DNA of 64,000 nucleotides from Prevotella sp. (GTDB taxonomy: Bacteria > Bacteroidota > Bacteroidia > Bacteroidales > Bacteroidaceae). Position numbers and translations under genes: made by a program. Position 1 is the stretch's first letter; each line of letters starts with the position of its first letter. The notes beneath the pieces were generated by a model. The model was not told the DNA's origin and did no database searches. It was given only the letters and a program-made list of their open reading frames with translations. This document shows positions 1-64,000 of the stretch, one piece after another. The stretch spans positions 40,716 to 104,715 of the forward strand of contig JAFTQG010000025.1 in the NCBI GenBank assembly GCA_017462915.1, in the 5' to 3' direction.

Positions 1-1254
1 CAGCTCCATCATTGTGAAGCCAGTCAGGTCACCCCATGCTCCCATGAGGTTGTGGTCTTGCCACTCCCAGGTATTCACGCCTTCAAAGCGTGCCATGTAG
101 GTTGTTGTGTAAACGAAGAAGTTCTGACGCTCTGGACGGTTGTTGTCAAATGAGCCGGACACTGAGAGCACAGTCCATTGTTCAGGATAAGGGGACCAAC
201 GGATAGTCTGTCCTTGTTCGTTGACATACGGACGCACCATGACAGTCACTAAGCCAGCGTCCATTACGATGTCACCCTCACGGCTCTTATAACTTGCGTC
301 TTTTGCGAGATAAACGACTTCTTCATCATAGTGTCGCTCCACGACATTTTCCACTTTCGTCACACGGCAATAGATAGACATGAAGCCAGCTCTCTGAATA
401 TTGCCATGTTTGTCGTCGCTGTTTGCAGAGGCGTTTTTAGTACCGTCGATATTGTGCCAAAAACCACGTAGAATGTCACCTATAACAAACTCACCAGGCT
501 CTCCGTCGCTGAGGTCAAGGACAAAGGTGCAGAGGTGATTATCTTCGTCTATGCTGATAATCTCCTTCACACGACCTTTTCCTGCCGAATCCCAACGAGT
601 ACCCGAAAGCACCTCTATCTGGTTGTACTTGATAGTAGGCACCATCAAAGACTCAGACAGCTCCAGTGATCGTGCTATGATACTGCCATCAGGATTCATG
701 CGGATGCCTTGGCGAGAACCAATCCCCACTTGCGCGTCCTTCTGAAACTCGCCCACCGTAGAGACAGATTTCAGAACGGTCTCACCATCGACAATAAGCG
801 TATTTTGGACGTTGGTACTCGCAAAGCGGGCGTTTCCTTCCTTGTCAATGCCAAACAAAGCCTTGGCTTTTATCCACAGCCCTTTGAGAAAGCCAATCTC
901 GCCCTCTGCAATATCATCTTCGACACGGCTCAGAAAGCGTTTCAAGGCAGGGGAGTCACTGGAAATATCTGCAGCTACGTCAGCTTTTGTAGCATGGTCA
1001 GCCTCTTTCGCGTGGTCAGCATGCTTGGCATGGTCAGCCTCGTATGCTTTATCAGCAATATCGGCAAATGTTTTTTCGCCATTGCCTCCGCTACCGCTTC
1101 CGCTCCCCGTGCCTGTAGATGAAGAAGTGCCAGTACCACCAAACTTGCGGTTCTGCAGTTCTATCACAGCTTGCACAAGAAGCTTCCACCTCTCAGAAGA
1201 AGTCTTTCCGAGAGCGTCCAATCCTCCATTGAGCAAACTGCGAATATCTATCAT
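1..1254 (-). CDS. phage tail fibre/tip protein, N-terminal part (runs off the window)
   Basis: The frame is open for 418 codons from an ATG at 1254 to the window edge, so the C-terminus is missing. Residues about 35-50 are Gly/Ser/Thr-rich. They are followed by a short periodic stretch built on ADHAK/ADKA units (about residues 60-90), a pattern common in trimeric phage fibre stalks. The rest is rich in beta-prone, Gly- and Trp-containing sequence. It follows the connector gene directly, with the stop at 1256 and the start at 1254, so translation is probably coupled. Position at the end of the head-gene run and composition suggest a fibre or tail-tip protein; no family motif was recognised. 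Confidence 0.6.
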   Translation of the reverse strand, partial: MIDIRSLLNGGLDALGKTSSERWKLLVQAVIELQNRKFGGTGTSSSTGTGSGSGSGGNGEKTFADIADKAYEADHAKHADHAKEADHATKADVAADISSDSPALKRFLSRVEDDIAEGEIGFLKGLWIKAKALFGIDKEGNARFASTNVQNTLIVDGETVLKSVSTVGEFQKDAQVGIGSRQGIRMNPDGSIIARSLELSESLMVPTIKYNQIEVLSGTRWDSAGKGRVKEIISIDEDNHLCTFVLDLSDGEPGEFVIGDILRGFWHNIDGTKNASANSDDKHGNIQRAGFMSIYCRVTKVENVVERHYDEEVVYLAKDASYKSREGDIVMDAGLVTVMVRPYVNEQGQTIRWSPYPEQWTVLSVSGSFDNNRPERQNFFVYTTTYMARFEGVNTWEWQDHNLMGAWGDLTGFTMMEL

Positions 1255-1255
1255 A

Positions 1256-1792
1256 CTAACCTATCCTTCTTATTGTGAATCCACCGATAGAAGCCTTTGG
1301 CTTACCGGCTTTCTTGATAAGTCCTTTCTCCTTGCAGTAGGCCACACATTCCTTCAGGTAGTTATTGGCCACCTCCAGCGTATTGTTGTATGCGTCTGAA
1401 CGCTCCTTCGACGAAAGGCGGTCTGAGTAATCGCCGCTTTTCACCACAGAGCCATAGCGGGTGCTTTCAACGTCACCAACCATCAAGTTCTGAGCATAGA
1501 CGAAATAGGAAATAGCCACTTTCAGGCCCATGAAGCTGTGAATGGTTTCATCGCCACAATCGTCTGTGGCGACATAGGAGCCGCCATCAAGGAGCATAGT
1601 CTTGTCTTTGTCCTTCTCCTCGTCAGCTTTGTCTTGCTCATTGAGAAGGGCTATAAACAATTCATCACCGAGAATGGGCTTTATATGTAGTTGCTCGGCT
1701 TCGGTGATGTATGCTGTCAGTTTATCGTCGGCAACCTTGCCGATAGGTCTCCCGAGCGTTCGTAGCTCGTCTATTGTTAGCAGGTGTTTCAT
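1256..1792 (-). CDS. probable head-tail connector (DUF6712-like)
   Basis: This 178-aa protein overlaps the portal gene by ATGA. The N-terminal region has the pattern of phage connector proteins (a 'LLTIDELR' opening, then a helical ITEAEQ...KPILGDELF segment). Size and position just after the portal fit a gp6/gp15-type connector that sits under the portal ring. The family name is from memory of similar Bacteroidales phage genes and is not certain. Confidence 0.55.
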   Translation of the reverse strand: MKHLLTIDELRTLGRPIGKVADDKLTAYITEAEQLHIKPILGDELFIALLNEQDKADEEKDKDKTMLLDGGSYVATDDCGDETIHSFMGLKVAISYFVYAQNLMVGDVESTRYGSVVKSGDYSDRLSSKERSDAYNNTLEVANNYLKECVAYCKEKGLIKKAGKPKASIGGFTIRRIG

Positions 1793-2958
1793 TTCGTATC
1801 TTTGTTGCTTACATATACAAGTGGTTGAACCTCATAGTCATTGGTCTCGTTGGCTATCTCAAACCAATGCTCAAAGACACGGCGCAGTGCACGGCTGATG
1901 GCGCGACGCTCCTTATTGACATAACTGTTATAGTATTCGTAAGTCTCTGCCAATACCTCGCTGCTGAAGCCCAGGCTACCCGTTCTCATTCTATAGAAAG
2001 GCTCCTGACCAAAGGCAGCATAGATACGGCTCGTTACGCTTTCCTCAGTGACCTTGTAGGCTCCATCGTAGTTTGAGGTTTGGAATCTCACAAACTTCGG
2101 CTCATCCTCATCGCTCTCAATAGTCACGTCCATAATGGCGCAAGCGTTCTCGTCACCTTGGAAGATATTAAGGCTTTCGCTGATGTCCGCATTGTCAGTA
2201 TTCTTTATCTCCTTGCCGTTATCGTCAATTCCTAACGTCTGACCTTTCTTGTGCACCAGCATTCCGGCAGTCAGGAAGTTATTACGGACGTTGCGATACT
2301 TCACGTTGTCAAGTCCTTCGTCTGTAGAAAGGGCGGTAACAACCTTATCGTAGATAGGTACAGGGTAGTCCCACTTGCCATCCATCGAGAACCAAAGAAT
2401 CTGACCGCGATAGCTCTCTATGCCACCACTGGCCATAATCTGAGCCATCACCACCTCCTTTCGCGGATTGAAGGCAAAAATCTTCTTTGCATTCTGTTTG
2501 TTCACCTCGATCTTCTTTCCTTTGCGCGTTTTCCTTCCGCTCCAGTCAGGGTGAACATAGATATGTACGACCTTTCCGTCAGGTGTCTCTTCTTCCAGCC
2601 GACATTGCATAAAAGGTACATGGTGCAGCTCTACTATCTCGCACATCATATTGTAGTTGACGTGAAGCGCAAAGCCATGGAACAAAGCCATATCTTGTGC
2701 TATGAGGTGGTAGATGTCATCGACGGTCTGCCCGGCTCTATTACACTCGTATTCAGAAAAGTCAGTATTATTCAGCCCGTTACCCTCTATGAATGTCAGG
2801 TATCGCTCCAGGCAGGTGCCGCCATTGGTACTGCTACGGATAAGGTCATACATTCGCTGGGGGTAGAGGTTGTCTTTTCCATAGGTCTGTATGCCGATGT
2901 TGCTCTGATAAGTGCTCTCAAAGCGTTTCTGTGAGCGTTTTACATTATTGATATTCAT
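1789..2958 (-). CDS. phage portal protein
   Basis: The 389-aa protein opens with a basic helix, then has the 'YPQRMYDLI' motif and a Trp/Tyr-rich alpha/beta body. Its C-terminal half has a 'RIYAAFGQEPFYR' region followed by a long helix. These features and the length are typical of portal proteins in Bacteroidales phages. It would form the dodecameric DNA gate at the capsid vertex. Unusually, it lies downstream of the capsid gene instead of between terminase and protease. It overlaps the next gene by 4 bases. Confidence 0.75.
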   Translation of the reverse strand: MNINNVKRSQKRFESTYQSNIGIQTYGKDNLYPQRMYDLIRSSTNGGTCLERYLTFIEGNGLNNTDFSEYECNRAGQTVDDIYHLIAQDMALFHGFALHVNYNMMCEIVELHHVPFMQCRLEEETPDGKVVHIYVHPDWSGRKTRKGKKIEVNKQNAKKIFAFNPRKEVVMAQIMASGGIESYRGQILWFSMDGKWDYPVPIYDKVVTALSTDEGLDNVKYRNVRNNFLTAGMLVHKKGQTLGIDDNGKEIKNTDNADISESLNIFQGDENACAIMDVTIESDEDEPKFVRFQTSNYDGAYKVTEESVTSRIYAAFGQEPFYRMRTGSLGFSSEVLAETYEYYNSYVNKERRAISRALRRVFEHWFEIANETNDYEVQPLVYVSNKDTK

Positions 2959-3000
2959 AGAAAATAACGGGCTGAACGATAATAACGGAATGAGAAGGGC

Positions 3001-3762
3001 TTACTTGCCCTCCTCTTGTGTAGTCTCAGTAGCGGCATCCTTGGCAGCTGTGGCCTTGTTTGCCTTGGCTTTCAGAGCCTTCTCCAGCTCCTTAGTCAGA
3101 CGCTCCACCTCGGCCTTCAGGTCGGCATTTTCCTTGTTCAGGTCAGCAACCTCCTTCTGGGCCTCGGCCTTGCACTTGTCAAGCTGCTCATTGGCGTTGA
3201 CTACCTCCTGACGGAGAGCGTCAGCCTCCTCCTGGGCAGCTTCAAGGTCAGCCTTCTGTGTGTTCACCTGCTCAGTCAAGGTGTTGATAAAACCTTCCTT
3301 GGCCTCGGCTTCACCAGACAGCTTGTCAGCGATAGCTTTCAGCTCGTCGTAGGTGGGAGCAACCACAGTTCCTTCCAGACGTGCCTTCACACGGCTCTCG
3401 TAGTCCAAGGGATAGGTCTCGAACTGGTTGATGAACTGAGGGAATTTCGCAAGGTAACGCTCTGCTACCTCATCGGGACAGTTGCCAAGCGTGTAGAACT
3501 TGTTTACTCCAGGCTCCTGAAGTACCACGCCAGCTTTCAGTACATAATTTGGTTTCTTTGGCATAGTTCCTAATCTTTTTAGTTTACTTCTTACCTCGAT
3601 GAAGGCATCGCGCCAGCAATCCCTGCATCCGGTGTTTTTTACTCTCTTTCCGCAAATCTCGGAATAAAGTGTTTCAATAACAGCCTTGTCGGAAGATGAG
3701 AAGCCGGAGTCAAACCGACTTCTCATTTCTTCAAGCTGTGACATGGCAACCTCGTAGCTCAT
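3001..3762 (-). CDS. coiled-coil structural protein of unknown function
   Basis: The protein has 253 aa. The N-terminal 65 residues contain a CxxCW-type cluster (CRDCW near residue 45-50). A middle globular part begins at an internal Met near residue 66, and residues about 140-235 form a long charged coiled coil rich in Ala/Glu/Lys. The gene sits between capsid and portal genes, so a virion or assembly role is likely. The internal Met could start a separate product, because the two halves look unrelated. No family was recognised. Confidence 0.5.
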   Translation of the reverse strand: MSYEVAMSQLEEMRSRFDSGFSSSDKAVIETLYSEICGKRVKNTGCRDCWRDAFIEVRSKLKRLGTMPKKPNYVLKAGVVLQEPGVNKFYTLGNCPDEVAERYLAKFPQFINQFETYPLDYESRVKARLEGTVVAPTYDELKAIADKLSGEAEAKEGFINTLTEQVNTQKADLEAAQEEADALRQEVVNANEQLDKCKAEAQKEVADLNKENADLKAEVERLTKELEKALKAKANKATAAKDAATETTQEEGK

Positions 3763-3768
3763 AAGCCG

Positions 3769-4371
3769 TTAGGAGTTGGTGCCAGTCACAAGAGATTCGA
3801 GGGCAGCGCGAGTAGTGGCGATGCTCGTCTTAAAGAGGAACATGCCGCTCGAAGGAGCATTCGTCTCCTGAAGGTTTACGAGCCAGCCACCGTCTGTGTC
3901 CTCTGAATACTTGTCATTGGTCATTTCGGTAGCAGCGAGACCAGTCTCTAAGCCGTAAATCTCGAAGGTGTTGTCCTTGTTGGCACCCTGGTACTTATTC
4001 TCGAAGATGAACACGAAGCGTCCGTTGGCCAGCTGGTCGATAATGTTCTTCGACACGTCAGGACCGCTGTTCAGCACGACTATTGCAGCCGTCTTGTTGA
4101 ACTTGTTCTTATACGTGCCAGCGACCATTGCCGACTGCGTTCCCGTAAACGGAGTGTTGCCGGGAACAACAACCTTATAGGCTTTCTTGCCAGACAACAG
4201 AGCCAGAGTCTCAACGATGCTTGCATTGGTAGAACTCTTAACGAGTGCGTCCCAGTCAATATCATCGAAGTTCATAATGTAGCCCGTATTCTTCAGGCCA
4301 GCAACCTGCGGGTTATCGCAAGAGCCGCTGATGTCCTGGGCAATTCTGAAATCACAAAGTTCTGCAGGCAT
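3769..4371 (-). CDS. virion structural protein, unknown (possible tail-tube or head decoration protein)
   Basis: The 200-aa protein lies directly after the major capsid gene and a long intercistronic hairpin. It is rich in Thr, Asn and Gly with alternating beta-strand patterns, as in tail-tube or capsid-decoration proteins. No defining motif was recognised, so only a structural role is inferred from position. Confidence 0.5.
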   Translation of the reverse strand: MPAELCDFRIAQDISGSCDNPQVAGLKNTGYIMNFDDIDWDALVKSSTNASIVETLALLSGKKAYKVVVPGNTPFTGTQSAMVAGTYKNKFNKTAAIVVLNSGPDVSKNIIDQLANGRFVFIFENKYQGANKDNTFEIYGLETGLAATEMTNDKYSEDTDGGWLVNLQETNAPSSGMFLFKTSIATTRAALESLVTGTNS

Positions 4372-4400
4372 AATCTTTCTGTTTTAGAGTTTATAAATGT

Positions 4401-4454
4401 GGGCGCGGTGTCCGAGGCTTTTAACCGTGGTTTCACGTACACCACACCGCGCCC
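4401..4454 (-). terminator. long intercistronic hairpin after the capsid gene
   Basis: A perfect 11-bp inverted repeat (GGGCGCGGTGT at 4401-4411, its complement at 4444-4454) encloses a 32-nt loop that itself holds a CGTG/CACG stem. It lies between the capsid gene stop and the next start. On the minus strand no T-run follows, so it looks like an attenuator or mRNA-stability stem and not a full terminator. It could reduce expression of downstream genes relative to the capsid. Confidence 0.6.
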
Positions 4455-4465
4455 AACACGTGACT

Positions 4466-5560
4466 TTAGATAGCAACCTGAATCAGGTTATCCTCGCCTA
4501 CCAGCGTGCCGAGGTTGGACTCAGCATAGATGAAGTTGTCGCGCTTGCGGTCGTCGAACTTCACGGTGAGAGAGGCCATGCGATCCTTGTCGGAAGTACC
4601 GACGAACAGGTTCTGAGGCGAAGCCAGCACAGCGCGGTGCGGGCAGTTCAGCTTAGAGGTGGTCACGGCGCTTGCGCCCTCACCAGAGGTCGTTGTAATG
4701 GTCTGGTACTTCTTAATCATGCGGTCCCAGATGTCGAGAACCAGCACGGGATGACCATCGTACTCAGAGAGCAGAATGCCCTCGGTGACTACCTGAACGG
4801 TCATCTGGTACTTGGTTATCTTATAGACATCGGTACGCAGAGCCTTGAACAGCGAGTTCGTCATGAAGATGGCGTGGTCAGGCTTGTCAAAGATGCGACC
4901 GTCGGCCTCAGAGAGCAGGTCGTCGATGATACCCATAGCGTAGCCTTCAGCGCGGACGGCAGCCTTCTGAGCGGCATACGTCTCAGCATTGTTGGCAGAG
5001 ATTTCAATCTGCTGGCCGGGATTTTCGGCGATGATAGTCAGCAGACGCTTCCAAAGACCATCGCAGACGGTCAACAGCTTGGTGTCGATGCCATCGGTGA
5101 TGACGCCACCCTCGGTAACGTTCTTTGCACCCTTGTCGCCGAACCACGACAGACGCCAGAACATATCGATGATTGCGCTCTTCAGCAACGGCATGAGGAA
5201 CTTATCCCAGTAGGGAGTGTCCTGCAGGTCAGCACGCTCGGTGCCTTCCTTCATGCCATAGCGGGCGATGGTGTCCTCCAAGTCTGTGTAGCAGATGCTC
5301 TTGGGGATTTGCCACTTGCCGAGTTCCCAGGTCTTCTCGAAGCCTGTAATCTCGACGCTCGTATAGGTGGGGTCGCAACCACCACCAGCCATACCTACAT
5401 CGCCCATGCGGTCAACGTAGCCCAGCTTCTTGCCGTTCTCAACATTGACCATAGGAGTGATGACACGCTCCAGGTCGGGGTCGTTGAACACGGAGGTGAA
5501 CAAGAGCTCGTTAAGGTCTCTTATCGCACCATTGTCTACAGTGAATTGTTCAAAGTTCAT
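4466..5560 (-). CDS. major capsid protein
   Basis: The 364-aa protein follows the protease/scaffold gene, as major capsid genes normally do. It begins with a short helical arm and contains a long helix-rich P-domain-like region. Length, absence of enzyme motifs, and position between the ClpP-like protease and structural genes support the call. An internal 'TTTSGEGASAVTTS' segment looks like an exposed loop. Confidence 0.75.
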   Translation of the reverse strand: MNFEQFTVDNGAIRDLNELLFTSVFNDPDLERVITPMVNVENGKKLGYVDRMGDVGMAGGGCDPTYTSVEITGFEKTWELGKWQIPKSICYTDLEDTIARYGMKEGTERADLQDTPYWDKFLMPLLKSAIIDMFWRLSWFGDKGAKNVTEGGVITDGIDTKLLTVCDGLWKRLLTIIAENPGQQIEISANNAETYAAQKAAVRAEGYAMGIIDDLLSEADGRIFDKPDHAIFMTNSLFKALRTDVYKITKYQMTVQVVTEGILLSEYDGHPVLVLDIWDRMIKKYQTITTTSGEGASAVTTSKLNCPHRAVLASPQNLFVGTSDKDRMASLTVKFDDRKRDNFIYAESNLGTLVGEDNLIQVAI

Positions 5561-5591
5561 TGCACTATAAGTTTAAGAGTTATACTTCTGT

Positions 5592-6953
5592 TTACTTGTT
5601 GAGAGCTTTGCGCTTCGCCTCCTGACGCTCGCGCTGTTCACGGAGCATCTGCTGGGTGCGGGTCTCGCCCTCCATACGCTTGCCGCTCTCTACGAAAGTG
5701 CGGTTGCCCGGGTGGAACGTGGACTGCAGCTTGCACACGTTATCCAGCCATGCCTTGCCGCCTGCCTTGGCTACGGTATCGAGGATAGCGGAATCCTCCT
5801 CGCTCTTCTGGTTCTCAGTGAGCGTCTGCTTCTCAGCTTCGAGGTTGGCCTTGTCAGTGACAAGAGCCTGCTTCTCAGAGGTCAGCGTACCTACGGCGGC
5901 GGTCAGGTTCTCCTTGTCAGTGGTCAAGGACTGCACCTGCTGTTCGAGAGAACTCTTTTCGGATTCGAGGTTAGACTTCTCCTCCTTCAGAGCGGTGTTC
6001 TCAGCAGTCAGCGTCTCTACCTGTGCGGTAAGGTCTGCCACCTGCTGCTTCAGAGCGTTCACGTCCTCATCGTTGTTGTCGTCGGCGGGGGTGATGCTCT
6101 CAATTACCTCATCAGCGACAACAATCACGGTGCCGTCGTCAAGGGTGTACGTTCCGTTAGGATAGGCTTTGTCACCTACCTGCGGGTCACCATCCTCACG
6201 CTCAACCGTGAACTCGCTGCCGTCAGCTGCGGTAATCTTCTGATTGAGGATTGCGGATTCCACGTCCTCAATCTTGCTGAGACCCAACATGCGCAGAGCC
6301 TTATCCAGCAAATTCTTCTTTACTTTTGTCTCTTCCATATTTTTTATTATTTTGGTGGTTTTCGTTGCCGTATTGGGGGCAAGAGTGTCGGAGATAAAGC
6401 CAAGCTCCTTAGCCTTCTCCATATCCACGAACTTATCCTCATTCATCAAGTTCTGTAGCGTCTCTCGGTCTGTGCCAGTACGCTCAACATAGAGGTCAAG
6501 AATTTTCTTCTGCTCTTCCATGAGGGCGATTTGCTGAGCATCGAGCTTACCCTTCATCTTCTCCAGCTCATCTGCCGTCAGGCGCTCCATGGTGCAGAGG
6601 TCAAGCCATGCGAGACTCGGGTTGTGAATACACATCTTGGCATTTGCGAAAGCAAAGCGTCTCTCCTTTGGGGCTGCAAGTAGGATGATAGTTGCCATTG
6701 ACGAGCACTGCCCTTCAATGGTAGCCGATATTTCCTTGCCTGACTGACGAAGAGCGTCATAGATGGCCCATCCCTCGATGCAGTCACCGCCGGGGCAGTG
6801 CAGCTTCAGTTCGATGGCGTTATCTCCCTCGTCGATGTTGCTGATGAAGTCGTGAATGTCCTTGTAGCATACTGCGTCCATTCCGAACCAATCGCGATAC
6901 ATCACTTTGGTTTCTTCGTCAACGATTTCGTTGTAGATACATAGTTTTGCCAT
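5592..6953 (-). CDS. ClpP-like prohead protease fused to a scaffold domain
   Basis: 453 aa. Residues 1-195 match the S14/ClpP fold. They include 'LHCPGGD' (51-57), a nucleophile-elbow GQCSSMA (81-87, Ser85 as nucleophile) and 'IHNP' with His110. Residues about 206-275 form a small domain with 'DGTYTLDDGT'. Residues about 295-390 are a strongly heptad-repeated coiled coil typical of scaffolds, and the C-terminus is basic. The protease would cleave scaffold during capsid maturation. A Met at residue 206 (position 6338) could start a separate scaffold product, as in phage lambda C/Nu3. A promoter lies just upstream. Confidence 0.8.
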   Translation of the reverse strand: MAKLCIYNEIVDEETKVMYRDWFGMDAVCYKDIHDFISNIDEGDNAIELKLHCPGGDCIEGWAIYDALRQSGKEISATIEGQCSSMATIILLAAPKERRFAFANAKMCIHNPSLAWLDLCTMERLTADELEKMKGKLDAQQIALMEEQKKILDLYVERTGTDRETLQNLMNEDKFVDMEKAKELGFISDTLAPNTATKTTKIIKNMEETKVKKNLLDKALRMLGLSKIEDVESAILNQKITAADGSEFTVEREDGDPQVGDKAYPNGTYTLDDGTVIVVADEVIESITPADDNNDEDVNALKQQVADLTAQVETLTAENTALKEEKSNLESEKSSLEQQVQSLTTDKENLTAAVGTLTSEKQALVTDKANLEAEKQTLTENQKSEEDSAILDTVAKAGGKAWLDNVCKLQSTFHPGNRTFVESGKRMEGETRTQQMLREQRERQEAKRKALNK

Positions 6954-6978
6954 TTTCTTCCGGTGTTTGATTCTACGG

Positions 6979-7010
6979 CAAAATTACAATAATAAAAAAC
7001 ACGAATCATT
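6979..7010 (-). promoter_or_regulatory. promoter of the head-gene operon
   Basis: On the minus strand, TAATTTTG (6979-6986) fits the Bacteroidetes -7 consensus TAnnTTTG. It stands 25 bases upstream of the protease ATG. The -33 position is weak (AATG). It lies just downstream of two tandem terminators, as expected for an independently started late operon that may need an activator. Confidence 0.5.
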
Positions 7011-7058
7011 ATTATCTGTCTGCTTTCCGCTGAACTGAAAAGTGCAGTCCAGATACCT

Positions 7059-7090
7059 AAAAAAGCCCCTAAATGTAGCGGTTTTAGGGG
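7059..7090 (-). terminator. rho-independent terminator
   Basis: Stem CCCCTAAA (7066-7073) and TTTAGGGG (7083-7090), 9-nt loop. Read on the minus strand the stem is followed by C and six Ts. It ends minus-strand transcripts before the head operon. Confidence 0.8.
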
Positions 7091-7102
7091 AAGGTATAGA
7101 CA

Positions 7103-7138
7103 CAAAAATGCCTGCTATCCATCACGGACGGCAGGCAT
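7103..7138 (-). terminator. second, upstream rho-independent terminator
   Basis: Stem ATGCCTGC (7108-7115) and GCAGGCAT (7131-7138), with an inner TCC/GGA pairing, followed on the minus strand by a run of five Ts. It is in tandem with the terminator at 7059-7090. Confidence 0.65.
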
Positions 7139-7221
7139 CCCTTCAAAACTTAATACTGAGTAAGGTGTGCTATTCACCATCACTCAACTAAACAAACGGC
7201 TAAAGCACCATTCGTTATATC

Positions 7222-7398
7222 TTAGCAAACATCGTAGGGGTGTAACCCTTGTATCTCCCACGCTACCGATTTTGCATATTCAAGGTTTTCTGACAAGTAC
7301 GCAGATACCTCGCTAAAGTTCTCTTTATCGCCGTGAAAATCTTCACAACCCATAGCCTCACAAAACGCGATGGCTCTTTTCTGTCTCTCTGTTGTCAT
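7222..7398 (-). CDS. small hypothetical protein, 58 aa
   Basis: The reading frame runs from ATG at 7398 to TAA at 7222. The start overlaps the stop of the preceding gene as ATGA, a strong sign that it is real. The product is acidic with two Cys near residues 13 and 18 and no recognised motif. It is the last gene before the tandem terminators. Confidence 0.6.
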   Translation of the reverse strand: MTTERQKRAIAFCEAMGCEDFHGDKENFSEVSAYLSENLEYAKSVAWEIQGLHPYDVC

Positions 7399-7526
7399 TG
7401 CTCAAACTCTTTACAAGCGGTATTCCAAGGCTCTACTAAGCCTCTGCCACAGCCACATATCCAATCGTCGCCGTCCTTTGAGAGATAAATGCAATCACTA
7501 CAGATATGCTTACTATTTTTCTTCAT
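7395..7526 (-). CDS. small Cys-rich protein, 43 aa (zinc-ribbon-like)
   Basis: It carries two Cys pairs, HICSDC near residues 8-12 and CGC near 24-26, and a final Cys at 38. This suggests a one-metal zinc ribbon. The stop overlaps the next start (ATGA). It is one of several tiny Cys-rich proteins in this prophage; the function is unknown. Confidence 0.6.
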   Translation of the reverse strand: MKKNSKHICSDCIYLSKDGDDWICGCGRGLVEPWNTACKEFEQ

Positions 7527-7617
7527 GTCTTTTTCGCAATGAAGATGCAGCAGCTTGCGGATCTTCCCGTAACGTGGGCTCGTACTTGCGGACTACCTGA
7601 CGCCAATTCGTCACCAC
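7513..7617 (-). CDS. possible 34-aa peptide with GTG start
   Basis: After the stop of the upstream 101-aa gene the same frame stays open for 41 codons. A GTG at 7617 would give a basic, helical, protein-like 34-aa product ending at TAG 7513, overlapping the next gene's start by 14 nt. The alternative is that it is non-coding spacer. Confidence 0.3.
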   Translation of the reverse strand: MVTNWRQVVRKYEPTLREDPQAAASSLRKRHEEK

Positions 7618-7635
7618 AAGCGCTGCATCTAATTG

Positions 7636-7941
7636 TTATACCTTGAAGCCATGCTTGGCGTTGTACTCTTTCTGCCGCTTATAATAAGCCAGCAAAGCCT
7701 TCCACTCTTTCGCATTGTTGCAGGAGTTCCCCTGATCTTCCGACCAAAAGGTCACACTCAAGCATTTCTTCTTAACTCTATTATTCTCCGTGTTCACATA
7801 AGCCGATACCGTAGTCCAGTCTTTCATCGGCATTACTTGTACGCTCATGCAGACCTTATCTTTGTAAGACTGCTTATTCAGTTCAAGCAGAGCCTCATGT
7901 ATCTCTGCTATTGTCTTGGGGCATTTTGCTGGAATTTCCAT
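7636..7941 (-). CDS. hypothetical protein, 101 aa
   Basis: The product is a basic alpha/beta protein with an N-terminal helical segment and a strand-rich middle containing 'SVTFWSEDQG'. The start is preceded by the phage leader element CTTCAAAAC. No family was recognised. Confidence 0.55.
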   Translation of the reverse strand: MEIPAKCPKTIAEIHEALLELNKQSYKDKVCMSVQVMPMKDWTTVSAYVNTENNRVKKKCLSVTFWSEDQGNSCNNAKEWKALLAYYKRQKEYNAKHGFKV

Positions 7942-7986
7942 AATTCTTTGAAGTTTTGAAGTTACTATTTCGGTTATTACTCTCTC

Positions 7987-8319
7987 TCATGCTACTGCAA
8001 GTGCCTGGTGGATGGCCCAGAAGTCTTTCTCGGAGACCTTCATTTCGTCACCGTCCTCGTTGTATGCGGTTACAGACAGCAGCTCTACATCGCAGGGGCA
8101 CCAGTAGGACAAATCCTCTATGTTGTTATAGGCAAACTCATTGTGGACGTTCAAATCCTCAATGTAGTCAGCGGTCACGTTGTAGTCAACGTAGATGATG
8201 TTTTTGCCTTGCTCAAACTCAGCCTCTTTCACATTGGTAAAGCTGCTGTGTACCTCGGTAGCGTTGATGAACTCAGCAATGGCCTTGATGGTCTTTGGGG
8301 ATAATTTAATAGCTTTCAT
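7987..8319 (-). CDS. hypothetical protein, 110 aa
   Basis: The acidic protein has an N-terminal helix and a central 'YWCPCDVELLSVTAY' strand region. It is the first gene behind a promoter/leader module (8359-8390), so it heads a small operon reading toward 7222. No family was recognised. Confidence 0.6.
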   Translation of the reverse strand: MKAIKLSPKTIKAIAEFINATEVHSSFTNVKEAEFEQGKNIIYVDYNVTADYIEDLNVHNEFAYNNIEDLSYWCPCDVELLSVTAYNEDGDEMKVSEKDFWAIHQALAVA

Positions 8320-8358
8320 ACTCTTTTGTTTTGAAGGGTTATATCTTATTTGACATTA

Positions 8359-8390
8359 CAAAGGTAGCAAGAAATAATCAAATACGCAAA
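8359..8390 (-). promoter_or_regulatory. promoter with phage operator and leader
   Basis: Minus-strand TTTG (8387-8390), 20-bp spacer, TACCTTTG (8359-8366). The motif ATCAAATACGCAAA covers the -33 region. The transcribed leader holds CAAATAAGATA and CTTCAAAAC before the ATG at 8319. Confidence 0.75.
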
Positions 8391-8430
8391 TTTTACCACA
8401 AAAATTTTATCATTCCTACAAATTATTTTT

Positions 8431-8453
8431 GGTAACGATATACCTGTTGGCTA
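8431..8453 (+). repeat. left terminal inverted repeat of the GNAT mini-transposon
   Basis: 23 bp, matching the complement of 8821-8843 at 22 positions. The duplicated target TTATTTTT abuts it at 8423-8430. Confidence 0.75.
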
Positions 8454-8470
8454 TATCTTTAATTTATTCG

Positions 8471-8800
8471 TTATAAAGTATGTTTCATCCATACGTAATC
8501 AGCATCTTCACCATCGTAACATAAATCACTATATTCGTGATTAGCATACCAATCGTGTACCCAAGATGTTTTTAGCACTTTCAGACAGATTACAGTATAA
8601 TTGTACTTCTTGGCTTCTTTATCAGCAAGTTCAAGTATTCTGTTACCAAGTCCACGACCTCTTGCTGATTGTTCTACCTTTACGTTTGATAAATACATAG
8701 TATTCTTATCATCATTATAAGCATATAGAGCAAATCTACAGCAATCATTCTTGTAATAGTAAACTATACCCCAATCTGTTGTTTCTTTCGTGATGTCCAT
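8471..8800 (-). CDS. GNAT family N-acetyltransferase
   Basis: 109 aa. The acetyl-CoA-binding motif A is clear: 'SNVKVEQSARGRGLGNRIL' has the R/Q-x-x-G-x-G/A signature near residues 45-52, following an N-terminal beta region. A C-terminal strand follows. The family transfers acetyl groups to small molecules, proteins or tRNA; the substrate is not predictable here. It is shorter than typical GNATs (about 145 aa) but has the core. Base composition is more AT-rich than its neighbours, and it lies inside a mini-transposon, so it was acquired recently. Its start codon is preceded by TAAATAAGAT, resembling the phage leader. Confidence 0.8.
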   Translation of the reverse strand: MDITKETTDWGIVYYYKNDCCRFALYAYNDDKNTMYLSNVKVEQSARGRGLGNRILELADKEAKKYNYTVICLKVLKTSWVHDWYANHEYSDLCYDGEDADYVWMKHTL

Positions 8801-8820
8801 ATCTTATTTACACACATTTG

Positions 8821-8843
8821 TAGCCAACAAGTATATCGTTACC
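8821..8843 (-). repeat. right terminal inverted repeat of the GNAT mini-transposon
   Basis: Partner of 8431-8453 with one mismatch. The second target copy TTATTTTT follows at 8844-8851. Confidence 0.75.
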
Positions 8844-8849
8844 TTATTT

Positions 8850-9185
8850 TTACCCTTCGTCTCGGAAAAAGAAACGCTGGTACAGGCAGTAACGATCGTC
8901 GGCCTCATGCTCTATTATAGAGAACACGTTTTGCTCCTCGCTCTCCATGTCTTTTAGCCGTTCCTCCAGTATCTTGAAGGCACTAACATAGTCACCGCCA
9001 AACTCCTTCGATACGTGCCATGTGACCACGTTGTAACTCCAACTCACCATCACCACACAGCCCTCGACATATCCAATGGCCCTGTTCTTATCGTAGATGA
9101 CGGTGTAGTTCTCAAACATGCTCTCAATCCAATCGGTCGTTACGTCTTTCTCGTTGACCAAAGCAGGTATTCTTTTTTCTCTCAT
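8850..9185 (-). CDS. hypothetical protein, 111 aa
   Basis: An alpha/beta protein with alternating Val/Trp strands in the middle and a helical C-terminal half ending in an aromatic 'YQRFFF' stretch. The GNAT mini-transposon inserted exactly at its stop codon without changing the protein. No family was recognised. Confidence 0.55.
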   Translation of the reverse strand: MREKRIPALVNEKDVTTDWIESMFENYTVIYDKNRAIGYVEGCVVMVSWSYNVVTWHVSKEFGGDYVSAFKILEERLKDMESEEQNVFSIIEHEADDRYCLYQRFFFRDEG

Positions 9186-9187
9186 AG

Positions 9188-9436
9188 CTATTCCTCTCCA
9201 AGTGCAAAGAAAACATCATCTTCATCGCCGAACTCTCGCCACCAATCTTCTTCGAGGTCATTGTCCTGGCCGTACTCATCCATGAGCTCACTGATTTCGT
9301 CCGCTATCCTTTGGCTGGCAAAGGTAATGTCACAGCGGAAATTGCCGATCCGCTCCAATGCCACCTGATTCTCTGCCTCCGACCAACGATGATTATCTCG
9401 GACGTACTGGATGGCTTTCTGATAATGATTTCCCAT
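9188..9436 (-). CDS. hypothetical acidic protein, 82 aa
   Basis: The start at 9436 is preferred because it overlaps the upstream stop as TAATG; an in-frame ATG at 9466 would add 10 residues. The C-terminus is very acidic with a 'DWWREFGDEDD' stretch. No family was recognised; acidic small phage proteins are sometimes DNA mimics, but nothing here proves it. Confidence 0.55.
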   Translation of the reverse strand: MGNHYQKAIQYVRDNHRWSEAENQVALERIGNFRCDITFASQRIADEISELMDEYGQDNDLEEDWWREFGDEDDVFFALGEE

Positions 9437-9669
9437 TATGCTCTGTATGTCGGTTTGTGCTCCCATTGATTTACCACTCTATTCTTATAGTCATAGACTT
9501 TCACCTCGAATTTCTCAACAGGAATGAAATTCTGCCTTCCGGCTCTTTCGACGATGAAATCATTGACAACGTTCACAATTTCTTCCTTCTTGCTCTCGAT
9601 CTTGACGATAACGGAAATTTTACCAGTCCTCGTCTTTCGGACTAAATGCTCTGTGATGATTGCTTTCAT
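9436..9669 (-). CDS. hypothetical protein, 77 aa
   Basis: A basic, strand-rich protein with a repeated 'K(I/V)...V(K)' pattern and no motif recognised. Its stop overlaps the next start. Confidence 0.55.
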   Translation of the reverse strand: MKAIITEHLVRKTRTGKISVIVKIESKKEEIVNVVNDFIVERAGRQNFIPVEKFEVKVYDYKNRVVNQWEHKPTYRA

Positions 9670-9682
9670 GGCCTGCCCTCCT

Positions 9683-10012
9683 TTAGTTCATTAAGAGGGT
9701 CAGGTCATAGGCTCCCATCGGGTCTGCCATTGTTCCACAGAAGGCAGCTACAATCTGCACGTCGATGTCGGCTTTCAGTTCTTCGCTGCTGATAGTGTAG
9801 CGGTAAACCTTGCGATGGCCACATTCACCAAGGACTCCCTCGTAGTCGCTGCTGATGAAGGTCAGTGTTGCGCCCAGATTCTCAACTACTCCGTTGATGT
9901 CGGACAGAAGGAATGACAGGCCGCGCCAATCAGTATCGCGGTAGATATGAGAAGTTGAGCGTGACTTTTCAACTGCTTTGTAAATCCGGTTTGTGAAAGT
10001 TCTCTTTTGCAT
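9683..10012 (-). CDS. hypothetical protein, 109 aa
   Basis: First gene after the promoter at 10059-10090. The basic N-terminus is followed by an alpha/beta body; two Cys are present. No family was recognised. Confidence 0.6.
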   Translation of the reverse strand: MQKRTFTNRIYKAVEKSRSTSHIYRDTDWRGLSFLLSDINGVVENLGATLTFISSDYEGVLGECGHRKVYRYTISSEELKADIDVQIVAAFCGTMADPMGAYDLTLLMN

Positions 10013-10058
10013 AGCTCTGAAGTTTTGAAGGGTTTATTATTGTATCTTATTTACATTA

Positions 10059-10090
10059 CAAAGGTAGGCATATTTTATCATATACGCAAA
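10059..10090 (-). promoter_or_regulatory. promoter with phage operator and leader
   Basis: TTTG (10087-10090), 20-bp spacer, TACCTTTG (10059-10066) on the minus strand. The operator-like TTATCATATACGCAAA overlaps the -33 region. The leader contains AAATAAGATA and CTTCAAAAC. Confidence 0.75.
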
Positions 10091-10136
10091 TTTTACTAAA
10101 CATTTTTACCCTCCTAATCTTAAAAGAAACTAACGT

Positions 10137-10167
10137 AAAAAAGGGGCATCCACGCTCGGACACCCCT
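10137..10167 (-). terminator. rho-independent terminator
   Basis: A 10-bp stem (10142-10151 with 10158-10167, two G-T pairs), a 6-nt loop, then six Ts on the minus strand. It ends the operon coming from 14.5 kb before the next promoter. Confidence 0.85.
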
Positions 10168-10228
10168 AACCCTCCCTATGAAAGTTCAAAACTCCAAAAG
10201 TGTAAATAAGATATCGGGAAGGCTTGGC

Positions 10229-10507
10229 TCAGAAGATGACGATAATGGGAATTGTCGTCTCACCATCATCTTCTACAGATGCGTAAACACTGAGGTCCAG
10301 CTCACTACTGAATCTCACGATGTCAGGCAAGCAGAAAATCGTCTGCTGGTCTGTGTTCAACGGACTCGGCTTTACCTTGATGGCGGGTGTCACACCACCG
10401 TCCAGGAATGGCTCTACCTCACACTTGCAATCCTCGATGCACTCTTCATCGAGCATCTTCCGTAACTCAGCGGCAAAGTACCGCATTTCTGTCTCGTCAT
10501 GTTTCAT
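10229..10507 (-). CDS. hypothetical protein, 92 aa
   Basis: Start chosen at ATG 10507; a TTG at 10513 is less likely. The N-terminal helix contains a 'CIEDCKC' triplet of Cys and is followed by a strand-rich C-terminal part. It is the last gene before the terminator. No family was recognised. Confidence 0.55.
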   Translation of the reverse strand: MKHDETEMRYFAAELRKMLDEECIEDCKCEVEPFLDGGVTPAIKVKPSPLNTDQQTIFCLPDIVRFSSELDLSVYASVEDDGETTIPIIVIF

Positions 10508-10519
10508 TCTCAAAATGCT

Positions 10520-10828
10520 TTATTGGTTCGTATTACTTTTGTACCTTATGACAACCCCAGGGTGTTCTGTCGGATCTTCGTTTGGCTCGAATTGCACCTT
10601 GCCACTATGCAGAGCAAACTCCTTCATCTTTTTGAAGTCGAATCCATGGTTGATGTAGATTTCTCTATCCCAGTACATGTCGTAACGAGGTTCGTCCGTC
10701 GTACTTGTAAACATTTCGTAGAGCAGGGCATTGAGCTTATCTTTATCCCCATCATCCTTGATAGGGATAAGAGCGTTCAGCTGCTTGCACAGCTTTTTCA
10801 TCTTGCTAAAATATTCTCTCCGTCTCAT
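10520..10828 (-). CDS. hypothetical protein, 102 aa
   Basis: A basic protein with an N-terminal helical region and a Tyr/Trp-rich middle. The start overlaps the upstream stop (ATGA). No family was recognised. Confidence 0.55.
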   Translation of the reverse strand: MRRREYFSKMKKLCKQLNALIPIKDDGDKDKLNALLYEMFTSTTDEPRYDMYWDREIYINHGFDFKKMKEFALHSGKVQFEPNEDPTEHPGVVIRYKSNTNQ

Positions 10829-10956
10829 TTGTCATCGTGCTTTTTGGGTCGAAAAGCTGTTTTCTTGCCATCTGGAGTGTGGCATATTCCTGGATAGGTG
10901 CAACCTAACTTGCCGCCATCCACAATAATACACCACTCGCAATCTCTACAATTCAT
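10825..10956 (-). CDS. small Cys-rich protein, 43 aa
   Basis: ATG at 10956, stop TGA at 10825 overlapping the next start. Cys at residues 3, 6, 9, 19 and 25 form a CxxCxxC plus CxxxxxC pattern, which fits a compact zinc-binding fold. The C-terminus is basic. Function unknown. Confidence 0.6.
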   Translation of the reverse strand: MNCRDCEWCIIVDGGKLGCTYPGICHTPDGKKTAFRPKKHDDK

Positions 10957-10959
10957 ACT

Positions 10960-11136
10960 CTAATCTTCTAACGGTTCGTACATCGTGCAGTTGTCAGGGT
11001 CAGGACTGTTGTAGGTAGCCCACTCGTCTTGAATCTCCTTCGACTCTCCAGCAAGCCACGCTCTATAGCATGACTTTCGTCTGGGGCAGTTCTCTGTGCC
11101 GCAATGAGCCACGTCTGAAATATAGACTTTCTGCAT
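10960..11136 (-). CDS. small Cys-containing protein, 58 aa
   Basis: ATG at 11136 to TAG at 10960, packed against both neighbours. Four Cys (12, 17, 24, 51) could bind one metal. 'CPRRKSCYRAW' is the most distinctive stretch. Function unknown. Confidence 0.6.
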   Translation of the reverse strand: MQKVYISDVAHCGTENCPRRKSCYRAWLAGESKEIQDEWATYNSPDPDNCTMYEPLED

Positions 11137-11139
11137 GGG

Positions 11140-11472
11140 CTATTTGTAATCAGTACAGACAAAAGAGTCAGATGCGACACGCCCAGCATGGAGCCGGCAC
11201 ATTCCAAACCCCGTGTCAGTTATGCCATACCACTTGCAGCTTCCGCACCGGACACGCTCTATTGGCATGTCTTCCTTTCTCGCCTTCAACTCTTGGGCAC
11301 GTCCAATCAGATAGTTTGCGAGGTCTTTCAGCTCCTTAATGCTTTCAAAATTCACAATGATTCCTTTGGAGGTCTCACCTGACGATTTCTTTATTTTCAG
11401 CTCTACATCAAAAGCCTCACCTTCTCCCTCTATAAAAGAGGCAATGATATTCAACTTACCGTACTTCTTCAT
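11140..11472 (-). CDS. hypothetical protein with C-terminal Cys motif, 110 aa
   Basis: Residues 1-70 form an alpha/beta unit. The C-terminal 35 residues hold 'RCGSCKWYG', a later C and a final C, i.e. CxxC plus two spaced Cys as in phage zinc-ribbon proteins. It stands with two other Cys-rich genes. Confidence 0.6.
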   Translation of the reverse strand: MKKYGKLNIIASFIEGEGEAFDVELKIKKSSGETSKGIIVNFESIKELKDLANYLIGRAQELKARKEDMPIERVRCGSCKWYGITDTGFGMCRLHAGRVASDSFVCTDYK

Positions 11473-11476
11473 AATC

Positions 11477-12106
11477 TCAATCTTTTAGTTCAAACGTATA
11501 TGCTATCGCCCAAGGATTGCTCTCCATGGTTCCCTTACCACTAAGGCGGTCTATGAGTGCAGTGTAAGCCCCGAAAGGACTGAGGAACACGTCTAAGATA
11601 CGCTCACGCTCCAATCCATCGGCATAGAGCCCATCAACATGGTAGGTTGGCGTCGCCGTCGCTGGCTCAGCACACTGGAATACTCCTTCCCTCATGCAAT
11701 CCTCACTGCTGATGTCCTGCAGTCGCTCGATCTTCCTATCTGTGATGCAGATATGGTGAGGCATAAGGCTTGCTTTTACGAACATCTTATTTCTCCATCC
11801 TGCAGACTTGCGCGACTCAGTTTCATCTTGCGCTTTGAAGGCTTCGTATATTGGGTTGCTTGGGTCTTTCTTCATTTCCCGGTAGATGACTCTATAGGAC
11901 TGAGCAATAGCCACTACATCGCCCACGTCAAAAGGTGCGTAAATCTTCAGCATGTCTTTCTTCCACCTTTCTTCGAGTGCAGGAATTTCCGACCACTCCA
12001 ACACCAGCTCATCTTTGAACTTGATGATGCGCCTGGTCATTGTCTTTCGGCGTTTCAGAACATCGTCTGTAAGGCCGAACTTATCAGCAAACATTATCTT
12101 CCTCAT
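11477..12106 (-). CDS. phage ASCH/PUA-like domain protein
   Basis: 209 aa. 'KTMTRR' near residue 21-26, 'VGDVVAIAQSY' near 61-71 and 'ERLQDISSEDCMREGV' near 128-143 match a widespread phage protein of the ASCH (PUA-like beta-barrel) type, thought to bind RNA or nucleotides. Length and motif order fit. The function in phages is unknown; assignment is by motif memory. Confidence 0.6.
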   Translation of the reverse strand: MRKIMFADKFGLTDDVLKRRKTMTRRIIKFKDELVLEWSEIPALEERWKKDMLKIYAPFDVGDVVAIAQSYRVIYREMKKDPSNPIYEAFKAQDETESRKSAGWRNKMFVKASLMPHHICITDRKIERLQDISSEDCMREGVFQCAEPATATPTYHVDGLYADGLERERILDVFLSPFGAYTALIDRLSGKGTMESNPWAIAYTFELKD

Positions 12107-12117
12107 AACTTCATCTT

Positions 12118-12219
12118 TTAGTTGTTAGACATTCCGATACACATAATCATTATACATATCCAAATGAAAACTATTGCTTCGTAATCCATACCTTTTTTCT
12201 TTGCTTGACGGAATTTCAT
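12118..12219 (-). CDS. small single-span membrane protein, 33 aa
   Basis: ATG at 12219, stop at 12118. A basic N-terminus is followed by one hydrophobic segment (about residues 15-30, 'AIVFIWICIMIMCIGM'). It fits tightly between two genes. Possible roles are a small inner-membrane regulator or superinfection factor; none can be shown. Confidence 0.5.
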   Translation of the reverse strand: MKFRQAKKKGMDYEAIVFIWICIMIMCIGMSNN

Positions 12220-12223
12220 ACGC

Positions 12224-12403
12224 TCATTTCTCCTTCCCGATAGTCTTTTTTGCTAACTCGGTCATCTGCTCCTGAGTTACCTCTATAATGACCTTGATGC
12301 CGACAGGCTTCTTCTTCACTCTAAACTCCGTCTGAAACGGTGTGGTTCGCAACATATCAGCAAGGCTCAGGATAACCTGCTCTCTTTTTTCTTCTGTTGT
12401 CAT
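12224..12403 (-). CDS. small hypothetical protein, 59 aa
   Basis: ATG at 12403 to TGA at 12224. A charged alpha/beta protein with no Cys and no family recognised. Confidence 0.5.
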   Translation of the reverse strand: MTTEEKREQVILSLADMLRTTPFQTEFRVKKKPVGIKVIIEVTQEQMTELAKKTIGKEK

Positions 12404-12419
12404 AATTTTGTATAACTTT

Positions 12420-12809
12420 TTATTCTTCGCTTTCTTCTAATGAATCTTTCTCTGGTGCCTGAATCTGCCTCGGTTTCTTCAAGGCAGCAATGAGGTTGTC
12501 GGCATGAGCCACAGAATCACTTGCTATCAGTTCTGACACATTCTTGAAGCCTTCATTTACTGCGCGTCGTGCCATCTGCTCCATGAGCATAGGACTTTGA
12601 ATTATCCCGGTCCACATAGCTTGCATGGCCATACCTGCAAACTGAGCTCGATACGGCTCATAGTCGAAACTGTCTAAAAGTTCCACTTCTTCAGCGTCTA
12701 AGGTCAAGCCACCTTCCAGCTGTACCCTGCCATTATCACAAATTTTCTCTACAGACAGGACAACACCCGAGCATTTTATCCTTGCCTTAATTACTGCTTT
12801 GTTATTCAT
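12420..12809 (-). CDS. hypothetical protein, 129 aa
   Basis: The N-terminal 45 residues look like a small beta-barrel. The rest is helical with several Met and ends acidic. It overlaps the preceding gene by 4 bases. No family was recognised. Confidence 0.55.
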   Translation of the reverse strand: MNNKAVIKARIKCSGVVLSVEKICDNGRVQLEGGLTLDAEEVELLDSFDYEPYRAQFAGMAMQAMWTGIIQSPMLMEQMARRAVNEGFKNVSELIASDSVAHADNLIAALKKPRQIQAPEKDSLEESEE

Positions 12810-13336
12810 TCTTCTTTGAAATCAATGGTCTTTAGAATCTTCAAAAGTCGCGCCAACTCGAAATTTCTGTAGGCGGTCATAGCGTAAGTGTGGGGGTGTG
12901 AGTGGTTGTAACCGAAGCGGCTGATATACTCCTTACAGGCCCGCTTGGTGAGGAAGGCACCTGTCTCGCGGCTGATGAAAGACACGTCGGAGACCTCTAC
13001 TATATCGGCCTGCATCTTCAGCTCATCACGGATGAAATCGGCCACATCGCCGATGTCGTCGTGGTCAACGTCCTCATGCCAGATGCGGCAGACTTCCTCG
13101 GGGTAGTCGCAAAGGTACTCTCCCACAAACTCTATGCAGCCCTTCAGGTCTCGCACATCGCCGTCGCCAAGGTGCACCTTCGTCTCGCCACACCCATCGG
13201 GCACGGCATCCTCTTTCGTCTCGATAATCCCCCAATACACAGGGTCAGCATTTCCGTCGTTTTCTTGGGTGTTCAACTCATGCTGCAATTCCTTCAGGAA
13301 ATCATAATCTTCTTTCGGTAATTCTATCTTTTTCAT
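12806..13336 (-). CDS. hypothetical acidic protein, 176 aa
   Basis: Very rich in Asp/Glu, with 'WHEDVDHDDIGDVADFIRDEL' style helices and a C-terminal 'HSHPHTYAM' His cluster. A soluble protein of unknown function. It overlaps both neighbours by 4 bases, so it is translationally coupled. Confidence 0.55.
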   Translation of the reverse strand: MKKIELPKEDYDFLKELQHELNTQENDGNADPVYWGIIETKEDAVPDGCGETKVHLGDGDVRDLKGCIEFVGEYLCDYPEEVCRIWHEDVDHDDIGDVADFIRDELKMQADIVEVSDVSFISRETGAFLTKRACKEYISRFGYNHSHPHTYAMTAYRNFELARLLKILKTIDFKEE

Positions 13337-13761
13337 TCTTCGTCCTCCTCTTGTTTGAATATCGGTTTGTCACATTTGCACATCTGCATCTTTACTTCGT
13401 CGGTAATGAAAAGCTCGTCGCCTTCGGCAACCGCATTTTTGATGTCCTCACCAGTATCAGGGGCAACGCCATATCCCAAGGCAGCAGCAAAGTACACACG
13501 GCCACACTTTGCACAGCGGACAGCGAGTATAGGCTGTTTAATCGGGTTGGTGTCTATGTACTCCTTCTGTCCGGCCAATGCCTGAACGATGCAGAACTCA
13601 GCTTTTCGCAGCCATACATTTGCCTTGCGAAGTTCCAAGCATCTATCTCGATCTTCCTTTGGCATCGGCTGGCGACTCTGGGAAGCCAGCTTGTTATAGT
13701 GCCGGATTTGATTCTCATTCCTGGTCACTATCTCTTTGATAATCTCCAATCTCCTACTCAT
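13333..13761 (-). CDS. zinc-ribbon-containing hypothetical protein, 142 aa
   Basis: The start at 13761 (MSRRLE) overlaps the end of the upstream gene and is preferred over an ATG at 13827. An N-terminal coiled helix is followed by 'RCAKCGRVYF' and, near the C-terminus, 'MCKCDKP': CxxC plus CxC, a plausible zinc ribbon. Confidence 0.6.
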   Translation of the reverse strand: MSRRLEIIKEIVTRNENQIRHYNKLASQSRQPMPKEDRDRCLELRKANVWLRKAEFCIVQALAGQKEYIDTNPIKQPILAVRCAKCGRVYFAAALGYGVAPDTGEDIKNAVAEGDELFITDEVKMQMCKCDKPIFKQEEDEE

Positions 13762-14155
13762 GACCATCCTCCATTTCATCAAGTTCATCTTCAATGGCCC
13801 GCTGTGCGAAAGCCTTGATTTTGTCATTGGTCATTCGCTCATCGGTCTCAAACAGGTGCTCCACCTTGCGCATAGACATAGCACCATCCAGCAGATACAT
13901 TCGCTTGCCTAAATCCAAGTCGAAAGACCTTTTAGGCTCAGCAATGTTGAACGAGGTCTGCTTACCTCTCGGATAAGCAAGACCAGTGTTCGTCTCCTTG
14001 ATATGCTGGCGGTTCTTCATAATGAGAACGCCAATCTTCGTCCTCGCATCTTTGAGGATAGCTTCAAGCTGGTCTTTCAATTCTTCATCCACTACGATGC
14101 CAGCCAATAGGTTGTACCCCATTTCGTAGTATGGCTCCTTAACTTTCGTAATCAT
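13754..14155 (-). CDS. hypothetical protein, 133 aa
   Basis: A helical, charged protein ending in an acidic 'DELDEMEDG' tail. No motif was recognised. Second gene of the operon started at 14564. Confidence 0.55.
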   Translation of the reverse strand: MITKVKEPYYEMGYNLLAGIVVDEELKDQLEAILKDARTKIGVLIMKNRQHIKETNTGLAYPRGKQTSFNIAEPKRSFDLDLGKRMYLLDGAMSMRKVEHLFETDERMTNDKIKAFAQRAIEDELDEMEDGHE

Positions 14156-14186
14156 GTCTTATCTATTTTAAGTTACTCAATCATGG

Positions 14187-14525
14187 TTAGAGCAAGCTGG
14201 CAATGCTGAACGAGCGAAAAGCCTCTTTCTCCAAATCCCAATAGGACACAGCAGAATAACAGGGCTTGCGGTCTGTTCCTTTGTACTCATAGCTGATAGC
14301 AGAGCCTTTCAGTGTGCCGATGGCCTTGCGAATCTCACCATTAGCCTTGCGGAAGGTGAACTCTACCACTCCTACAGACATCTGGGCCTTGATTTTCATT
14401 GCCTGCCATGCTTTGCGAAGTGCTTCAGCAATGGTGCCGACGTCCTTTCTTTTGAGGATAGCCCAAGCAGCTTTCATTACCATACTCTTACTGACTCTCA
14501 CGTTGTTTGATGCGATAGTTGCCAT
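14187..14525 (-). CDS. SH3-like beta-barrel protein (DUF2693-like)
   Basis: 112 aa. The C-terminal half has 'VVEFTFRKANGEIRKAIGTL' followed by 'VSYWDLEKEAFRSF'. This pattern matches the small DUF2693/SH3-fold proteins common in Bacteroidales mobile elements. The N-terminal half is helical and basic. Probably nucleic-acid related; the exact role is unknown. It is the first gene behind its promoter. Confidence 0.65.
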   Translation of the reverse strand: MATIASNNVRVSKSMVMKAAWAILKRKDVGTIAEALRKAWQAMKIKAQMSVGVVEFTFRKANGEIRKAIGTLKGSAISYEYKGTDRKPCYSAVSYWDLEKEAFRSFSIASLL

Positions 14526-14563
14526 AATCTTTAAGTTTTGAAGTTTGTATCTTATTTACATTA

Positions 14564-14595
14564 CAAAGGTACAAATAGTTTATCAAATACGCAAA
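14564..14595 (-). promoter_or_regulatory. promoter with phage operator and leader
   Basis: TTTG (14592-14595), 20-bp spacer, TACCTTTG (14564-14571) on the minus strand. A second operator-like copy, TTATCAAATCTGCAAA, lies at 14612-14627. The leader has AAATAAGATA and CTTCAAAAC. Confidence 0.75.
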
Positions 14596-14635
14596 TATTA
14601 CGGCAATTATTTTATCAAATCTGCAAATTATTTTT

Positions 14636-15016
14636 CTATCTCACCAAGCCAAACTTTCTCAGTATTCTACGGTACTCAGAATATATCCGATATTTGTCTG
14701 TGTAGCTGAGAATATTGACTATATCCAAGGAGTAAGACGTGCAGCAATATTCCACCTTATCCATCTTTCCGCCCATAGGATTCCTGTAGTGGCCGATTGC
14801 AGATTTCAAGTGTGCGCGGTCTATATCCATAGTGACGCAGTAATCAGGGTCACAGCAGCCACTAAGCCAGTGGATAGCCTCGTCTGGAGGCTCCACAAAG
14901 AAGCAAAACCCAACGCTCGTAGTCAGGTAACCCTCATGCTTGCTTTTGTTCCTGAGGGTTTCACCTTTGCGGAGCGAAAGAAACTCATCTTCTGACATGA
15001 ATCTGTGTACTATCAT
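14636..15016 (-). CDS. hypothetical protein, 126 aa
   Basis: An alpha/beta protein with an 'EGYLTTSVGFCFF' strand region and an aromatic, basic C-terminus. Five Cys, including adjacent pairs. No family was recognised. It overlaps the next gene by 4 bases. Confidence 0.55.
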   Translation of the reverse strand: MIVHRFMSEDEFLSLRKGETLRNKSKHEGYLTTSVGFCFFVEPPDEAIHWLSGCCDPDYCVTMDIDRAHLKSAIGHYRNPMGGKMDKVEYCCTSYSLDIVNILSYTDKYRIYSEYRRILRKFGLVR

Positions 15017-15297
15017 TCGTCTTTTGGTTTTAGTTCCTGAATAATCATATCAACCTCCAAGGCCATGACAGCAAGGGCAGAATGATAAGCCTCTGTGTCG
15101 CTGACCTCGGTCAACCCCTGTGCATAAGCATCAAGCATTCGCTGTTTGGCTACCCATAACTTAGTGTAGATGTCACTGACTCCAAAGTAGTAGCCATTCT
15201 TCCATGCCGATAGCTGGCTACCGTTAATATTGAAATCTTTGTCTGTAGCGAGTGCTTTCAACCTCTCCATGGCGATCTTATCTATTGCTTTGCTCAT
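15013..15297 (-). CDS. hypothetical protein, 94 aa
   Basis: The start at 15297 (MSKAIDK) lies just after the upstream stop. A helical protein without motif. Confidence 0.55.
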   Translation of the reverse strand: MSKAIDKIAMERLKALATDKDFNINGSQLSAWKNGYYFGVSDIYTKLWVAKQRMLDAYAQGLTEVSDTEAYHSALAVMALEVDMIIQELKPKDE

Positions 15298-15298
15298 A

Positions 15299-15442
15299 CT
15301 ACTCTTCCTCGTAGTCCTTCCAGTCAGAGCATGAGTCAAAGCTCTCTTTCTTCTCGTCAGTGAGAGCGCACTTGTATGAAGGGCAGAAAGTACCCTCGTT
15401 CTTTACGTGCTTGCAGAAGTAGCAAATTCTTTCTTTTTCCAT
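15299..15442 (-). CDS. small zinc-ribbon-like protein, 47 aa
   Basis: ATG at 15442 to TAG at 15299. 'CYFCKHV' (CxxC at 7-10), then Cys at 20, 25 and 38. This fits the same tiny Cys-rich class seen elsewhere in the prophage. The C-terminus is acidic. Confidence 0.6.
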   Translation of the reverse strand: MEKERICYFCKHVKNEGTFCPSYKCALTDEKKESFDSCSDWKDYEEE

Positions 15443-15453
15443 AGCTTTTCTTT

Positions 15454-17025
15454 TTATGTGAATAACGTCATTTCAGTAGTCGTAGCTTTCGCCTTGCGCT
15501 GGGGCTTCTTAGGCTCCTTCTCTGTTTTCTTTGGAAGATTCCAACCGCGCTGCTGGGCGACGGTGTAGTTGAACTTGAACCACACTTCTTCATCCAAAAA
15601 CTCAAAGTGCATGGTGCCCTTCTTGTAGCCCCTGCAGCGGAAGAATCCCCATTCAAACCATTCGCCCCACTCCTTACCAGGATTGAAGTTGCCTGAATAG
15701 CGCGAATAGTTCACGCAATCGAACAATGAGCCTATTTCATCGAAGTTCTTTCCCGTCATGTTGCACAGGGCCTTGCAGACATCATCCATCTGGTTACGTC
15801 CGTAATCTGAAAGTTCAACATACGGCTTTGGCTTATGGTCGTACCAGTCATAGCCGGAGCAAATGCTTGGCACGATGAAACGCTTGTTGACCATGTAATT
15901 CGCATTGGTTTTCCACGTTTCGCCTGCTGTGCTGTTCTCTGCACTGAAGGAACAGATGAGGTCAAAGGCTTCAATGAGCGTCCGGAGCATACGCTGGCCG
16001 TTGGTCTGAATGACCATATCAACCACTCGGTAGATATTCCCCATGGTGAAAGGCATACTTGACTGAGATTCCACGAACTTATTTATCTGTTCGCGCAGCT
16101 CTCTGGTTGCATATTTCTCCATATTGAGCTTTCGGAAGATGATACGCCAGTAATGCTTTTGCAGCTCCTTCTTATAGCGTTGGTGACTCACTTCTGTACG
16201 CCTGTCATCAGCTGTGAAGGCTCCAAAGCGGATAGGCAGATAACCATAGGTATTCTTGACCTGCTTTGCCTCTCCGGTCTTTTCGTCTATCTCTGTACGG
16301 AAATCAAAGAAATCGGCAGTTTCGTTAATCTCCTTTGACATCTTCATTACCTCGTCAAACATCTTCACGGCTGACACGTAGCGATTCACGATGTCACGGA
16401 CAAAATTGTACTGCATGAGTCCTTCACGTTCACCGCCCATTGCATCCACTTCATACTGATTGAAGAAATAGCCAGTGAACTCATTGGCACCTTCTCCATC
16501 CTTATACAGCTTCACAAGGGCGACATGAACGTCTGTCTTTCTCTCGGCCGTCTTGAACACCTGGCCAAGAAATTCTTCGCGTCCGTAGTTCTCGATCGTC
16601 TCTATCAGCTGGCGTTTCTTTCTGCTATCTGCATAACCATGATTGACGCTCTCGCTATTACAGAGGGCAACAATGGTACAGCCAGCTGGAGCTATATCAA
16701 AAGCGTGTAAGATATGCTCCACTCCTTTGCTAAATGGTGGATTCATCACTATCATGTCGATGTGGCTAACCATGTCTGAGGTAACTGTCAGGAAATCCTC
16801 GGCTATCACGTCACACTTGCCGTTGAGCAGCTTCAGGTTGTTTTGGTCGTTCTCACAGGCAATGACCTCACCAGCACCATTCTTTTTCAGCCAGTCAACG
16901 ATGTTTCCCTTGCCAGCTGATGGCTCCAGTATCGTCTTACCTATAAAGTCCTCACCCATCATCATCTGCTCGATGACTGCTGTAGGGGTGGGGTAGAAAT
17001 CCGGGTTGTCTGTAAAAATGTTCAT
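15454..17025 (-). CDS. adenine-type DNA methyltransferase with C-terminal DUF4942-like domain
   Basis: 523 aa. SAM motif I 'LEPSAGKGN' (33-41), acidic ribose-binding region 'CENDQNN' (57-63) and catalytic NPPF (95-98) mark an N6-adenine methyltransferase. From about residue 200 to 495 the sequence resembles DUF4942, a domain often fused to such enzymes in Bacteroidales mobile elements; the last 25 residues are basic. No restriction enzyme is nearby, so it probably protects phage DNA or marks it. The downstream 95-aa gene overlaps by 4 bases in the upstream direction. Confidence 0.8.
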   Translation of the reverse strand: MNIFTDNPDFYPTPTAVIEQMMMGEDFIGKTILEPSAGKGNIVDWLKKNGAGEVIACENDQNNLKLLNGKCDVIAEDFLTVTSDMVSHIDMIVMNPPFSKGVEHILHAFDIAPAGCTIVALCNSESVNHGYADSRKKRQLIETIENYGREEFLGQVFKTAERKTDVHVALVKLYKDGEGANEFTGYFFNQYEVDAMGGEREGLMQYNFVRDIVNRYVSAVKMFDEVMKMSKEINETADFFDFRTEIDEKTGEAKQVKNTYGYLPIRFGAFTADDRRTEVSHQRYKKELQKHYWRIIFRKLNMEKYATRELREQINKFVESQSSMPFTMGNIYRVVDMVIQTNGQRMLRTLIEAFDLICSFSAENSTAGETWKTNANYMVNKRFIVPSICSGYDWYDHKPKPYVELSDYGRNQMDDVCKALCNMTGKNFDEIGSLFDCVNYSRYSGNFNPGKEWGEWFEWGFFRCRGYKKGTMHFEFLDEEVWFKFNYTVAQQRGWNLPKKTEKEPKKPQRKAKATTTEMTLFT

Positions 17026-17309
17026 GCTGTCAGTTCTTTATATGCCTCAGTGAATCGTACAGAGTTCTGAAGCACGTCAATAAGTTCTTTCTTCTTCTCG
17101 TATCTCCAAGGCAAGTTAGCGAAAGTGTAGGGTACAAATATTCCACCTTTTCGCTGGAAGGTCTCTAACGTCCAGTAGGAGCCTCGATAGGCTATCTGTC
17201 CGCGCTTCTCTATCTGATTGGCTCTACGTATAGCAACGAGCTTATACGCTCCATCGTTGCTATAAGCAACGATGCGCCTTACCGTATTCTCAAAAACTTT
17301 GTTTGCCAT
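17022..17309 (-). CDS. hypothetical protein, 95 aa
   Basis: A basic, aromatic-rich protein that overlaps the start of the methyltransferase gene by 4 bases. No family was recognised. Confidence 0.55.
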   Translation of the reverse strand: MANKVFENTVRRIVAYSNDGAYKLVAIRRANQIEKRGQIAYRGSYWTLETFQRKGGIFVPYTFANLPWRYEKKKELIDVLQNSVRFTEAYKELTA

Positions 17310-17312
17310 AGT

Positions 17313-17645
17313 TCAGAGGGTGTAAATATACTCACGAACTTTCTTCAAATCATCCAGCTTGAGCGAATCAAGATAGTTGTGCAGAACGTTCAACAACTGG
17401 TTACGTTCTGTACGCTTTTTGCAGTAGTCATCGTAGTCTGCTTTGCTACCAAGGAAAATGTTCCAACCACACCAATCTGCGCAGGTCATTGTTTCCTTCT
17501 CGAATTTCCGACGCCATTGTGGGCCATCAGTGGTGATGTACTTAGGGCCGATACTAACGACCTTTTCCTCTACGCCCTCATGCCTCGTGTCATTGGAGTA
17601 AACATAGACGACATCGCCTTTTTTCAGTTCTGAAAGTCTTTTCAT
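17313..17645 (-). CDS. hypothetical protein, 110 aa
   Basis: The N-terminal 'LKKGDVVYVYSND' looks like a small beta-barrel (KOW/SH3-like) start; the C-terminal third is helical. First gene behind the promoter at 17685-17716. Confidence 0.55.
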   Translation of the reverse strand: MKRLSELKKGDVVYVYSNDTRHEGVEEKVVSIGPKYITTDGPQWRRKFEKETMTCADWCGWNIFLGSKADYDDYCKKRTERNQLLNVLHNYLDSLKLDDLKKVREYIYTL

Positions 17646-17684
17646 AATCTCGAAGTTTTGAAGTCAATATCTTATTTGCATGAG

Positions 17685-17716
17685 CAAAGGTACAAAGAAT
17701 TTATCAAATACGCAAG
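17685..17716 (-). promoter_or_regulatory. promoter with phage operator and leader
   Basis: CTTG at -33 (17713-17716), 20-bp spacer, TACCTTTG (17685-17692), minus strand. Operator-like TTATCAAATACGCAAG and leader elements are present. Confidence 0.7.
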
Positions 17717-17739
17717 TTTTTAGCGTAAATTTTTCGTCA

Positions 17740-18165
17740 TTCATACTATTTACTCTCTTACCACCATTGGTGGGGTGTTGATTACTGGTTGTCGCCTCCA
17801 GAGGATGATAAAGCGTTCTCTCTGCTGCCTGGGTGATACGTGCGGCCACGGTTTCTGATAGGTTGGCTCCGGCTGCACAAACGCATTTGGTTTCGGGGTT
17901 GCGAGTGCTTTCTGCTATCCTCGGACTGATCTGGCGCAGTTCTAAACGCCTCGGCACATATAAAACCTCTTTGCCGGCTCGGTGGTTGGTATGGGCTTTC
18001 CCTTGCCCCTCCCTTATAGCGAGGAGTCGCGCATCGCTTTCAAGTTCCTTTTTTGTTTCTGAGGTGGAAAGCAACTTCAAAGGTGCTACCGAAAATACGG
18101 ATAAAACCACCTGGCCCTAATGAGGGGCTTTGTTGGTGCCGGAGGCTTGAACTCCAGCGCACAGC
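17740..18165. other. unexplained GC-rich, structured 420-bp region
   Basis: This stretch is more GC-rich than its surroundings and holds no convincing gene. On the minus strand it begins with a T-arm-like stem-loop (TGGAG, TTCAAGC loop, CTCCG at about 18136-18152), then GCCC/GGGC and AGGTG/CACCT hairpins. Open frames exist on both strands: 17664-18110 minus with a GTG start that runs into the next promoter, and 17833-18120 plus. A structured RNA or a chromosomal repeat fragment are both possible. Confidence 0.4.
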
Positions 18166-18169
18166 CTTA

Positions 18170-18784
18170 TTACTGATTCACCACTGCAGGCTTCACAAGT
18201 TCTGTGATACCACGCTTGACTGTTTTCTTCGGGGCTTCCAGTTGGTCACAGATAGCAATCCTGTAGCCAGCCCTCACAAGCTTCGGAAGGTATGTGTCGA
18301 GTGCATGGTGAGGGAAACCTGCCATTCTTGTGCGGTCTGAGTTGCGCTTGGTAAGCGTTATTCCGAGGGTCTTTGCACATTTCTCTGCATCTTCATCGTA
18401 GGTCTCATAGAAGTCACCGCAACGGAACAGAATAATAGCGTTCGGGTGCTTCTCCTTCAAGTCACGGTACTGCTTCAATATCGGAGTGAGTGCAACCACC
18501 TTGTGCTCAGGATGAGCGTCGATGAACTCCTGCAGGCGTGTCTCGCACTCCCATGAGAAGCAGATGTTGTTCTCGCATGAAGGGCTCCAGTTGAAATCAA
18601 ACGCCTTCTGACCGTATTCGTTGCGAACAGCACCTTTGCAGTGCTTCTCATTAGCCACCTTAATGCAGTAGTCTTGAATCTCGTCGAAGGTCTCAACACC
18701 TTCCAACTGATAGCTGGTAGTGATATTGGTAATCTCACCTGTCATGTCACTGTAGGTCTCAACTGAGAAAAATTTCTTTGCCAT
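18170..18784 (-). CDS. stand-alone MutS mismatch-recognition (domain I) protein
   Basis: 204 aa. The start at 18784 is set by the promoter at 18828-18859. From about residue 100 the sequence follows MutS domain I: '[19 protein letters not shown]', '[11 protein letters not shown]' with the Phe-Tyr-Glu mismatch-reading motif, 'LTKR', '[17 protein letters not shown]' and 'AICDQLEAP'. The ATPase, clamp and lever domains of full MutS (about 850 aa) are absent. Residues 1-95 are an unrelated alpha/beta region. It could bind unusual DNA structures in phage or host DNA; the function is unknown. Confidence 0.8.
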
Positions 18785-18827
18785 AATTCTTAAAGTTTTG
18801 AAGTTTATTATTATCTTATTTACACTA

Positions 18828-18859
18828 CAAAGATACAGAGTTTTAATCATATACGCAAA
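18828..18859 (-). promoter_or_regulatory. promoter with phage operator and leader
   Basis: TTTG (18856-18859), 20-bp spacer, TATCTTTG (18828-18835), minus strand; ATCATATACGCAAA covers -33. The leader contains AAATAAGATA and CTTCAAAAC. Confidence 0.75.
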
Positions 18860-18902
18860 TTTGCCAACTTTTATTTTGGTTAGCTGATGTTAAAGTTTTG
18901 GC

Positions 18903-19127
18903 TTATACTTCGTAATCTTCTGTGTCGATGTCAAGGTCTGTAATTGTGAACGTCCGTATGCACGACATGAGGCCAGTCTGACCGTATGGATAAAGCGTCG
19001 ATGCAGTGTAAACACTCTTGCGGAAGTTCTCTAATGCTATGGCCTTGGCTTCCTCGTCTGAATTGGCAATAAACTCATGCAGTCTGGCAATCTTTGGTGC
19101 CTGTGGATAAACTTGAACGTATCTCAT
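18903..19127 (-). CDS. hypothetical protein, 74 aa
   Basis: The product has a mixed alpha/beta pattern and an acidic C-terminus. Second gene of the short operon from 19459. No family was recognised. Confidence 0.55.
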   Translation of the reverse strand: MRYVQVYPQAPKIARLHEFIANSDEEAKAIALENFRKSVYTASTLYPYGQTGLMSCIRTFTITDLDIDTEDYEV

Positions 19128-19131
19128 ACTC

Positions 19132-19416
19132 TTACTTGTTAGCGTTTAGTCTCTCATTTATCCAATCAAGTCTCTCTTGGTAGGCTTGCTGCTGGCCCTG
19201 CAGCATAGCAATGACCAGCTCTGCTTTGTTTACTTCTTCAAGACTGAGTGCAAACACCACGCCCTGCTCCACGTTCCTAATGCGCTTGCGAAGGCTTGCG
19301 ATAGTAGCCTTGATAGCTTTGATATTGGGGATTCCTCCCTTTGCGAAGGCAGCGTCTAACTGCTCCTTAATGGAAGTGTACGACTCCTGCTTTATCTGCT
19401 CTGTTGTCTGTGCCAT
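19132..19416 (-). CDS. coiled-coil hypothetical protein, 94 aa
   Basis: Almost entirely helical with Gln/Lys/Glu-rich heptads. First gene behind the promoter at 19459-19490. Confidence 0.55.
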   Translation of the reverse strand: MAQTTEQIKQESYTSIKEQLDAAFAKGGIPNIKAIKATIASLRKRIRNVEQGVVFALSLEEVNKAELVIAMLQGQQQAYQERLDWINERLNANK

Positions 19417-19458
19417 AATCTCTAAGTTTTGAAGGGTTAAATATCTTATTTGACACTA

Positions 19459-19490
19459 CAAAGGTAGTCATTATTTATCAGATACGCAAC
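19459..19490 (-). promoter_or_regulatory. promoter with phage operator and leader
   Basis: GTTG at -33 (19487-19490), TACCTTTG (19459-19466), 20-bp spacer, minus strand. Operator variant TTATCAGATACGCAAC. It fires away from the plus-strand lipoprotein gene. Confidence 0.7.
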
Positions 19491-19538
19491 ATTTACCACC
19501 TTTATTTTCAGTTAGCTTGTGTTAAATTTATCACTTCT

Positions 19539-19570
19539 GCAACGTGTCTCGAAAATAAGTTGTATCTTTG
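19539..19570 (+). promoter_or_regulatory. promoter of the plus-strand lipoprotein gene
   Basis: TATCTTTG (19563-19570) fits the -7 consensus 17 bases before the ATG at 19588; the -33 element is weak. The phage operator is absent, so the gene can be on in the lysogen. Confidence 0.55.
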
Positions 19571-19587
19571 CAGAAAAATTCGTGAGT

Positions 19588-20358
19588 ATGAAAAGAATCC
19601 CCAAATTTATAACCGTTTTCCTTCTCTTTTTCGTTGTTTCTATACATTTCTCATGTTCAAATAAACAACTAAAAGAAAGTGCTTCTACTGAGCAAGTTTC
19701 TCAACGTGAAGCAGATTCCCTCCTTCTTGAAAAATGCAAGAAGCTTTATACAAAATTAGATTCCATAAAAGACACCAAAGATTTTCCCACCTATGGCTTT
19801 TCTGTAGATGGCCCGTATAGCTGGTGGCTTAACGAAATACACGCTTTCTCTGAATCCGAAAACAAATCTCTTTTTTCTGCCTATGGTATAACACAATCAG
19901 ACATCGAACAGGTTGCGCTTGATTATGTTAATTCTAATACCATTTTAAGCGTCGAAGAAATTAAAGCTGCAGATGAAAGGCGTAATAGAGTTGAAAGAAT
20001 CCTTTATTTCGGCATTCGTCTTGATTCTGATTTTAGCTCTGAAATTGCAAGCGCCATCAATAATAGTTCAAAAACCATTCTTGGCAGGTGGAAACTAACA
20101 GCGCACCAAGCAAAAACGCTATCATATATTCTTGAAGTTTTTAGTGTAAACGATAATTACTATTTCACGCAATCTTATACAAATGGGAATGAGCCTACCA
20201 GTGGCAAGCTCATTCGAAGAGGACATGCTTTCTATGAAGTCCCCAGTGTCTCAGGTGATTATTTTGTCATTCTCGATGACATTCTCTTTCTTGCTGACGA
20301 TGGTGGCGAATACGAAGATGGCACAAAGGGACTTTACTCTATCACTCCATTAAAATAG
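19588..20358 (+). CDS. putative lipoprotein, lysogenic-conversion (moron) candidate
   Basis: 256 aa; the start at 19588 follows a -7 box. Residues 1-22 form a signal peptide with a basic start, a hydrophobic core and 'SIHFSC', giving a lipidation Cys near residue 22; the -3 residue is not the usual Leu. The mature part is soluble and mixed alpha/beta with no known family. It is the only gene on the plus strand between 1 and 62.9 kb, is AT-rich and has its own promoter: the pattern of a moron gene. It overlaps the converging methyltransferase gene by 9 bases. A surface role such as phage exclusion is an inference. Confidence 0.65.
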   Translation: MKRIPKFITVFLLFFVVSIHFSCSNKQLKESASTEQVSQREADSLLLEKCKKLYTKLDSIKDTKDFPTYGFSVDGPYSWWLNEIHAFSESENKSLFSAYGITQSDIEQVALDYVNSNTILSVEEIKAADERRNRVERILYFGIRLDSDFSSEIASAINNSSKTILGRWKLTAHQAKTLSYILEVFSVNDNYYFTQSYTNGNEPTSGKLIRRGHAFYEVPSVSGDYFVILDDILFLADDGGEYEDGTKGLYSITPLK

Positions 20359-21099
20359 CGTCTGCTGTTTAGCCTCTCCCTTCAGCCGATTCTCAGCAAC
20401 AGCATAGAACTTCTCATTATTCTCTATGCCGATGTATTTCCTGCAAAGCCTTTGAGCGGCAACAGCCGTAGTGCCTGAGCCCAGGAATGGGTCAAGCACC
20501 ACGTCACCTTCATTCGTTGACAAGCGGATGAAACGCTCCATTATCTCAGCGGGTTTCTGTGTTGGATGCAGCTTCTTACGGACTGACTGAGCATGGAGAA
20601 TACGGCTATACATTTCGCTATCATCCATAGCTTTCAGTCCAGTACCAAGCTCATAGATACGAATGATAAACTCAGCGTTTTGAGCAAAGCGTTTCTTGTT
20701 GATGATTCCCAGAGGTTTCTCCCAAACCAGCAGGGCGAACTTATAACCGTGCTCTATAGCCCACTGAGCGTATAGCGGTATCTGGTCCTCGCAACAGAAG
20801 ATGTATGCGTTCATCTTCTTCATCAGCCGTGGTGTCAAATCCAGCCAACGGTAGATGTCATCCTTCGTGAACTGCACCTTGATCCTACACTCTCCACTCT
20901 CGTCATTGTAGTCATAGAGCGAAGTGTTGCTATGGCACTTCTCATTCTCACCGCGCTCAAACTTGCCGTTGTGCTTACTGAAGCAATACGGCGGGTCGGT
21001 CACAATGAGGTCAATGCTATATGCTGGCAGGTCATCCATCACCTGCAGGTTGTCGCCGAATATCAGCCGGCTTTCCTTGATAGTGTTGATGTACCTCAT
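20350..21099 (-). CDS. site-specific DNA methyltransferase (DNA methylase N-4/N-6 family)
   Basis: 249 aa. TDPPY (34-38) is the catalytic motif IV; 'HPTQKPAEIMERFI' and 'VLDPFLGSGTTAVAA' near residues 200-220 are the usual C-terminal motifs X and I, giving the beta-class order. Methylates adenine N6 or cytosine N4. No cognate endonuclease is visible, so it is probably a protective or regulatory phage enzyme. It overlaps the upstream HTH gene by 4 bases. Confidence 0.88.
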   Translation of the reverse strand: MRYINTIKESRLIFGDNLQVMDDLPAYSIDLIVTDPPYCFSKHNGKFERGENEKCHSNTSLYDYNDESGECRIKVQFTKDDIYRWLDLTPRLMKKMNAYIFCCEDQIPLYAQWAIEHGYKFALLVWEKPLGIINKKRFAQNAEFIIRIYELGTGLKAMDDSEMYSRILHAQSVRKKLHPTQKPAEIMERFIRLSTNEGDVVLDPFLGSGTTAVAAQRLCRKYIGIENNEKFYAVAENRLKGEAKQQTLF

Positions 21100-21329
21100 A
21101 GCTTTACCCTCTTAGTCATACGGTCAATGAGTTTGTAGATGCCTCGCTCGGACATCTGGTATTTCTCCGAAAGGTGGTAAACGATATATCCCACCTTGTG
21201 ATGCTTCGCCTTCATGTCCTTATATTCGGCCATGAGGTCAAGGTATTTGACATCTTTCGGGTCGATGCCGTTCTCTACTAAAGCCTCCATCAGAGACTTG
21301 TTAAGCTGAAATAATTCGTATCTGGTCAT
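21096..21329 (-). CDS. small helix-turn-helix protein, 77 aa (Mor-like?)
   Basis: The C-terminal 'LSEKYQMSERGIYKLIDRM' looks like an HTH with a recognition helix, preceded by helical segments. Size and pattern resemble Mor/C-type activators, but dimerisation features cannot be checked. It follows the tape measure gene, so it may regulate late or host genes. Confidence 0.55.
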   Translation of the reverse strand: MTRYELFQLNKSLMEALVENGIDPKDVKYLDLMAEYKDMKAKHHKVGYIVYHLSEKYQMSERGIYKLIDRMTKRVKL

Positions 21330-21351
21330 AATAACGTGATTTGGTTCTTAC

Positions 21352-24300
21352 TTATAGGTTGTCAAGACTCTCGATAACATCTACTTTACGCTGTGCGTCC
21401 GCAATCTCCACTACAGACACCACGGGACGAATCTCCTGAGCTGCCTCAGTATAGACGCGCTGTAGTTCCTCCGTGGGCATGGTGTAGTCTCTGTAGGCAT
21501 AGCTGGCCTGCATCGGCACCACACCCTTACCTACCTCGTTCATAGCAGCCAGCAAAGGCTCATAGAGTTTAGTGGCCCTTGCGGTCATCACATACTCACC
21601 ATTACTGAGCATAGCAGGGATAGAGTCAGACGTGCCAGTGCCCGGCCCTGTCACCTTGCCACCTGTGGCGTACTTGCTACCTTCTGATTTTTCAGAACGT
21701 ATGCTGTCTATCTGGCTGTTGGCTTGCTTCACCGTACTGATAGCAGTAGCGATATTGGCAAGCACCGTAGCCACCGTCGTAGCGATAGCTGCAAGGTTAG
21801 CCGGGTAAGGCAGGGATGCAGCGGAAGCGATACCAGCGGACAAAGCACGACCTGTGTCAATGGAAATCTGTGCCAACGTGATTATCTCGCTAAGTCTCAC
21901 CATTGCCTCGTTGTTGTCAGCAAGAGCGTTGGCAAGAGATACAAGGCTGTTGGTCACTGAGCGTACTGCTGTGAAGTATGCCTTGCGATTCTTCAGGTCG
22001 GCATTGCGGAAAGCGGCCATTGCAGCATATTTGTCTTTCTCAGCATTGAGCCGGCGGGTGTTGAACTGCTGTTCAGTCTCACCTTCCAACTGCCCCTGAC
22101 GCACGATGTCCTCATACTTCTGTGCCGCTGCCTGCTGACGCACGGCAAGGATAGCAAGCTCGCTGTCGTTCACCACGTCAAGGCGAAGCTGTTCCAGGCC
22201 CATTTGCTGCTCTACCCAGTCCTCACCGTTCTGCTGTTCACTCAGAATGCGCTGGGTTTCCCACATTTCCAGCTCGGTAATCTGGTTCATCAAAGCTTGC
22301 TGACGTTCACTTGCGAGCTGCTGCTGGTATTGCTGTTCAAGAATGAGGTTTTGACGACGTGACGCCTCCAGCACATTATTCTCCCTCTCGGCATATTCTT
22401 CTTTGACAGCAAGAATAGCTTCAGACCCTTTCTGTTGGATTTGCAGAAGGTTAGCTTGTGCCAATGCTGCGGCATCGGATTCAGCACCATACTGAGCAAC
22501 GGCAGCGTCATATTGCTGCTGCGCTGCTGCGTCGGCAATACGCTTCTTTTCCTCTGCATCAGCCACACGGTTTTCTCTCTCACGCTGCAGAGCGATAAGG
22601 TCAAGTTCTGCTTTCTGCTCATTCTGCTCTTTCTTCAGTTCTAACTCCTGACGGGAGCCTTTCATTGCAACAGAGAGACGTGACTGAATAAGTTTCTGCT
22701 GATCCTGCACCTGACGCTCCCACTCCTTGTCATCGAGTTTGGCCAGTTCCTCGTTTTTCTTCTGCTCTTTGGCAAGGATAGTACGCTCAATAGCAGACCG
22801 GGCAGTCTCAGTGAGGTTCTTCTCAGTAGCCAGCTTCACCTTCAGCTTGCGGATTTCGCCGTCATACTGCTGCTCCAGCTGTTGGCGACGTTTTGCAGCA
22901 GTATCTTTCATCAGGTCAAGCATGGCCTTCTCTGCTTCTTCGAGTGCCTTTGCTTCTAACTCAGCCTGTTTCTGTGCAGTGGTTTTGCCATTTCCGCCAC
23001 GTCCACCACCACCGCTGCCGCCTTTGCCTTGGCCAATCAGCGTATTATAGTCACTAAGGGCATCGTTCATCTTCTTTCGAGCGTCAAGCACCTGCTGGGT
23101 CGTGGCAGACTGGTCTTTGATGATTCGGTGATACTCATCCTTCGCGTCTTGCCATGCTTTGAGGTGAGCCTGAACGTCTTGGGTGTAGGTAAGTTCTGGA
23201 GTGCCATCAGAGCCTCCCCCTCCTGTTCCACTACCTGAACCACCAGTAGGATTGTTCATCTTATTTATCTCACCCTCTAAATAAGTGATAGTCTTGTTCT
23301 TTTCGGTCACCAAATCTTCTGCAAGCTCACGCTCCCTGCTTTTTTTATTGTATTGTCCAAGTATAGGGTCAGCATTAGCAGCTGCACCCATGCTTTCATG
23401 GACTATCTGAGGCGCAAAGGAACCGCTCGTAGTCACAGCATTCCGAGGATTAGAAGTCCTTCTAAGTCTATCTTGTTCACTTGCTGCATCGTATTCGGCT
23501 TGATGCTCGTCCATCCATTTTGTATTATCATCTATTATTTGCTGTTGGTCGATAATCTCTTTTGTAATGTCAGTTATCTTCTGTTTATACGCCTCTGCTT
23601 TTGCGGCACGAACAATAGCGTCTGCAAGGTCATTGTATTTACCAGCAGCCTCACCAGCAAGTATTGCTTCGGTTGTAAGACCGTCAAACACGTCGGGATA
23701 TAGCTTTTGCAGCTTCTCAGCAGCTTCTCTACGTTTATCCTCACTTAGGGTCACGTCTTGCGTTGCATCATAGAGCTGCCTTAGTTTTGAAATCTCATCT
23801 GCACAACTTTCTGATGCTTTCTTGTTAGCGTCATTGATAGCTAACTGAGTGGCAGACAACTTTTCTCCTTCGGTGGCAGCTTTCTTTATCCAACTAATAA
23901 GCGACATGAGGCCATCAATGGCGAGCGTTATTGCCGCAGTCAGAGCAAAGCTGCGCAGCATTGTCTTTGAAGCAGTGACGAACCCTTGCACGGCAGTCTT
24001 TGCTACAGCCATTCCACGCTGCCACGCTGAACCACTATTCATAGCAGCGGCTTTATGCCATGCTTGTGTCTCTGCAAGAGCGGCTTTTGTACGCTGCTTT
24101 TCTATTTCATCCAACCTACGCTTTTGGTCAAGCGTCCTTGCTCTCAGTTGCACTTCCTCTGCACCCGAAGCCTTTTGCAGTGCTTTGAGGTCACGGGCGT
24201 TGGTTTGCTGCAGAGCCTTATACTCCTTATCGAGAGCCTTTTTCGTGGCTGTAGCCTGTTCGGCATTAGTGACAGCAGAAGCGCGAATCTCTGCGAAAGA

Positions 24301-26610
24301 AACCTTTGCATGGTTGACAAGCTTCAGGAAGCTGATACTTGCGATGAGCGAAATAACGAGCCGTAATGTTCCGGCAAGGTTCTCTTCCAGGAAGTGCACC
24401 AATGAAGTAAGAGCCTTTAGCGGTGTCAGGAGTAAATCGCTGTTGCTTTGACCAAGGGAAATCTTAAACGACTCCCATGCAGAGGAAAGAGTGAATATAG
24501 CTTTTGACACGTCACTATAGGACTGCTCAAACATTCGGGCGGTAGTGCCGGCCACATCTGCGTTCTCCAAGTCAACGTAGGCTGTTCTCAGGTCCTCCAC
24601 ATTTGCTATCATCGTCTGTATGGCAGGGGCAGCAATAGTACCGAACACGTCAGCAAGTGCCTTAGTTCCGTTCTCAGTCTCTAAGATACCACCATCCTTC
24701 AAGCGTTTCAGAGTACCAATAAGACCTTCAACTTTCATCGAGGACTCAGTGAACTCTATACCATATTGCTTGAAAGCACCACCGCCATTCTTCGCTTCGC
24801 TTGAGAGACGAGCCATAGCGGTTTTCAAGGCGTTCTGTGCCTCTAAGCCAGTAATGGAATTTTTCTCCAAAATGTTCAGCGAAGCGTTCACCTGATTCAG
24901 AGGCACGTCCATAGACTCCGACAGAGCCGTAGCCTCGTCAAAGGTTTTCCACTTACCACCAAGAGTCACCAGCTTTTCGTCCAGTCGGTCGATATTACCT
25001 ACCAATGCCATGACCTGCGGTGTGCAACGGCGACCGAACACGTCAGCAAGTTTGTTGGCAGAATCCTCGGCTTCCATGATGCCACTCTCCTTCAAACGCT
25101 GCAAGGTACGTGTCAGGCCCTCGGTTTCAAGGCTGGTCTGGTTGATGTCGATACCAAACTCCTTGAATACCTTTTGCTGCTTTGCCGTAGATGTAGAGAG
25201 GCCCAGGATAACCATTCGCAAGGCAGTACCAGCGTCAGCACCACGCACACCAACGTCTGCAAGGACACCAAGGGCAGCGTTCACTTCCTCGATGCTCTGG
25301 TTCAGGGCAGTACCGAAGGGGGCGGCGTTCTTCAGTGCCTCGGCAATCTCTATGATATTCGTTGCCGATGAAGCGGATACCTTAGACAGCACATCATTAG
25401 CGTGTACCATTTCTTCCTCGGTGACAGGCATTTTGAAACCTCGCATCGTGCGAATCATAATGTCGCTTGCTTCATTCAAGCTGATCGCATTAGCCTGAGC
25501 AAGCTGCAACGTCTTACTCAGAGCAAGGGTAGCCTCTTGTGCATTGAAGCCACCACGCGACAGGTTCTCCATTGCCTGTGCCGCATCGGTGGCATGGTAG
25601 ATAGTTTCCCTACCCATCTTTCGGGCTTCCTCGGTCATTACCCGCATATCTTCAGCAGAGGCATTGGTGACAGCTTTCACGCGAGCCATTGCGTCCTCGA
25701 AGTCACGGGTCACCTGTAGAACGTCCTTTGAAAAGGCAAGCATGGAACCACCAGCGACAGCCGTAACGATGGCTTTTCCGAGGTCAGTAGCCTTCGCTTT
25801 CAGCGTGTCTAAGCCTTTGGCCGCATCCTGATAGTTGCCAACATTGCGATAGAAGCGCTGGGTCTTGGCTTCGGCTTTCTTCAACTCATCAGTAATGCCA
25901 TTGATTTTCTGCTTCAGCTCAATACCTTTTGCAGAATTGCGCTCGGCACGTCCCATGGCATCGTATTCTCTGGTAGCCTCAGATAGTTGAGCGCGTAGCT
26001 GCTTCAAACTACCCTCTTGGTCGATGACAGACTTTGTTGCAGATTTCAGCTGTGTTTCAAGCCCGGCTATCTTCGTCTGCAAGTCCTTTCCCCTGGCACT
26101 CTCACGTTCAGCCTTGGAAAGTCCTTCATACTCAGCCTTTGTCCTGTTGAGTTCAGCACGCAGGCTTTTGACAGAGCCTTCCTGCAGCTTCTCCACCTGA
26201 GAGGCTTGCTTTATCTGTTCTGTGAGGCCCTTAATCTTTGTGGCAAGTTCCTGACCTTTGGCAGACTCGCGTTCTGCCTTACCCAAGCTCTCGTAAGACT
26301 CCTTTGCAGAGGCAAGCTGCGCTTTCAGGGATTTCACGCTTCCCTCCATCTGCTGCTGTGCCTTTATCTGGTTACTCACTTGGTTGGAAAGGACACGCAA
26401 GGCGTCGCCCTGCTGCTTGATATACACCTGTGAAGCAGAGAGGTTGCGGTCATATTCCTCTTGCGAGAGAGAACCGTCCTTCAACTGCTGCTTCAGCTCT
26501 TTTTGAAAAGCAATAGCGTCGGCAATAGCAGCACGGTATTTGGCGATACCAGCGATTGCCTGCTCATACCTTACTTGAATGTCGATAATTTTTACTCTTG
26601 TATCTGCCAT
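21352..26610 (-). CDS. tail tape measure protein
   Basis: 1752 aa with the start at 26610 (MADTRVK), which has an AAGGGA ribosome site and lies just after the upstream stop. Three tandem 55-aa helical repeats (residues 89-143, 144-198, 199-253) share 'EGS.K.LRA.L' and 'RESAKG'. The TP901-type tape measure core follows ('FEDAMARVKAVTNASAEDM', 'ADAGTALRM') and itself looks duplicated. Hydrophobic spans lie in the middle, then Lys/Glu-rich coiled coils and a C-terminal 'GGKVTGPGTGTSDSIPAML' motif. It sets tail length; by lambda proportions the tail would be long. Confidence 0.88.
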   Translation of the reverse strand: MADTRVKIIDIQVRYEQAIAGIAKYRAAIADAIAFQKELKQQLKDGSLSQEEYDRNLSASQVYIKQQGDALRVLSNQVSNQIKAQQQMEGSVKSLKAQLASAKESYESLGKAERESAKGQELATKIKGLTEQIKQASQVEKLQEGSVKSLRAELNRTKAEYEGLSKAERESARGKDLQTKIAGLETQLKSATKSVIDQEGSLKQLRAQLSEATREYDAMGRAERNSAKGIELKQKINGITDELKKAEAKTQRFYRNVGNYQDAAKGLDTLKAKATDLGKAIVTAVAGGSMLAFSKDVLQVTRDFEDAMARVKAVTNASAEDMRVMTEEARKMGRETIYHATDAAQAMENLSRGGFNAQEATLALSKTLQLAQANAISLNEASDIMIRTMRGFKMPVTEEEMVHANDVLSKVSASSATNIIEIAEALKNAAPFGTALNQSIEEVNAALGVLADVGVRGADAGTALRMVILGLSTSTAKQQKVFKEFGIDINQTSLETEGLTRTLQRLKESGIMEAEDSANKLADVFGRRCTPQVMALVGNIDRLDEKLVTLGGKWKTFDEATALSESMDVPLNQVNASLNILEKNSITGLEAQNALKTAMARLSSEAKNGGGAFKQYGIEFTESSMKVEGLIGTLKRLKDGGILETENGTKALADVFGTIAAPAIQTMIANVEDLRTAYVDLENADVAGTTARMFEQSYSDVSKAIFTLSSAWESFKISLGQSNSDLLLTPLKALTSLVHFLEENLAGTLRLVISLIASISFLKLVNHAKVSFAEIRASAVTNAEQATATKKALDKEYKALQQTNARDLKALQKASGAEEVQLRARTLDQKRRLDEIEKQRTKAALAETQAWHKAAAMNSGSAWQRGMAVAKTAVQGFVTASKTMLRSFALTAAITLAIDGLMSLISWIKKAATEGEKLSATQLAINDANKKASESCADEISKLRQLYDATQDVTLSEDKRREAAEKLQKLYPDVFDGLTTEAILAGEAAGKYNDLADAIVRAAKAEAYKQKITDITKEIIDQQQIIDDNTKWMDEHQAEYDAASEQDRLRRTSNPRNAVTTSGSFAPQIVHESMGAAANADPILGQYNKKSRERELAEDLVTEKNKTITYLEGEINKMNNPTGGSGSGTGGGGSDGTPELTYTQDVQAHLKAWQDAKDEYHRIIKDQSATTQQVLDARKKMNDALSDYNTLIGQGKGGSGGGGRGGNGKTTAQKQAELEAKALEEAEKAMLDLMKDTAAKRRQQLEQQYDGEIRKLKVKLATEKNLTETARSAIERTILAKEQKKNEELAKLDDKEWERQVQDQQKLIQSRLSVAMKGSRQELELKKEQNEQKAELDLIALQRERENRVADAEEKKRIADAAAQQQYDAAVAQYGAESDAAALAQANLLQIQQKGSEAILAVKEEYAERENNVLEASRRQNLILEQQYQQQLASERQQALMNQITELEMWETQRILSEQQNGEDWVEQQMGLEQLRLDVVNDSELAILAVRQQAAAQKYEDIVRQGQLEGETEQQFNTRRLNAEKDKYAAMAAFRNADLKNRKAYFTAVRSVTNSLVSLANALADNNEAMVRLSEIITLAQISIDTGRALSAGIASAASLPYPANLAAIATTVATVLANIATAISTVKQANSQIDSIRSEKSEGSKYATGGKVTGPGTGTSDSIPAMLSNGEYVMTARATKLYEPLLAAMNEVGKGVVPMQASYAYRDYTMPTEELQRVYTEAAQEIRPVVSVVEIADAQRKVDVIESLDNL

Positions 26611-26615
26611 ATCCC

Positions 26616-29600
26616 TTATTTTTCTATTTTTCTGATGATGAAGATTGTATTCTTGTCGCTTCTCTGCGTGTGACTCAACCACCCGTGACTGCTCATCCTA
26701 CACCATTCGTAAGCGAAATTATGCTTATAGTTCGCATCATAGTAGATGTTAGAGCACCAGCAAGTAGTCAAGCCGGAAGGAACTATCTGATTACCACCAA
26801 TAGCTGACATCAGCGGCTCCAGTATCTTAATAATGGCTTCGCTTGAAATCGCCTTGCACTCTCCAGTAGAGGGCAGATAACCATGCTTACCTGACGGGAA
26901 AACGTCTGCCTGTGCAGCAAAGGCAGCAGCGCTATACGGCTCATCGATGAATACGCCATCAGAGCCAGTGATTTCGGCAATGAGCGTCTGGGTATTCGTG
27001 TAGCCATCGTCATTCTCCCCATATTCCAATCCTGTAATGGTGACTCCCATGCCGCCGAAATGCTTTGCCTGATAGCCTCTGAATTGCGTCTTGGCTATAA
27101 TGAAACGATGAGTGCCATCAGAGAAAGCCACGCCCTCAGCTTGGTCATTGCTCTTTCCGCTTGCCACCCATTCATCTTTTGTGTAGAAGTTCAGCTGAGT
27201 GTCAGCAATAAGCCCCTTTGCAGCGTCCAGCTTCTCGAAGTCTATGATAGCCTCGCCCTCGGAAACCACATACAGCTCTTTCTCCACGATCTTCTTCAAG
27301 CCATTCACGCGGGCCGAAATCGTCAGCTTCACCTTGTCATTGTTCCTGATAGCCACCGTTGCCCGGAATCCAGTATTGGTGATGTTGCTAATTGTCACGA
27401 TGCTACTGCCAGGCACAACAGACACGTCGCTGATAACAGCTCCCGCAGGTGTAGCGGATAGCGTGTAGTCCACCGACTGGTTTGTTCCCACCTGTCCTGT
27501 CACGCCATCGTCTCCGCTGACAACGAGCGTTCCGAACTTCACGGGAGACACCTCCCTCACGTCTGCAAAGGCATGGGTAGGTACAGCGTCGCCTTTATTG
27601 TGCCTATATATCCCCAATTCGTGCACGGCATTCTTGACGAAAGTCCAATTCCGGTACTCGTCTCTCTGCGTCGATGTCAGCATTTCCGTATTGGAACGTT
27701 GCAGGATAGCGTCACCACCGATGGCTGTCAAGAGGTCATTGATGAGGTTGAGCTTTTCACGAACTATATTCCACTGACCTGCAGCACCAAGATAGCTACT
27801 GATACCACTCGGGAATTGTCCTGTGGTCAGACTTCCTACGGTGGTGTCGCTAATCTGTGCTATGATAGCATTGGTATTCGCCTTGCCGTTGAAATCGTTC
27901 ACTGCCTCGGCTTCACTCGACGCTGCAACCACGCCAGTCACCAGAGTACCTGTAATGTCAGTAATTATCTGCTTTGTGTTCGGGTCAAATCGTGAGTTAT
28001 CCTTATAGCCACCGATTTTCACGCTTGTTTCCTTCTTGGCGATGATGAAGCGGTGGGTGCCATCAGACACGGCGATGCCATCTGCATCTTCATTGAGTAT
28101 TCCAGCTGCAGCCCATTCTGCTTTGGTGTAGAAGCTGCCGTTGACATCAACAATGAGCACACCAGCATTGTCGAGCGTTTCCACCGACCATGTGCTTTTT
28201 GGTACAAAGGTCACCTCCAACGATGCCGACATTTCCTCTCCCTCACAATCTACCACAACAGTTAGCATAGTCACTTGCTCGCTCTCGATATTCTCTACGG
28301 CCAAAGAGAATCGGCTTCCCTCCTGATCCTTCACGACAACGGCAGGATTTGAGGAAGTGATGCTCTTTACCGTGAATCGCGGATAATTCGGGGTGATATA
28401 CAAGTTATAAGGAGTGCTGCCCGTACCATTTGGAGCCTCATAGCCTTTTGCGCCATTGATAACCAGCGCACGACCTCTGACAGTTACCTGGAAAGAGGTT
28501 TCTAACGTTGAGCCGTCTGTGAGCGTCACTTTTACGTTCACCGTTGCCGTCTCTCCATCAGCAGGCAGAGAGGTTGGGGTAAGGGTAAACCCTTCTGTCG
28601 AGACATCTGAGACAGTCAGAATCTCGCTTGCCGTTGTCACCTCTACACTCTGAGCCACCACGTCAGCGTCGGCAGGGCTGTATGACAAGGTGTAAGCCTT
28701 TGCGCCATTGCTGTTAATCGACCTTGCACCTGTCACCTCTACCTTCTCCACCTTGGTAACATAATCCACCACGTCGCCCCAATCATCATTGATAACGGAG
28801 AAATCGGGGGTCAGCACAAAGTAGTAGAACTTCTTTCTCAGCTCATGAACGACATTGCCGTTCTCGTCGAGAATATCAACGGCAATCCTGATAACATGAT
28901 ACTGACCATCCTGTGCCTTGGTGTAGGTATAGGTATGCTCTCCTGGGGTAAGCTGGTTGGTATCATAGTACACCTTCACGTTGGCGGTCATTTCCCGCTC
29001 AAACTCGGTGTCATAGCCCACAAGTTTCTTCAGGATATACCTCACTTGCGTTGGCACGGTGATTTTCAAGGTGTAAGGCTGCTCATCCCATTGACCGCCT
29101 GGGTTTGACGACCAGCTACATTCGGGATAGGCCCACTTCTGGAAATAGAATGCGTTATTGATATTATTTCCGTCTGTAGGTATGTTCAAGCCCTTACCAC
29201 CATGCCTTACACCACCTTGTGCATAGACATCATCACTGACGAAGATTCCATAGTTGAATCCGCTACGTCCTGTAGCCCCCATGGTCAGCTGCAGATACAC
29301 CTTATCGCTCCCAGAATAAGCACCAGACCACAGCACTTTGTATTCGTAGGATATGGTGTCTATATCCACGTCCACGGCAGGGTCATAAGTGGGCTTCACG
29401 TATGGCAGCTGAATAAGCTCCACCGTACACAACCCATCTTTGTCACGCTGTATGCTGCTCACGGCAAAGAATGAATTGTACTTATTCAGGTACACAGGCA
29501 TGGACTCGTCGAAGTCTCTGAGGTCGAACTCCGTCAAAAGCATTTGCTCCTTGACGCAGGTGTAGTTCTCCAGTATCTTGCCGAGATAGCCAAAGAGATT

Positions 29601-32015
29601 TTCCGTGTTGTCAAAAGGCTCGAAAGCGTCCATTCTGATGTGCTTGAAAAGCAGACCTTGGTCCTTTATCATCGGGCGCTTTGACGCATCTTCTGTTTCC
29701 TCAAACTCACTATCGAGGGCACGGAAATTCAGATAGCCATACAGAGGGTTAGTAGTGGTGACGATATGCTTTTCTCCATCCCACGCCTTGATCGTTCTGC
29801 CAGTCATCACCTCCGGGTATGCTATATCCTGCCTGAGACCAGGGAAGAATTTTGACTGAAACAGCGACTTCTCATCAGCGAGCAAGGAGTCCGCAATACC
29901 TATAGTACCATAGCCCTCGCCGTACAGCTCCAACTCATCGCGTTTATCCTCTTCCGTCTTTGTGCGACGGCTGTAAGCCATTTCAAAGTAATTCTTCTGT
30001 GCAAAGTTGGTATTCTCATATTTTGACATGCTGGGCTGGCTCTTGCCCTCAATGAGCTTCTTCGACCAGTCCACACACTCACCTGAAATCACGCGGTCAC
30101 GCAGTTGGTTGTAGAACATGGCGACAATCGTCTTGCCGTCCTTCTCTACCCTCGGCAGTGCTCCGTTCATGTAGAACACGTCCTTCATAAAGTCGAAGCA
30201 GCTAATATCAGGAAGATTATTTATCAGTCCCATTTCCACGGGAATCTTCGTCACCGTCTCCTGCGAAGGAGTGATGCTGTCAATATTCAGCGCAAGGAAA
30301 CGGACATCTTCAGGGTTGAACGTGTCGGCGGTGTCAGCCACCCTTTGCCCCAGCACCTTACCACTGCTGTTGCGAACACTGAGAGGCAACACATTAGCGT
30401 AATCGTAGCCAAAGAGCAGTCCGTCACCTTTGTAGAGGTTGCTCACCTCATCGTCTGCCTTCTCGATAATAGTCTGCACATTCTCCGTTGTGTCGGTCTC
30501 AGGTGTGTACTCAAAGCCTGACCAGAACAGGTAGCCGAGGGAATCATCCTCTACAGCGTCCAAGTTGAGACGTCTTGCCTCATACTCCACACCGAAGTCA
30601 AAGTAATAGACGTAGGCTTCTGAGGTCTCTTCCCTGCGTACAGAGCGCAAGCCAATCCATTCCTCTCCGTTATCTGACAAGGTATCAAGGGTGACTTCAT
30701 TCTTGTCATTCTTCTTTGCTTCCACGATGTAGAGCCACCAATAATCAGGAGCAGTGACACGGCCGGCTTGAACAGCGGCCTTTGATACGGCAATGCTGGC
30801 CGTACCCTTTATCTCACAGCTTGCTTCGAGATACAGAGTGACAAGGTCTGTTGACTGAGGTGTTTGCGCCCATACAAGATAATGCTCTATGGTACGCTGA
30901 GCATAGTACACTTCATGACCGTAATACCTTCCGCTCCATACACCATTTACTGAAGATGACTTCCACATATTGAGCCTTTCGACCAGCAGTTCAGAGACAG
31001 ACGACTCTTTAGATGCCGTATTGATGCGTTGTGTGCCGACGAACTCATTCCATCTTGGCTGAACGACATCACCTCTTGTGTTCTTTCCAGCTATCGAGGC
31101 GAACTGACTCCAGTGGTGGTATTTGGTCACGTCGAAAACAAACCAATTTTCGTACTCTCTCCAATAGCTCTTTTCGTCACCATCCTTCGTGAAACGTCTG
31201 TAACTGCCTTCCTGTCTTACAGAGCCATCGGCTATCGTTCCCCATGCTACGAGGTCAATGTCCTTCACGACGTACTTGTCTGAAAGGAAAGGCTTTGAAC
31301 CAGTGAGAGGCACTACGCCATAGGTCACGAAGTCGTCATAGACGGAACGGCCATAGTAATTCTTGTTGTTGAAGTTCACCTTTGGTAACGTACCCATTCC
31401 CCTGCTGATCGCCCTTCCAATGTTGAAGTTCACTCCGAACTCCTCATTTATCAGCTGGATAAGGCGGTACACTGGCACAACAGGCTTTGGCGGTGTTCCT
31501 ACCTCATGAGGCACACCAGCGTCATAGTCAGGGTACAGAATAATCTCATCGTTGCCCCATTCACCCGTGGGCTTGCCATAATGGAAATCGCCTTCGTCGT
31601 CTCTCCATATGAATGTCCCCTGAGAAGGCAACTCGTTCAGTTTCTTGCTGCTTCCCTTCAGCGTCTCAAAGGCTTTCAGCACTCGCCATGTCATAACGCA
31701 GGAAAACGTCGAGTCGCCCACCTCTGAGACATACAGGTTAGCGTTAGGGCAGAGACACACGCCATTGATATAGAAGTCTGCATCCACACGAATACGTATC
31801 ATCTTCGAGTGGTGGCGTATATCGTTAGCCATATCCAACAGCTGTATGTTCCGCTGGGTCATAGGCAACTTGAACGTATAGCTATGGCTGCACGTTAGCT
31901 TGCTAATATCGCTGAATAAGTTGTTTTCCCATTTCAGCGTTATTCCACTCGGAGAAGGAAGGTCAAGCTTCTCTCGCTTCCCGTCAGGTGTGTAGATGTA
32001 AAGTTCTTCTTTCAT
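26616..32015 (-). CDS. large tail-tip/receptor-binding protein with Ig-like domains and duplicated C-terminal module
   Basis: 1799 aa. The N-terminal part (about 1-900) is a baseplate-like beta-rich region. About residues 1090-1280 resemble Ig-like BIG2 repeats. Two homologous C-terminal units follow (about 1283-1489 and 1598-1799). Each has an FYTKxEW motif, 'SDGTHRFIIAK' and a 'FPSG' plus 'IGG' segment, separated by another Ig-like stretch. The last unit ends in a Cys/Trp-rich lectin-like sequence. It probably binds host capsule or outer-membrane proteins. It precedes the tape measure gene, an order different from lambda. Confidence 0.7.
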   Translation of the reverse strand: MKEELYIYTPDGKREKLDLPSPSGITLKWENNLFSDISKLTCSHSYTFKLPMTQRNIQLLDMANDIRHHSKMIRIRVDADFYINGVCLCPNANLYVSEVGDSTFSCVMTWRVLKAFETLKGSSKKLNELPSQGTFIWRDDEGDFHYGKPTGEWGNDEIILYPDYDAGVPHEVGTPPKPVVPVYRLIQLINEEFGVNFNIGRAISRGMGTLPKVNFNNKNYYGRSVYDDFVTYGVVPLTGSKPFLSDKYVVKDIDLVAWGTIADGSVRQEGSYRRFTKDGDEKSYWREYENWFVFDVTKYHHWSQFASIAGKNTRGDVVQPRWNEFVGTQRINTASKESSVSELLVERLNMWKSSSVNGVWSGRYYGHEVYYAQRTIEHYLVWAQTPQSTDLVTLYLEASCEIKGTASIAVSKAAVQAGRVTAPDYWWLYIVEAKKNDKNEVTLDTLSDNGEEWIGLRSVRREETSEAYVYYFDFGVEYEARRLNLDAVEDDSLGYLFWSGFEYTPETDTTENVQTIIEKADDEVSNLYKGDGLLFGYDYANVLPLSVRNSSGKVLGQRVADTADTFNPEDVRFLALNIDSITPSQETVTKIPVEMGLINNLPDISCFDFMKDVFYMNGALPRVEKDGKTIVAMFYNQLRDRVISGECVDWSKKLIEGKSQPSMSKYENTNFAQKNYFEMAYSRRTKTEEDKRDELELYGEGYGTIGIADSLLADEKSLFQSKFFPGLRQDIAYPEVMTGRTIKAWDGEKHIVTTTNPLYGYLNFRALDSEFEETEDASKRPMIKDQGLLFKHIRMDAFEPFDNTENLFGYLGKILENYTCVKEQMLLTEFDLRDFDESMPVYLNKYNSFFAVSSIQRDKDGLCTVELIQLPYVKPTYDPAVDVDIDTISYEYKVLWSGAYSGSDKVYLQLTMGATGRSGFNYGIFVSDDVYAQGGVRHGGKGLNIPTDGNNINNAFYFQKWAYPECSWSSNPGGQWDEQPYTLKITVPTQVRYILKKLVGYDTEFEREMTANVKVYYDTNQLTPGEHTYTYTKAQDGQYHVIRIAVDILDENGNVVHELRKKFYYFVLTPDFSVINDDWGDVVDYVTKVEKVEVTGARSINSNGAKAYTLSYSPADADVVAQSVEVTTASEILTVSDVSTEGFTLTPTSLPADGETATVNVKVTLTDGSTLETSFQVTVRGRALVINGAKGYEAPNGTGSTPYNLYITPNYPRFTVKSITSSNPAVVVKDQEGSRFSLAVENIESEQVTMLTVVVDCEGEEMSASLEVTFVPKSTWSVETLDNAGVLIVDVNGSFYTKAEWAAAGILNEDADGIAVSDGTHRFIIAKKETSVKIGGYKDNSRFDPNTKQIITDITGTLVTGVVAASSEAEAVNDFNGKANTNAIIAQISDTTVGSLTTGQFPSGISSYLGAAGQWNIVREKLNLINDLLTAIGGDAILQRSNTEMLTSTQRDEYRNWTFVKNAVHELGIYRHNKGDAVPTHAFADVREVSPVKFGTLVVSGDDGVTGQVGTNQSVDYTLSATPAGAVISDVSVVPGSSIVTISNITNTGFRATVAIRNNDKVKLTISARVNGLKKIVEKELYVVSEGEAIIDFEKLDAAKGLIADTQLNFYTKDEWVASGKSNDQAEGVAFSDGTHRFIIAKTQFRGYQAKHFGGMGVTITGLEYGENDDGYTNTQTLIAEITGSDGVFIDEPYSAAAFAAQADVFPSGKHGYLPSTGECKAISSEAIIKILEPLMSAIGGNQIVPSGLTTCWCSNIYYDANYKHNFAYEWCRMSSHGWLSHTQRSDKNTIFIIRKIEK

Positions 32016-32137
32016 TTCTTCAGCATTCCTTTTCTTCTGAGGTTGTCAGCATACCATATTATTGCGATGAGCACGAAGCGCACCGCCAGGTAAAGAACAA
32101 TGAGGAATATTACCCCAAGTATGAGCCATGTTTTCAT
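32012..32137 (-). CDS. small single-span membrane protein, 41 aa
   Basis: ATG at 32137 overlaps the upstream stop, and its TGA overlaps the start of the tail gene. One hydrophobic span (about residues 4-28) and a basic C-terminus. It may be a pinholin-like or tail-associated membrane protein; there is no proof. Confidence 0.55.
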   Translation of the reverse strand: MKTWLILGVIFLIVLYLAVRFVLIAIIWYADNLRRKGMLKK

Positions 32138-32316
32138 ATCTTCGCCAAGTAAGTGTAGTGATACCAGTCTTTTGTCATTCCCATGCCGTGGCGTTTCGCC
32201 TGTAGCTGAATGTCACTCGTGTCGCGGTTGATGTTCAGCACCGTGCCCGGCTCTCCAGTCTTGATGATGACACATTTGTCACCAACTTTCAGTTTCTTAT
32301 ATTCGTCGTAAATCAT
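32134..32316 (-). CDS. small SH3/KOW-like protein, 60 aa
   Basis: 'LKVGDKCVIIKTGEPGTVLNINRD' has the KOW/SH3 barrel pattern. It overlaps both neighbours (ATGA type), so it is part of the tail operon. Confidence 0.5.
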   Translation of the reverse strand: MIYDEYKKLKVGDKCVIIKTGEPGTVLNINRDTSDIQLQAKRHGMGMTKDWYHYTYLAKI

Positions 32317-33212
32317 ATCGTCTGTACTTGAGTATCTGGCAGCGTAATGGATATTTCATAATCAAAGAGTCGTCTGGTGTTTTCGACTGTTGCCGTACCC
32401 GCTGCAATAGATACAGGCTTCCAAATCCCATCACCAACATATAGCTCGATATGAGGGGATTTGTATATCGTCTCTACGTATGCCAGCACTTCCTTCTTTA
32501 AGCTCGTAGCGCAGCACTTGATAGTGTCTGTGTTCTCTACATGGATAGAACGCTGTGCCGTGTGCAAAACCTCACCAACCATATAGTCGGCATCGATAAC
32601 AGTCTTTGACAAACTATTCTTACTCTTTTTCTCTCCAGTGTCAAAGAGGTAGTATTGCCAAAAGCCGTAGCTGTCGATCCACCGAAGGTAAGTGCCTACT
32701 TTATCAGTGTTCGGAATGAGGGTAATTCCGCTTACGTTAAGGCTTGCAGGGGCTACCTCCACAATGGCAGAGCCGTTGAAATACGAGACCTGCTGAGGTA
32801 GATTCTTAAACCACACCACTTCACGTTTCTCTCTGCCAGCCCCATAGACATCAGAGACAATCGGCAGATAATAGCCGTATGTCATGCCTGCCTCCAATGC
32901 GGCCCAGAGCACCAGAAATGTCGTGGAGCCAAGTGAATTGCCGTCTGCATCACTGAAGGTCATCGTTACCCTCTTGTGCCGAGTGTTCACGTAGTCGTCA
33001 AAGAGCAGCTGGAAAAGCCGGGCAACATAGCACTGCGCATAACCGTTGTAAAGCGTCACGTCAATATCGTAGGTGTGCGTGCCATCAGTGACAGCAAGCT
33101 TTATCACTCCCGATGTTCCTGCCATGTTCAGCTCTACATAGCTGGGGTTGAAGGCATACACCCTTTCGTTTGGCACGGTGGCCGTTCCACCGCTAAGCGT
33201 TATCGTTCTCAT
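32313..33212 (-). CDS. probable distal tail protein, 299 aa
   Basis: Strand-rich protein located between tail-completion genes and the large tip protein. 'SDGTHTYDIDVTLYNGY' and the last 100 residues look like beta sandwiches. Position suggests a Dit-like hub; no sequence motif proves it. Confidence 0.5.
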   Translation of the reverse strand: MRTITLSGGTATVPNERVYAFNPSYVELNMAGTSGVIKLAVTDGTHTYDIDVTLYNGYAQCYVARLFQLLFDDYVNTRHKRVTMTFSDADGNSLGSTTFLVLWAALEAGMTYGYYLPIVSDVYGAGREKREVVWFKNLPQQVSYFNGSAIVEVAPASLNVSGITLIPNTDKVGTYLRWIDSYGFWQYYLFDTGEKKSKNSLSKTVIDADYMVGEVLHTAQRSIHVENTDTIKCCATSLKKEVLAYVETIYKSPHIELYVGDGIWKPVSIAAGTATVENTRRLFDYEISITLPDTQVQTI

Positions 33213-33693
33213 CCTGTGTATCGTTTATTCTGTCAATATCCAATTCCATGATTCCCACTGCCTCACCAGCCAGCTTTGCCGTTTCCTCGTTCAGCAGCGT
33301 GTCGTAGATGTCATTATAGCCGTGGTTCCGATGTAGCCTTGTGCCTTTCTTCATAATGGAGTAGGCAATGGCGTGACTGAGACTATTCAGCTTTCTTTCA
33401 GGTGTGCTCCCAGAAGCGTTGCTGTAACTTATACCTTTCTTCGTTATCCACTCCTTGATGATGTCAGCAAAGTTATGGGGCACCTTGCCAGGTCCTCGAC
33501 CTTGCTGCATGACTGCCCACTGAGCACCACCTGTTAGCAAGAAGCGGATAGCGTCACCGTCCGTCTGCTCCTCTATGCGCAAAGAGGCAACAGAACGGCC
33601 CGATGCCATCCTGCCCTGCTGCTGCATATTAGCGGCAATCCCCTTCTGCACGTTCTGCAGGTGCTTGACTACTAACTGACGTATCGCTTCCAT
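33193..33693 (-). CDS. tail completion protein (HK97 gp10-like)
   Basis: 166 aa. The N-terminal helix, 'GGAQWAVMQQGRGPGK' and the following 'FADIIKEWITKKGI' match the gp10-type neck protein of Bacteroidales phages. It overlaps the next gene by 20 bases. Confidence 0.6.
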   Translation of the reverse strand: MEAIRQLVVKHLQNVQKGIAANMQQQGRMASGRSVASLRIEEQTDGDAIRFLLTGGAQWAVMQQGRGPGKVPHNFADIIKEWITKKGISYSNASGSTPERKLNSLSHAIAYSIMKKGTRLHRNHGYNDIYDTLLNEETAKLAGEAVGIMELDIDRINDTQDENDNA

Positions 33694-33696
33694 ATC

Positions 33697-34191
33697 TTAC
33701 TCCTCAAACTCATCTTCTGCCCTTACCTCATCTTCACAGATAATGATACCTTCCTCTTCTTCAAGTGGCGGCTCTATCACGATGCCTGTCACGTTCTGGT
33801 CGAGGTGGTCATAGAGGACCTGATAGGGCAGCTTTCCTTCTATCTGTTTGAACAGCCCGCTACCATTGAGGGCCTTGACGAACTTCACGCACAGCCGTTT
33901 CATCTGCTCTATGACATCATCGTTAGCCTCTCCTTCAAAGTCGAACTCAGTGGAGCAGACAAAGGCTATCTGTGCCTCTGGCTTATCTTTCACCCTTGCC
34001 CATTCAAAGAACAGAGAGCCGGAGGGAGGCAGCACATAGATAATCGTCGGCTTCTCTATCCTGTCAATGGCCACGTTTGCCTGTGCCCAGTTCATAAACA
34101 GGTATTCAACATCAGCACCCATGCTTTCTACGATGCTGTGTATCTTCTTCTCTACGGTGCCATGAACGGCGATATTCTTCAACTCACTCAT
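33697..34191 (-). CDS. probable tail terminator/completion protein, 164 aa
   Basis: An alpha/beta protein with a very acidic C-terminal tail, next to the gp10-like gene. Size and position fit a gpU/gp17-type tail terminator. No motif. Confidence 0.5.
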   Translation of the reverse strand: MSELKNIAVHGTVEKKIHSIVESMGADVEYLFMNWAQANVAIDRIEKPTIIYVLPPSGSLFFEWARVKDKPEAQIAFVCSTEFDFEGEANDDVIEQMKRLCVKFVKALNGSGLFKQIEGKLPYQVLYDHLDQNVTGIVIEPPLEEEEGIIICEDEVRAEDEFEE

Positions 34192-34436
34192 AACAGATTC
34201 AGTTTTCGCATTTCACGTATAGCGATGTCTATAGCTTCGCCGATCTCCTTTGTGGAGTAGCCTATTTCACTGAAGGAGTCACGCCCTCTACGGAAACGCT
34301 GCAGACGGTGCAGCACTTTCAGGGCCTTCGAGCGTTGCATCTTTCTCTCCCGTAGCTCCTTCTGAATGTCCTCACATTCTGAGGCGGTTTTCAGAAAATC
34401 AGCTGCCTGCTGCAGTAGTGTGTTAGCGTTCTTCAT
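34188..34436 (-). CDS. helical hypothetical protein, 82 aa
   Basis: A long basic helix followed by a short acidic one. It overlaps both neighbours by 4 bases. No family was recognised. Confidence 0.5.
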   Translation of the reverse strand: MKNANTLLQQAADFLKTASECEDIQKELRERKMQRSKALKVLHRLQRFRRGRDSFSEIGYSTKEIGEAIDIAIREMRKLNLL

Positions 34437-35356
34437 ACCAAATCAGGCTCATTGCCGCCATAGCAAGCCATAGCGGGAAGTATGACATCGGATATTTGCT
34501 GGGCAGCTATCTTTGCATTGGGGTGGGGCTTCCCTGTCACTCCCTGCAAGCGTAGTCGCATGATAGCCCTCCACTCTCTCACGTTGTAGGTATAGCAGAC
34601 CCGGGTGGCAGTATCAAGCGGCAAGAAACCGCGAGCGTCCTGTGCCACCATGCCAAGCTTCAAGGCAAGCATATAGGCCCACTCACACACCTTCCAAGTG
34701 CAGCGGGCGAGCAGTCGTTTCTTCCACCCTCCTTCAGCGTACCAATGAGGCAGGCAAATTGTGATACCTCCTTTTTTGCCGAAGTTCACATACCGGGTTG
34801 ACTGTTCGGCTATATTGTTCGGTGATGTTCTGTTAAGCTCCCTGGAGGTGGATATTTGTGTTGTGACGCATACCGTGTAGCGGATGAGGGAAAGAGCCGT
34901 CTTATAGTTCAGCTCGTTAGCCCTTGCTACATAGTCGGTCAGTGTCACCTCGAAAGACTCCAGCATTTGCTTGATTCTCAGGTTATCCATGAGGTACTGC
35001 TGATTGGTGGAGATAAAGTAGATGCGGCCACCGCCCTTCTTCTTGTAGTATGCTATAGCAGCATAAGGGGTGGTCGATAACACGATGAGCAGCCAGTTAT
35101 AGATGTTCGTGCCTTGTGTGGTCGCCAAGATACCATGTTTTGCTTCGTCAGGGTCGGGCCTTGTCTCTATGATGAAATATCGTGAGGCATGGCGGAACAT
35201 CGATAGGTGTCCGCGTTGCATCAGCATTTCGCAGAAATCTTCTGCACTTTTCTGGCCACCCTCAGAGGCATAGCAGAGACGAGCAGCCTTTGCCACTTGC
35301 TCATGCCAGTCATCAGGGCACGGCCATAATTCTACGGATGGTTTGATTAGTTGCAT
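34433..35356 (-). CDS. thyX: flavin-dependent thymidylate synthase
   Basis: 307 aa. The ThyX signature is present as a variant: 'TSRELNRTSPNNIAEQSTRY' keeps the Ser, Asn/Glu and Ser-x-Arg-Tyr of RHRxxSxNExSxRY. 'RHASRYFI' and 'GHLSMFRH' earlier also match the FAD/dUMP fold. It makes dTMP from dUMP using methylene-tetrahydrofolate and FAD, raising dTTP for phage replication. It sits inside the tail operon between structural genes, an unusual place for a metabolic gene. Confidence 0.88.
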   Translation of the reverse strand: MQLIKPSVELWPCPDDWHEQVAKAARLCYASEGGQKSAEDFCEMLMQRGHLSMFRHASRYFIIETRPDPDEAKHGILATTQGTNIYNWLLIVLSTTPYAAIAYYKKKGGGRIYFISTNQQYLMDNLRIKQMLESFEVTLTDYVARANELNYKTALSLIRYTVCVTTQISTSRELNRTSPNNIAEQSTRYVNFGKKGGITICLPHWYAEGGWKKRLLARCTWKVCEWAYMLALKLGMVAQDARGFLPLDTATRVCYTYNVREWRAIMRLRLQGVTGKPHPNAKIAAQQISDVILPAMACYGGNEPDLV

Positions 35357-35565
35357 ATCGTTCGGGATTTGAAGTTAGGACAGGCTCTTTCGGAAAGTAA
35401 TACGCAACAGTTGGTGACATGAGGGCAACGGCCAAGCGTCGGCACCCCATGGATGCTCAACGTGTGTTGCTTGTGGCATACCTTCACTTTTCTACATTCG
35501 CCACATCGACGTCCTTCCCAAATGGGCGTTTCGTTCCTTTTCGTAGATACCTGCTTCTTTGCCAT
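35347..35565 (-). CDS. small Cys-rich protein, 72 aa
   Basis: Eight Cys, including 'RCGECRKVKVC' (CxxC) and a 'CPHVTNCC' cluster; likely two zinc sites. The basic N-terminus suggests nucleic-acid binding. It overlaps thyX by 10 bases. Confidence 0.6.
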   Translation of the reverse strand: MAKKQVSTKRNETPIWEGRRCGECRKVKVCHKQHTLSIHGVPTLGRCPHVTNCCVLLSERACPNFKSRTICN

Positions 35566-35566
35566 G

Positions 35567-36151
35567 TTATTTATTCTTCTTCATGTATTGCTGAGAGAGC
35601 TTGCGCTCATAGTTGTTACTCAATGCGTCATTGGCCATGCAGCGGTAGATACGCACCCATGCCACTTCTCGCACTTCATTCTGATTGGTGATACCCATTC
35701 GCTTTGCATACCAGTCAAGGACACCAAAGCTGCCGAAGTCCAGCGTCTTGATGCCAGCAGCTATTTCCTCCTTGGAGTAGTTCACCTTGATAGAGGCAAA
35801 GAGCTTGTTGATACGCTCCAGCTCCTTCGTCACAAAGTTGATGAATCCAAAGACATCGTTCACATCTTCGCCCATCAGCTGGTCAGGCTCCAAGCCTAAG
35901 AGAATCTTTGCACACTCTCCTACGATGTCCTTTGCCTCAGATGCAGAGCGAATGTCGTCCAGTGTTCCATAACTGAGCGTGTTGAGGTCTTTAGGCACCT
36001 CTTTGCCACAAAGCTTATCGGGTCGTGGTTGGTCTTTCAAACGTAGCACCAAGTCCTCTTGCACTCCCTTATCAGCGTAGGGGAGCAGCATGAGGAACTC
36101 CTTATAGGTGCACTTCTTATCGGCCATCTCACTATACTTCTTCTTTTTCAT
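35567..36151 (-). CDS. hypothetical protein, 194 aa
   Basis: Start chosen at ATG 36151; a later ATG at 36127 is also possible. Mostly helical, with a Lys-rich start. It stands just after the terminase gene, with a perfect 19-bp palindrome three bases before its start. No family was recognised. Confidence 0.55.
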   Translation of the reverse strand: MKKKKYSEMADKKCTYKEFLMLLPYADKGVQEDLVLRLKDQPRPDKLCGKEVPKDLNTLSYGTLDDIRSASEAKDIVGECAKILLGLEPDQLMGEDVNDVFGFINFVTKELERINKLFASIKVNYSKEEIAAGIKTLDFGSFGVLDWYAKRMGITNQNEVREVAWVRIYRCMANDALSNNYERKLSQQYMKKNK

Positions 36152-36154
36152 CTT

Positions 36155-36173
36155 CAAAATTAGTCTAATTTTG
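36155..36173. promoter_or_regulatory. perfect 19-bp palindrome next to a start codon
   Basis: CAAAATTAG, one central base, CTAATTTTG. It lies 3 bases before the ATG at 36151 and next to the leader motif TATCTTATTTG. It could be an operator or an mRNA stem that hides the ribosome site. Confidence 0.45.
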
Positions 36174-36214
36174 GGGGCTTTTATCTTATTTGCTTCTTTG
36201 GTTACTGAACTGCA

Positions 36215-37591
36215 CTATTCAGTACGTCTTACCTGTACTGAAATCTGTGCACCAGGTGTTGCTTTCGAGCGTCTGAAGGTCATTGCCATCATCAGCATAT
36301 CAGCGTAGTCAGGGGATTTTCCACCAAGCAGCTTCTTCCACTCATCCTTCTTGATGACATCGAGCTTTCCAACGTCATTGTCGAGGTGGGCCTGTTTCAA
36401 TGCTCCCAGCTCATCGATGATTCTCTCTCGCTGATCCTCAGTGCAGATAACACGCATCTTCCTGCCATTCACCAACTCTGCCAGCTTGAAATAGCACTCA
36501 GCACGTTTGTTGGCATATCGTGGGTCAAGCGGTCTGTCACCACCATGGAACTCCTTAATACCTTCCAAGTAGCTTTCGAGGTATGCGCCCATACCATCGG
36601 CATCTACTATTGTCAACGAGCGAGGGATAGCGTCTCTTATCAGCAGGTTCTTCAAGTCGGTCTCTATCTCCCTACCAGTGGAATAGTCCTTGTCAATCTT
36701 GATGCGGCAGACGTTTCCCGTCCATGAGCCGGCAACGAAATGGTCATGCCCTTTCATCGCAAGGTCGGCAGAGCAGCTTTTACCTCCTACTTCCTCTATA
36801 TGCTCATTGTGGAACAAATCACGCAGAGCGTCATAGTCAAAGAGTGCTGCAGGGTCATCGTCATACTCGAAGTTACCATATACAAGACGCTGCACTGTCA
36901 CCTTATCAGAGCGCATGAGGTTTTCCAGATACGCAGGTTCGAGGTACGGGTTGTCTTTCGGTAGGGCCTTGATGAAGGCACGGAACTTTGCCAGCTTGCC
37001 TTCCCTGTCAGGCTTTACGAAGTCATTGTATATCCAGTTACGCTTCGGGTTACAGCTATACATCGCCTTGGGTATCGTCACCCATTCCGTTCCGTCTAAG
37101 TTCTTTCCTCTCAGCAGAGAGAAACGGCCTCTAAGCACTGAGACAGGTTTCTCATCAATCTCCTGTGCCTCATCGAGGAACATATCAGTCAGAGAGTAGG
37201 AACCGAAGCGGTCATAGTTCGGATCTTGTGGGTCCCAGTCGATGTAACGGAAGTAAATCATACTCCCATTAGGGAAGAAATACGAGTTACCCGGCTGTCC
37301 TGCGCTTGGTGCCGTCCTATAGTAGCCATAGTTGGTGAGTCCTAAATCAGCAAGCACCTCAAAGAACGTCACCATGGTAGTATCAGTAAGACGACTGAAC
37401 TCACGACGAGCAATGAAGCCGACACTGCCAGGCATGGTCATCCTGTTCAATATCTGCCATAGACAGCCTAACCAGCTCTTGCCTCCACGGGCTCCACCGC
37501 CGTATAGCACTTCGGTGATTCCATTCGTATGGTCAGTAAGTAGCTCATAAGCCTTTAGCTGCTTATCGTTAAGTTCAACCCTTATATCCAC
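36215..37591 (-). CDS. terL: terminase large subunit
   Basis: 458 aa, GTG start at 37591. Walker A GGGARGGKS (31-39), Walker B 'MFLDEAQE' with D140-E141. The C-terminal nuclease domain keeps 'CSADLAMKGHDHF' and 'IVDADGMG' acidic residues. It packages DNA into the prohead and cuts it at the end. Confidence 0.9.
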   Translation of the reverse strand: MDIRVELNDKQLKAYELLTDHTNGITEVLYGGGARGGKSWLGCLWQILNRMTMPGSVGFIARREFSRLTDTTMVTFFEVLADLGLTNYGYYRTAPSAGQPGNSYFFPNGSMIYFRYIDWDPQDPNYDRFGSYSLTDMFLDEAQEIDEKPVSVLRGRFSLLRGKNLDGTEWVTIPKAMYSCNPKRNWIYNDFVKPDREGKLAKFRAFIKALPKDNPYLEPAYLENLMRSDKVTVQRLVYGNFEYDDDPAALFDYDALRDLFHNEHIEEVGGKSCSADLAMKGHDHFVAGSWTGNVCRIKIDKDYSTGREIETDLKNLLIRDAIPRSLTIVDADGMGAYLESYLEGIKEFHGGDRPLDPRYANKRAECYFKLAELVNGRKMRVICTEDQRERIIDELGALKQAHLDNDVGKLDVIKKDEWKKLLGGKSPDYADMLMMAMTFRRSKATPGAQISVQVRRTE

Positions 37592-37597
37592 GTTCTA

Positions 37598-38110
37598 TTA
37601 TTCATTCTCAGTGTTCTGCTGCTCCTCCTTCTTCTTGTAGGGGGCAATGGTAATGTTAATTGGCTGAGTGGTATCGATATTGACATCTTGTCTGTCACTC
37701 CACTCTTTCGTTCTGTTCTTCAGCCAGAAAATCATTGCCGTAGTGTCGGGAGGTACATGCTTCTTCACTTTCTTAACGTATGTTGTCTGTGCAGCACCGC
37801 TGGGAGAGACCTTAACCTCTGTGACCGTTTCCTCAACATCATAGCCAAGGGCACGTTTATAGAGTGCAGAAACGACTTCATCATCAGCCACCTCGCTGCT
37901 TACCTTGATAAGCTCCACAAACTCAGGGTGGGCTTTCTTGATGCGTTTCAAGGTGGTAAGGCCACAGCCGAGCAAGTTCGCCAGTCCCTTTAGGTCAGCA
38001 CCTTTCTCACACGCCTGCTCTATCTCTTCCTCCTTGCCAGCAACATACTTATCATAGAGGGATATGTTCTCAGGGGGTCTGCCCATCCTTTTCTTCTCTT
38101 GCTCTTCCAT
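37598..38110 (-). CDS. terS: terminase small subunit
   Basis: 170 aa with an N-terminal helix-turn-helix ('ANLLGCGLTTLKRIKKAH' near residue 43-60), then 'ALYKRALGYDVEETVTE' and 'PPDTTAMIFWLKNR', the usual DNA-recognition and oligomerisation parts of phage small terminases. It ends at a basic tail and is immediately followed by terL. Confidence 0.8.
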   Translation of the reverse strand: MEEQEKKRMGRPPENISLYDKYVAGKEEEIEQACEKGADLKGLANLLGCGLTTLKRIKKAHPEFVELIKVSSEVADDEVVSALYKRALGYDVEETVTEVKVSPSGAAQTTYVKKVKKHVPPDTTAMIFWLKNRTKEWSDRQDVNIDTTQPINITIAPYKKKEEQQNTENE

Positions 38111-38113
38111 AGA

Positions 38114-38950
38114 TTACTCCTCTTTGGTTTCACTTTCAGCATTGGCGGCTTCTGCTGCAGCGGCGGTCTCAGCATCCTGCTTCGCGAGCTCATCCAAGTA
38201 TGCCTCACAGATGTCTATCATTTTGGAGAAAGCCACCGAGCGCGACTTTATCTGATAGCGCTTCTTCACCTCCTGAGTGAGCCGGATATAAGACTCAAAA
38301 GAGCCGACGATGATACTTGATTCCTCGCTAATCTCCATCTTCTCCAGTGTGTCGAGCACATTCTTGATGTTGTTGGCGCGGCTCTCAACAAACATGAACT
38401 TCATTTCGGTAATCTCGATGTCGCCGTCATTGATTGCAGGAGTGGAGATTTTATTCACGTCCACGAAGTCCAAACCGTTCAGTCCGGAGAACTCGCGCTT
38501 TTCCAAGCTCTTTATCTCCTCGTAGATTTCTTTCAGCATTTGGCGATCGTCCTTACCGACGAGTGCGTTATGGCTCAACTGATAGCCAAGCTGGGTGTCA
38601 TTGTCTGTCTCGTCGATATAGAGGATAAGAATATACTCCAGCTTTGCCTTGATAGCTGCTTTCAGACGGTGATTGCCGGACAGGAACAAAAACTTCCCAT
38701 CTTCGTTACGCTTCATTGCAAAAGGAAGCTGTGAAAGGAAGCCATCTTCGGCAATGTTCTCTACCAGTCTGTCGAAGATGTCCTTATCCATGTAGTGGGC
38801 ATTCCTCTCCAGCGGCACACAGTCCTCTGTCGGGCTAACATAAGCCAACTTGTAAGGGGCGATGAGTGCGTTTACATCGTCCAGTTTCTCTCTGATAAGG
38901 TTGATGTCCTTTGTGCCACCACCTTTTACTTCTTGTATTTCTTCAGCCAT
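38114..38950 (-). CDS. ParB/sulfiredoxin-fold protein
   Basis: 278 aa. 'FLSGNHRLKAAI' (near 89-100) is the ParB-type GxxR box, preceded by 'ISEDGFLSQLPFA'-like sequence. The C-terminus is Ala/Glu-rich coiled. ParB-fold proteins hydrolyse CTP or act as nucleases. It directly precedes terS, suggesting a role in DNA marking or packaging start. Its end and the upstream gene overlap by 25 bases. Confidence 0.75.
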   Translation of the reverse strand: MAEEIQEVKGGGTKDINLIREKLDDVNALIAPYKLAYVSPTEDCVPLERNAHYMDKDIFDRLVENIAEDGFLSQLPFAMKRNEDGKFLFLSGNHRLKAAIKAKLEYILILYIDETDNDTQLGYQLSHNALVGKDDRQMLKEIYEEIKSLEKREFSGLNGLDFVDVNKISTPAINDGDIEITEMKFMFVESRANNIKNVLDTLEKMEISEESSIIVGSFESYIRLTQEVKKRYQIKSRSVAFSKMIDICEAYLDELAKQDAETAAAAEAANAESETKEE

Positions 38951-40239
38951 GATTTATATATATTGGTTATTGATTCCTTGCCAAACTGACCGATATAGGT
39001 CAGCTTTCCTTCTTCTCTCTTTGCCAGCTTGAACACGCCACGGTATTTCATGCTGACAGGATTGTTTGTATAGACAGGTGCCTTGATTGCCTGGTAATAC
39101 TCGCCGTATTTCCGCGCTATCTCCATCTGTGTATCATGGGAAAGCTCACACATGATGAGCAGCTTGCTCAACTTCGCCTGATGGCTGTTCACTACAAAGT
39201 CTGCCAGACAGAATAGCTCATCGAGATTACTCTGCATCTTGGAGAACGAGCAGAAGCCAAAAGCCATGCCGTCTGCGAAGAATATCATGCCTAAGTCACC
39301 GCCATTGGTGTAGTTCACCTTGTTAGCCATGTAGAAGTCCTTGTAATAGTTCACGTTCTCCACCTCTACCAGTTTACACGTTATCTGAGTGTCCTCCTTG
39401 AACTCAAAGTCAGGGGGTATGGTGACGTACTTGCTCTTTAACGATTTCGTCCTTCGCTCCACAAAATACTTCTTGTGCTGCTTATCTTCTGCCGATGAAT
39501 ACAGATAGACAGAGTGCTTGCCTTTACCGAGGATAATCTTTGCTGTCAGGAACTCCTCGATGCTTTCATACGGTCTATCCGTATAGACGATGTTGCGGTC
39601 ATTGGTCAAGAGGTCAACGTGAATGCTCTCTGCCTCCTTGGGGTCAAAGAGGTTGTAGTGAGCATGCTCATACTCGAAGGTTTCCTCAACCGCCTTGTAT
39701 ATCTTCTCGTAGCCGCCTTTATACGTGGGCGGGAAAGCGATGCCTACGCCGCCAGTTCCCCTCTTGGCTTTTAGAAAGTCCACGAAGTCACCAAAGTAGA
39801 AGTCAGCAATCTTGAAGTTGAAGGCTCCCTTTCCCAGCTTCTCGCGTGTGCTGAGGTAGTAGGCCATGTGCTTTTCCAGGAATGCCTGCAGCATTTCCTC
39901 CTCGTAGATGTTCTTCTGTGAAGTGAAGCGGCTGATGCTCATGACGTACATCACTTCGATGAGCTTCTTGTATGGGTGTTCCTCCCATTGGTCGAAGATG
40001 CGAGCAAACTGCTCATTGGTGCAGGTCATGGGCGTGGTGTCCTTTCCCAGTACGATGTCAGCAGCAAGCTTTGTGTATAGGGACACGTCGTTTGAGTGCA
40101 CGGTGAATCCCATTCCGTGCATAATCTTATCGCAGTTGAAGTTGCCGGAGCAAGCCACATAGACCTCTTTGCAGTCCACTCTTGACATGATGTCTTGCAA
40201 GACGACCTTTACTTCCGGCGGTGTAGTTCCTGTGAACAT
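38926..40239 (-). CDS. putative antirestriction/base-modification protein (D12-like methyltransferase plus Mom-like region)
   Basis: 437 aa. The N-terminal half has a nucleotide-binding look: 'YVACSGNFNCDKIM', 'HSNDVSLYTKLAADI' and, near residue 170, 'IAFPPTYKGGYEKIY', similar to the catalytic PPY region of D12-class adenine methyltransferases. The C-terminal 140 residues ('LGMIFFADGMAFGFCSF', 'VSMKYRGVFKLAKREEG') have GNAT-like strands reminiscent of phage Mu Mom. Together they suggest an adenine-modifying enzyme that shields phage DNA. This is from pattern recall and needs a structure search. Confidence 0.55.
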   Translation of the reverse strand: MFTGTTPPEVKVVLQDIMSRVDCKEVYVACSGNFNCDKIMHGMGFTVHSNDVSLYTKLAADIVLGKDTTPMTCTNEQFARIFDQWEEHPYKKLIEVMYVMSISRFTSQKNIYEEEMLQAFLEKHMAYYLSTREKLGKGAFNFKIADFYFGDFVDFLKAKRGTGGVGIAFPPTYKGGYEKIYKAVEETFEYEHAHYNLFDPKEAESIHVDLLTNDRNIVYTDRPYESIEEFLTAKIILGKGKHSVYLYSSAEDKQHKKYFVERRTKSLKSKYVTIPPDFEFKEDTQITCKLVEVENVNYYKDFYMANKVNYTNGGDLGMIFFADGMAFGFCSFSKMQSNLDELFCLADFVVNSHQAKLSKLLIMCELSHDTQMEIARKYGEYYQAIKAPVYTNNPVSMKYRGVFKLAKREEGKLTYIGQFGKESITNIYKSWLKKYKK

Positions 40240-40308
40240 AATCTATTATCTTTATCTTGGGTTTATATTCTGTTTCATTTGGTGAGCTTGTGCTCTCGGC
40301 GCAAAGCA

Positions 40309-40342
40309 GCGCAGACAGAGGGTTTTATGTCTCTATCTGCGC
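40309..40342 (-). promoter_or_regulatory. intercistronic hairpin
   Basis: A 12-bp arm GCGCAGACAGAG pairs with 40331-40342 (one mismatch), 10-nt loop. It lies 70 bases before the ATG at 40239 and has no T-run, so it may be an RNA-processing or stability stem. Confidence 0.5.
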
Positions 40343-40354
40343 AAGTTGGTGGGG

Positions 40355-40747
40355 CTATTCAAAGAGGCTTAGCTCTTGAACAGTTTCCTTTGGTACGAAC
40401 TCCTCAATCTGCACTCCGTTGTTTCTGAGGTGTTCAGCCAACAGTTGGCGGTGACAGAACTCATCTGGCTTTTCATAGCAGCAGAGGGCTACGTCTCTTC
40501 CGTTCGATAGCTGCTTTACCTGGTTCAGGAAGTTTTGGATATTCAACCGTGCCAGAACTTCAGCTTTATAGCGACGAGTATATTCTTCATCGCCATTGGT
40601 CATCTTCAGAATGGAGTATGTGGGAGCCACCTCTTTTAGCGAGGGGCCATTATACCATCGTGGCGGGTACAGAGCAATGCCTATGACCATGATATTAGCT
40701 TTGGCCAAGGCTTTAGCGTTTGCAAAGTATGATGTATATAGTTTCAT
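40355..40747 (-). CDS. DUF488 family protein
   Basis: 130 aa. 'YTSYFANAKAL', 'ALYPPRWYNGPSLKEVAP', 'YTRRYKAEVLARL' and 'VALCCYEKPDEFCHRQLLAEHL' follow the DUF488 (YeaO) pattern. The conserved CxYEKxxxxCHR box suggests a catalytic or metal/nucleic-acid site. DUF488 genes often sit with DNA-modification or defence genes; the biochemical function is unknown. Confidence 0.75.
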   Translation of the reverse strand: MKLYTSYFANAKALAKANIMVIGIALYPPRWYNGPSLKEVAPTYSILKMTNGDEEYTRRYKAEVLARLNIQNFLNQVKQLSNGRDVALCCYEKPDEFCHRQLLAEHLRNNGVQIEEFVPKETVQELSLFE

Positions 40748-40756
40748 CTTTATGCT

Positions 40757-41257
40757 TTATTTATCGTGGTGGCAACATTCGCTCTCTTCTTGATTAGCAA
40801 AGAGGTCGTTGCAGACAAGGGAGTGCTTCTTTTTGAAAGCTGTCTTAGCCAGGTAGTTTGCAAACCACCAGTTTCTACAAGTGTTGTAGGGTTTCTCGTC
40901 TGCATGAGGCAATGACCAGTCGATGTAATCCGGAGTGATTGGCACTCTCTCAGCATTAACGATGCGACATTTGATGAAGTCATCGTCAATCTCGATCACC
41001 GACCCTTCTTTCTCTATGAAGGCAAGGTGCAGATTCTTTGGCCAGTTCCAGCCTTTCTCTACTCCACAGAGGTAATAGAACGGGGCCTTTTTCAGAGTCA
41101 TGTTTTCAGGCAGAGCCATCGTCCACCACTTCACGCGTTCATCATTGGTGCCGATGAGACTTTTCATGCAGTGATAGGCCAGGTTCACGTCTGTGATGTA
41201 TCGCAGCCAGAGGATGCGATTGACATTCTTGAATTGAGCGTATTCTATTGTCACCAT
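40757..41257 (-). CDS. hypothetical protein, 166 aa
   Basis: First gene behind the promoter at 41292-41323; start at ATG 41257. Aromatic-rich with many Trp and Cys and a C-terminal His/Cys tail ('CCHHDK'). No family was recognised; position suggests a part in the modification cluster. Confidence 0.5.
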   Translation of the reverse strand: MVTIEYAQFKNVNRILWLRYITDVNLAYHCMKSLIGTNDERVKWWTMALPENMTLKKAPFYYLCGVEKGWNWPKNLHLAFIEKEGSVIEIDDDFIKCRIVNAERVPITPDYIDWSLPHADEKPYNTCRNWWFANYLAKTAFKKKHSLVCNDLFANQEESECCHHDK

Positions 41258-41291
41258 AGTTTTCAAATTGTATTTATCTTATATTGCAGTA

Positions 41292-41323
41292 CAAAGGTAC
41301 AAAGAATTTATCAAATACGCAAG
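41292..41323 (-). promoter_or_regulatory. promoter with phage operator and leader
   Basis: CTTG at -33 (41320-41323), 20-bp spacer, TACCTTTG (41292-41299), minus strand; operator-like TTATCAAATACGCAAG present. It serves the genes from 41257 to the left, including terminase. Confidence 0.7.
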
Positions 41324-41334
41324 TTTTTGGGCGT

Positions 41335-42759
41335 TTATTTTAATAGTTTTTCCAAGACCGGGATAATATATTTATCCAAGTCGTACCTTTTACCTTCAGG
41401 GAGTGGCAGGGTGAACTCGAAGCGCACAGCATCCAATAGCTGACTGGGGGGGGCAGGAATTTCGTTTACTGCCACGACCTCAAAGGTGCCGCTCTTGATC
41501 TCCTTCTCTTTGTCCTTTAGCGTACCGTTGTCAAAGACATTGAAGGTATTGCCAATGTACTTCTTGTTACACTCGCAGATGTCAGCCATGCTGTGGTAAT
41601 GCTGGAAGTACCAAACACCGTTCATAAAGTTGGCTGTGAACTTATCCTCATCGAGGAAGGCAAACGTTCCCCTCTTGCGCTTGCTGTTCTCTGTCTGGTT
41701 GGAGGAAGTGGCACCATAGACGGTGTTTCCTGCCCAATAGATTGTACCACCGGGCTTGCAGAGTGCAGAACAGGTACGAAGGACAGCAGCCTCGGCTTCC
41801 AGTGAGTCCACGCTGTTGATTACATGGTCACAGACAACAACATCGTAGCGTCCGTATTTCTCCAGGTGTGCGCAAATCTCCTTGCAGTCACGCTCTACCT
41901 GCTCAGTCAGGATTTTGGAGCGTAACATCTTTGGCCCACAATAGAAGAACTCTATAGCGTCGATGTCATAGCCCTTGCCCTTCAGCATTTCGTAGTAGTT
42001 CTTACAGCCGGCACCGAAGTCAAGGATGCGGGTTGCCTTCGTCACGTTGGGAATGACCTGTGTCTCGTAGAGGACAGAAAGAGCGTGCTTGTCTGCTCCC
42101 TCTGGGTGTCTCTCTGGCTGTGCATAGCTCTGAATGTAGGTGTTACGCTCGATATGGTCATAGTTGAACTCACCATATTTCAGAGAGAAGTAATGCTCAG
42201 CCTTCTCAGCCATACCTTCAGGCAGTACATAGACGAGCAGAGGCATACGCAGCAGCTTGATCGTCTTGGCGTAGATAGCACTGATAATGATGTTTCCCTC
42301 ACTGTCAGCGACAGCATTGGCAAACTGGCCATACTTATTCACAAGCTCAGTGAGCTTGATGACCTTGTTTGCCTCACCGCCTTTGTTCACCATGATAAGG
42401 TCTTTTGGCTGTACGAGAGTGAAACCCACCGTACCCTTCGGCACGTTCACTTTGAGCAAAGGCTGATTCTCACTCACCTCAACCTCTGTGAAGTTGTGCA
42501 GTTGGTTGAAGCGTACCTCATCGTACACCGTTACGTTCTCCAGGCAGAAGGCAGGGCACTCAGTGATGCCGAGCAACTTCATCGTTTTTGTACGCTGGTG
42601 GCCAGCAAGGATGCGTTTGTCACGACCTCTTATCACAATGGCCTTGATAATGCCAAGCGTGGATAGAGAGGCTTTCAAGTTCTCCTGCGCGTCATCTTCC
42701 AACTTTCGGGGGTTGTAACCAGCAGGAGAGAGGGTGTCAATTTGCACCGTCTTAATCAT
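41335..42759 (-). CDS. ParB-fold domain fused to a class I SAM methyltransferase
   Basis: 474 aa from ATG 42759, one base after the upstream stop; 42786 is a longer alternative. Residues 1-90 form a ParB domain ('SPAGYNPRKL', 'AGHQRTK' at 52-58). About 90-180 are a linker domain. From about 240 a Rossmann methyltransferase starts with 'ILDFGAGCKN' (245-254), with acidic strand 'IDAIEF' and 'YDVVVCDHVINSV'. The fusion suggests a modification enzyme guided to DNA or a phage transcript by the ParB part. Substrate unknown. Confidence 0.8.
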   Translation of the reverse strand: MIKTVQIDTLSPAGYNPRKLEDDAQENLKASLSTLGIIKAIVIRGRDKRILAGHQRTKTMKLLGITECPAFCLENVTVYDEVRFNQLHNFTEVEVSENQPLLKVNVPKGTVGFTLVQPKDLIMVNKGGEANKVIKLTELVNKYGQFANAVADSEGNIIISAIYAKTIKLLRMPLLVYVLPEGMAEKAEHYFSLKYGEFNYDHIERNTYIQSYAQPERHPEGADKHALSVLYETQVIPNVTKATRILDFGAGCKNYYEMLKGKGYDIDAIEFFYCGPKMLRSKILTEQVERDCKEICAHLEKYGRYDVVVCDHVINSVDSLEAEAAVLRTCSALCKPGGTIYWAGNTVYGATSSNQTENSKRKRGTFAFLDEDKFTANFMNGVWYFQHYHSMADICECNKKYIGNTFNVFDNGTLKDKEKEIKSGTFEVVAVNEIPAPPSQLLDAVRFEFTLPLPEGKRYDLDKYIIPVLEKLLK

Positions 42760-42760
42760 G

Positions 42761-43378
42761 TTACTGATTTCGTTCATAATATTCATCTAATAAAAAGTTA
42801 ATAAATCCGTCCATTTTACCATGCTCTTTGCCGTATTCTTTAGCAACTCTCTGTAGCTCTTCACTCTCTGCTTTGCTCAGAACGATGTCATAGACACCGA
42901 ATTTGAAGCTCTCTACCTGCACGGTTGTATTCTTGTCACCACCAAAGCGGTCGGGGCCATCCTCGTTACTCTGGGGTATCTGTACGTCCCATATCTCAGG
43001 GTGCATTTCCACGCGCTCCATCGCCTCCTTCACCTTATCCATGTCGATATTGAAGTTCACGTTGGAGGTCACGTTATCAGCGAGAGCGAACTCACGGCCT
43101 TTCTTAGTGTCGATGTCGATGTCCGTTCTGCGCACGGCAACCAGCTTATCGCCAGTAACATCAATCACACGCACTTTCTTGATGCCGGCATTGATGGCAC
43201 CAGCAGCTGTCTTATTGCCTGCAATGATACGATTGTTCTTGTCAAGCACCACGGATCGACCACAGCCAAAGGTGGCAAGGGAGTAGTCAATCATCTTCTC
43301 ACCTTCGGCAGTTCCCTTATTGAAGTTAAGGTCGTCTTGAACCAAATCCTCAATGTTCAGTATCTCTTTTCCTTCCAT
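42761..43378 (-). CDS. ParB-like protein, paralogue 1
   Basis: 205 aa. 'GRSVVLDKNNRIIAGNKTA' (about 40-58) is a ParB box with GNKT in place of GxxR. It is closely similar to the neighbouring 210-aa gene over the first 120 residues ('DKNNRIIAGNK', 'AVRR.D.D.D..KGRE.ALADN'). A tandem duplication is likely. It may recognise a sequence or bind CTP; role unknown. Confidence 0.75.
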   Translation of the reverse strand: MEGKEILNIEDLVQDDLNFNKGTAEGEKMIDYSLATFGCGRSVVLDKNNRIIAGNKTAAGAINAGIKKVRVIDVTGDKLVAVRRTDIDIDTKKGREFALADNVTSNVNFNIDMDKVKEAMERVEMHPEIWDVQIPQSNEDGPDRFGGDKNTTVQVESFKFGVYDIVLSKAESEELQRVAKEYGKEHGKMDGFINFLLDEYYERNQ

Positions 43379-43381
43379 AGC

Positions 43382-44014
43382 TTATATACCGAGTAATTCA
43401 CCAACAAGACCGATGACCACCCCGTTTTCCTCGTAGTAGTCATCAGCGAATTTGTTTAGCCTGTCGTATTCCTCCTTGGTGGGGGTGATAGAGTAACCCT
43501 TGAAGCGAATGGGTGTAACATCAGCGTCCTTGCTTGCACGGCTGCTGGCAAGTTCCTTTCGCTCCTTAGCTCTTGCTTCCCTACGTTCCTTGGCAGTCTG
43601 CCGTTCAATGTACTTGTCTATGTCCTTGATGCCCCATGCCTCAGTGTCCATGTGCAGCTCATCGACACAGCGGCGAATCTCGTTATAATCGAGGTCCATG
43701 TTAGTCTTGGCAGTCATATTATCTGCCAAAGCAAGCTCCCTGCCTTTCCTTGAATCGAGGTCAAGGTCAACACGACGAACTGCTATCAGCTCATCGCCTT
43801 CTGAGTCAACGACTATCACATCATCTATACCGTGGGCCTCGGCGGTCTTTGCAGATTTGTTTCCGGCAATGATGCGGTTATTCTTATCTATCAAGACAGA
43901 CCGGGCAGCACCAAAGTTTTCAAAGGAACGGTTGAGCAGCACCTGTCCCTTCTCAGTGCCCTGGTTGAAATTCCGGTCATCTTGAATAAGTTCCTGTATC
44001 TTGATTTCTTCCAT
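43382..44014 (-). CDS. ParB-like protein, paralogue 2
   Basis: 210 aa. Shares 'ARSVLIDKNNRIIAGNKSA' with paralogue 1, followed by a basic helix (RRxxRAKERKE) absent there. Four ParB-fold proteins in 6 kb is unusual. Confidence 0.75.
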   Translation of the reverse strand: MEEIKIQELIQDDRNFNQGTEKGQVLLNRSFENFGAARSVLIDKNNRIIAGNKSAKTAEAHGIDDVIVVDSEGDELIAVRRVDLDLDSRKGRELALADNMTAKTNMDLDYNEIRRCVDELHMDTEAWGIKDIDKYIERQTAKERREARAKERKELASSRASKDADVTPIRFKGYSITPTKEEYDRLNKFADDYYEENGVVIGLVGELLGI

Positions 44015-44017
44015 AAT

Positions 44018-44794
44018 TTACTGATTTACGGCCATTGGTAACGGCTGAACGAATTTATTGATGAAGTATTGGCAACCCTTCTGCGTTACCTTGGTAGTTC
44101 TGGTAACGTGCTGCTCCCCATTCTTTCCAGAGCGAGTACCCTTTGTTACCTCAAAGAGCCCCATTTCAAGGTATCGCTGCATCGGCATATTCCTGTCAGA
44201 GCCAAAGCTGCAGAGGTAGCCTTCATTGCGTAGCTGCTCGAACAATCGCACCTCTCCAGTCTCGTAACCGTTCTGGCAGAGAATCTTTGCGAGTTCACCG
44301 ATGAGTACAGAATCAGGAGAAGAAAGCACGGCATTTGCAAAGGCTACCTTCGGCTTCTGTTCCTCCAACTGCTCCTGCTGTTGCTTGTTTTCAATGGCAA
44401 GCTGCTCCTTCTCCTCCTCAGCCTGTACTACCATAAGGGCAAGCTGCTTACGAGTCAGCTGCTCTATAGAGTAAGAACCAGTCTTTCTTGTTGACGGCAA
44501 CACTTCAGATGTTATCCACTTCTTGAATTGTTTGGCAGTCGGAAGCTTTGACCCAAGAACAAGGGCATACATTCCTGACTCATTCACAAAAGATAGCTGC
44601 TGAATACCTCCTTTCGTAGGGGTGTCGCGTTTTGCGACGTCCCCTTCATCAACATGCTTAGACACTGCATCACGACCATTTGAATAGCCAAGAGCCTTGC
44701 ATAAATCCATGGCACAAAACTCAGGATTGTCTTGTGTTCCTGTAGTTCGGATCTGACCAAACTGAGGATGATTGAAAATCTGAATATCACTCAT
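44018..44794 (-). CDS. phage antirepressor (Bro-N plus KilAC/ANT domain)
   Basis: 258 aa. 'GSKLPTAKQFKKWITSEVLPSTRKTGSY' is the Bro-N hallmark at about 80-108. A Gln/Glu helical linker follows, then 'FANAVLSSPDSVLIGELAKILCQNG' begins the KilAC DNA-binding part (about 150-255). It would oppose the prophage repressor or regulate the operon. It lies among ParB genes. Confidence 0.85.
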   Translation of the reverse strand: MSDIQIFNHPQFGQIRTTGTQDNPEFCAMDLCKALGYSNGRDAVSKHVDEGDVAKRDTPTKGGIQQLSFVNESGMYALVLGSKLPTAKQFKKWITSEVLPSTRKTGSYSIEQLTRKQLALMVVQAEEEKEQLAIENKQQQEQLEEQKPKVAFANAVLSSPDSVLIGELAKILCQNGYETGEVRLFEQLRNEGYLCSFGSDRNMPMQRYLEMGLFEVTKGTRSGKNGEQHVTRTTKVTQKGCQYFINKFVQPLPMAVNQ

Positions 44795-44798
44795 ACTG

Positions 44799-45500
44799 TT
44801 ATCGTTTTATTGCTATAAGTCCACAGAAATTCAGATAGCGCCAATAAGTTTCGACAACACGGAATCCAGCAGCAGAGAGGAATTGTCTGTTTGCAGCCTC
44901 GGTGACTGGCACCAAAGTTCCCTCCAGACTCTTTCGTTTCTCCGCTATTTGCTTCTCAGTGTAGCTATTCTCTCTCTTGATGGCGTAATATTCATCCTTC
45001 ATTGCCTCATCTATAACAGCGGAATAACCCAGCACCTTCTCTACAAGCAAGAAAGCACCGCCAGGCTGCAGGCTGTCATAGACATTCTGAATGATGCGCT
45101 GGCGGTACTCTATAGGTGTAAACTGAATAGTGAGGCAGGAAAGGATAAGACTGCACTGCGCTTCTGGCAGTGAGCTTGTGATGTCTCTTTTCTCGATGCT
45201 GACATTGGGATAGCCGGAATACTTCGCCCGACAAATAGACAGCATGGGGTCGCTTGTATCGCACAGATAGAAGTGGCAATCCGCATTGCCACCGATGAGA
45301 CCTTCCACACCCTTGCCAGTGGAGCACCCTAAATCCATGACGTTGCTTTCGCGTGTGATGAACTTGCGACCTAACCGGGTGGTAAGGTCACGCATCGTGT
45401 CATAGTCAGGGATTGAGCGACTTATCATGTCATCAAAGACACGCGCTACTTCCGCATTAAACTCCCACTTGCCATCGGGTATGTAGTCATCGTGCATCAT
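44799..45500 (-). CDS. CmoA-like carboxy-SAM synthase homologue
   Basis: 233 aa from the ATG at 45500, which overlaps the upstream stop. It follows CmoA closely: 'VFDDMISRSIPDYDTM', SAM motif 'VMDLGCSTGKG' (54-64), 'IQFTPIEYRQRIIQNVYDSLQPGGAFLLVEK', 'AIKRENSYTEKQIAEKRKSLEG' with both KR pairs, and 'YLNFCGLIAIK'. CmoA converts SAM and prephenate to carboxy-SAM for tRNA cmo5U34. No CmoB is nearby, so another acceptor, perhaps DNA, is possible. Confidence 0.7.
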   Translation of the reverse strand: MMHDDYIPDGKWEFNAEVARVFDDMISRSIPDYDTMRDLTTRLGRKFITRESNVMDLGCSTGKGVEGLIGGNADCHFYLCDTSDPMLSICRAKYSGYPNVSIEKRDITSSLPEAQCSLILSCLTIQFTPIEYRQRIIQNVYDSLQPGGAFLLVEKVLGYSAVIDEAMKDEYYAIKRENSYTEKQIAEKRKSLEGTLVPVTEAANRQFLSAAGFRVVETYWRYLNFCGLIAIKR

Positions 45501-45901
45501 GCTTTCGCGCTTTGTAACTTTACAATATCCATTCCGAAACAAGTCAGCAGCGTTTCAAGCTGCTTCACCGTTATTCCACGTTTACCATTGAAATAGCTAC
45601 TCAGCACAGAGCGGTTGATACCCGTCTCAGCGGATAGGTCCAGGATTTTCTTGTTCTGCTTTGAAATGCTGTCGCGCATAAGCAAGTGAATCATGTTGGC
45701 AGGCACGCTGCCTTCTTCACCCTCACGCGCTGCCGTCACCTTCAGGTACAGCATAATCTTCATTAGATGCTTGTACGGAATAGACCGCTTGCCGTGGAGG
45801 AAAGCGTTCAGGTTTTGAACGGTCAAGCCTAACAGAGTGCAGAGCATTGTCTGGTTCACTCCGCGCTCGTGCATGTGCTCTTCTATCTTCTCTCTTATCA
45901 T
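45497..45901 (-). CDS. tandem XRE-type helix-turn-helix regulator, 134 aa
   Basis: Two HTH domains in one chain: 'GVNQTMLCTLLGLTVQNLNAFL' (about 14-35) and 'ETGINRSVLSSYF' (about 90-103), each followed by a similar 'GKR' turn. It likely binds as a pseudo-dimer. The palindrome TTTGATAA-N5-TTATCAAA at 45956-45976 stands next to its promoter, so it could autoregulate. First gene of the ParB/methyltransferase operon. Confidence 0.75.
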   Translation of the reverse strand: MIREKIEEHMHERGVNQTMLCTLLGLTVQNLNAFLHGKRSIPYKHLMKIMLYLKVTAAREGEEGSVPANMIHLLMRDSISKQNKKILDLSAETGINRSVLSSYFNGKRGITVKQLETLLTCFGMDIVKLQSAKA

Positions 45902-45921
45902 TTCTACAACTTTTTAGACTG

Positions 45922-45953
45922 CAAAAATAATCATTTCTCCCGATATTGCCAAA
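45922..45953 (-). promoter_or_regulatory. promoter of the HTH/CmoA/ParB operon
   Basis: TTTG (45950-45953), 20-bp spacer, TATTTTTG (45922-45929) on the minus strand. Confidence 0.65.
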
Positions 45954-45955
45954 TA

Positions 45956-45976
45956 TTTGATAAGCAAATTATCAAA
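45956..45976. promoter_or_regulatory. palindromic operator shared by two divergent promoters
   Basis: TTTGATAA, five bases GCAAA, TTATCAAA: 8-bp perfect arms. It sits just behind the -33 of the minus promoter and 13 bases before the -33 of the plus promoter. The half site TTATCAAA recurs in the other phage promoters. Confidence 0.6.
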
Positions 45977-45988
45977 ACTGCCTAAAAA

Positions 45989-46020
45989 TTTGGCTATTTG
46001 CTCAAAAAACCTTACCTTTG
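45989..46020 (+). promoter_or_regulatory. plus-strand promoter of the putative sRNA
   Basis: TTTG (45989-45992), 20-bp spacer, TACCTTTG (46013-46020): a full consensus promoter on the plus strand with no coding gene behind it. Confidence 0.65.
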
Positions 46021-46026
46021 CAAGTA

Positions 46027-46148
46027 AATAGATACATTTCATCTATGCTTCTTGCCCATTCCTGGGCACCATAGTCATAGTTTTGAAGGTATTTATCTTA
46101 TTTGCACAGGAAAGGCCCGCTCGGGAGAGTCGGCCTTCCTACTTTTTT
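46027..46148 (+). ncRNA. putative ~120-nt antisense RNA to the phage mRNA leaders
   Basis: Between a consensus plus-strand promoter and a plus-strand terminator lies no open frame of useful size. The RNA would contain a TGCCCA/TGGGCA tetraloop hairpin (about 46053-46068). At 46080-46105 it has GTTTTGAAG then TATCTTATTTGC. These are the exact complements of CTTCAAAAC and GCAAATAAGATA in the leaders of at least nine phage mRNAs. The spacing equals that of the gene at 8319. A decayed leader copy is the simpler alternative. Confidence 0.45.
46109..46148 (+). terminator. plus-strand terminator of the putative sRNA
   Basis: GGAAAGGCC (46109-46117) pairs with GGCCTTCC (46132-46139) with one bulge, an inner CCCG/CGGG stem, and six Ts at 46143-46148. 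On the minus strand no T-run follows. Confidence 0.55.
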
Positions 46149-46546
46149 ATGGGGATGGTCTTACTCTCCTGCTCGGTTTTCAACTCTGGTGGCAGCATCC
46201 AGTATTTCGGCTTCGGGTACATCGTACCTTCCTCGTCAACAAAAGCAAATCCATCTTTATGTTTCACCACCTTTCTCACGGCAAAGGCATCGTCATCGTT
46301 CCTCACACACAGCCAAGTGTTGAGTGGAGGGTAGCCTTTATCCAACTTGTGCCACATTCCTTCAACGAAGTACGAGGCACCCTTACAGAAGGCAACAGTG
46401 GCTATACGCTCCATTGACTCCTGAATCAATTTACTTGCGCCTTGCAGCGCACAGGCTGTTCTCATGTTTTTACCGTAGGTCTCTGCGGCATTGAGGAAAT
46501 CCCTACCAAGAATCTTCTCAACCAAATTTCTTTCTGATTTTTCCAT
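46139..46546 (-). CDS. hypothetical protein, 135 aa
   Basis: A helical N-terminal half is followed by a small strand-rich part with 'WLCVRNDDDAFAVRKVV'. No family was recognised. Its end overlaps the plus-strand terminator at 46132-46148. Confidence 0.5.
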   Translation of the reverse strand: MEKSERNLVEKILGRDFLNAAETYGKNMRTACALQGASKLIQESMERIATVAFCKGASYFVEGMWHKLDKGYPPLNTWLCVRNDDDAFAVRKVVKHKDGFAFVDEEGTMYPKPKYWMLPPELKTEQESKTIPIKK

Positions 46547-46547
46547 A

Positions 46548-46652
46548 CTATTTATTCTCCTTTTTGTCTACACAAGCCCAGTCCACAACAAAAACGTCAT
46601 GCTGGTAATCATTATGGCGAGACTCGCCACTTCTCTTTGCTTCATGCTTCAT
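46548..46652 (-). CDS. small hypothetical protein, 34 aa
   Basis: ATG at 46652 overlaps the upstream stop. The last residues include 'DVFVVDWACVDKK'; no motif. Confidence 0.4.
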   Translation of the reverse strand: MKHEAKRSGESRHNDYQHDVFVVDWACVDKKENK

Positions 46653-46906
46653 AATTCATCAAGTTCTTTGTTCAACCTTTCTATCTTATTAACCAGGAAA
46701 TCCTTTCGCTCCTGCGCCATCCCAATAGCAAGGGCAGACAATCGTCTGATCTGCTCGTTTGGCATACAGTCCAAGAAACAATCTACAACATCTGTAGGAG
46801 TGGCCATGCCCATTGTTAGCAGCCCTTCCATTTCTTTGATTGCAGTCTCACCAGCTGAAATCTCAGCGGAAATCTCATTTGCCTTTTGCAATTTTTCTCT
46901 ATCCAT
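46649..46906 (-). CDS. coiled-coil hypothetical protein, 85 aa
   Basis: Start at ATG 46906 (MDREKL) just after the upstream stop. Mostly helical; the product begins and ends with long charged helices. Confidence 0.5.
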   Translation of the reverse strand: MDREKLQKANEISAEISAGETAIKEMEGLLTMGMATPTDVVDCFLDCMPNEQIRRLSALAIGMAQERKDFLVNKIERLNKELDEL

Positions 46907-46907
46907 T

Positions 46908-47075
46908 CTATTTTGATTTTGATTGCTTGTAATATCTACCTCCGCACTCACCACTGGGTAAGATGTCATAGGGGCCGATGGCCTTGCCTGAGTTTACGTC
47001 AAGGGCAAGTGCAAAGAGTGCGCAATCCAAACGGATATTGCACTCCACATTACAGCAGATAAGCGGTTTATCCAT
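46908..47075 (-). CDS. small Cys-rich protein, 55 aa
   Basis: ATG at 47075 overlaps the end of the acyl carrier protein gene. 'CCNVECNIRLDC' and a later C suggest a metal site. Function unknown. Confidence 0.5.
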   Translation of the reverse strand: MDKPLICCNVECNIRLDCALFALALDVNSGKAIGPYDILPSGECGGRYYKQSKSK

Positions 47076-47340
47076 GTTTCTCCTTATAGTGTTTCTCCAT
47101 AAGGTCAACAATGTCCTTCACCGTTGTTTCGTCTGTAGTCAGGCATTCGCATTCCGCATCGCTTACACTGATGTCAAGCCTATGCTCAATATCCATCACT
47201 ACCTGCACCATGTCAAGACTGTCACCACCGAGGTCATTCCGGAAGTTATCTTCCAGGGAAACGCTCACCTTAGAATCGATAGGTGAAATCACTTTTTCCG
47301 TGATGTCAAGCACCACTTTCTCAATTTCTTCTCTGTTCAT
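47068..47340 (-). CDS. acpP: acyl carrier protein
   Basis: 90 aa from ATG 47340. 'FRNDLGGDSLDMVQVVMDIE' carries the DSL phosphopantetheine motif with Ser41; helices II and III and the acidic surface fit ACPs. It would carry acyl groups as thioesters after modification by the host holo-ACP synthase. A free ACP in a phage is uncommon. It is next to a radical SAM gene, so the pair may build or attach a modified group. Confidence 0.85.
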   Translation of the reverse strand: MNREEIEKVVLDITEKVISPIDSKVSVSLEDNFRNDLGGDSLDMVQVVMDIEHRLDISVSDAECECLTTDETTVKDIVDLMEKHYKEKHG

Positions 47341-47344
47341 ATCG

Positions 47345-48202
47345 TTAAGTAAATAGGTTGTAATCCATTCCGACAAAGTTCTCACTACACTGGAGAGCCT
47401 TTTCAAAGTTATCTGCAGCCATATTCTTCTGCACATAGTCATGGATAGACTTCTTCCAGTACACCTTAAATCCCTCCTTCTCACATAGCCCTGTCACACG
47501 ACCGATGAAGAAAGCGCACTCATCAGCATTATAATAGTCATTCTTTACTCCAGACCGCAAGCCAATCTTGAACAGGTCACAGAACTTTGCAGATTGCTCG
47601 ATCATCCGGAAAGAACTGTTGAAGTCTATGATTGGCTCAATGCTTGCGAAAGTCCTAAAGCCATGCTCTTTTAGCCGCTTCATTGAGTCAATACGTTCTG
47701 CATTTGGGTCTGCATAAGGCTCCATGTCATCCCTGCCTGTCAACGTAAAACCGATAGCCAGCAATGGGCGTTTCTCCTTCTCGATGTCATTCAGTATGAT
47801 GTTTGCAGACAAAGGCACATTCGCGCATTTGGTCAGAATCTTTACCGGAATGCCACACTGCAGGGCAAACTTAGCTGCTTCCAATGTCAGCATACACGTT
47901 TTCCTCAGCATGGGGTCTGTTGAGAAGGAGAAGAAAATGCCCGTCTTTCTCAGGTGGTCAATATGCTTCTCGCACTCATGCTTGAATACAAAGAGTGCAT
48001 CGTTCTCGTCTGCAAAGCATTTCTTCAGCGAGACCTCTGTCTTTCCCAAAGTCTTACTAAGGACTCCACGCTTCAGGTAGCAGTACAGGCAATCGTGAGG
48101 GCAACCGTTATAGAAGTTGCAGCCGACAGCGGCATACTCCCTTGCAGCACCTTTTGGCGTATAAAGGGCCTTGCCGTTCAGGATAATTTCTTTCGTTTCC
48201 AT
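47345..48202 (-). CDS. radical SAM protein (spore-photoproduct-lyase-like)
   Basis: 285 aa. 'GCNFYNGCPHDCLYCYLKR' contains Cys34, Cys38 and Cys41, the CxxxCxxC cluster for a 4Fe-4S centre. 'FFSFSTDPM' and 'ILTKCANVPL' lie on the expected barrel strands. The family of SplB-like proteins includes DNA-lesion lyases and others. Direct neighbour of the ACP gene with a 4-base gap. Substrate unknown. Confidence 0.85.
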   Translation of the reverse strand: METKEIILNGKALYTPKGAAREYAAVGCNFYNGCPHDCLYCYLKRGVLSKTLGKTEVSLKKCFADENDALFVFKHECEKHIDHLRKTGIFFSFSTDPMLRKTCMLTLEAAKFALQCGIPVKILTKCANVPLSANIILNDIEKEKRPLLAIGFTLTGRDDMEPYADPNAERIDSMKRLKEHGFRTFASIEPIIDFNSSFRMIEQSAKFCDLFKIGLRSGVKNDYYNADECAFFIGRVTGLCEKEGFKVYWKKSIHDYVQKNMAADNFEKALQCSENFVGMDYNLFT

Positions 48203-48204
48203 GC

Positions 48205-48954
48205 TTATCTGAAATCTAATTCGAGTTGTTCGTTTTTCTTATTGTCGAGTTGCTTATTCAGGTTGACCTTACGGCCATCTTCCTGCCCTTGCTCATAAGC
48301 TTCTCCCAGCACTTCGCGCCTACGCTGACGGTGCTTTGTCTTATCCATCGTATAGTTATTCTGCTGAAACAGAAACTCCTTGATTTTGTCACGGTGGCAG
48401 ACAACAAGAGCGGTCTCGTCAGATGTTGGCTTCATGCTGTCATAGTTCTGCTGCAGACCAACGCTGACACCTTCGAGGTATGAGCGCATAAAGAGGTTCC
48501 TTCCCTTCTCGGTGTAACGTTGACCATTTACCATAGCTTCGTTCTGGGCCTCATTGAATCGTTCAATGACCAGCCTGCGAAACACTTTCAGCAAGTAATC
48601 ATAGAACTCCCTAACGATAACTACGTTATCCTCGGCACCAATAATGAACATCTTTTGATTGTACGTCCTGGTATAGACATCGCATAAGTTGTTGACTGCG
48701 ATTGTGTGGAGCAAAGCCTTCTTCCAGTGATTGCCGTATTTGTCGTTTGTTACAATGTCCTCCGACTCCTTCATGTTGATGCTGGCTCCCTCATTCTCAC
48801 CGCCGATGTCACTCATGGAAAGATTATATTCCATCAGTAGCTTGTGTACCATCTTAGCAGCCTGGTATGCCTCTCCAGTGCTACCGATTTTCTCAGCATT
48901 GAACTGGAGTCTCAGCAACTTACGGATTTTGTTGATGACATTCTCTTTTTCCAT
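48205..48954 (-). CDS. DUF2786 domain protein
   Basis: 249 aa. 'INKIRKLLRLQFNAEKIGSTGEAYQAAKMVHKLLMEYNLSMSDI' is the DUF2786 motif. The C-terminal part is a mixed region with an acidic 'EQLELDF' tail. Domain function is unknown. First gene behind its own promoter. Confidence 0.75.
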   Translation of the reverse strand: MEKENVINKIRKLLRLQFNAEKIGSTGEAYQAAKMVHKLLMEYNLSMSDIGGENEGASINMKESEDIVTNDKYGNHWKKALLHTIAVNNLCDVYTRTYNQKMFIIGAEDNVVIVREFYDYLLKVFRRLVIERFNEAQNEAMVNGQRYTEKGRNLFMRSYLEGVSVGLQQNYDSMKPTSDETALVVCHRDKIKEFLFQQNNYTMDKTKHRQRRREVLGEAYEQGQEDGRKVNLNKQLDNKKNEQLELDFR

Positions 48955-48984
48955 AATTTTGAAGTTTGAATCTTATTTGCACTA

Positions 48985-49016
48985 CAAAGGTAGTAAGAAA
49001 TTATCAAATACGCAAA
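48985..49016 (-). promoter_or_regulatory. promoter with phage operator and leader
   Basis: TTTG (49013-49016), 20-bp spacer, TACCTTTG (48985-48992), minus strand. A second operator copy, TTATCAAATCTGCAAG, lies at 49032-49047. Confidence 0.75.
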
Positions 49017-49047
49017 TTATCTCGCGTTTATTTATCAAATCTGCAAG

Positions 49048-49863
49048 TTATTTTTTGTTTCTCAGCAGTTTGAATCGTTCAGCAAGCTTTTCGACACCCA
49101 TTTTCTCACGCTCCAGCATATCGAGATATTCATCTTCGTGGTTGAGTTCCAATGCTCTTAGTCCTGCTTTATCCAAGGTTTTTTCATCAAACAGCTTGTC
49201 ACAGAAAGCTTCGTATGCTTTGACTGATGCAAAGTTATTCGTAGGACTCAGCCCATTCTTCTTATAGTTGATGATATTGTCTGTTAGCATACCGAAGTTG
49301 ACGTCTGCCTCCGCAATACGAGCAGGAAGATAGTCGTTTCTCATGTCAATACCAAATCGCTCTGAATACAGGTCGAAGTAGCAATCAAAGAGGTCTGCAG
49401 CAAGATGAATGAGCGTATAAGCCATCTGGAGCTGAGCCTTGAAGCGCGGATCGTCCTGCCTTTTTGACTCAAAGTAAGCGCAGAATGTAACATAGAGACT
49501 TGTCATTTCGCGCTTTAGCTGCCGCTCCATCTGTGTGCTGTAGTCAGACAAAATGTTTGGCATGTTACCATCTGCCTTCTTTATCCATTCGTTCACCTTT
49601 TCAAAGCAGCTCTTTGTGCCATTAAGCCACACCTTATACTTGTGGTGAATCATATTTCTGTCATCGAAAACGTCATACGGTTCCCAGAAATAATGCTCAG
49701 CAATAAGGACAGGAATAACTACTTGTGACCAAAACCTGGCACGGCAATCTTTCCTCACTGCCTGTGCTTGCTGAAATGTCAGTTTCTCTTGCGGTTTTTT
49801 GGGCTGGTTGTTCTGAGGTGCCAGCTTTGCCGACTGGTGGAAATATACTACTCTCTTTGTCAT
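49048..49863 (-). CDS. hypothetical protein, 271 aa, linked to the PRTRC cassette
   Basis: Mainly helical with a basic N-terminus and a 'FWEPYDVFDDRNM' stretch. It overlaps the ThiF gene by 4 bases, so it is probably coexpressed. No family was recognised; it may be an accessory or divergent PRTRC protein. Confidence 0.5.
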   Translation of the reverse strand: MTKRVVYFHQSAKLAPQNNQPKKPQEKLTFQQAQAVRKDCRARFWSQVVIPVLIAEHYFWEPYDVFDDRNMIHHKYKVWLNGTKSCFEKVNEWIKKADGNMPNILSDYSTQMERQLKREMTSLYVTFCAYFESKRQDDPRFKAQLQMAYTLIHLAADLFDCYFDLYSERFGIDMRNDYLPARIAEADVNFGMLTDNIINYKKNGLSPTNNFASVKAYEAFCDKLFDEKTLDKAGLRALELNHEDEYLDMLEREKMGVEKLAERFKLLRNKK

Positions 49864-50633
49864 AGGTTAATCGGATTTACTTTCATATTTCGCAGGTTCA
49901 GGAATAAACCATTAAACTCTATCCCTCCACTGGTAATGAGATTCCAAAGGAGATTGCAGCCAAGATTTGCCAGCGTTGAGTTAATGAACAAGTCTTGCTT
50001 CTCCAGTGCTTCTGCAAGTGAGCAGCTGGGGCCGCTATCCTTCTCGTTCACAGATAAGAGGTCAAACAGCTCGTCGATGCAAGGCAGCTTTCCAACTGGC
50101 TTCGACTCTTTTGACTTTGGCTGTTCCAGCTCTTTTATGGTGCCAAGCACCACCTGGCCAGTGTCAGCAGTATTGCCGAAATCTATCCAGTAGAAGAAAT
50201 CCTTTTCATCGTCACCTCCTATATTGTGGTATGTGCGCAGGTTCTTTCCTATTTTTATACGCGCCTTTGCATTATCCACACAACTGATGATGATATTGGC
50301 CGTATCATCGGCTCCTTTGCTCGGGTATCTGCATGGTTTTGAATCCCAGCCAAGGCCAAAGAATCGGTTGACTCTGGTCACCAATACGTCTGCCTTGTTG
50401 CAACCTATCTCCATGGGAGTAAAGAGTTGTCGGCCAAGGTTTGCCGGGGTGACAATATCATCGTCAAACACCGTGACATGAAGCCCCTTGTGGCCAAGTG
50501 TCCGCAAAGAGCAGTCAATACGAGCCAAGGCTGTCACTACCTGACTACCTGTACCTCCAGCACCGATAACGTACACCGTTAGCGGGTGATAAGGATTCAG
50601 GAGGTAATTGTGCGTAAAATGTACTTTTTTCAT
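49860..50633 (-). CDS. PRTRC system ThiF family protein
   Basis: 257 aa. 'VYVIGAGGTGSQVV' (20-33) is the E1-like nucleotide-binding loop; 'FDDDIVTPANLGRQLFTPMEIGCNKAD' matches the adenylation region with the catalytic Arg. No catalytic Cys box is evident. ThiF/E1-like enzymes adenylate the C-terminus of a ubiquitin-like protein. It is part of the PRTRC cassette together with the B, C, E and F-like genes. Confidence 0.85.
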   Translation of the reverse strand: MKKVHFTHNYLLNPYHPLTVYVIGAGGTGSQVVTALARIDCSLRTLGHKGLHVTVFDDDIVTPANLGRQLFTPMEIGCNKADVLVTRVNRFFGLGWDSKPCRYPSKGADDTANIIISCVDNAKARIKIGKNLRTYHNIGGDDEKDFFYWIDFGNTADTGQVVLGTIKELEQPKSKESKPVGKLPCIDELFDLLSVNEKDSGPSCSLAEALEKQDLFINSTLANLGCNLLWNLITSGGIEFNGLFLNLRNMKVNPINL

Positions 50634-51325
50634 TTCAGTATCTCCTTCAACTTCTTTGAGACAGGCTTTAACACATCTTCGGGGAAGGGCTCGCCCGTCT
50701 CTATGAGCCGCTTCGTAAGCAAAGCGAGATTTCCATTGATTGGGTTTTGCCCGGACAGATGACTAAACTCAGACTGCCAAAACATTTTCTCCCAATATGC
50801 TATGACATTGGCGAAAGTCCTTTCTGTGGGCTTCTGTACCTTTGCACTACCGAGGCAAACATGCTCCGTAGTATTCATGAACGGTGCTCTATAAAGCACT
50901 CCCTTTGGTTTTTCCCCCTTGAAGGCATAGAGGCTAAGCGAATTATCCTGCACCACATAAAGCAATCCAGGCACCTTCATCTTGCCATTGGGGATATTCA
51001 GTGATTTGACGAAGTATACGAAACGCTCCTCTGGTCCATGATACCATACCAGTTTGTCTTTCTCCATGCGTGTATCGCAATACAAGACATTCTCAGGAAC
51101 AGCACCATAAAGGCTTTTGTCAAGCTGTGGATTTGCTGCCGTAACGTTTTTCACCAGCACAGACACCATGTTTTCAGTGAGAGGCTTTCCTGCTCCCATC
51201 ACTCCGTTGGTGATGTCGCGCTTCTCCAAATAGTAGTCTTTGTTATATTCCTCCCCCGTCTTATATGCTATGATAGCAGCAAAGGGTTGGTAAACGTCCG
51301 TGATAGTCTTTATTATCTTACTCAT
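50630..51325 (-). CDS. PRTRC system protein B
   Basis: 231 aa. The 'YQPFAAIIAYKT' opening, 'LLYVVQDNSLSLYAFKGEKP' and 'RAPFMNTTEHVCLGSA' follow PRTRC protein B. It overlaps ThiF by 4 bases. Function unknown. Confidence 0.8.
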   Translation of the reverse strand: MSKIIKTITDVYQPFAAIIAYKTGEEYNKDYYLEKRDITNGVMGAGKPLTENMVSVLVKNVTAANPQLDKSLYGAVPENVLYCDTRMEKDKLVWYHGPEERFVYFVKSLNIPNGKMKVPGLLYVVQDNSLSLYAFKGEKPKGVLYRAPFMNTTEHVCLGSAKVQKPTERTFANVIAYWEKMFWQSEFSHLSGQNPINGNLALLTKRLIETGEPFPEDVLKPVSKKLKEILK

Positions 51326-52457
51326 AAATAAAAGTGATTAACTTTTTGTACCAATCTGACCACCGCTTGGGATAGTCACTCGGTTCTAACTTATATCTAC
51401 ACCTGCTGATCTTCTCAACCTCTACCAAAACAGGCATACCCATGTTACAATTATCTCTGTTGAAGATGTCTATCACTTCACCTACGGATTTGTCGTCATC
51501 TTCGCTTAATCCATAGCTAAAGGTAAACAAGGAATCAAGGCAAAGCATTTCGTCTGAACAACCTTCTTCTTCCAAAAAGGTTTCGTCTCCTAAGTCATAA
51601 CGTATAGGAACGATGTCGTAATTGCCCAGCGAATCCATCGTGTTCAGGTCAATACCTTCTTCCAACACTTCAAACAGCTCAGACACATGGCGGTTTTCTC
51701 CATTTGGCAGCTGATAATAGGCTCCCCCATCATAGTTTGTCATTCCTTCCCTGACTTCAAAGACGAGTTCATGGAAACAACCTTTCTTTGCCTCGCGTTT
51801 TGCTGTAATGGTATCGAAGTAAGCTCTTACATCGCCCTGCACATATCTGTCAGTGAGTTTCTTATATTCCGGACTAAGTTCAACTTCTGGGTCGTACTTT
51901 ATTTCGTCTGCGTCATATTCCAAGCCTAATGCCTGGCACATTTCGTAGCTGTCATAAGGTAGTCTAAATAAGCTGAATTGACTGAGGAATGCGAAAAAGT
52001 CAAGAAGAATCTCCTTCAGCTTATCGTCCACACACTCCAGTATTCTAATAGGAAGGAAATACAAATCTGACGTGTCGAGGCCATCGTTGAGCTTGTAAGC
52101 GACAAACTCTACACTGGAGGTATCGCCATTGTCTATTTCTACCAATTCTACGTCCATTTCCTTAACATTCTCTTTGATAGCTTCACTCAGCATAGCAGCG
52201 TCATGGAACTTGTTTCCTGTGCTCTCAAAGTTCAGCTTCTTGTCATAGACAGAGAATAAGGACCGGACTTGCTCAGTAAGGGCGGGCAGGTCTATCTCCC
52301 CGCACCGCCTCGTTACCGTCTCAATATCGTAGGCGTGGATGCAGTCAAAGCGTTGCGTCAGAAAATTACCGCATTGCCCTTCCCTGGTAGTATGCGTCGG
52401 CCTTCTTCCGACATGCTTCTTTCCAGTGCTGATCCTATCTTTTGATGAAACCGCCAT
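51318..52457 (-). CDS. PRTRC system protein F-like
   Basis: 379 aa. An acidic, strand-rich protein between B and C in the order seen in PRTRC cassettes; 'CIHAYDIETVTRRCGEIDLP' is an early marker. The identity as protein F is from position and length, with weaker sequence support. It overlaps B by 8 bases. Confidence 0.6.
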   Translation of the reverse strand: MAVSSKDRISTGKKHVGRRPTHTTREGQCGNFLTQRFDCIHAYDIETVTRRCGEIDLPALTEQVRSLFSVYDKKLNFESTGNKFHDAAMLSEAIKENVKEMDVELVEIDNGDTSSVEFVAYKLNDGLDTSDLYFLPIRILECVDDKLKEILLDFFAFLSQFSLFRLPYDSYEMCQALGLEYDADEIKYDPEVELSPEYKKLTDRYVQGDVRAYFDTITAKREAKKGCFHELVFEVREGMTNYDGGAYYQLPNGENRHVSELFEVLEEGIDLNTMDSLGNYDIVPIRYDLGDETFLEEEGCSDEMLCLDSLFTFSYGLSEDDDKSVGEVIDIFNRDNCNMGMPVLVEVEKISRCRYKLEPSDYPKRWSDWYKKLITFIYE

Positions 52458-52479
52458 AATTTCTCAGATTCTTTGTCGT

Positions 52480-52689
52480 TCATCCCTTTGTGCCTACGGT
52501 TGTCTTGAACTCATAGACAGCCTCGTCATTCTCCACCTTGGGGCCATGCACATTGCTCGTCGTAAGCTCAGGATATTGATTACTATAGAAGTTCATCACT
52601 TCCTCTGGTGACATCTTAGGGTCAGGGTCAGAAAGCTTCTGGCCGTTGTGCTTAAACACGCGCTTGTATTTACTAATTCTCAGTGGCAT
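52480..52689 (-). CDS. PRTRC system protein C
   Basis: 69 aa. 'RVFKHNGQKLSDPDPKMSPEEVM' and the ending 'YEFKTTVGTKG' match PRTRC C very well. This small family resembles ubiquitin-like folds and ends in Gly, as an E1 substrate would. Confidence 0.9.
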   Translation of the reverse strand: MPLRISKYKRVFKHNGQKLSDPDPKMSPEEVMNFYSNQYPELTTSNVHGPKVENDEAVYEFKTTVGTKG

Positions 52690-52708
52690 AATCTTTTTGT
52701 TTTAAGGG

Positions 52709-53338
52709 TTATTCTTCTTCGTTTTCAGTCTCGTCATCCTTCGGCTCTTCTGCCTTTGCAGGGGCAGTCTTGGCAGTAGCCTTTCCGGGCTTCACGTTCT
52801 TGCCGTCGCTCATATCATCAGTGGCAGCACCAAACATCGAGCCTTCGCCGAGGGCCGCTTTCACCTTTTCACGCAGAGAGTCAACTTTGGAAGCTGACCC
52901 TGCGACTGTGGTAGCGTACTTGTGGGCACCATCAAGGCAGGTGAGCGCATCCTTAAACTTGTTTTCCTTAAAGTTCTGCTCAGCAATAGCCATCCAGCCG
53001 TTGAACTCTTCCTGCGCCTTCTTTGCCTCGTCCTTGGCTTTCTTCTCCATTTCAGAAGCTTTCTTGGCTTCCTCCTGTGCGTTCTCGAAGTCTTTGATGT
53101 TAGACAGAAGACCGTTGGCCTTTGCTATGGGCTGCAGAACAGTGTCCAGGAAACCTTCGTCCATTTCCTCTGCTGTTCCGTTCAGGCAGATAGGAACAAA
53201 CTTGTTTTTCGCAGCGTCCTTAACAAGACTGTTGCCGGGCAATACGCTCACGGCAAGACCGCTCTCACTCTTTGCAATGGTCAGGGCAATGGTTGTACCC
53301 TCGGCCATGCTCTCAGATAATTTCTTGAATAATTCCAT
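52709..53338 (-). CDS. PRTRC system protein E
   Basis: 209 aa. N-terminal 'ALTIAKSESGLAVSVLPG' and 'GTAEEMDEGFLDTV' match PRTRC E. The middle is a coiled coil and the C-terminal 60 residues are low-complexity Lys/Glu. Confidence 0.85.
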   Translation of the reverse strand: MELFKKLSESMAEGTTIALTIAKSESGLAVSVLPGNSLVKDAAKNKFVPICLNGTAEEMDEGFLDTVLQPIAKANGLLSNIKDFENAQEEAKKASEMEKKAKDEAKKAQEEFNGWMAIAEQNFKENKFKDALTCLDGAHKYATTVAGSASKVDSLREKVKAALGEGSMFGAATDDMSDGKNVKPGKATAKTAPAKAEEPKDDETENEEE

Positions 53339-53381
53339 AATATATTTCGATTTGTTGGCGGCTGGTTAAACCGCCGTTACC

Positions 53382-53582
53382 TTAAAATGTCTCTCCGTAT
53401 TGCTCATTTCTGTGGTATTCTGCTATCAGACAGCCACCTCCGTTATAGAAGTACACGACTCCATTACGTTCTCTCTCGTAGTCACCTTCTTCGGCAGTTG
53501 CCTGAAGGTACTCACGGAACCGTTCTTCACTTACGAAAGCTCTGCCGTGATCGTCGAAGTCAAGGAAAATAATCTTGCTCAT
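53382..53582 (-). CDS. hypothetical protein, 66 aa
   Basis: A small acidic protein with 'VVYFYNGGGCLI'. Its leader has AAATAAGATA and CTTCAAAA but no -7 box, so it is a downstream cistron. Confidence 0.5.
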   Translation of the reverse strand: MSKIIFLDFDDHGRAFVSEERFREYLQATAEEGDYERERNGVVYFYNGGGCLIAEYHRNEQYGETF

Positions 53583-53619
53583 AGTCTCTGAATTTTGAAG
53601 TTTCTATCTTATTTGCGTA

Positions 53620-53862
53620 TTAGTTACCTATTCTCCATGTGTAGTCACTGGATTTATCATGCACTCCGTCTTTCCATTCCTGACGTGTTATATGAGTTCC
53701 ATATAAGCTGACCTCGAACAGGTAAACGCAGTGGTTGTTGTACTTCCGAGACAGCTTCTCTGCACTCTCAGATGCTTTTTTATAGGTCCAGTATTTCTTG
53801 CTTACTATGGTAGTCCGGGTTGAATGGTCGAATACCTCTACCTCTATTGCTTGCTTTGCCAT
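53620..53862 (-). CDS. hypothetical protein, 80 aa
   Basis: Start at ATG 53862 after the leader motif. A basic, strand-rich protein. No family was recognised. Confidence 0.55.
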   Translation of the reverse strand: MAKQAIEVEVFDHSTRTTIVSKKYWTYKKASESAEKLSRKYNNHCVYLFEVSLYGTHITRQEWKDGVHDKSSDYTWRIGN

Positions 53863-53899
53863 AATTCTGATGTTTTGAAGGGTTATCTTATTTGTTGCT

Positions 53900-54094
53900 T
53901 TATGCGATACTTTTCTTATATTCATCCATTGCTCTCATGAGGACTGCCAAAGAGAGGCGACCCTTGCAAACGAGCTTACCGTTCTCATTCAGAGTGCCGT
54001 GGAAACGGTCACCGAAATAGTTTACTGCTGATACCTCGTTACCGTTAATGGTAAGTTCTACCTTGTTGCTGGTGGTGAATGTTATAGTTGCCAT
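53900..54094 (-). CDS. hypothetical protein, 64 aa
   Basis: Small beta-barrel-like protein. First gene behind the promoter at 54139-54170, so the start of the operon leading into the PRTRC genes. Confidence 0.55.
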   Translation of the reverse strand: MATITFTTSNKVELTINGNEVSAVNYFGDRFHGTLNENGKLVCKGRLSLAVLMRAMDEYKKSIA

Positions 54095-54138
54095 TTTATT
54101 CTAAGTTTTGAAGTTGTTGTTTATCTTATTTGACACTA

Positions 54139-54170
54139 CAAAGGTACAATGATTTTATCATATACGCAAA
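54139..54170 (-). promoter_or_regulatory. promoter with phage operator and leader
   Basis: TTTG (54167-54170), 20-bp spacer, TACCTTTG (54139-54146), minus strand; TTATCATATACGCAAA covers -33. Confidence 0.75.
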
Positions 54171-54223
54171 TTTTACGGCAATTATTTTCGGAAAAATGAT
54201 AATTTTTTTTCGCTGACAATCAA

Positions 54224-55027
54224 TTACTTATCTGCATTTCGTTCTATGTATTCTTGCGGAGTGCAACCGTGCTTTTTCTCGAATAAGGCACTATATGTTT
54301 CACGTACCTTCTCAAAAGTCTCACTCACCAGCCATTTTGCTTGCTTCATGATTTCTTCTGTCGTTTCTACCTTCTTTGGCTTTGGGGCAGCTTTCTTTTC
54401 AAACTTTTCCTTGATGCGGTCAAAGGGGTGGGTGGTATCTTTTTTTCCATGACGTTTGCAGTATTCTTCCCAGGAAATAGCGTTTTTCCTCGCTTCCTCA
54501 GCATCACGTTCTTCCTTGGCTTTCCTATCATATTCGGATTTCCGCCAATAGTCTTTCTTCCGATCTTCCATAAAATCGCTGAATGCTTTCAGGATGAGCA
54601 AAGGGTCTATTGTACCATAGAAGCTACAATAACGTCCTGAGCGAAGTCTGGAGCAGAAAAGCACGAACTCCATCATCGTAATATTCGGGTAATCTGCCAC
54701 TATCTGCTGACAGAGAGAATTTAACTGCCAGTCACTCAGTTTGCCGCTAACATTAACGAAATTGCAGACAGCAAGTATTTGGCCCTGCATCCATGATATA
54801 GCGGTATTCTCTACCTTGTCACCTTCTGGAGTTTCAAAACCGGGGTAGGCAAGAGACAGCGTTGCGAGGGTGGGAGACTGTATTTTCGTGCAGCAGTCAA
54901 TCGTGGGGCAGGCACTCATTGCTATGGTCTGCAAATCCACCGAATACTCTGCCGTTATCTGGGAAGGGGCATAGCTGTTACGTAGGGCTATCGCCTTGCT
55001 CTGCTCGGTGTTTGTAGTAATACTCAT
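54224..55027 (-). CDS. DUF6633-like protein, 267 aa
   Basis: Start at 55027 (MSITTN), which overlaps the upstream gene by 50 bases; an ATG at 55156 would overlap by 179. 'SPTLATLSLAYPG', 'NTAISWMQGQ' and 'MMEFVLFCSRLRSGRYCSFYG' resemble the DUF6633 group found with phage replication genes; the C-terminal half is basic and coiled. May act with the replication initiator. Confidence 0.55.
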   Translation of the reverse strand: MSITTNTEQSKAIALRNSYAPSQITAEYSVDLQTIAMSACPTIDCCTKIQSPTLATLSLAYPGFETPEGDKVENTAISWMQGQILAVCNFVNVSGKLSDWQLNSLCQQIVADYPNITMMEFVLFCSRLRSGRYCSFYGTIDPLLILKAFSDFMEDRKKDYWRKSEYDRKAKEERDAEEARKNAISWEEYCKRHGKKDTTHPFDRIKEKFEKKAAPKPKKVETTEEIMKQAKWLVSETFEKVRETYSALFEKKHGCTPQEYIERNADK

Positions 55028-55955
55028 CAGCCTTTGCGATGTCATTGACAACAGCTGACATTTGACGGGCGAGGTGTTCAGCGCCTCTCTGCTGCTGAGT
55101 TGTCGCTCCTGCTGCTGAAGAGCGATTCCGGTTTCTGATTTCTGCGATAATTTCATTGTACTGACTGTTTATTTTCGGCAACGAAAAATTGTTCATTATC
55201 CATGTCTTGTTAATACTTCGGATGAACTGCTCAAAGGCAGATAGGAGAGAGTCATCGTCTAACGGCAAAGGCTTGTCTCGGTTTTTCCTGTTGTATTCTA
55301 TCTTCTTGAAAATCGACTTGATGGCCACCATGTCCTTTGCTTCCCATCCGTAGGATTCGTTATATAGCTCATGGAAATAAGCCATAAACACCTCCTGCCC
55401 TCGCGTAAACAGAGAAACATCTTTTCCGCTTTTAAGCTTTCGCCTTGCACCTGGCTCATGTGGTTCTTCCGCCTTTGGTTTTCCCTTACTTCGGCCAGTT
55501 TTCGCGTTCGCGGTAGAATCTATATCGACGTTAGGAGATATAGATAAATTATTCTTATCTTCTTTATTTCTTATGATGTGGTCAGTTGGCTGGTCACTTG
55601 GTTGGTCGGTTGGCTGGTCATTCTGCTGGTCGTTTTTTTGTTCCGCTGGTTGGTAATCTGCATATTTACAGATAGTTATGATGCTATATCTGTTGGTCGT
55701 TTTTATCAAAATTTCGCCCGATTTTTCAAGACGAGACAAGCATGTCCTGATAGTCCTTTCTGATATGCCAGTTTCAGCACTCAATTTCTGCCTACCTATC
55801 ACCACTTGACCACGCTGCACACTTATCCCCTGCCACGTCTTATCGACTGGCGACGCTTTGATGAGCAGATGCAGGAAAAGATGAACCATTTCGGAATGAT
55901 TATACCACTCCCATTCGGTTATCTTTCGATATATTTTTAGCCACCCGTCACTCAT
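54978..55955 (-). CDS. phage replication protein with winged helix (DnaD/O-like)
   Basis: 325 aa. Residues 1-105 form a winged-helix domain ('EWYNHSEMVHLFLHLLIKA', 'VVIGRQKLSAETGISERTIRTCLSRLEKSGEI'). A hydrophilic linker (about 108-127) is encoded by five 12-bp repeats (55575-55634). The rest resembles DnaD-like C-terminal helices. It likely melts the origin and loads helicase; the origin may lie within the gene as for lambda O. Confidence 0.75.
   Translation of the reverse strand: MSDGWLKIYRKITEWEWYNHSEMVHLFLHLLIKASPVDKTWQGISVQRGQVVIGRQKLSAETGISERTIRTCLSRLEKSGEILIKTTNRYSIITICKYADYQPAEQKNDQQNDQPTDQPSDQPTDHIIRNKEDKNNLSISPNVDIDSTANAKTGRSKGKPKAEEPHEPGARRKLKSGKDVSLFTRGQEVFMAYFHELYNESYGWEAKDMVAIKSIFKKIEYNRKNRDKPLPLDDDSLLSAFEQFIRSINKTWIMNNFSLPKINSQYNEIIAEIRNRNRSSAAGATTQQQRGAEHLARQMSAVVNDIAKADEYYYKHRAEQGDSPT
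55575..55634 (-). repeat. five 12-bp iterons inside the replication gene
   Basis: Tandem units with consensus AnYGACCAGCCA, encoding NDQQ, NDQP, TDQP, SDQP, TDHI. Iterons in an initiator gene mark the origin in lambda-like phages, so this may be the phage origin. Confidence 0.55.
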
Positions 55956-55958
55956 ACT

Positions 55959-56408
55959 CTATTTCTCATTCAGATAATTGTTCACCTCTTCCCTAAACTG
56001 ATCGAGACTTTTGCAGACAACATACTTGTTGCCATACTTCTCGCAGTTCTTTTGCCACTCCTTCTGCTCAGGCCGTTGGTAGCTGCCGGGCTTCTTCATT
56101 TCGATGTAGAGGGCATGGTATCTGCCCCTCGGTATGCAGAGACAGAGGTCAGCAACACCCTTAACGATACCCTCACGCTTCATCCTGGCACCCATAGCAC
56201 CTAATCGTATGCCCTCATTGGGGATATGAAAGAGCATACCCTCCTGTGCGAATACAGGGTACTGAATGGCAAACCATTTGAGGCATGACTGCTGAATCTC
56301 ACTCTCGTTCATGCCTAACCCTTTAGCGACATGGGCCGGCACACTTTTCTTGTCAAGCCCTTTTGTGATAGCGTCCAACAGACGCTTATTAAAATTGTCT
56401 CTTGCCAT
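55959..56408 (-). CDS. VRR-NUC domain nuclease
   Basis: 149 aa. 'GVADLCLCIPRGRYHALYIEMKKPG' and 'RPEQKEWQ' are the VRR-NUC core: D, E-x-K and Q. It cleaves branched DNA in replication or packaging. It ends 2 bases before the replication gene's ATG region. Confidence 0.8.
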   Translation of the reverse strand: MARDNFNKRLLDAITKGLDKKSVPAHVAKGLGMNESEIQQSCLKWFAIQYPVFAQEGMLFHIPNEGIRLGAMGARMKREGIVKGVADLCLCIPRGRYHALYIEMKKPGSYQRPEQKEWQKNCEKYGNKYVVCKSLDQFREEVNNYLNEK

Positions 56409-56410
56409 AA

Positions 56411-57679
56411 TCAGAAGTAAGTGTTAGTGAGTTGTTTCCACTGAGAGTTTACCCAGCCCCACATCGCATACATGCCGGGCTTTGGCTCATAGAGCCGCAG
56501 GTGCTCAACTTTGCCGAACCGCTCCACATTACCACCAAGGTCAACTATCCAACCATCCTTTCCTGGGAATGGACGGATGCAGCGACCGACAATCTGGTAC
56601 CACTGAGCCAAGCTGTTTGTCGGTCGAGCCATGACGATAGTATCAAGTTCCGGGTAGTCGAAACCAGTTGTCAACACTCCTACGTTGGTAAGAGCCTTGA
56701 TTTCGCCCGCTCTAAAGGCACGTATGAGCCGCGTACGCTCTTCATCGGGGGTGTTACCAGTAATCATACTACACTCAGGAACAGCGCGGCATAGCGCCTC
56801 ACTTTCTTCAATGAAGCGAGTGAAGATGAGAATACCCTTTCGAGGCTTTCCGTCCTTCGGTTTGAGCAGTCGGCGCACAATCTGGGCAAGCTGTACGGTA
56901 AGGCCGCACCGCTCATTCTCGGCTTGTAGTGACCTCTCATCATAATCTCGGCCAGTGCTATTCATGCGTACCCTCGATGAGTCAATGACATTCATGGAGA
57001 AGTAACGGAGATTAGCCAAGTACCCCTGTGCCAGCAGTTCGTCTATGCCGATGCTATACAGCACTTTGTTGAATATTCTCGGTTTCGTGCGAGTAAGGAA
57101 TTTCAGGATGCACTTATTCTTCATTTCCACTCCTGGGTTAGGGTAGCCAAGTTCGTTGAAATAATCTTCCTCCTTATAGCTACCATTAGGCTTGAACTCC
57201 CCTTTTACCTCTATGCCTTGCGCAGTGTATAGGCGATAAGGGGTAGCAGTCAATCCCAATACCTTGCGCGGAATCTTCTCTATGAATGTTTTATATCTGC
57301 CTTCTGCAGCATTCACGTTGTGGCACTCGTCGATAATCACAGCAGAGAAATCGTTGAACAGCTCCATGTGGTTAGCCACACTGCCAATGGTGGCAAATGT
57401 TATCTTCCCGACTTTCTTCTGTTTCAGCGATGCAGAATAGATGCTCGCATCAATGCCATAGCTGGCCAGCTTGCCATAGTTCTGCTCCAGCAACTCAGCA
57501 CTGGGCTGCAGAACTATGACATTGCCGTCCAACTGACGAGCGACATCTGCAATCAGCAATGACTTTCCCGCACCTGTAGGAGCTACGATAATGCCGTTAC
57601 CTTTTGCCTTTGAGCGGAAGAATTTAACCGCTGTGTCGCTCGCCACCTGTTGATAGGGACGAAGGACAAATTTACTCAC
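56411..57679 (-). CDS. SF2 DEAD/DEAH-box helicase
   Basis: 422 aa, GTG start at 57679. Motif Q 'LRPYQQ', motif I PTGAGKS (34-40), motif II DECHN (117-121), 'LTATP' motif III, and 'LTTGFDYPELDTIVMARPT'/'QIVGRCIRP' for motifs V/VI. A DNA or RNA helicase for replication or restart. Confidence 0.9.
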   Translation of the reverse strand: MSKFVLRPYQQVASDTAVKFFRSKAKGNGIIVAPTGAGKSLLIADVARQLDGNVIVLQPSAELLEQNYGKLASYGIDASIYSASLKQKKVGKITFATIGSVANHMELFNDFSAVIIDECHNVNAAEGRYKTFIEKIPRKVLGLTATPYRLYTAQGIEVKGEFKPNGSYKEEDYFNELGYPNPGVEMKNKCILKFLTRTKPRIFNKVLYSIGIDELLAQGYLANLRYFSMNVIDSSRVRMNSTGRDYDERSLQAENERCGLTVQLAQIVRRLLKPKDGKPRKGILIFTRFIEESEALCRAVPECSMITGNTPDEERTRLIRAFRAGEIKALTNVGVLTTGFDYPELDTIVMARPTNSLAQWYQIVGRCIRPFPGKDGWIVDLGGNVERFGKVEHLRLYEPKPGMYAMWGWVNSQWKQLTNTYF

Positions 57680-58169
57680 CTGCTGCTTTCATTTTGCCGT
57701 CGGGCTCATCTGATACAGAAGAAGCCTTTTTGTACTCGAACACGTCCCAGAACTTCGTCTCGCTGACAGACAGGATGACATAATCAATCATCGTACCGCC
57801 CATCACCTCGTCAATGTTCTTCACAGCAGCGTTGAGGGTGCCGGCCTGAACGAGGTAGGTGACATTGCTGCGTTTCTCCTTCTCGCTCTTTTCGTCAAAA
57901 GAGATAAAGGCAAGCCTTGCCTGATACCATTTGTCATCACTGGGATTGTCGGAGAAGAAAATCTCCTTAAACGGAGCCGGGACAATGCTCTTTACCTCAA
58001 ACTCGCCACTTACAAACGAGGACATTTCCTCAGTGATTCTTTCTTCGGCTTCTGTGTGGCTAAGAGCGTCAACCACATAGTCCTCAGAAACCTTCTTTAA
58101 CATTCCGTCCTCTTGCATCTTCTCGAAGCGGACTTTGGTCTTAAACCATTCAGCTGTTCTTGATCTCAT
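57672..58169 (-). CDS. DUF4494 domain protein
   Basis: 165 aa. 'EWFKTKVRFEKMQEDGMLKKVSEDYVVDALSHTEAEERI' and the later strand pattern fit DUF4494, common in Bacteroidales phages. It overlaps the helicase gene by 8 bases. Function unknown. Confidence 0.7.
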   Translation of the reverse strand: MRSRTAEWFKTKVRFEKMQEDGMLKKVSEDYVVDALSHTEAEERITEEMSSFVSGEFEVKSIVPAPFKEIFFSDNPSDDKWYQARLAFISFDEKSEKEKRSNVTYLVQAGTLNAAVKNIDEVMGGTMIDYVILSVSETKFWDVFEYKKASSVSDEPDGKMKAAGE

Positions 58170-58210
58170 AATACTTAAAATTTTTGTGAATAACTAATTT
58201 AACTAATTGT

Positions 58211-58606
58211 TCATTTGAACTTAAATTCTTCTATAAACTCACTGTATAACTCGCTATCATCAGGCAGTGGCAGGGTGACACCCCACTCCGTCATTGCATC
58301 GGCCTGTATCTGATTCATAAAGTGGCGCATGGCCTCCGTACTAAGCTTGCTGGTGCCTGTCCCTGGTGGTAGGAACTTTTTGCAGTAATAGTCATGCCAC
58401 TCGTTGCGAGTGCTCCCTGACCAGTACTCCAATTCCGTCATCCACATCCAAAAGAGTTTGTTCTGCGAGAGGCTGCGGACATAGCCCACCTTCTCGAACA
58501 CGATACGGTACTTGCCGTAAGGCAGTTCGTCGATCGTCTCAACAAGGGAATGGCTGAGCCTTGCCCCTCGCAGAGCACTCTTTTCCAATGTTACCACTCT
58601 ACCCAT
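58211..58606 (-). CDS. NinB/recombination-mediator-like protein
   Basis: 131 aa. 'VRSLSQNKLFWMWMTEL' and 'STEAMRHFMNQIQADAMTEWGVTLP' resemble NinB, the lambda protein that helps annealing at recombination intermediates. Weak but position fits a recombination cluster. Confidence 0.6.
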   Translation of the reverse strand: MGRVVTLEKSALRGARLSHSLVETIDELPYGKYRIVFEKVGYVRSLSQNKLFWMWMTELEYWSGSTRNEWHDYYCKKFLPPGTGTSKLSTEAMRHFMNQIQADAMTEWGVTLPLPDDSELYSEFIEEFKFK

Positions 58607-58609
58607 AGA

Positions 58610-59044
58610 TTAGAATGGCAGGTCATCGTCATTCTGCGGCTCTGGGTCAGCAAGAGGAGCGTCAATGGTAGCGGCCTGATTACTACTTGGAATGGCCACG
58701 CTCTTGAAGTTTCCGAGAAAGACCTTGTTTCTCGTCTCCAGTTCTGCAGGAGTGTGGTTGTTTATCCACTCCTTGCTTGTAGCAAGTTTAGCGTGGCACA
58801 CGTTTCCCCACTGGTCAGGTTCGCGTTTCTCCATTATCTCGATGCCCAGGGCATAGAGTTTAGATAGGTACACTTCTCCCTGCTGAGTAGTCTTTTCCTC
58901 AACCTTGATGAAGATATCGTTTTCATCAATGGGAATGACCACGCATTTCTTTACTGCACCACTCTTGCCTTTGACGCTCATGATGCCTGCTCCCTCCAAT
59001 CGTGCAAGATTGAGAGAGCCAACTAATTTACTGTTATCTGCCAT
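58610..59044 (-). CDS. single-stranded-DNA-binding protein-like
   Basis: 144 aa ending in DDDLPF, the acidic C-terminal tip by which SSB proteins recruit partners. The N-terminal region is strand-rich. It is not a classical OB-fold by eye, so identity as SSB rests on the tail and neighbours. Confidence 0.65.
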   Translation of the reverse strand: MADNSKLVGSLNLARLEGAGIMSVKGKSGAVKKCVVIPIDENDIFIKVEEKTTQQGEVYLSKLYALGIEIMEKREPDQWGNVCHAKLATSKEWINNHTPAELETRNKVFLGNFKSVAIPSSNQAATIDAPLADPEPQNDDDLPF

Positions 59045-59071
59045 ATTTTCTGATTAAGAGGTTACACCTTA

Positions 59072-60025
59072 TTATATAATAGTAAAACCGAGGTCGTGCT
59101 GCGTCATGTAGGTTTCAAGCGCAGCTAACGCTTCCTCGGTGGCCACTATTTCATATCGGCGGGTAAGAGGCACGGCAACTTCCTGTTTTGCGGTTTCAGA
59201 TGCCTGGCCGAGTACATCAGCAAAAGCATCAGCAGCGTCGCGCTCGGCATTGTCTATACCATGGGAACCACTATTAGCTGGAGCTTCATTTTTGGTCTCA
59301 TGAGCAACCCCTTGTGCGTCTGAAGGTGCAGAGGATTGAGCAGGAGCCATACTTTGCCCTTCCTTGGCTTTTGCCTCGCGCTGTTCCTTCAGCTGGTTGG
59401 CATAGCGCACAGTCTCTTGCAGATTCAGGTTTTCCTTATATCTGACTACCAACACGTCGAAGTCCTCTGCAAACGATTTCAGCGTCTCTATGTCAGCGGC
59501 AATAGATTCCATCTTCGCCCTGATCTCCGTTTCGATAGACTTCATAGATGTGGATTTGTTCAGCCACTTGTCACTCCATACCTTTTGAAGGGAAACACCT
59601 ACATCACCCCAACCGAGGCTGTCTGCAAGTTTTTCTACTGCTTCACGCTTTTCGTTCTTTGAACGTTCTTCGTCAGCTTTGATGACAGTATCAATCTTGC
59701 CGACCGCCTCCTTGATGAGCGTGACAGTTTCAGCGACTATCCCTTTGAACTCTCCAAAGGGAGCCATAAACTCCTTCTCGAACTCGATGCGTTTGTCATT
59801 GAGTGACTTTGCGGCTTTGTTCAACAGGGCCTTGTCTGCCTTTGCCTTTGCTACATCGTCAGCGGAATAGTTGGCTATGTCGTACTTTGGAAGTGCCGTC
59901 TTTACCAATTCACGTATCTGCTTAGCATTGGTGGCAAGGCTTCCGATATTTTTCTCATTCACGACCAATTCTAATTGACTGGCCTGCAGCTCTACTATTG
60001 GAGCTGGTGCATTATTCTCGTTCAT
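59072..60025 (-). CDS. DUF1351 domain protein
   Basis: 317 aa. 'ALLNKAAKSLNDKRIEFEKEFMAPFGEFKGIV' is the DUF1351 core; then 'SLQKVWSDKWLNKSTSMKSI'. A Glu/Lys coiled coil and a Ser/Ala-rich linker follow. Typically found with phage recombination genes. Confidence 0.75.
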   Translation of the reverse strand: MNENNAPAPIVELQASQLELVVNEKNIGSLATNAKQIRELVKTALPKYDIANYSADDVAKAKADKALLNKAAKSLNDKRIEFEKEFMAPFGEFKGIVAETVTLIKEAVGKIDTVIKADEERSKNEKREAVEKLADSLGWGDVGVSLQKVWSDKWLNKSTSMKSIETEIRAKMESIAADIETLKSFAEDFDVLVVRYKENLNLQETVRYANQLKEQREAKAKEGQSMAPAQSSAPSDAQGVAHETKNEAPANSGSHGIDNAERDAADAFADVLGQASETAKQEVAVPLTRRYEIVATEEALAALETYMTQHDLGFTII

Positions 60026-60780
60026 GCTGCTAAATTAAAGATTTTTTTGTCTGTAATAAGTTCCCGATTCTGTTGCAAGAATCTGATGAAGTCCTCACAA
60101 TGCTGAGTAAGCTTTGGAACATCACGCTCAGGAACGAAAGAATAGCTTTCGGTATAGGTGTTATAGTCGTTCTTTCCGAACTCCACAACGTTATACTCGA
60201 AGTCAAAGACTTTACTGCCGTTCTCCATCATAGCATAAGGATAGACGATATGCTGCCAATGATTCTTGAAATCGCCGACAGAATACCTTCCTGTTGTCTT
60301 TAGGTCGCAAATCAGGAAGGGGAGAACATAGTCGATGAAGCCGTACACCAGTACGTCACCGAACATCGTAGGAAGAACAGCCTGAACATACTGCTGTGTC
60401 AACGCGCCCTTGTAATAGTCCGACACCTCACGAACTAACGGCATCGGGAAACAGAAGGTACGATTGTTATAGGTAGCGTTCAGTGCTGCAACTATTCCGT
60501 TGTTAAGCAGCTTCTCAACCTTCACCTTGTCAGTGCCCCGATTTTCCACCATGCAATCAATGACCTCGTTGAATGCCGTACCACGGTCAACGGCCTCATT
60601 CTCATAGTGGACGCGGTTTATCCTGTCAATGAGGGATTGGAACTGCTGCTTCCGAAACTCCTCCGGGGTATGCGGTGGAGTTTCGGAGTAGCCCCAATAC
60701 TTCTCCCAGATAATATCACTGTCGAGATATTGCTGGAAAGCGTCTAACAGGCTTGCATAGAATCTGAACCTAAGCTGCAT
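60022..60780 (-). CDS. PD-(D/E)XK phage exonuclease
   Basis: 252 aa from ATG 60780, overlapping the upstream gene's end. 'RGTAFNEVIDCMV' and 'GFIDYVLPFLICDLKTTGRY' give the G-x-D and D/E-x-K core. It would produce 3' overhangs for recombination. The Cas4/RecB-like family name is general. Confidence 0.75.
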   Translation of the reverse strand: MQLRFRFYASLLDAFQQYLDSDIIWEKYWGYSETPPHTPEEFRKQQFQSLIDRINRVHYENEAVDRGTAFNEVIDCMVENRGTDKVKVEKLLNNGIVAALNATYNNRTFCFPMPLVREVSDYYKGALTQQYVQAVLPTMFGDVLVYGFIDYVLPFLICDLKTTGRYSVGDFKNHWQHIVYPYAMMENGSKVFDFEYNVVEFGKNDYNTYTESYSFVPERDVPKLTQHCEDFIRFLQQNRELITDKKIFNLAA

Positions 60781-61714
60781 CTTCGTACTGCTTTGTTTCC
60801 TTGTTATATACCAGCCCCAGGGTCTTGACCTTCTTGGCGAAGATGTCCCTTGCATACATGAGTACAGAGTTACCCATGTCCTTATAGTCACCGATATGAG
60901 CGAGGAAATGGTTAGCTCCGTTGGCATCGGTCATGCTTTCCACAGAGTCCTTGATTTCTTCCAGCACACGGTTGAACTCAGCTTGTGCCTGCTCCTTTAC
61001 AGCAATCATGCCCTGATACTTGGCAATGATGCTCTTCTCGATGAAGTCATTCTTGGCAGTGGGCTGACCATTCTTGTCAAGAATGTTGTTGATGAACATC
61101 ACGCCTGGCAGCTGACAGGTATTCTTTCCGTCATTACGGCTGGTCGGGTCAAAGGTGATAGAGCGCTTCTGCACTCCGTTCTCGTTCTTCATTTCGAGAT
61201 AGCCCAGCAGGTCAAGCTCTGTGACGATGCTGTTATACGACTTCTCGCGCAGGGCAGGCACAAACACCGTATCGTCACCTTCCTTGCGGGTGTCACGATG
61301 GGCCACAAAGATAATGTGCTTGTTCAATCCGGAAAGAGCATTCACGAACCACTTGAAGTCGCTGTTGATAACACCCCAATCCTGAACTCGCGGGTTACGT
61401 CCACCGCAGCGATAGGCAATGATGAAGTCCATCATCTTACCGATAGTATCTACCACGATAGTCTCAAACGGAGCAAGCTCACCTACTTCTGTTGTCAGCA
61501 GCGTCATCACTTCCTGCCAGTTGGAAATCTGTACGATACCGACTTCTGCCAGGTGTGCGTTATTCACACGCTTAACACCGTTGTCGAAGTCAAGCAGCAG
61601 AGGGCTTGGTGCAGAGAGGGCGAGGGTCGTCTTACCCATACCGGCCTGACCGTAAACCATCATCTTCACATTTCGCTGAATAGCGATTTCGTTACTTTTC
61701 TTGATAAGTCCCAT
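60770..61714 (-). CDS. RecA-like recombination ATPase (Sak4/AAA_24-like)
   Basis: 314 aa. Walker A GQAGMGKTT (22-30) and Walker B 'TIVVDTIGK'; 'IIFVAHRDTRKEG' is a typical loop. It drives strand annealing or pairing with the downstream exonuclease and SSB-like gene. Confidence 0.8.
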   Translation of the reverse strand: MGLIKKSNEIAIQRNVKMMVYGQAGMGKTTLALSAPSPLLLDFDNGVKRVNNAHLAEVGIVQISNWQEVMTLLTTEVGELAPFETIVVDTIGKMMDFIIAYRCGGRNPRVQDWGVINSDFKWFVNALSGLNKHIIFVAHRDTRKEGDDTVFVPALREKSYNSIVTELDLLGYLEMKNENGVQKRSITFDPTSRNDGKNTCQLPGVMFINNILDKNGQPTAKNDFIEKSIIAKYQGMIAVKEQAQAEFNRVLEEIKDSVESMTDANGANHFLAHIGDYKDMGNSVLMYARDIFAKKVKTLGLVYNKETKQYEDAA

Positions 61715-61852
61715 AATTAAAACCGTTAAAATGTTAAACTTAAATTGTTTATTTGATAAACTTAACTAAATCTCTTGTTTTCTACCATTTCAGGCTTGCA
61801 TTTTGCCAAATCTGGTGCTTTCAGAGGGTGCATGAAACGCTTTTAAGAAAGT

Positions 61853-62098
61853 TTAACGATGCGCCGCCAGCGGCTTGATATTGCTTAGAATATCACAAGC
61901 CACAAACTGCCATTTCGTGTTTGTTGCACCAAACGGCTTGTCAAAACGCACCTTGTTTTCCTGCATCAAACGCTCCAGACTTTTCTTGCCACCTACGAGC
62001 TTAACGGCTATGGCCCAGGAAAAGGTCATATCCTTTGTTCGTTCCAGAATGGACTCGTATTTCTGTGCCATGATGGCTGTCCTACTCACATTCTCCAT
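61853..62098 (-). CDS. hypothetical protein, 81 aa
   Basis: Start at 62098, overlapping the LuxR gene by 17 bases; 62071 is an alternative. The region 61715-61852 after it holds only an AT-rich leader with an ATAAAC/GTTTAT repeat and no clear gene. Function unknown. Confidence 0.5.
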   Translation of the reverse strand: MENVSRTAIMAQKYESILERTKDMTFSWAIAVKLVGGKKSLERLMQENKVRFDKPFGATNTKWQFVACDILSNIKPLAAHR

Positions 62099-62435
62099 AG
62101 GGGTCTCTTGCTTTGATTTCGATTTCCACCCTGCGGCCACGCCTGAACTCTTTCTTATCCACTACTGCTATATGGAACAGCAAGAGGAACATAAGGAGAG
62201 CGGCAAGTCCACGCTTTCTGATCTCTGCGGCATTGTATTCCTTTCCGACAAACAGCGAAACCATGTAGAGAACCAGCTCATGCGTTGTAGCAATGGAAAG
62301 CTTCTTGTAGATGTGCTTCTTGTGTGTGCGTACCGTCCAAATCGGCTTGTCAAGTTGCTCGGCAATTTCTTTGTCTGTCAATCCGTGGCAATATTGCTCT
62401 GCCACCAAGGTTTCCATGTCGCTGAGACTTTTCAT
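62082..62435 (-). CDS. LuxR-type HTH protein with a transmembrane segment, 117 aa
   Basis: 'GLTDKEIAEQLDKPIWTVRTHKKHIYKKL' (about 18-47) is a LuxR/GerE HTH. 'GLAALLMFLLLFHIAVV' (about 76-92) is one membrane span, then a basic tail. It may sense or tether a regulator at the membrane. Confidence 0.8.
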   Translation of the reverse strand: MKSLSDMETLVAEQYCHGLTDKEIAEQLDKPIWTVRTHKKHIYKKLSIATTHELVLYMVSLFVGKEYNAAEIRKRGLAALLMFLLLFHIAVVDKKEFRRGRRVEIEIKARDPYGECE

Positions 62436-62635
62436 CAGTGGAGTCGTTCAACCGCTACCTTATACTCACTCAGTCTGTCAGACCACTTGGCATCCCACTG
62501 CTGACGTGCCATTTCCTTCTTCAGCTTGCTGATGCTGGCAATGACAGAGCTACGCTGCTCAATTGGGAAAGTGACCACACCGCCAACGTTCAGTTTGCGG
62601 AGTTCACCAAGAATAGGTTTCTTCTGTACTTCCAT
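62435..62635 (-). CDS. small hypothetical protein, 66 aa
   Basis: Start at ATG 62635; 62659 adds a basic 8-aa tail. Directly upstream is a CCCCC/GGGGG hairpin (62664-62677). First gene of the leftward early transcript. No family was recognised. Confidence 0.5.
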   Translation of the reverse strand: MEVQKKPILGELRKLNVGGVVTFPIEQRSSVIASISKLKKEMARQQWDAKWSDRLSEYKVAVERLH

Positions 62636-62663
62636 ACTTCTTTTTCTTTTAATGTTCATAATG

Positions 62664-62677
62664 CCCCCATAAGGGGG
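62664..62677 (-). promoter_or_regulatory. short GC hairpin in the early leader
   Basis: CCCCC-ATAA-GGGGG lies 5 bases before the ATG at 62659. It could block initiation there and favour 62635. Confidence 0.4.
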
Positions 62678-62747
62678 AGTTTCCGAACGCCCTAAGACTT
62701 ATGATTAGCTATCATAGTCATTTTGTTATTTTTAGGTACGTATCAAA

Positions 62748-62779
62748 TTTGCACAGGAACGGCAAAAATTGTATCTTTG
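62748..62779 (+). promoter_or_regulatory. promoter of the repressor gene (plus strand)
   Basis: TTTG (62748-62751), 20-bp spacer, TATCTTTG (62772-62779). It faces the early promoter. The transcript has a 148-nt leader before 62934. Confidence 0.7.
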
Positions 62780-62804
62780 CAGTTGTAATTGTATTTTGAT
62801 GGTG

Positions 62805-62836
62805 CAAAGATAGGAAAAAATTATCATATTCACAAA
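62805..62836 (-). promoter_or_regulatory. early promoter (minus strand) with phage operator
   Basis: TTTG (62833-62836), 20-bp spacer, TATCTTTG (62805-62812) on the minus strand. TTATCATATTCACAAA at 62821-62836 is the operator form. This promoter starts the early transcript that runs left. Confidence 0.75.
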
Positions 62837-62933
62837 TTTTTCCTTGAATTTTTTGCAAAAAAGTTTAGTGGCCGCAAATAAGCCCGTGAGGGTCAGCGGT
62901 CAGAGGTTATTCACATTATTATATATATAGCGT

Positions 62934-63419
62934 ATGAAACAGAGCGAGTATGCTGAGAACAATGTCGATGCAAGGACTATCATCGCAAACGTTCTCGAAA
63001 CATTGGGAATGAATGCTCCGGCATTCTCTACGGCGACGGGTATAGCATACCAGCGTATCTATGACCTGCAGCGTGGGCGCACTAAGAAGTTCAACCCAGG
63101 AGTGGTGAACATGATTATTGCTGCCTTCCCGCAGATACGCAAGGAGTATCTTTACACTGGCGACGGTCCTGTACTCAACACGGACGTACCTGCTGATCTC
63201 ATCGGCAATCCTGTCGGCAAAGACGGCAACGCAATTCTGGAGCGAGCCTTGAAGCTTCAGGAGGACTTGATGGCTAAGGCTGAGCGTCTTTCCGAAAAAG
63301 AGGAACAGCTACATCAAAAAGAAATCGAACTGCTCAAACGCGAGCATGAAGTAGAGCTTATGCGTGCCAAGCTTCACCTCGCCCTCGGCAGCGAGTCTCT
63401 TGAAAAGAAAACTGTATGA
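62934..63419 (+). CDS. phage repressor-like HTH protein with coiled coil
   Basis: 161 aa. An XRE-like HTH ('PAFSTATGIAYQRIYDLQRGRT', about 27-48) is followed by 'EYLYTGDGPVL', typical of phage CI-type repressors. Residues about 105-160 are a coiled coil for dimerisation; no RecA-cleavable peptidase domain. Divergent from the lytic genes, so the most likely lysogeny repressor. Confidence 0.7.
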   Translation: MKQSEYAENNVDARTIIANVLETLGMNAPAFSTATGIAYQRIYDLQRGRTKKFNPGVVNMIIAAFPQIRKEYLYTGDGPVLNTDVPADLIGNPVGKDGNAILERALKLQEDLMAKAERLSEKEEQLHQKEIELLKREHEVELMRAKLHLALGSESLEKKTV

Positions 63420-63450
63420 TTATCGACCTTCAAACAGGACTGAGGCTGCA

Positions 63451-63759
63451 ATGAGCGACAAAGTAAGAGAATGCTGTTCAGGGTGGTACGAAGGAAAGTG
63501 TCGCCTGTCTGAATCTGTGCAAGGGTGGGGGTGCAGACTTATGACCTGCGTTCCTGATGCCATGCCCAATACTGAGCATGACAAAAAGGTGCTTTTCCAT
63601 CGCGTCTATTCCTTTGCCCAGGAAAACGGAATTTTGGAGTGCCCACACTACCGCGAGGCTATCATTGATGAGGTCATCGACACACCTGCAAGACTGCTCG
63701 AAATGGTAGTTGTGAAAAGCCCTTTACGAACCGATTTATTGTCGGTGAAAAACGAATAA
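63451..63759 (+). CDS. Cys-rich hypothetical protein, 102 aa
   Basis: Start at ATG 63451 (MSDKVRECC). Six Cys in the first 35 residues and one near 70. It probably shares the repressor transcript. No family was recognised; it is the last phage gene before the junction. Confidence 0.5.
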   Translation: MSDKVRECCSGWYEGKCRLSESVQGWGCRLMTCVPDAMPNTEHDKKVLFHRVYSFAQENGILECPHYREAIIDEVIDTPARLLEMVVVKSPLRTDLLSVKNE

Positions 63760-63796
63760 ATTTATAACGAATTGAAAACTAATAAGATACAAAGAT

Positions 63797-64000
63797 ATGA
63801 GTAACTTAGTAGCGATAGTCGGACGACCAAATGTGGGTAAGTCGACACTTTTCAACAGACTGACAAAAAGCCGACGTGCCATTGTCAGCGACGAGGCCGG
63901 CACCACACGCGACCGCCAATACGGCAAGTGCGAGTGGAACGGACGCGAGTTTTCAATAGTGGACACTGGCGGATGGGTTGTAAACTCTGACGATATCTTC
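63797..64000 (+). CDS. der: GTPase Der/EngA, N-terminal part (runs off the window)
   Basis: Open for 68 codons from ATG 63797. '[17 protein letters not shown]' is the G1 loop of the first G domain, 'TTRDRQYG' the G2 region and 'VDTGGW' the G3. This essential host gene assembles the 50S ribosomal subunit. It marks host chromosome at the right edge of the prophage. Confidence 0.95.

What the first reader, a model, noticed from the sequence alone, without database searches (positions are those of the whole stretch)
38114..45500. A CmoA-like carboxy-SAM synthase among four ParB-fold proteins and two methyltransferase-type enzymes
Seen: a CmoA homologue (44799-45500), two ParB paralogues, a ParB-methyltransferase fusion (41335-42759), a DUF488 protein, a D12/Mom-like protein (38926-40239), and another ParB protein next to terS. 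Known: CmoA makes carboxy-SAM for a tRNA carboxymethylation; phage Mu Mom puts a carbamoylmethyl group on adenine N6; ParB-fold proteins sit with DNA-modification modules. Inference: the phage may use carboxy-SAM to carboxymethylate its DNA as anti-restriction or packaging mark. No CmoB is visible, so a tRNA role would depend on the host.
Basis: partly seen in the sequence, partly recalled or inferred. Interest (0 to 1): 0.85.

Follow-up and report, generated by a model that had tools for sequence, protein, structure and literature searches.

The report
Phage carboxy-SAM synthase beside ParB methyltransferase
A phage of Bacteroidota-type bacteria carries an enzyme that very probably makes an unusual cofactor for putting carboxymethyl groups on DNA, and comparing its relatives points to a widespread phage gene set in which that enzyme is paired with a new kind of ParB-linked transferase instead of the one known partner.

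Summary
In detail: window 38114-45500 encodes a CmoA homologue, two ParB-like proteins, a ParB-methyltransferase fusion (P0003), DUF488, a DAM-like+GNAT protein and a fourth ParB-like protein before terS/terL. CmoA keeps E. coli Arg199, Glu164 and Asp117; dN/dS is about 0.07. The window's own assembly has no CmoB match.

The general idea was proven in December 2025 (Yang et al., PMC12783734): phage CmoA feeds CmoX, a cytosine-C5 carboxymethyltransferase. No CmoX was found on this phage contig.

New here: phage-type CmoA has a second partner. A clade of ParB-methyltransferase fusions ("B-type") has CmoA beside it in 79 of the 80 best loci of a search by the fusion alone, 74 with a HAD-like gene. 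Of 182 CmoA loci, 86 have a ParB-methyltransferase, 38 a C5-methyltransferase, none both. The contexts interleave on the CmoA tree, as if partners were swapped. B-type carries an Arg and a Lys, 80 of 80 each, that the other clade has in 2 and 0 of 52.

The window's own fusion belongs to the other clade (A-type) and lacks both. The window is a hybrid: CmoA, an A-type module, and an independent DAM-GNAT/ParB cassette. Which enzyme uses the cofactor here is unsettled.

The parts
44799..45500 (-). phage-type CmoA homologue (P0001), 233 aa, predicted carboxy-SAM synthase
   Evidence: E. coli D117, E164, R199 align with D106, E154, R189
44018..44794 (-). BRO-N/KilAC antirepressor, interposed; probably not part of the pathway
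43382..44014 (-). ParB-like protein 1
   Evidence: phrog_620 E 5.5e-15
42761..43378 (-). ParB-like protein 2
   Evidence: phrog_620 E 2.3e-12
41335..42786 (-). A-type ParB-methyltransferase fusion (P0003), 483 aa; candidate transferase
   Evidence: (phrog_5475 E 1.1e-82)
40757..41266 (-). P0007 family protein (TTG start; an ATG lies at 41257), partner of A-type fusions
   Evidence: found near 47 of 80 A-type loci; alignment A5
40355..40747 (-). DUF488-N3a protein
   Evidence: Pfam E 1.1e-12; a relative in 33 of 83 DAM-GNAT loci
38926..40239 (-). DAM-like + GNAT-like fusion (P0002), 437 aa; separate cassette
38114..38950 (-). ParB-like protein of the DAM-GNAT cassette
   Evidence: a relative in 81 of 83 DAM-GNAT loci
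36215..38110 (-). terminase small (37598-38110) and large (36215-37591) subunit region downstream; location marker only
   Evidence: position and TerL conservation in relatives; annotated terminase genes follow in FP_Brigit and BS-TP3

Best explanation
This is a phage carboxy-SAM (Cx-SAM) system of a hybrid kind. Step 1 (homology and residues shown, activity inferred, about 0.9): CmoA converts SAM to Cx-SAM. Step 2 (inferred, about 0.8): the Cx-SAM serves a phage-encoded transferase acting on DNA, not tRNA. Step 3, for the kindred phages (inferred from strong comparative evidence, about 0.7): where no CmoX is present, the transferase is a ParB-methyltransferase fusion of the CmoA-bound 'B-type' clade, in the order ParB, fusion, HAD-like, CmoA, usually just before the terminase genes. 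Step 4, for this window (inferred, about 0.5): the slot is filled by the A-type fusion P0003, which takes Cx-SAM from CmoA to carboxymethylate phage DNA, guided by its ParB domain and the two ParB-like proteins; the DAM-GNAT/ParB cassette beside it is an independent modification module. The acceptor atom is unknown: the methyltransferase domain is UbiG-like and shows neither the [DNS]PP[YFW] motif of amino-methyltransferases nor a C5-methyltransferase match.
For: CmoA: full-length match and conserved D106/E154/R189. No CmoX or CmoY by HMM in the window or in C58:717-40715; the only C5-methyltransferase of the assembly is on contig C55 and has GNAVP where CmoX has Arg-350. No CmoB. B-type fusion found without using CmoA as query (its seed rows did come from CmoA loci): CmoA in 79 of 80 loci, same strand, median gap 413 bases, HAD-like gene in 74 of 80; 21 of 21 clusters at 80% identity. 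182 CmoA loci: 86 with ParB-methyltransferase, 38 with C5-methyltransferase, 0 with both, 58 with neither; at 90% clustering 26, 31, 0, 27 of 84, chance of no overlap 2.8e-7 without correction for kinship. On the CmoA tree the B label needs 15 changes and the CmoX label 16, at least 6 and 8 forced by well-supported branches; the window's CmoA lies in a supported set of five with A-, B- and CmoX-type contexts. B-type has an invariant Arg and Lys (80 of 80 each; A-type 2 and 0 of 52), in keeping with the Arg of CmoX and Lys/Arg of CmoB that hold the carboxylate. A-type with CmoA occurs in three separate lineages (window, L006, L106), with no CmoX or B-type found in the records of L006, L106, L213 and L002; L106 has HAD, ParB, A-type fusion and CmoA in one run. 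CmoA dN/dS 0.07. The same phage contig carries MetK and an MTA/SAH nucleosidase, conserved in its sibling.
Against: P0003 lacks the Arg and Lys of the CmoA-bound clade (E332, Y393), and no basic residue is gained in common by the three CmoA-linked A-types. 49 of 52 A-type representatives have no CmoA within 8 kb (many on short contigs), and three genomes with A-type fusions have no full CmoA match: A-type can work without it. The linkage of B-type was measured on the best 80 of 290 relatives. One B-type locus (L363) has no CmoA found. Six of the 80 B-type loci also hold a weak C5-methyltransferase match. 9 of 39 CmoA-neighbouring C5-methyltransferases (the 38, plus S-B43) show another residue than Arg in the CmoX motif and 6 could not be read. 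CmoA falls below NCBI's equivalog cut-off. No structure model could be made.
Confidence: 0.5

Rival explanations
1. CmoA here is a survivor of an ancestral B-type system. The B-type fusion was replaced by an A-type module that uses plain SAM, and CmoA now feeds another enzyme of the phage (the N6/N4 methyltransferase at 20350-21099, the DUF4942 protein at 15454-17025, or the DAM-GNAT protein).
For: P0003 lacks the B-type Arg and Lys; A-type mostly occurs without CmoA; the window's CmoA groups with those of B- and CmoX-type loci; other methyltransferase-type genes exist in the window.
Against: None of these other enzymes is seen as a regular CmoA partner; DAM-GNAT has CmoA in 2 of 83 loci, both of the window's lineage. 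Three separate A-type/CmoA pairings are unlikely if A-type had no use for it.
Confidence: 0.3
2. CmoA works with host CmoB on wobble uridine of tRNA.
For: That is the function of bacterial CmoA; PHROGs label this family tRNA methyltransferase.
Against: No CmoB at E <= 0.001 in the window's assembly, which looks like Bacteroidota (10 SusD matches) and is listed as 99.97% complete; the contig might be misbinned, as no 16S was found to check. CmoA linkage to ParB-methyltransferases or C5-methyltransferases in relatives fits DNA better.
Confidence: 0.05
3. The phage uses CmoA to draw down SAM, against SAM-dependent host defence, rather than to make a cofactor.
For: Raised as a possibility for phage CmoA by Yang et al..
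Against: The same contig encodes a SAM synthetase and an SAH-removing nucleosidase, which fits heavy use of SAM-type cofactors; CmoA is tied to transferase genes.
Confidence: 0.07
4. The ParB-methyltransferase fusions are methylases or scaffold proteins unrelated to Cx-SAM, and the linkage reflects a shared place before the terminase genes.
For: Both gene types tend to lie before terS/terL (a TerL match within 6 kb in 51 of 61 loci with room).
Against: A-type fusions also lie near terminase genes in several loci but lack CmoA in 76 of 80 loci; CmoX and B-type exclude one another.
Confidence: 0.15

Closest known systems
CmoA-CmoX-CmoY system of Synechococcus phage S-B43 (Yang et al. 2025, PMC12783734)
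   Same: phage-encoded CmoA homologue (31% identical), proposed DNA target, clustered modification genes
   Different: no CmoX and no CmoY on this contig; instead ParB-methyltransferase fusions with a UbiG-like domain, and in most B-type relatives a HAD-like gene
CmoA/CmoB tRNA wobble pathway of E. coli
   Same: CmoA homology with D117, E164, R199 kept
   Different: no CmoB; Asn132 replaced by Cys122; phage operon without tRNA genes in the window
phrog_5475 (function unknown; ParB-methyltransferase fusions)
   Same: P0003 and B-type fusions both match it
phage Mu Mom
   Same: a GNAT-like domain in a phage DNA-modification setting
   Different: no detectable similarity; P0002 has an added DAM-like domain and a ParB partner

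Membership tests
CmoA, Cx-SAM synthase | full-length homology to E. coli CmoA | tested here: met
   residues 10-232 to 4gek, E 2e-30
CmoA, Cx-SAM synthase | Arg199 that salt-bridges the carboxylate (PMC3663124, passages) | tested here: met
   aligns with R189; numbering offset of 14 for 4gek checked with D117. Note that active SpCmoA has Glu at that column
CmoA, Cx-SAM synthase | NCBI equivalog cut-off for bacterial CmoA (TIGR00740) | tested here: not met
   150.4 of 193.3 bits; so it is filed as a phage-type CmoA homologue, not as the bacterial equivalog
CmoA, Cx-SAM synthase | makes Cx-SAM from SAM and prephenate | not testable with these tools
   needs an enzyme assay
CmoA-CmoX-CmoY system | C5-methyltransferase CmoX with Arg-350 encoded by the phage | tested here: not met
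   no match in window, L047, L048; sole PF00145 match of the assembly is on contig C55
CmoA-CmoX-CmoY system | asparagine-synthetase-like ligase CmoY | tested here: not met
   no HMM match in window, L047, L048; CmoY is not in every CmoX locus either (10 of 38)
B-type ParB-methyltransferase/HAD/CmoA module (defined here) | CmoA plus a fusion of the B clade with its Arg and Lys | tested here: not met
   P0003 is A-type with Glu and Tyr; CmoA itself is present
B-type ParB-methyltransferase/HAD/CmoA module (defined here) | HAD-like gene (phrog_32036) | tested here: not met
   no HMM match in window, L047, L048; present in 74 of 80 B-type loci
CmoA/CmoB tRNA pathway | CmoB in the genome | tested here: not met
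   PF08003, 0 matches at E <= 0.001
Mom | homology to Mu Mom | tested here: not met
   hhalign probability 0.1 for A6 and for the P0007 family; Mom was a single sequence, so this is a weak test

The most novel reading that the evidence does not exclude
Phages have a second class of carboxymethyltransferase that draws on CmoA's Cx-SAM: ParB-methyltransferase fusions with a UbiG-like domain, which act on DNA at an acceptor other than cytosine C5 and so create modified bases not yet known, with a HAD-like helper. The window's phage is a hybrid in which an A-type fusion has been brought under CmoA.
Probability: 0.5. Interest if true: 0.85.

Novelty: new variant of a known kind. Interest (0 to 1): 0.7.

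Why it matters
Carboxymethylation of DNA was shown to be natural only in December 2025, for one enzyme type and one base, and its discoverers wrote that a preliminary search gave no adenine-N6 or cytosine-N4 candidates tied to CmoA. A second enzyme clade locked to CmoA in phages and prophages of many phyla (Bacteroidota, Verrucomicrobiota, Bacillota, Chloroflexota, Cyanobacteriota, Lentisphaerota by record title) would widen the known chemistry of phage DNA, supply new tools for placing carboxyl handles on DNA, and give clear proteins and residues (the B-type Arg and Lys) to test.

Tried and rejected
Adenine-N6/Mom reading: P0002 has Pfam DAM-like and GNAT-like domains, but its family is not tied to CmoA (2 of 83 loci) and no Mom similarity appeared. 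tRNA reading: rejected for want of CmoB. P0003 as a CmoX: no C5-methyltransferase match. Search for a basic residue gained jointly by the three CmoA-linked A-type fusions: none. Search for solved relatives of P0002 (none at E 1) and of the P0007 family (one weak match, to a synthetic nanobody, E 0.34). CmoB was not among the solved structures matched by the B-type profile; the fusion profile of both types matched ParB/Noc and UbiG. Rfam: no match in the window. Looking for host kin by 16S: none in the assembly. DUF488 in DNA-modification papers: no paper found. The labels A-type and B-type are mine.

Sampling limits: CmoA loci come from three searches, the last two keeping the best 80 of 476 and of 173 by likeness to the window's CmoA; A-type loci are the best 80 of 219, B-type the best 80 of 290, and 7 of those 80 were already held. 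So 86 against 38 is not a prevalence. Of the 58 CmoA loci with neither partner, 39 (L254-L292) have CmoA only 36-39% identical to the window's, a good part of them in Dyadobacter and Chitinophagaceae records; the rest include short contigs, and some may hide a third partner. The CmoA tree's bootstrap had not settled and two long branches meet. Tree rows of fusions were limited to frames of 400 residues or more.
Full report
What is there. The window is the last 64,000 bases of contig C58 (104,715 bases) of an unnamed 2.9 Mb assembly. All genes of the finding lie on the minus strand. Read in the direction of transcription they are: a double helix-turn-helix gene (45497-45901), CmoA (44799-45500, overlapping it by four bases), a BRO/KilAC antirepressor (44018-44794), two ParB-like genes (43382-44014, 42761-43378), a ParB-methyltransferase fusion P0003 (41335-42786), a 169-residue protein P0007 (40757-41266), DUF488 (40355-40747), a DAM-like plus GNAT-like protein P0002 (38926-40239), a fourth ParB-like gene (38114-38950), then the small and large terminase genes.

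The CmoA homologue. P0001 matches E. coli CmoA over residues 10-232 (4gek, E 2e-30). Counting along that alignment with an offset of 14 for 4gek, E. coli Asp117 (adenine), Glu164 and Arg199 (salt bridge to the carboxylate; PMC3663124, passages seen) fall on D106, E154 and R189; Asn132 falls on C122 and is not kept. The offset is my count and agrees at Asp117. The test has a limit: the active SpCmoA of phage S-B43 has Glu, not Arg, at the Arg199 column, so the residue is neither sufficient nor strictly needed. NCBI's bacterial CmoA model gives E 6.3e-44 but stays under its cut-off. CmoA is under strong purifying selection against the sibling phages L002 and L213 (dN/dS 0.076 and 0.073, with synonymous change of 0.62 per site).

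What was already known. Yang et al. (PMC12783734; I read parts 1-3 of 8 of the text and some passages) showed that Synechococcus phage S-B43 makes Cx-SAM with its own CmoA, carboxymethylates cytosine C5 with CmoX, whose Arg-350 holds the carboxylate, and adds glycine with CmoY. They saw ParB-domain proteins in many CmoX contigs, and wrote that a preliminary search gave no adenine-N6 or cytosine-N4 candidates.

The partner is missing here. HMMs built from CmoX and CmoY found nothing in the window or in C58:717-40715. The only C5-methyltransferase of the assembly is on contig C55 and has GNAVP at the CmoX Arg site. CmoB is not found. The assembly has 10 SusD matches, so it is of Bacteroidota type, and no 16S; binning of the contig was not otherwise checked, but the closest sibling phage contig (L213) is in a Bacteroidaceae MAG.

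A second CmoA partner. I collected 182 CmoA loci in three searches and scanned their frames within 10.5 kb of CmoA with HMMs. 86 hold a ParB-methyltransferase fusion (4 of them the window's lineage and L006), 78 of these with a small HAD-like gene; 38 hold a C5-methyltransferase; none holds both; 58 hold neither. Of 39 CmoA-neighbouring C5-methyltransferases (these 38 loci and S-B43), a pattern found the CmoX Arg in 24, another residue in 9, and could not read 6. A tree of 68 fusion representatives has two fully supported halves: 16 'B-type', each with CmoA nearby, and 52 'A-type', of which 3 have CmoA (window, L006, L106). Because the B-type rows had come in through CmoA, I searched viral contigs with a B-type alignment alone: of the best 80 of 290 relatives, 79 have CmoA on the same strand at a median gap of 413 bases, and 74 have the HAD-like gene; 21 of 21 clusters at 80% identity have CmoA. 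The exception is L363. Six of the 80 also have a weak C5-methyltransferase match, none with a readable CmoX Arg. The order is fusion, HAD, CmoA in 64, HAD, fusion, CmoA in 9, fusion, CmoA in 6, fusion, HAD in 1; where there is 2.5 kb of room after CmoA, 51 of 61 have a TerL match within 6 kb.

Partner swapping. On a tree of 87 CmoA representatives the B-type label needs 15 changes and the CmoX label 16, with 6 and 8 forced by well-supported branches (bootstrap not settled, two long branches). CmoX-linked and fusion-linked CmoAs are thus mixed, for example L016 with L008 and L145 with L337. The window's CmoA sits in a supported set of five with L006 (A-type), L214 (B-type), L029 (too short to tell) and L151 (CmoX). 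The simplest reading is that fusion and CmoX do the same job for CmoA. B-type fusions have an Arg after the NSVPF motif and a Lys in the PK.QK motif in 80 of 80 each; A-type has Arg in 2 and Lys in 0 of 52. CmoX and CmoB both use basic residues for the carboxylate. That these two do so here is inference. B-type also has a second ParB-like box, NGIGR, in 79 of 80; A-type in 0 of 52 (the likeness to a ParB box is my reading).

The window itself. P0003 is A-type: Glu and Tyr stand where B-type has Arg and Lys. A-type fusions mostly come with a P0007-type gene (47 of 80 loci) and without CmoA (4 of 80 have it), and three genomes with A-type fusions have no full CmoA match. So A-type probably uses SAM in most phages. 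Yet A-type and CmoA meet in three separate branches, with no CmoX and no B-type fusion found in the records of L006, L106, L213 and L002, and in L106 the run is HAD, ParB, A-type fusion, CmoA, as in a B-type module. I give even odds that P0003 takes Cx-SAM. P0002 is a poor candidate: its family has a ParB relative in 81 of 83 loci, DUF488 in 33, CmoA in 2, both of the window's lineage. It is an independent cassette.

Supply of cofactor. The same contig encodes MetK (C58:12631-13920, 515 bits, cut-off 309) and an MTA/SAH nucleosidase (C58:11966-12634, 175 bits, cut-off 169), both present in the sibling contig of L213 (91% and 80% identical). Faecalibacterium phage FP_Brigit, with a P0002 relative, also has MetK. 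This fits heavy use of SAM-type cofactors.

Mechanism. Shown: gene content, homology, residue conservation, linkage, exclusion, swapping. Inferred: CmoA makes Cx-SAM; a fusion takes the carboxymethyl group to DNA; ParB parts bind or position DNA. Unknown: the acceptor. The methyltransferase domain is nearest to UbiG, an O-methyltransferase (4kdr, E 6.9e-8), and I saw neither an [DNS]PP[YFW] motif nor a C5-methyltransferase match in it, so it need not be cytosine C5 or an exocyclic amine. Structure prediction was not accepting jobs.

Novelty. In the full-text library, searches for carboxy-S-adenosyl or CmoA with phage terms, for carboxymethyltransferase with phage, for ParB with carboxymethyl, and for Cx-SAM with phage brought up only Yang et al. 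as relevant in what was listed; paywalled papers and preprints outside PMC were not searched. I rate it a new variant of a known kind.

Noticed in passing
34433-35356 (-): A ThyX-family gene (Thy1 E 4.5e-22, below NCBI's thyX cut-off) lies among the genes downstream of the terminase.
   Followed up: no
47068-48202 (-): An acyl carrier protein gene overlaps the end of a radical SAM gene; relatives of both also occur together in L001, L003, L005 and L018.
   Followed up: partly
49860-53338 (-): PRTRC-type genes: ThiF, Prok-E2_D and PRTRC_E.
   Followed up: no
L048:11250-13204 (contig C58:11966-13920, outside the window): Phage-borne SAM synthetase beside an MTA/SAH nucleosidase, conserved in the sibling contig L403.
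   Followed up: partly
40757-41266 (-) and alignment A5: P0007 family: invariant HC, CGV-type Cys, N.H and CRN motifs, no Pfam or PHROG match for P0007, next to 47 of 80 A-type fusions.
   Followed up: partly
L024:6530-13760: A viral contig with CmoA among radical SAM-like genes and an FtsJ-like methyltransferase but no CmoX or fusion found: possibly a third partner type.
   Followed up: no
15454-17025 and 20350-21099 (-): A DUF4942 protein with a methyltransferase-small match, and an N6/N4 DNA methyltransferase, far from CmoA.
   Followed up: no
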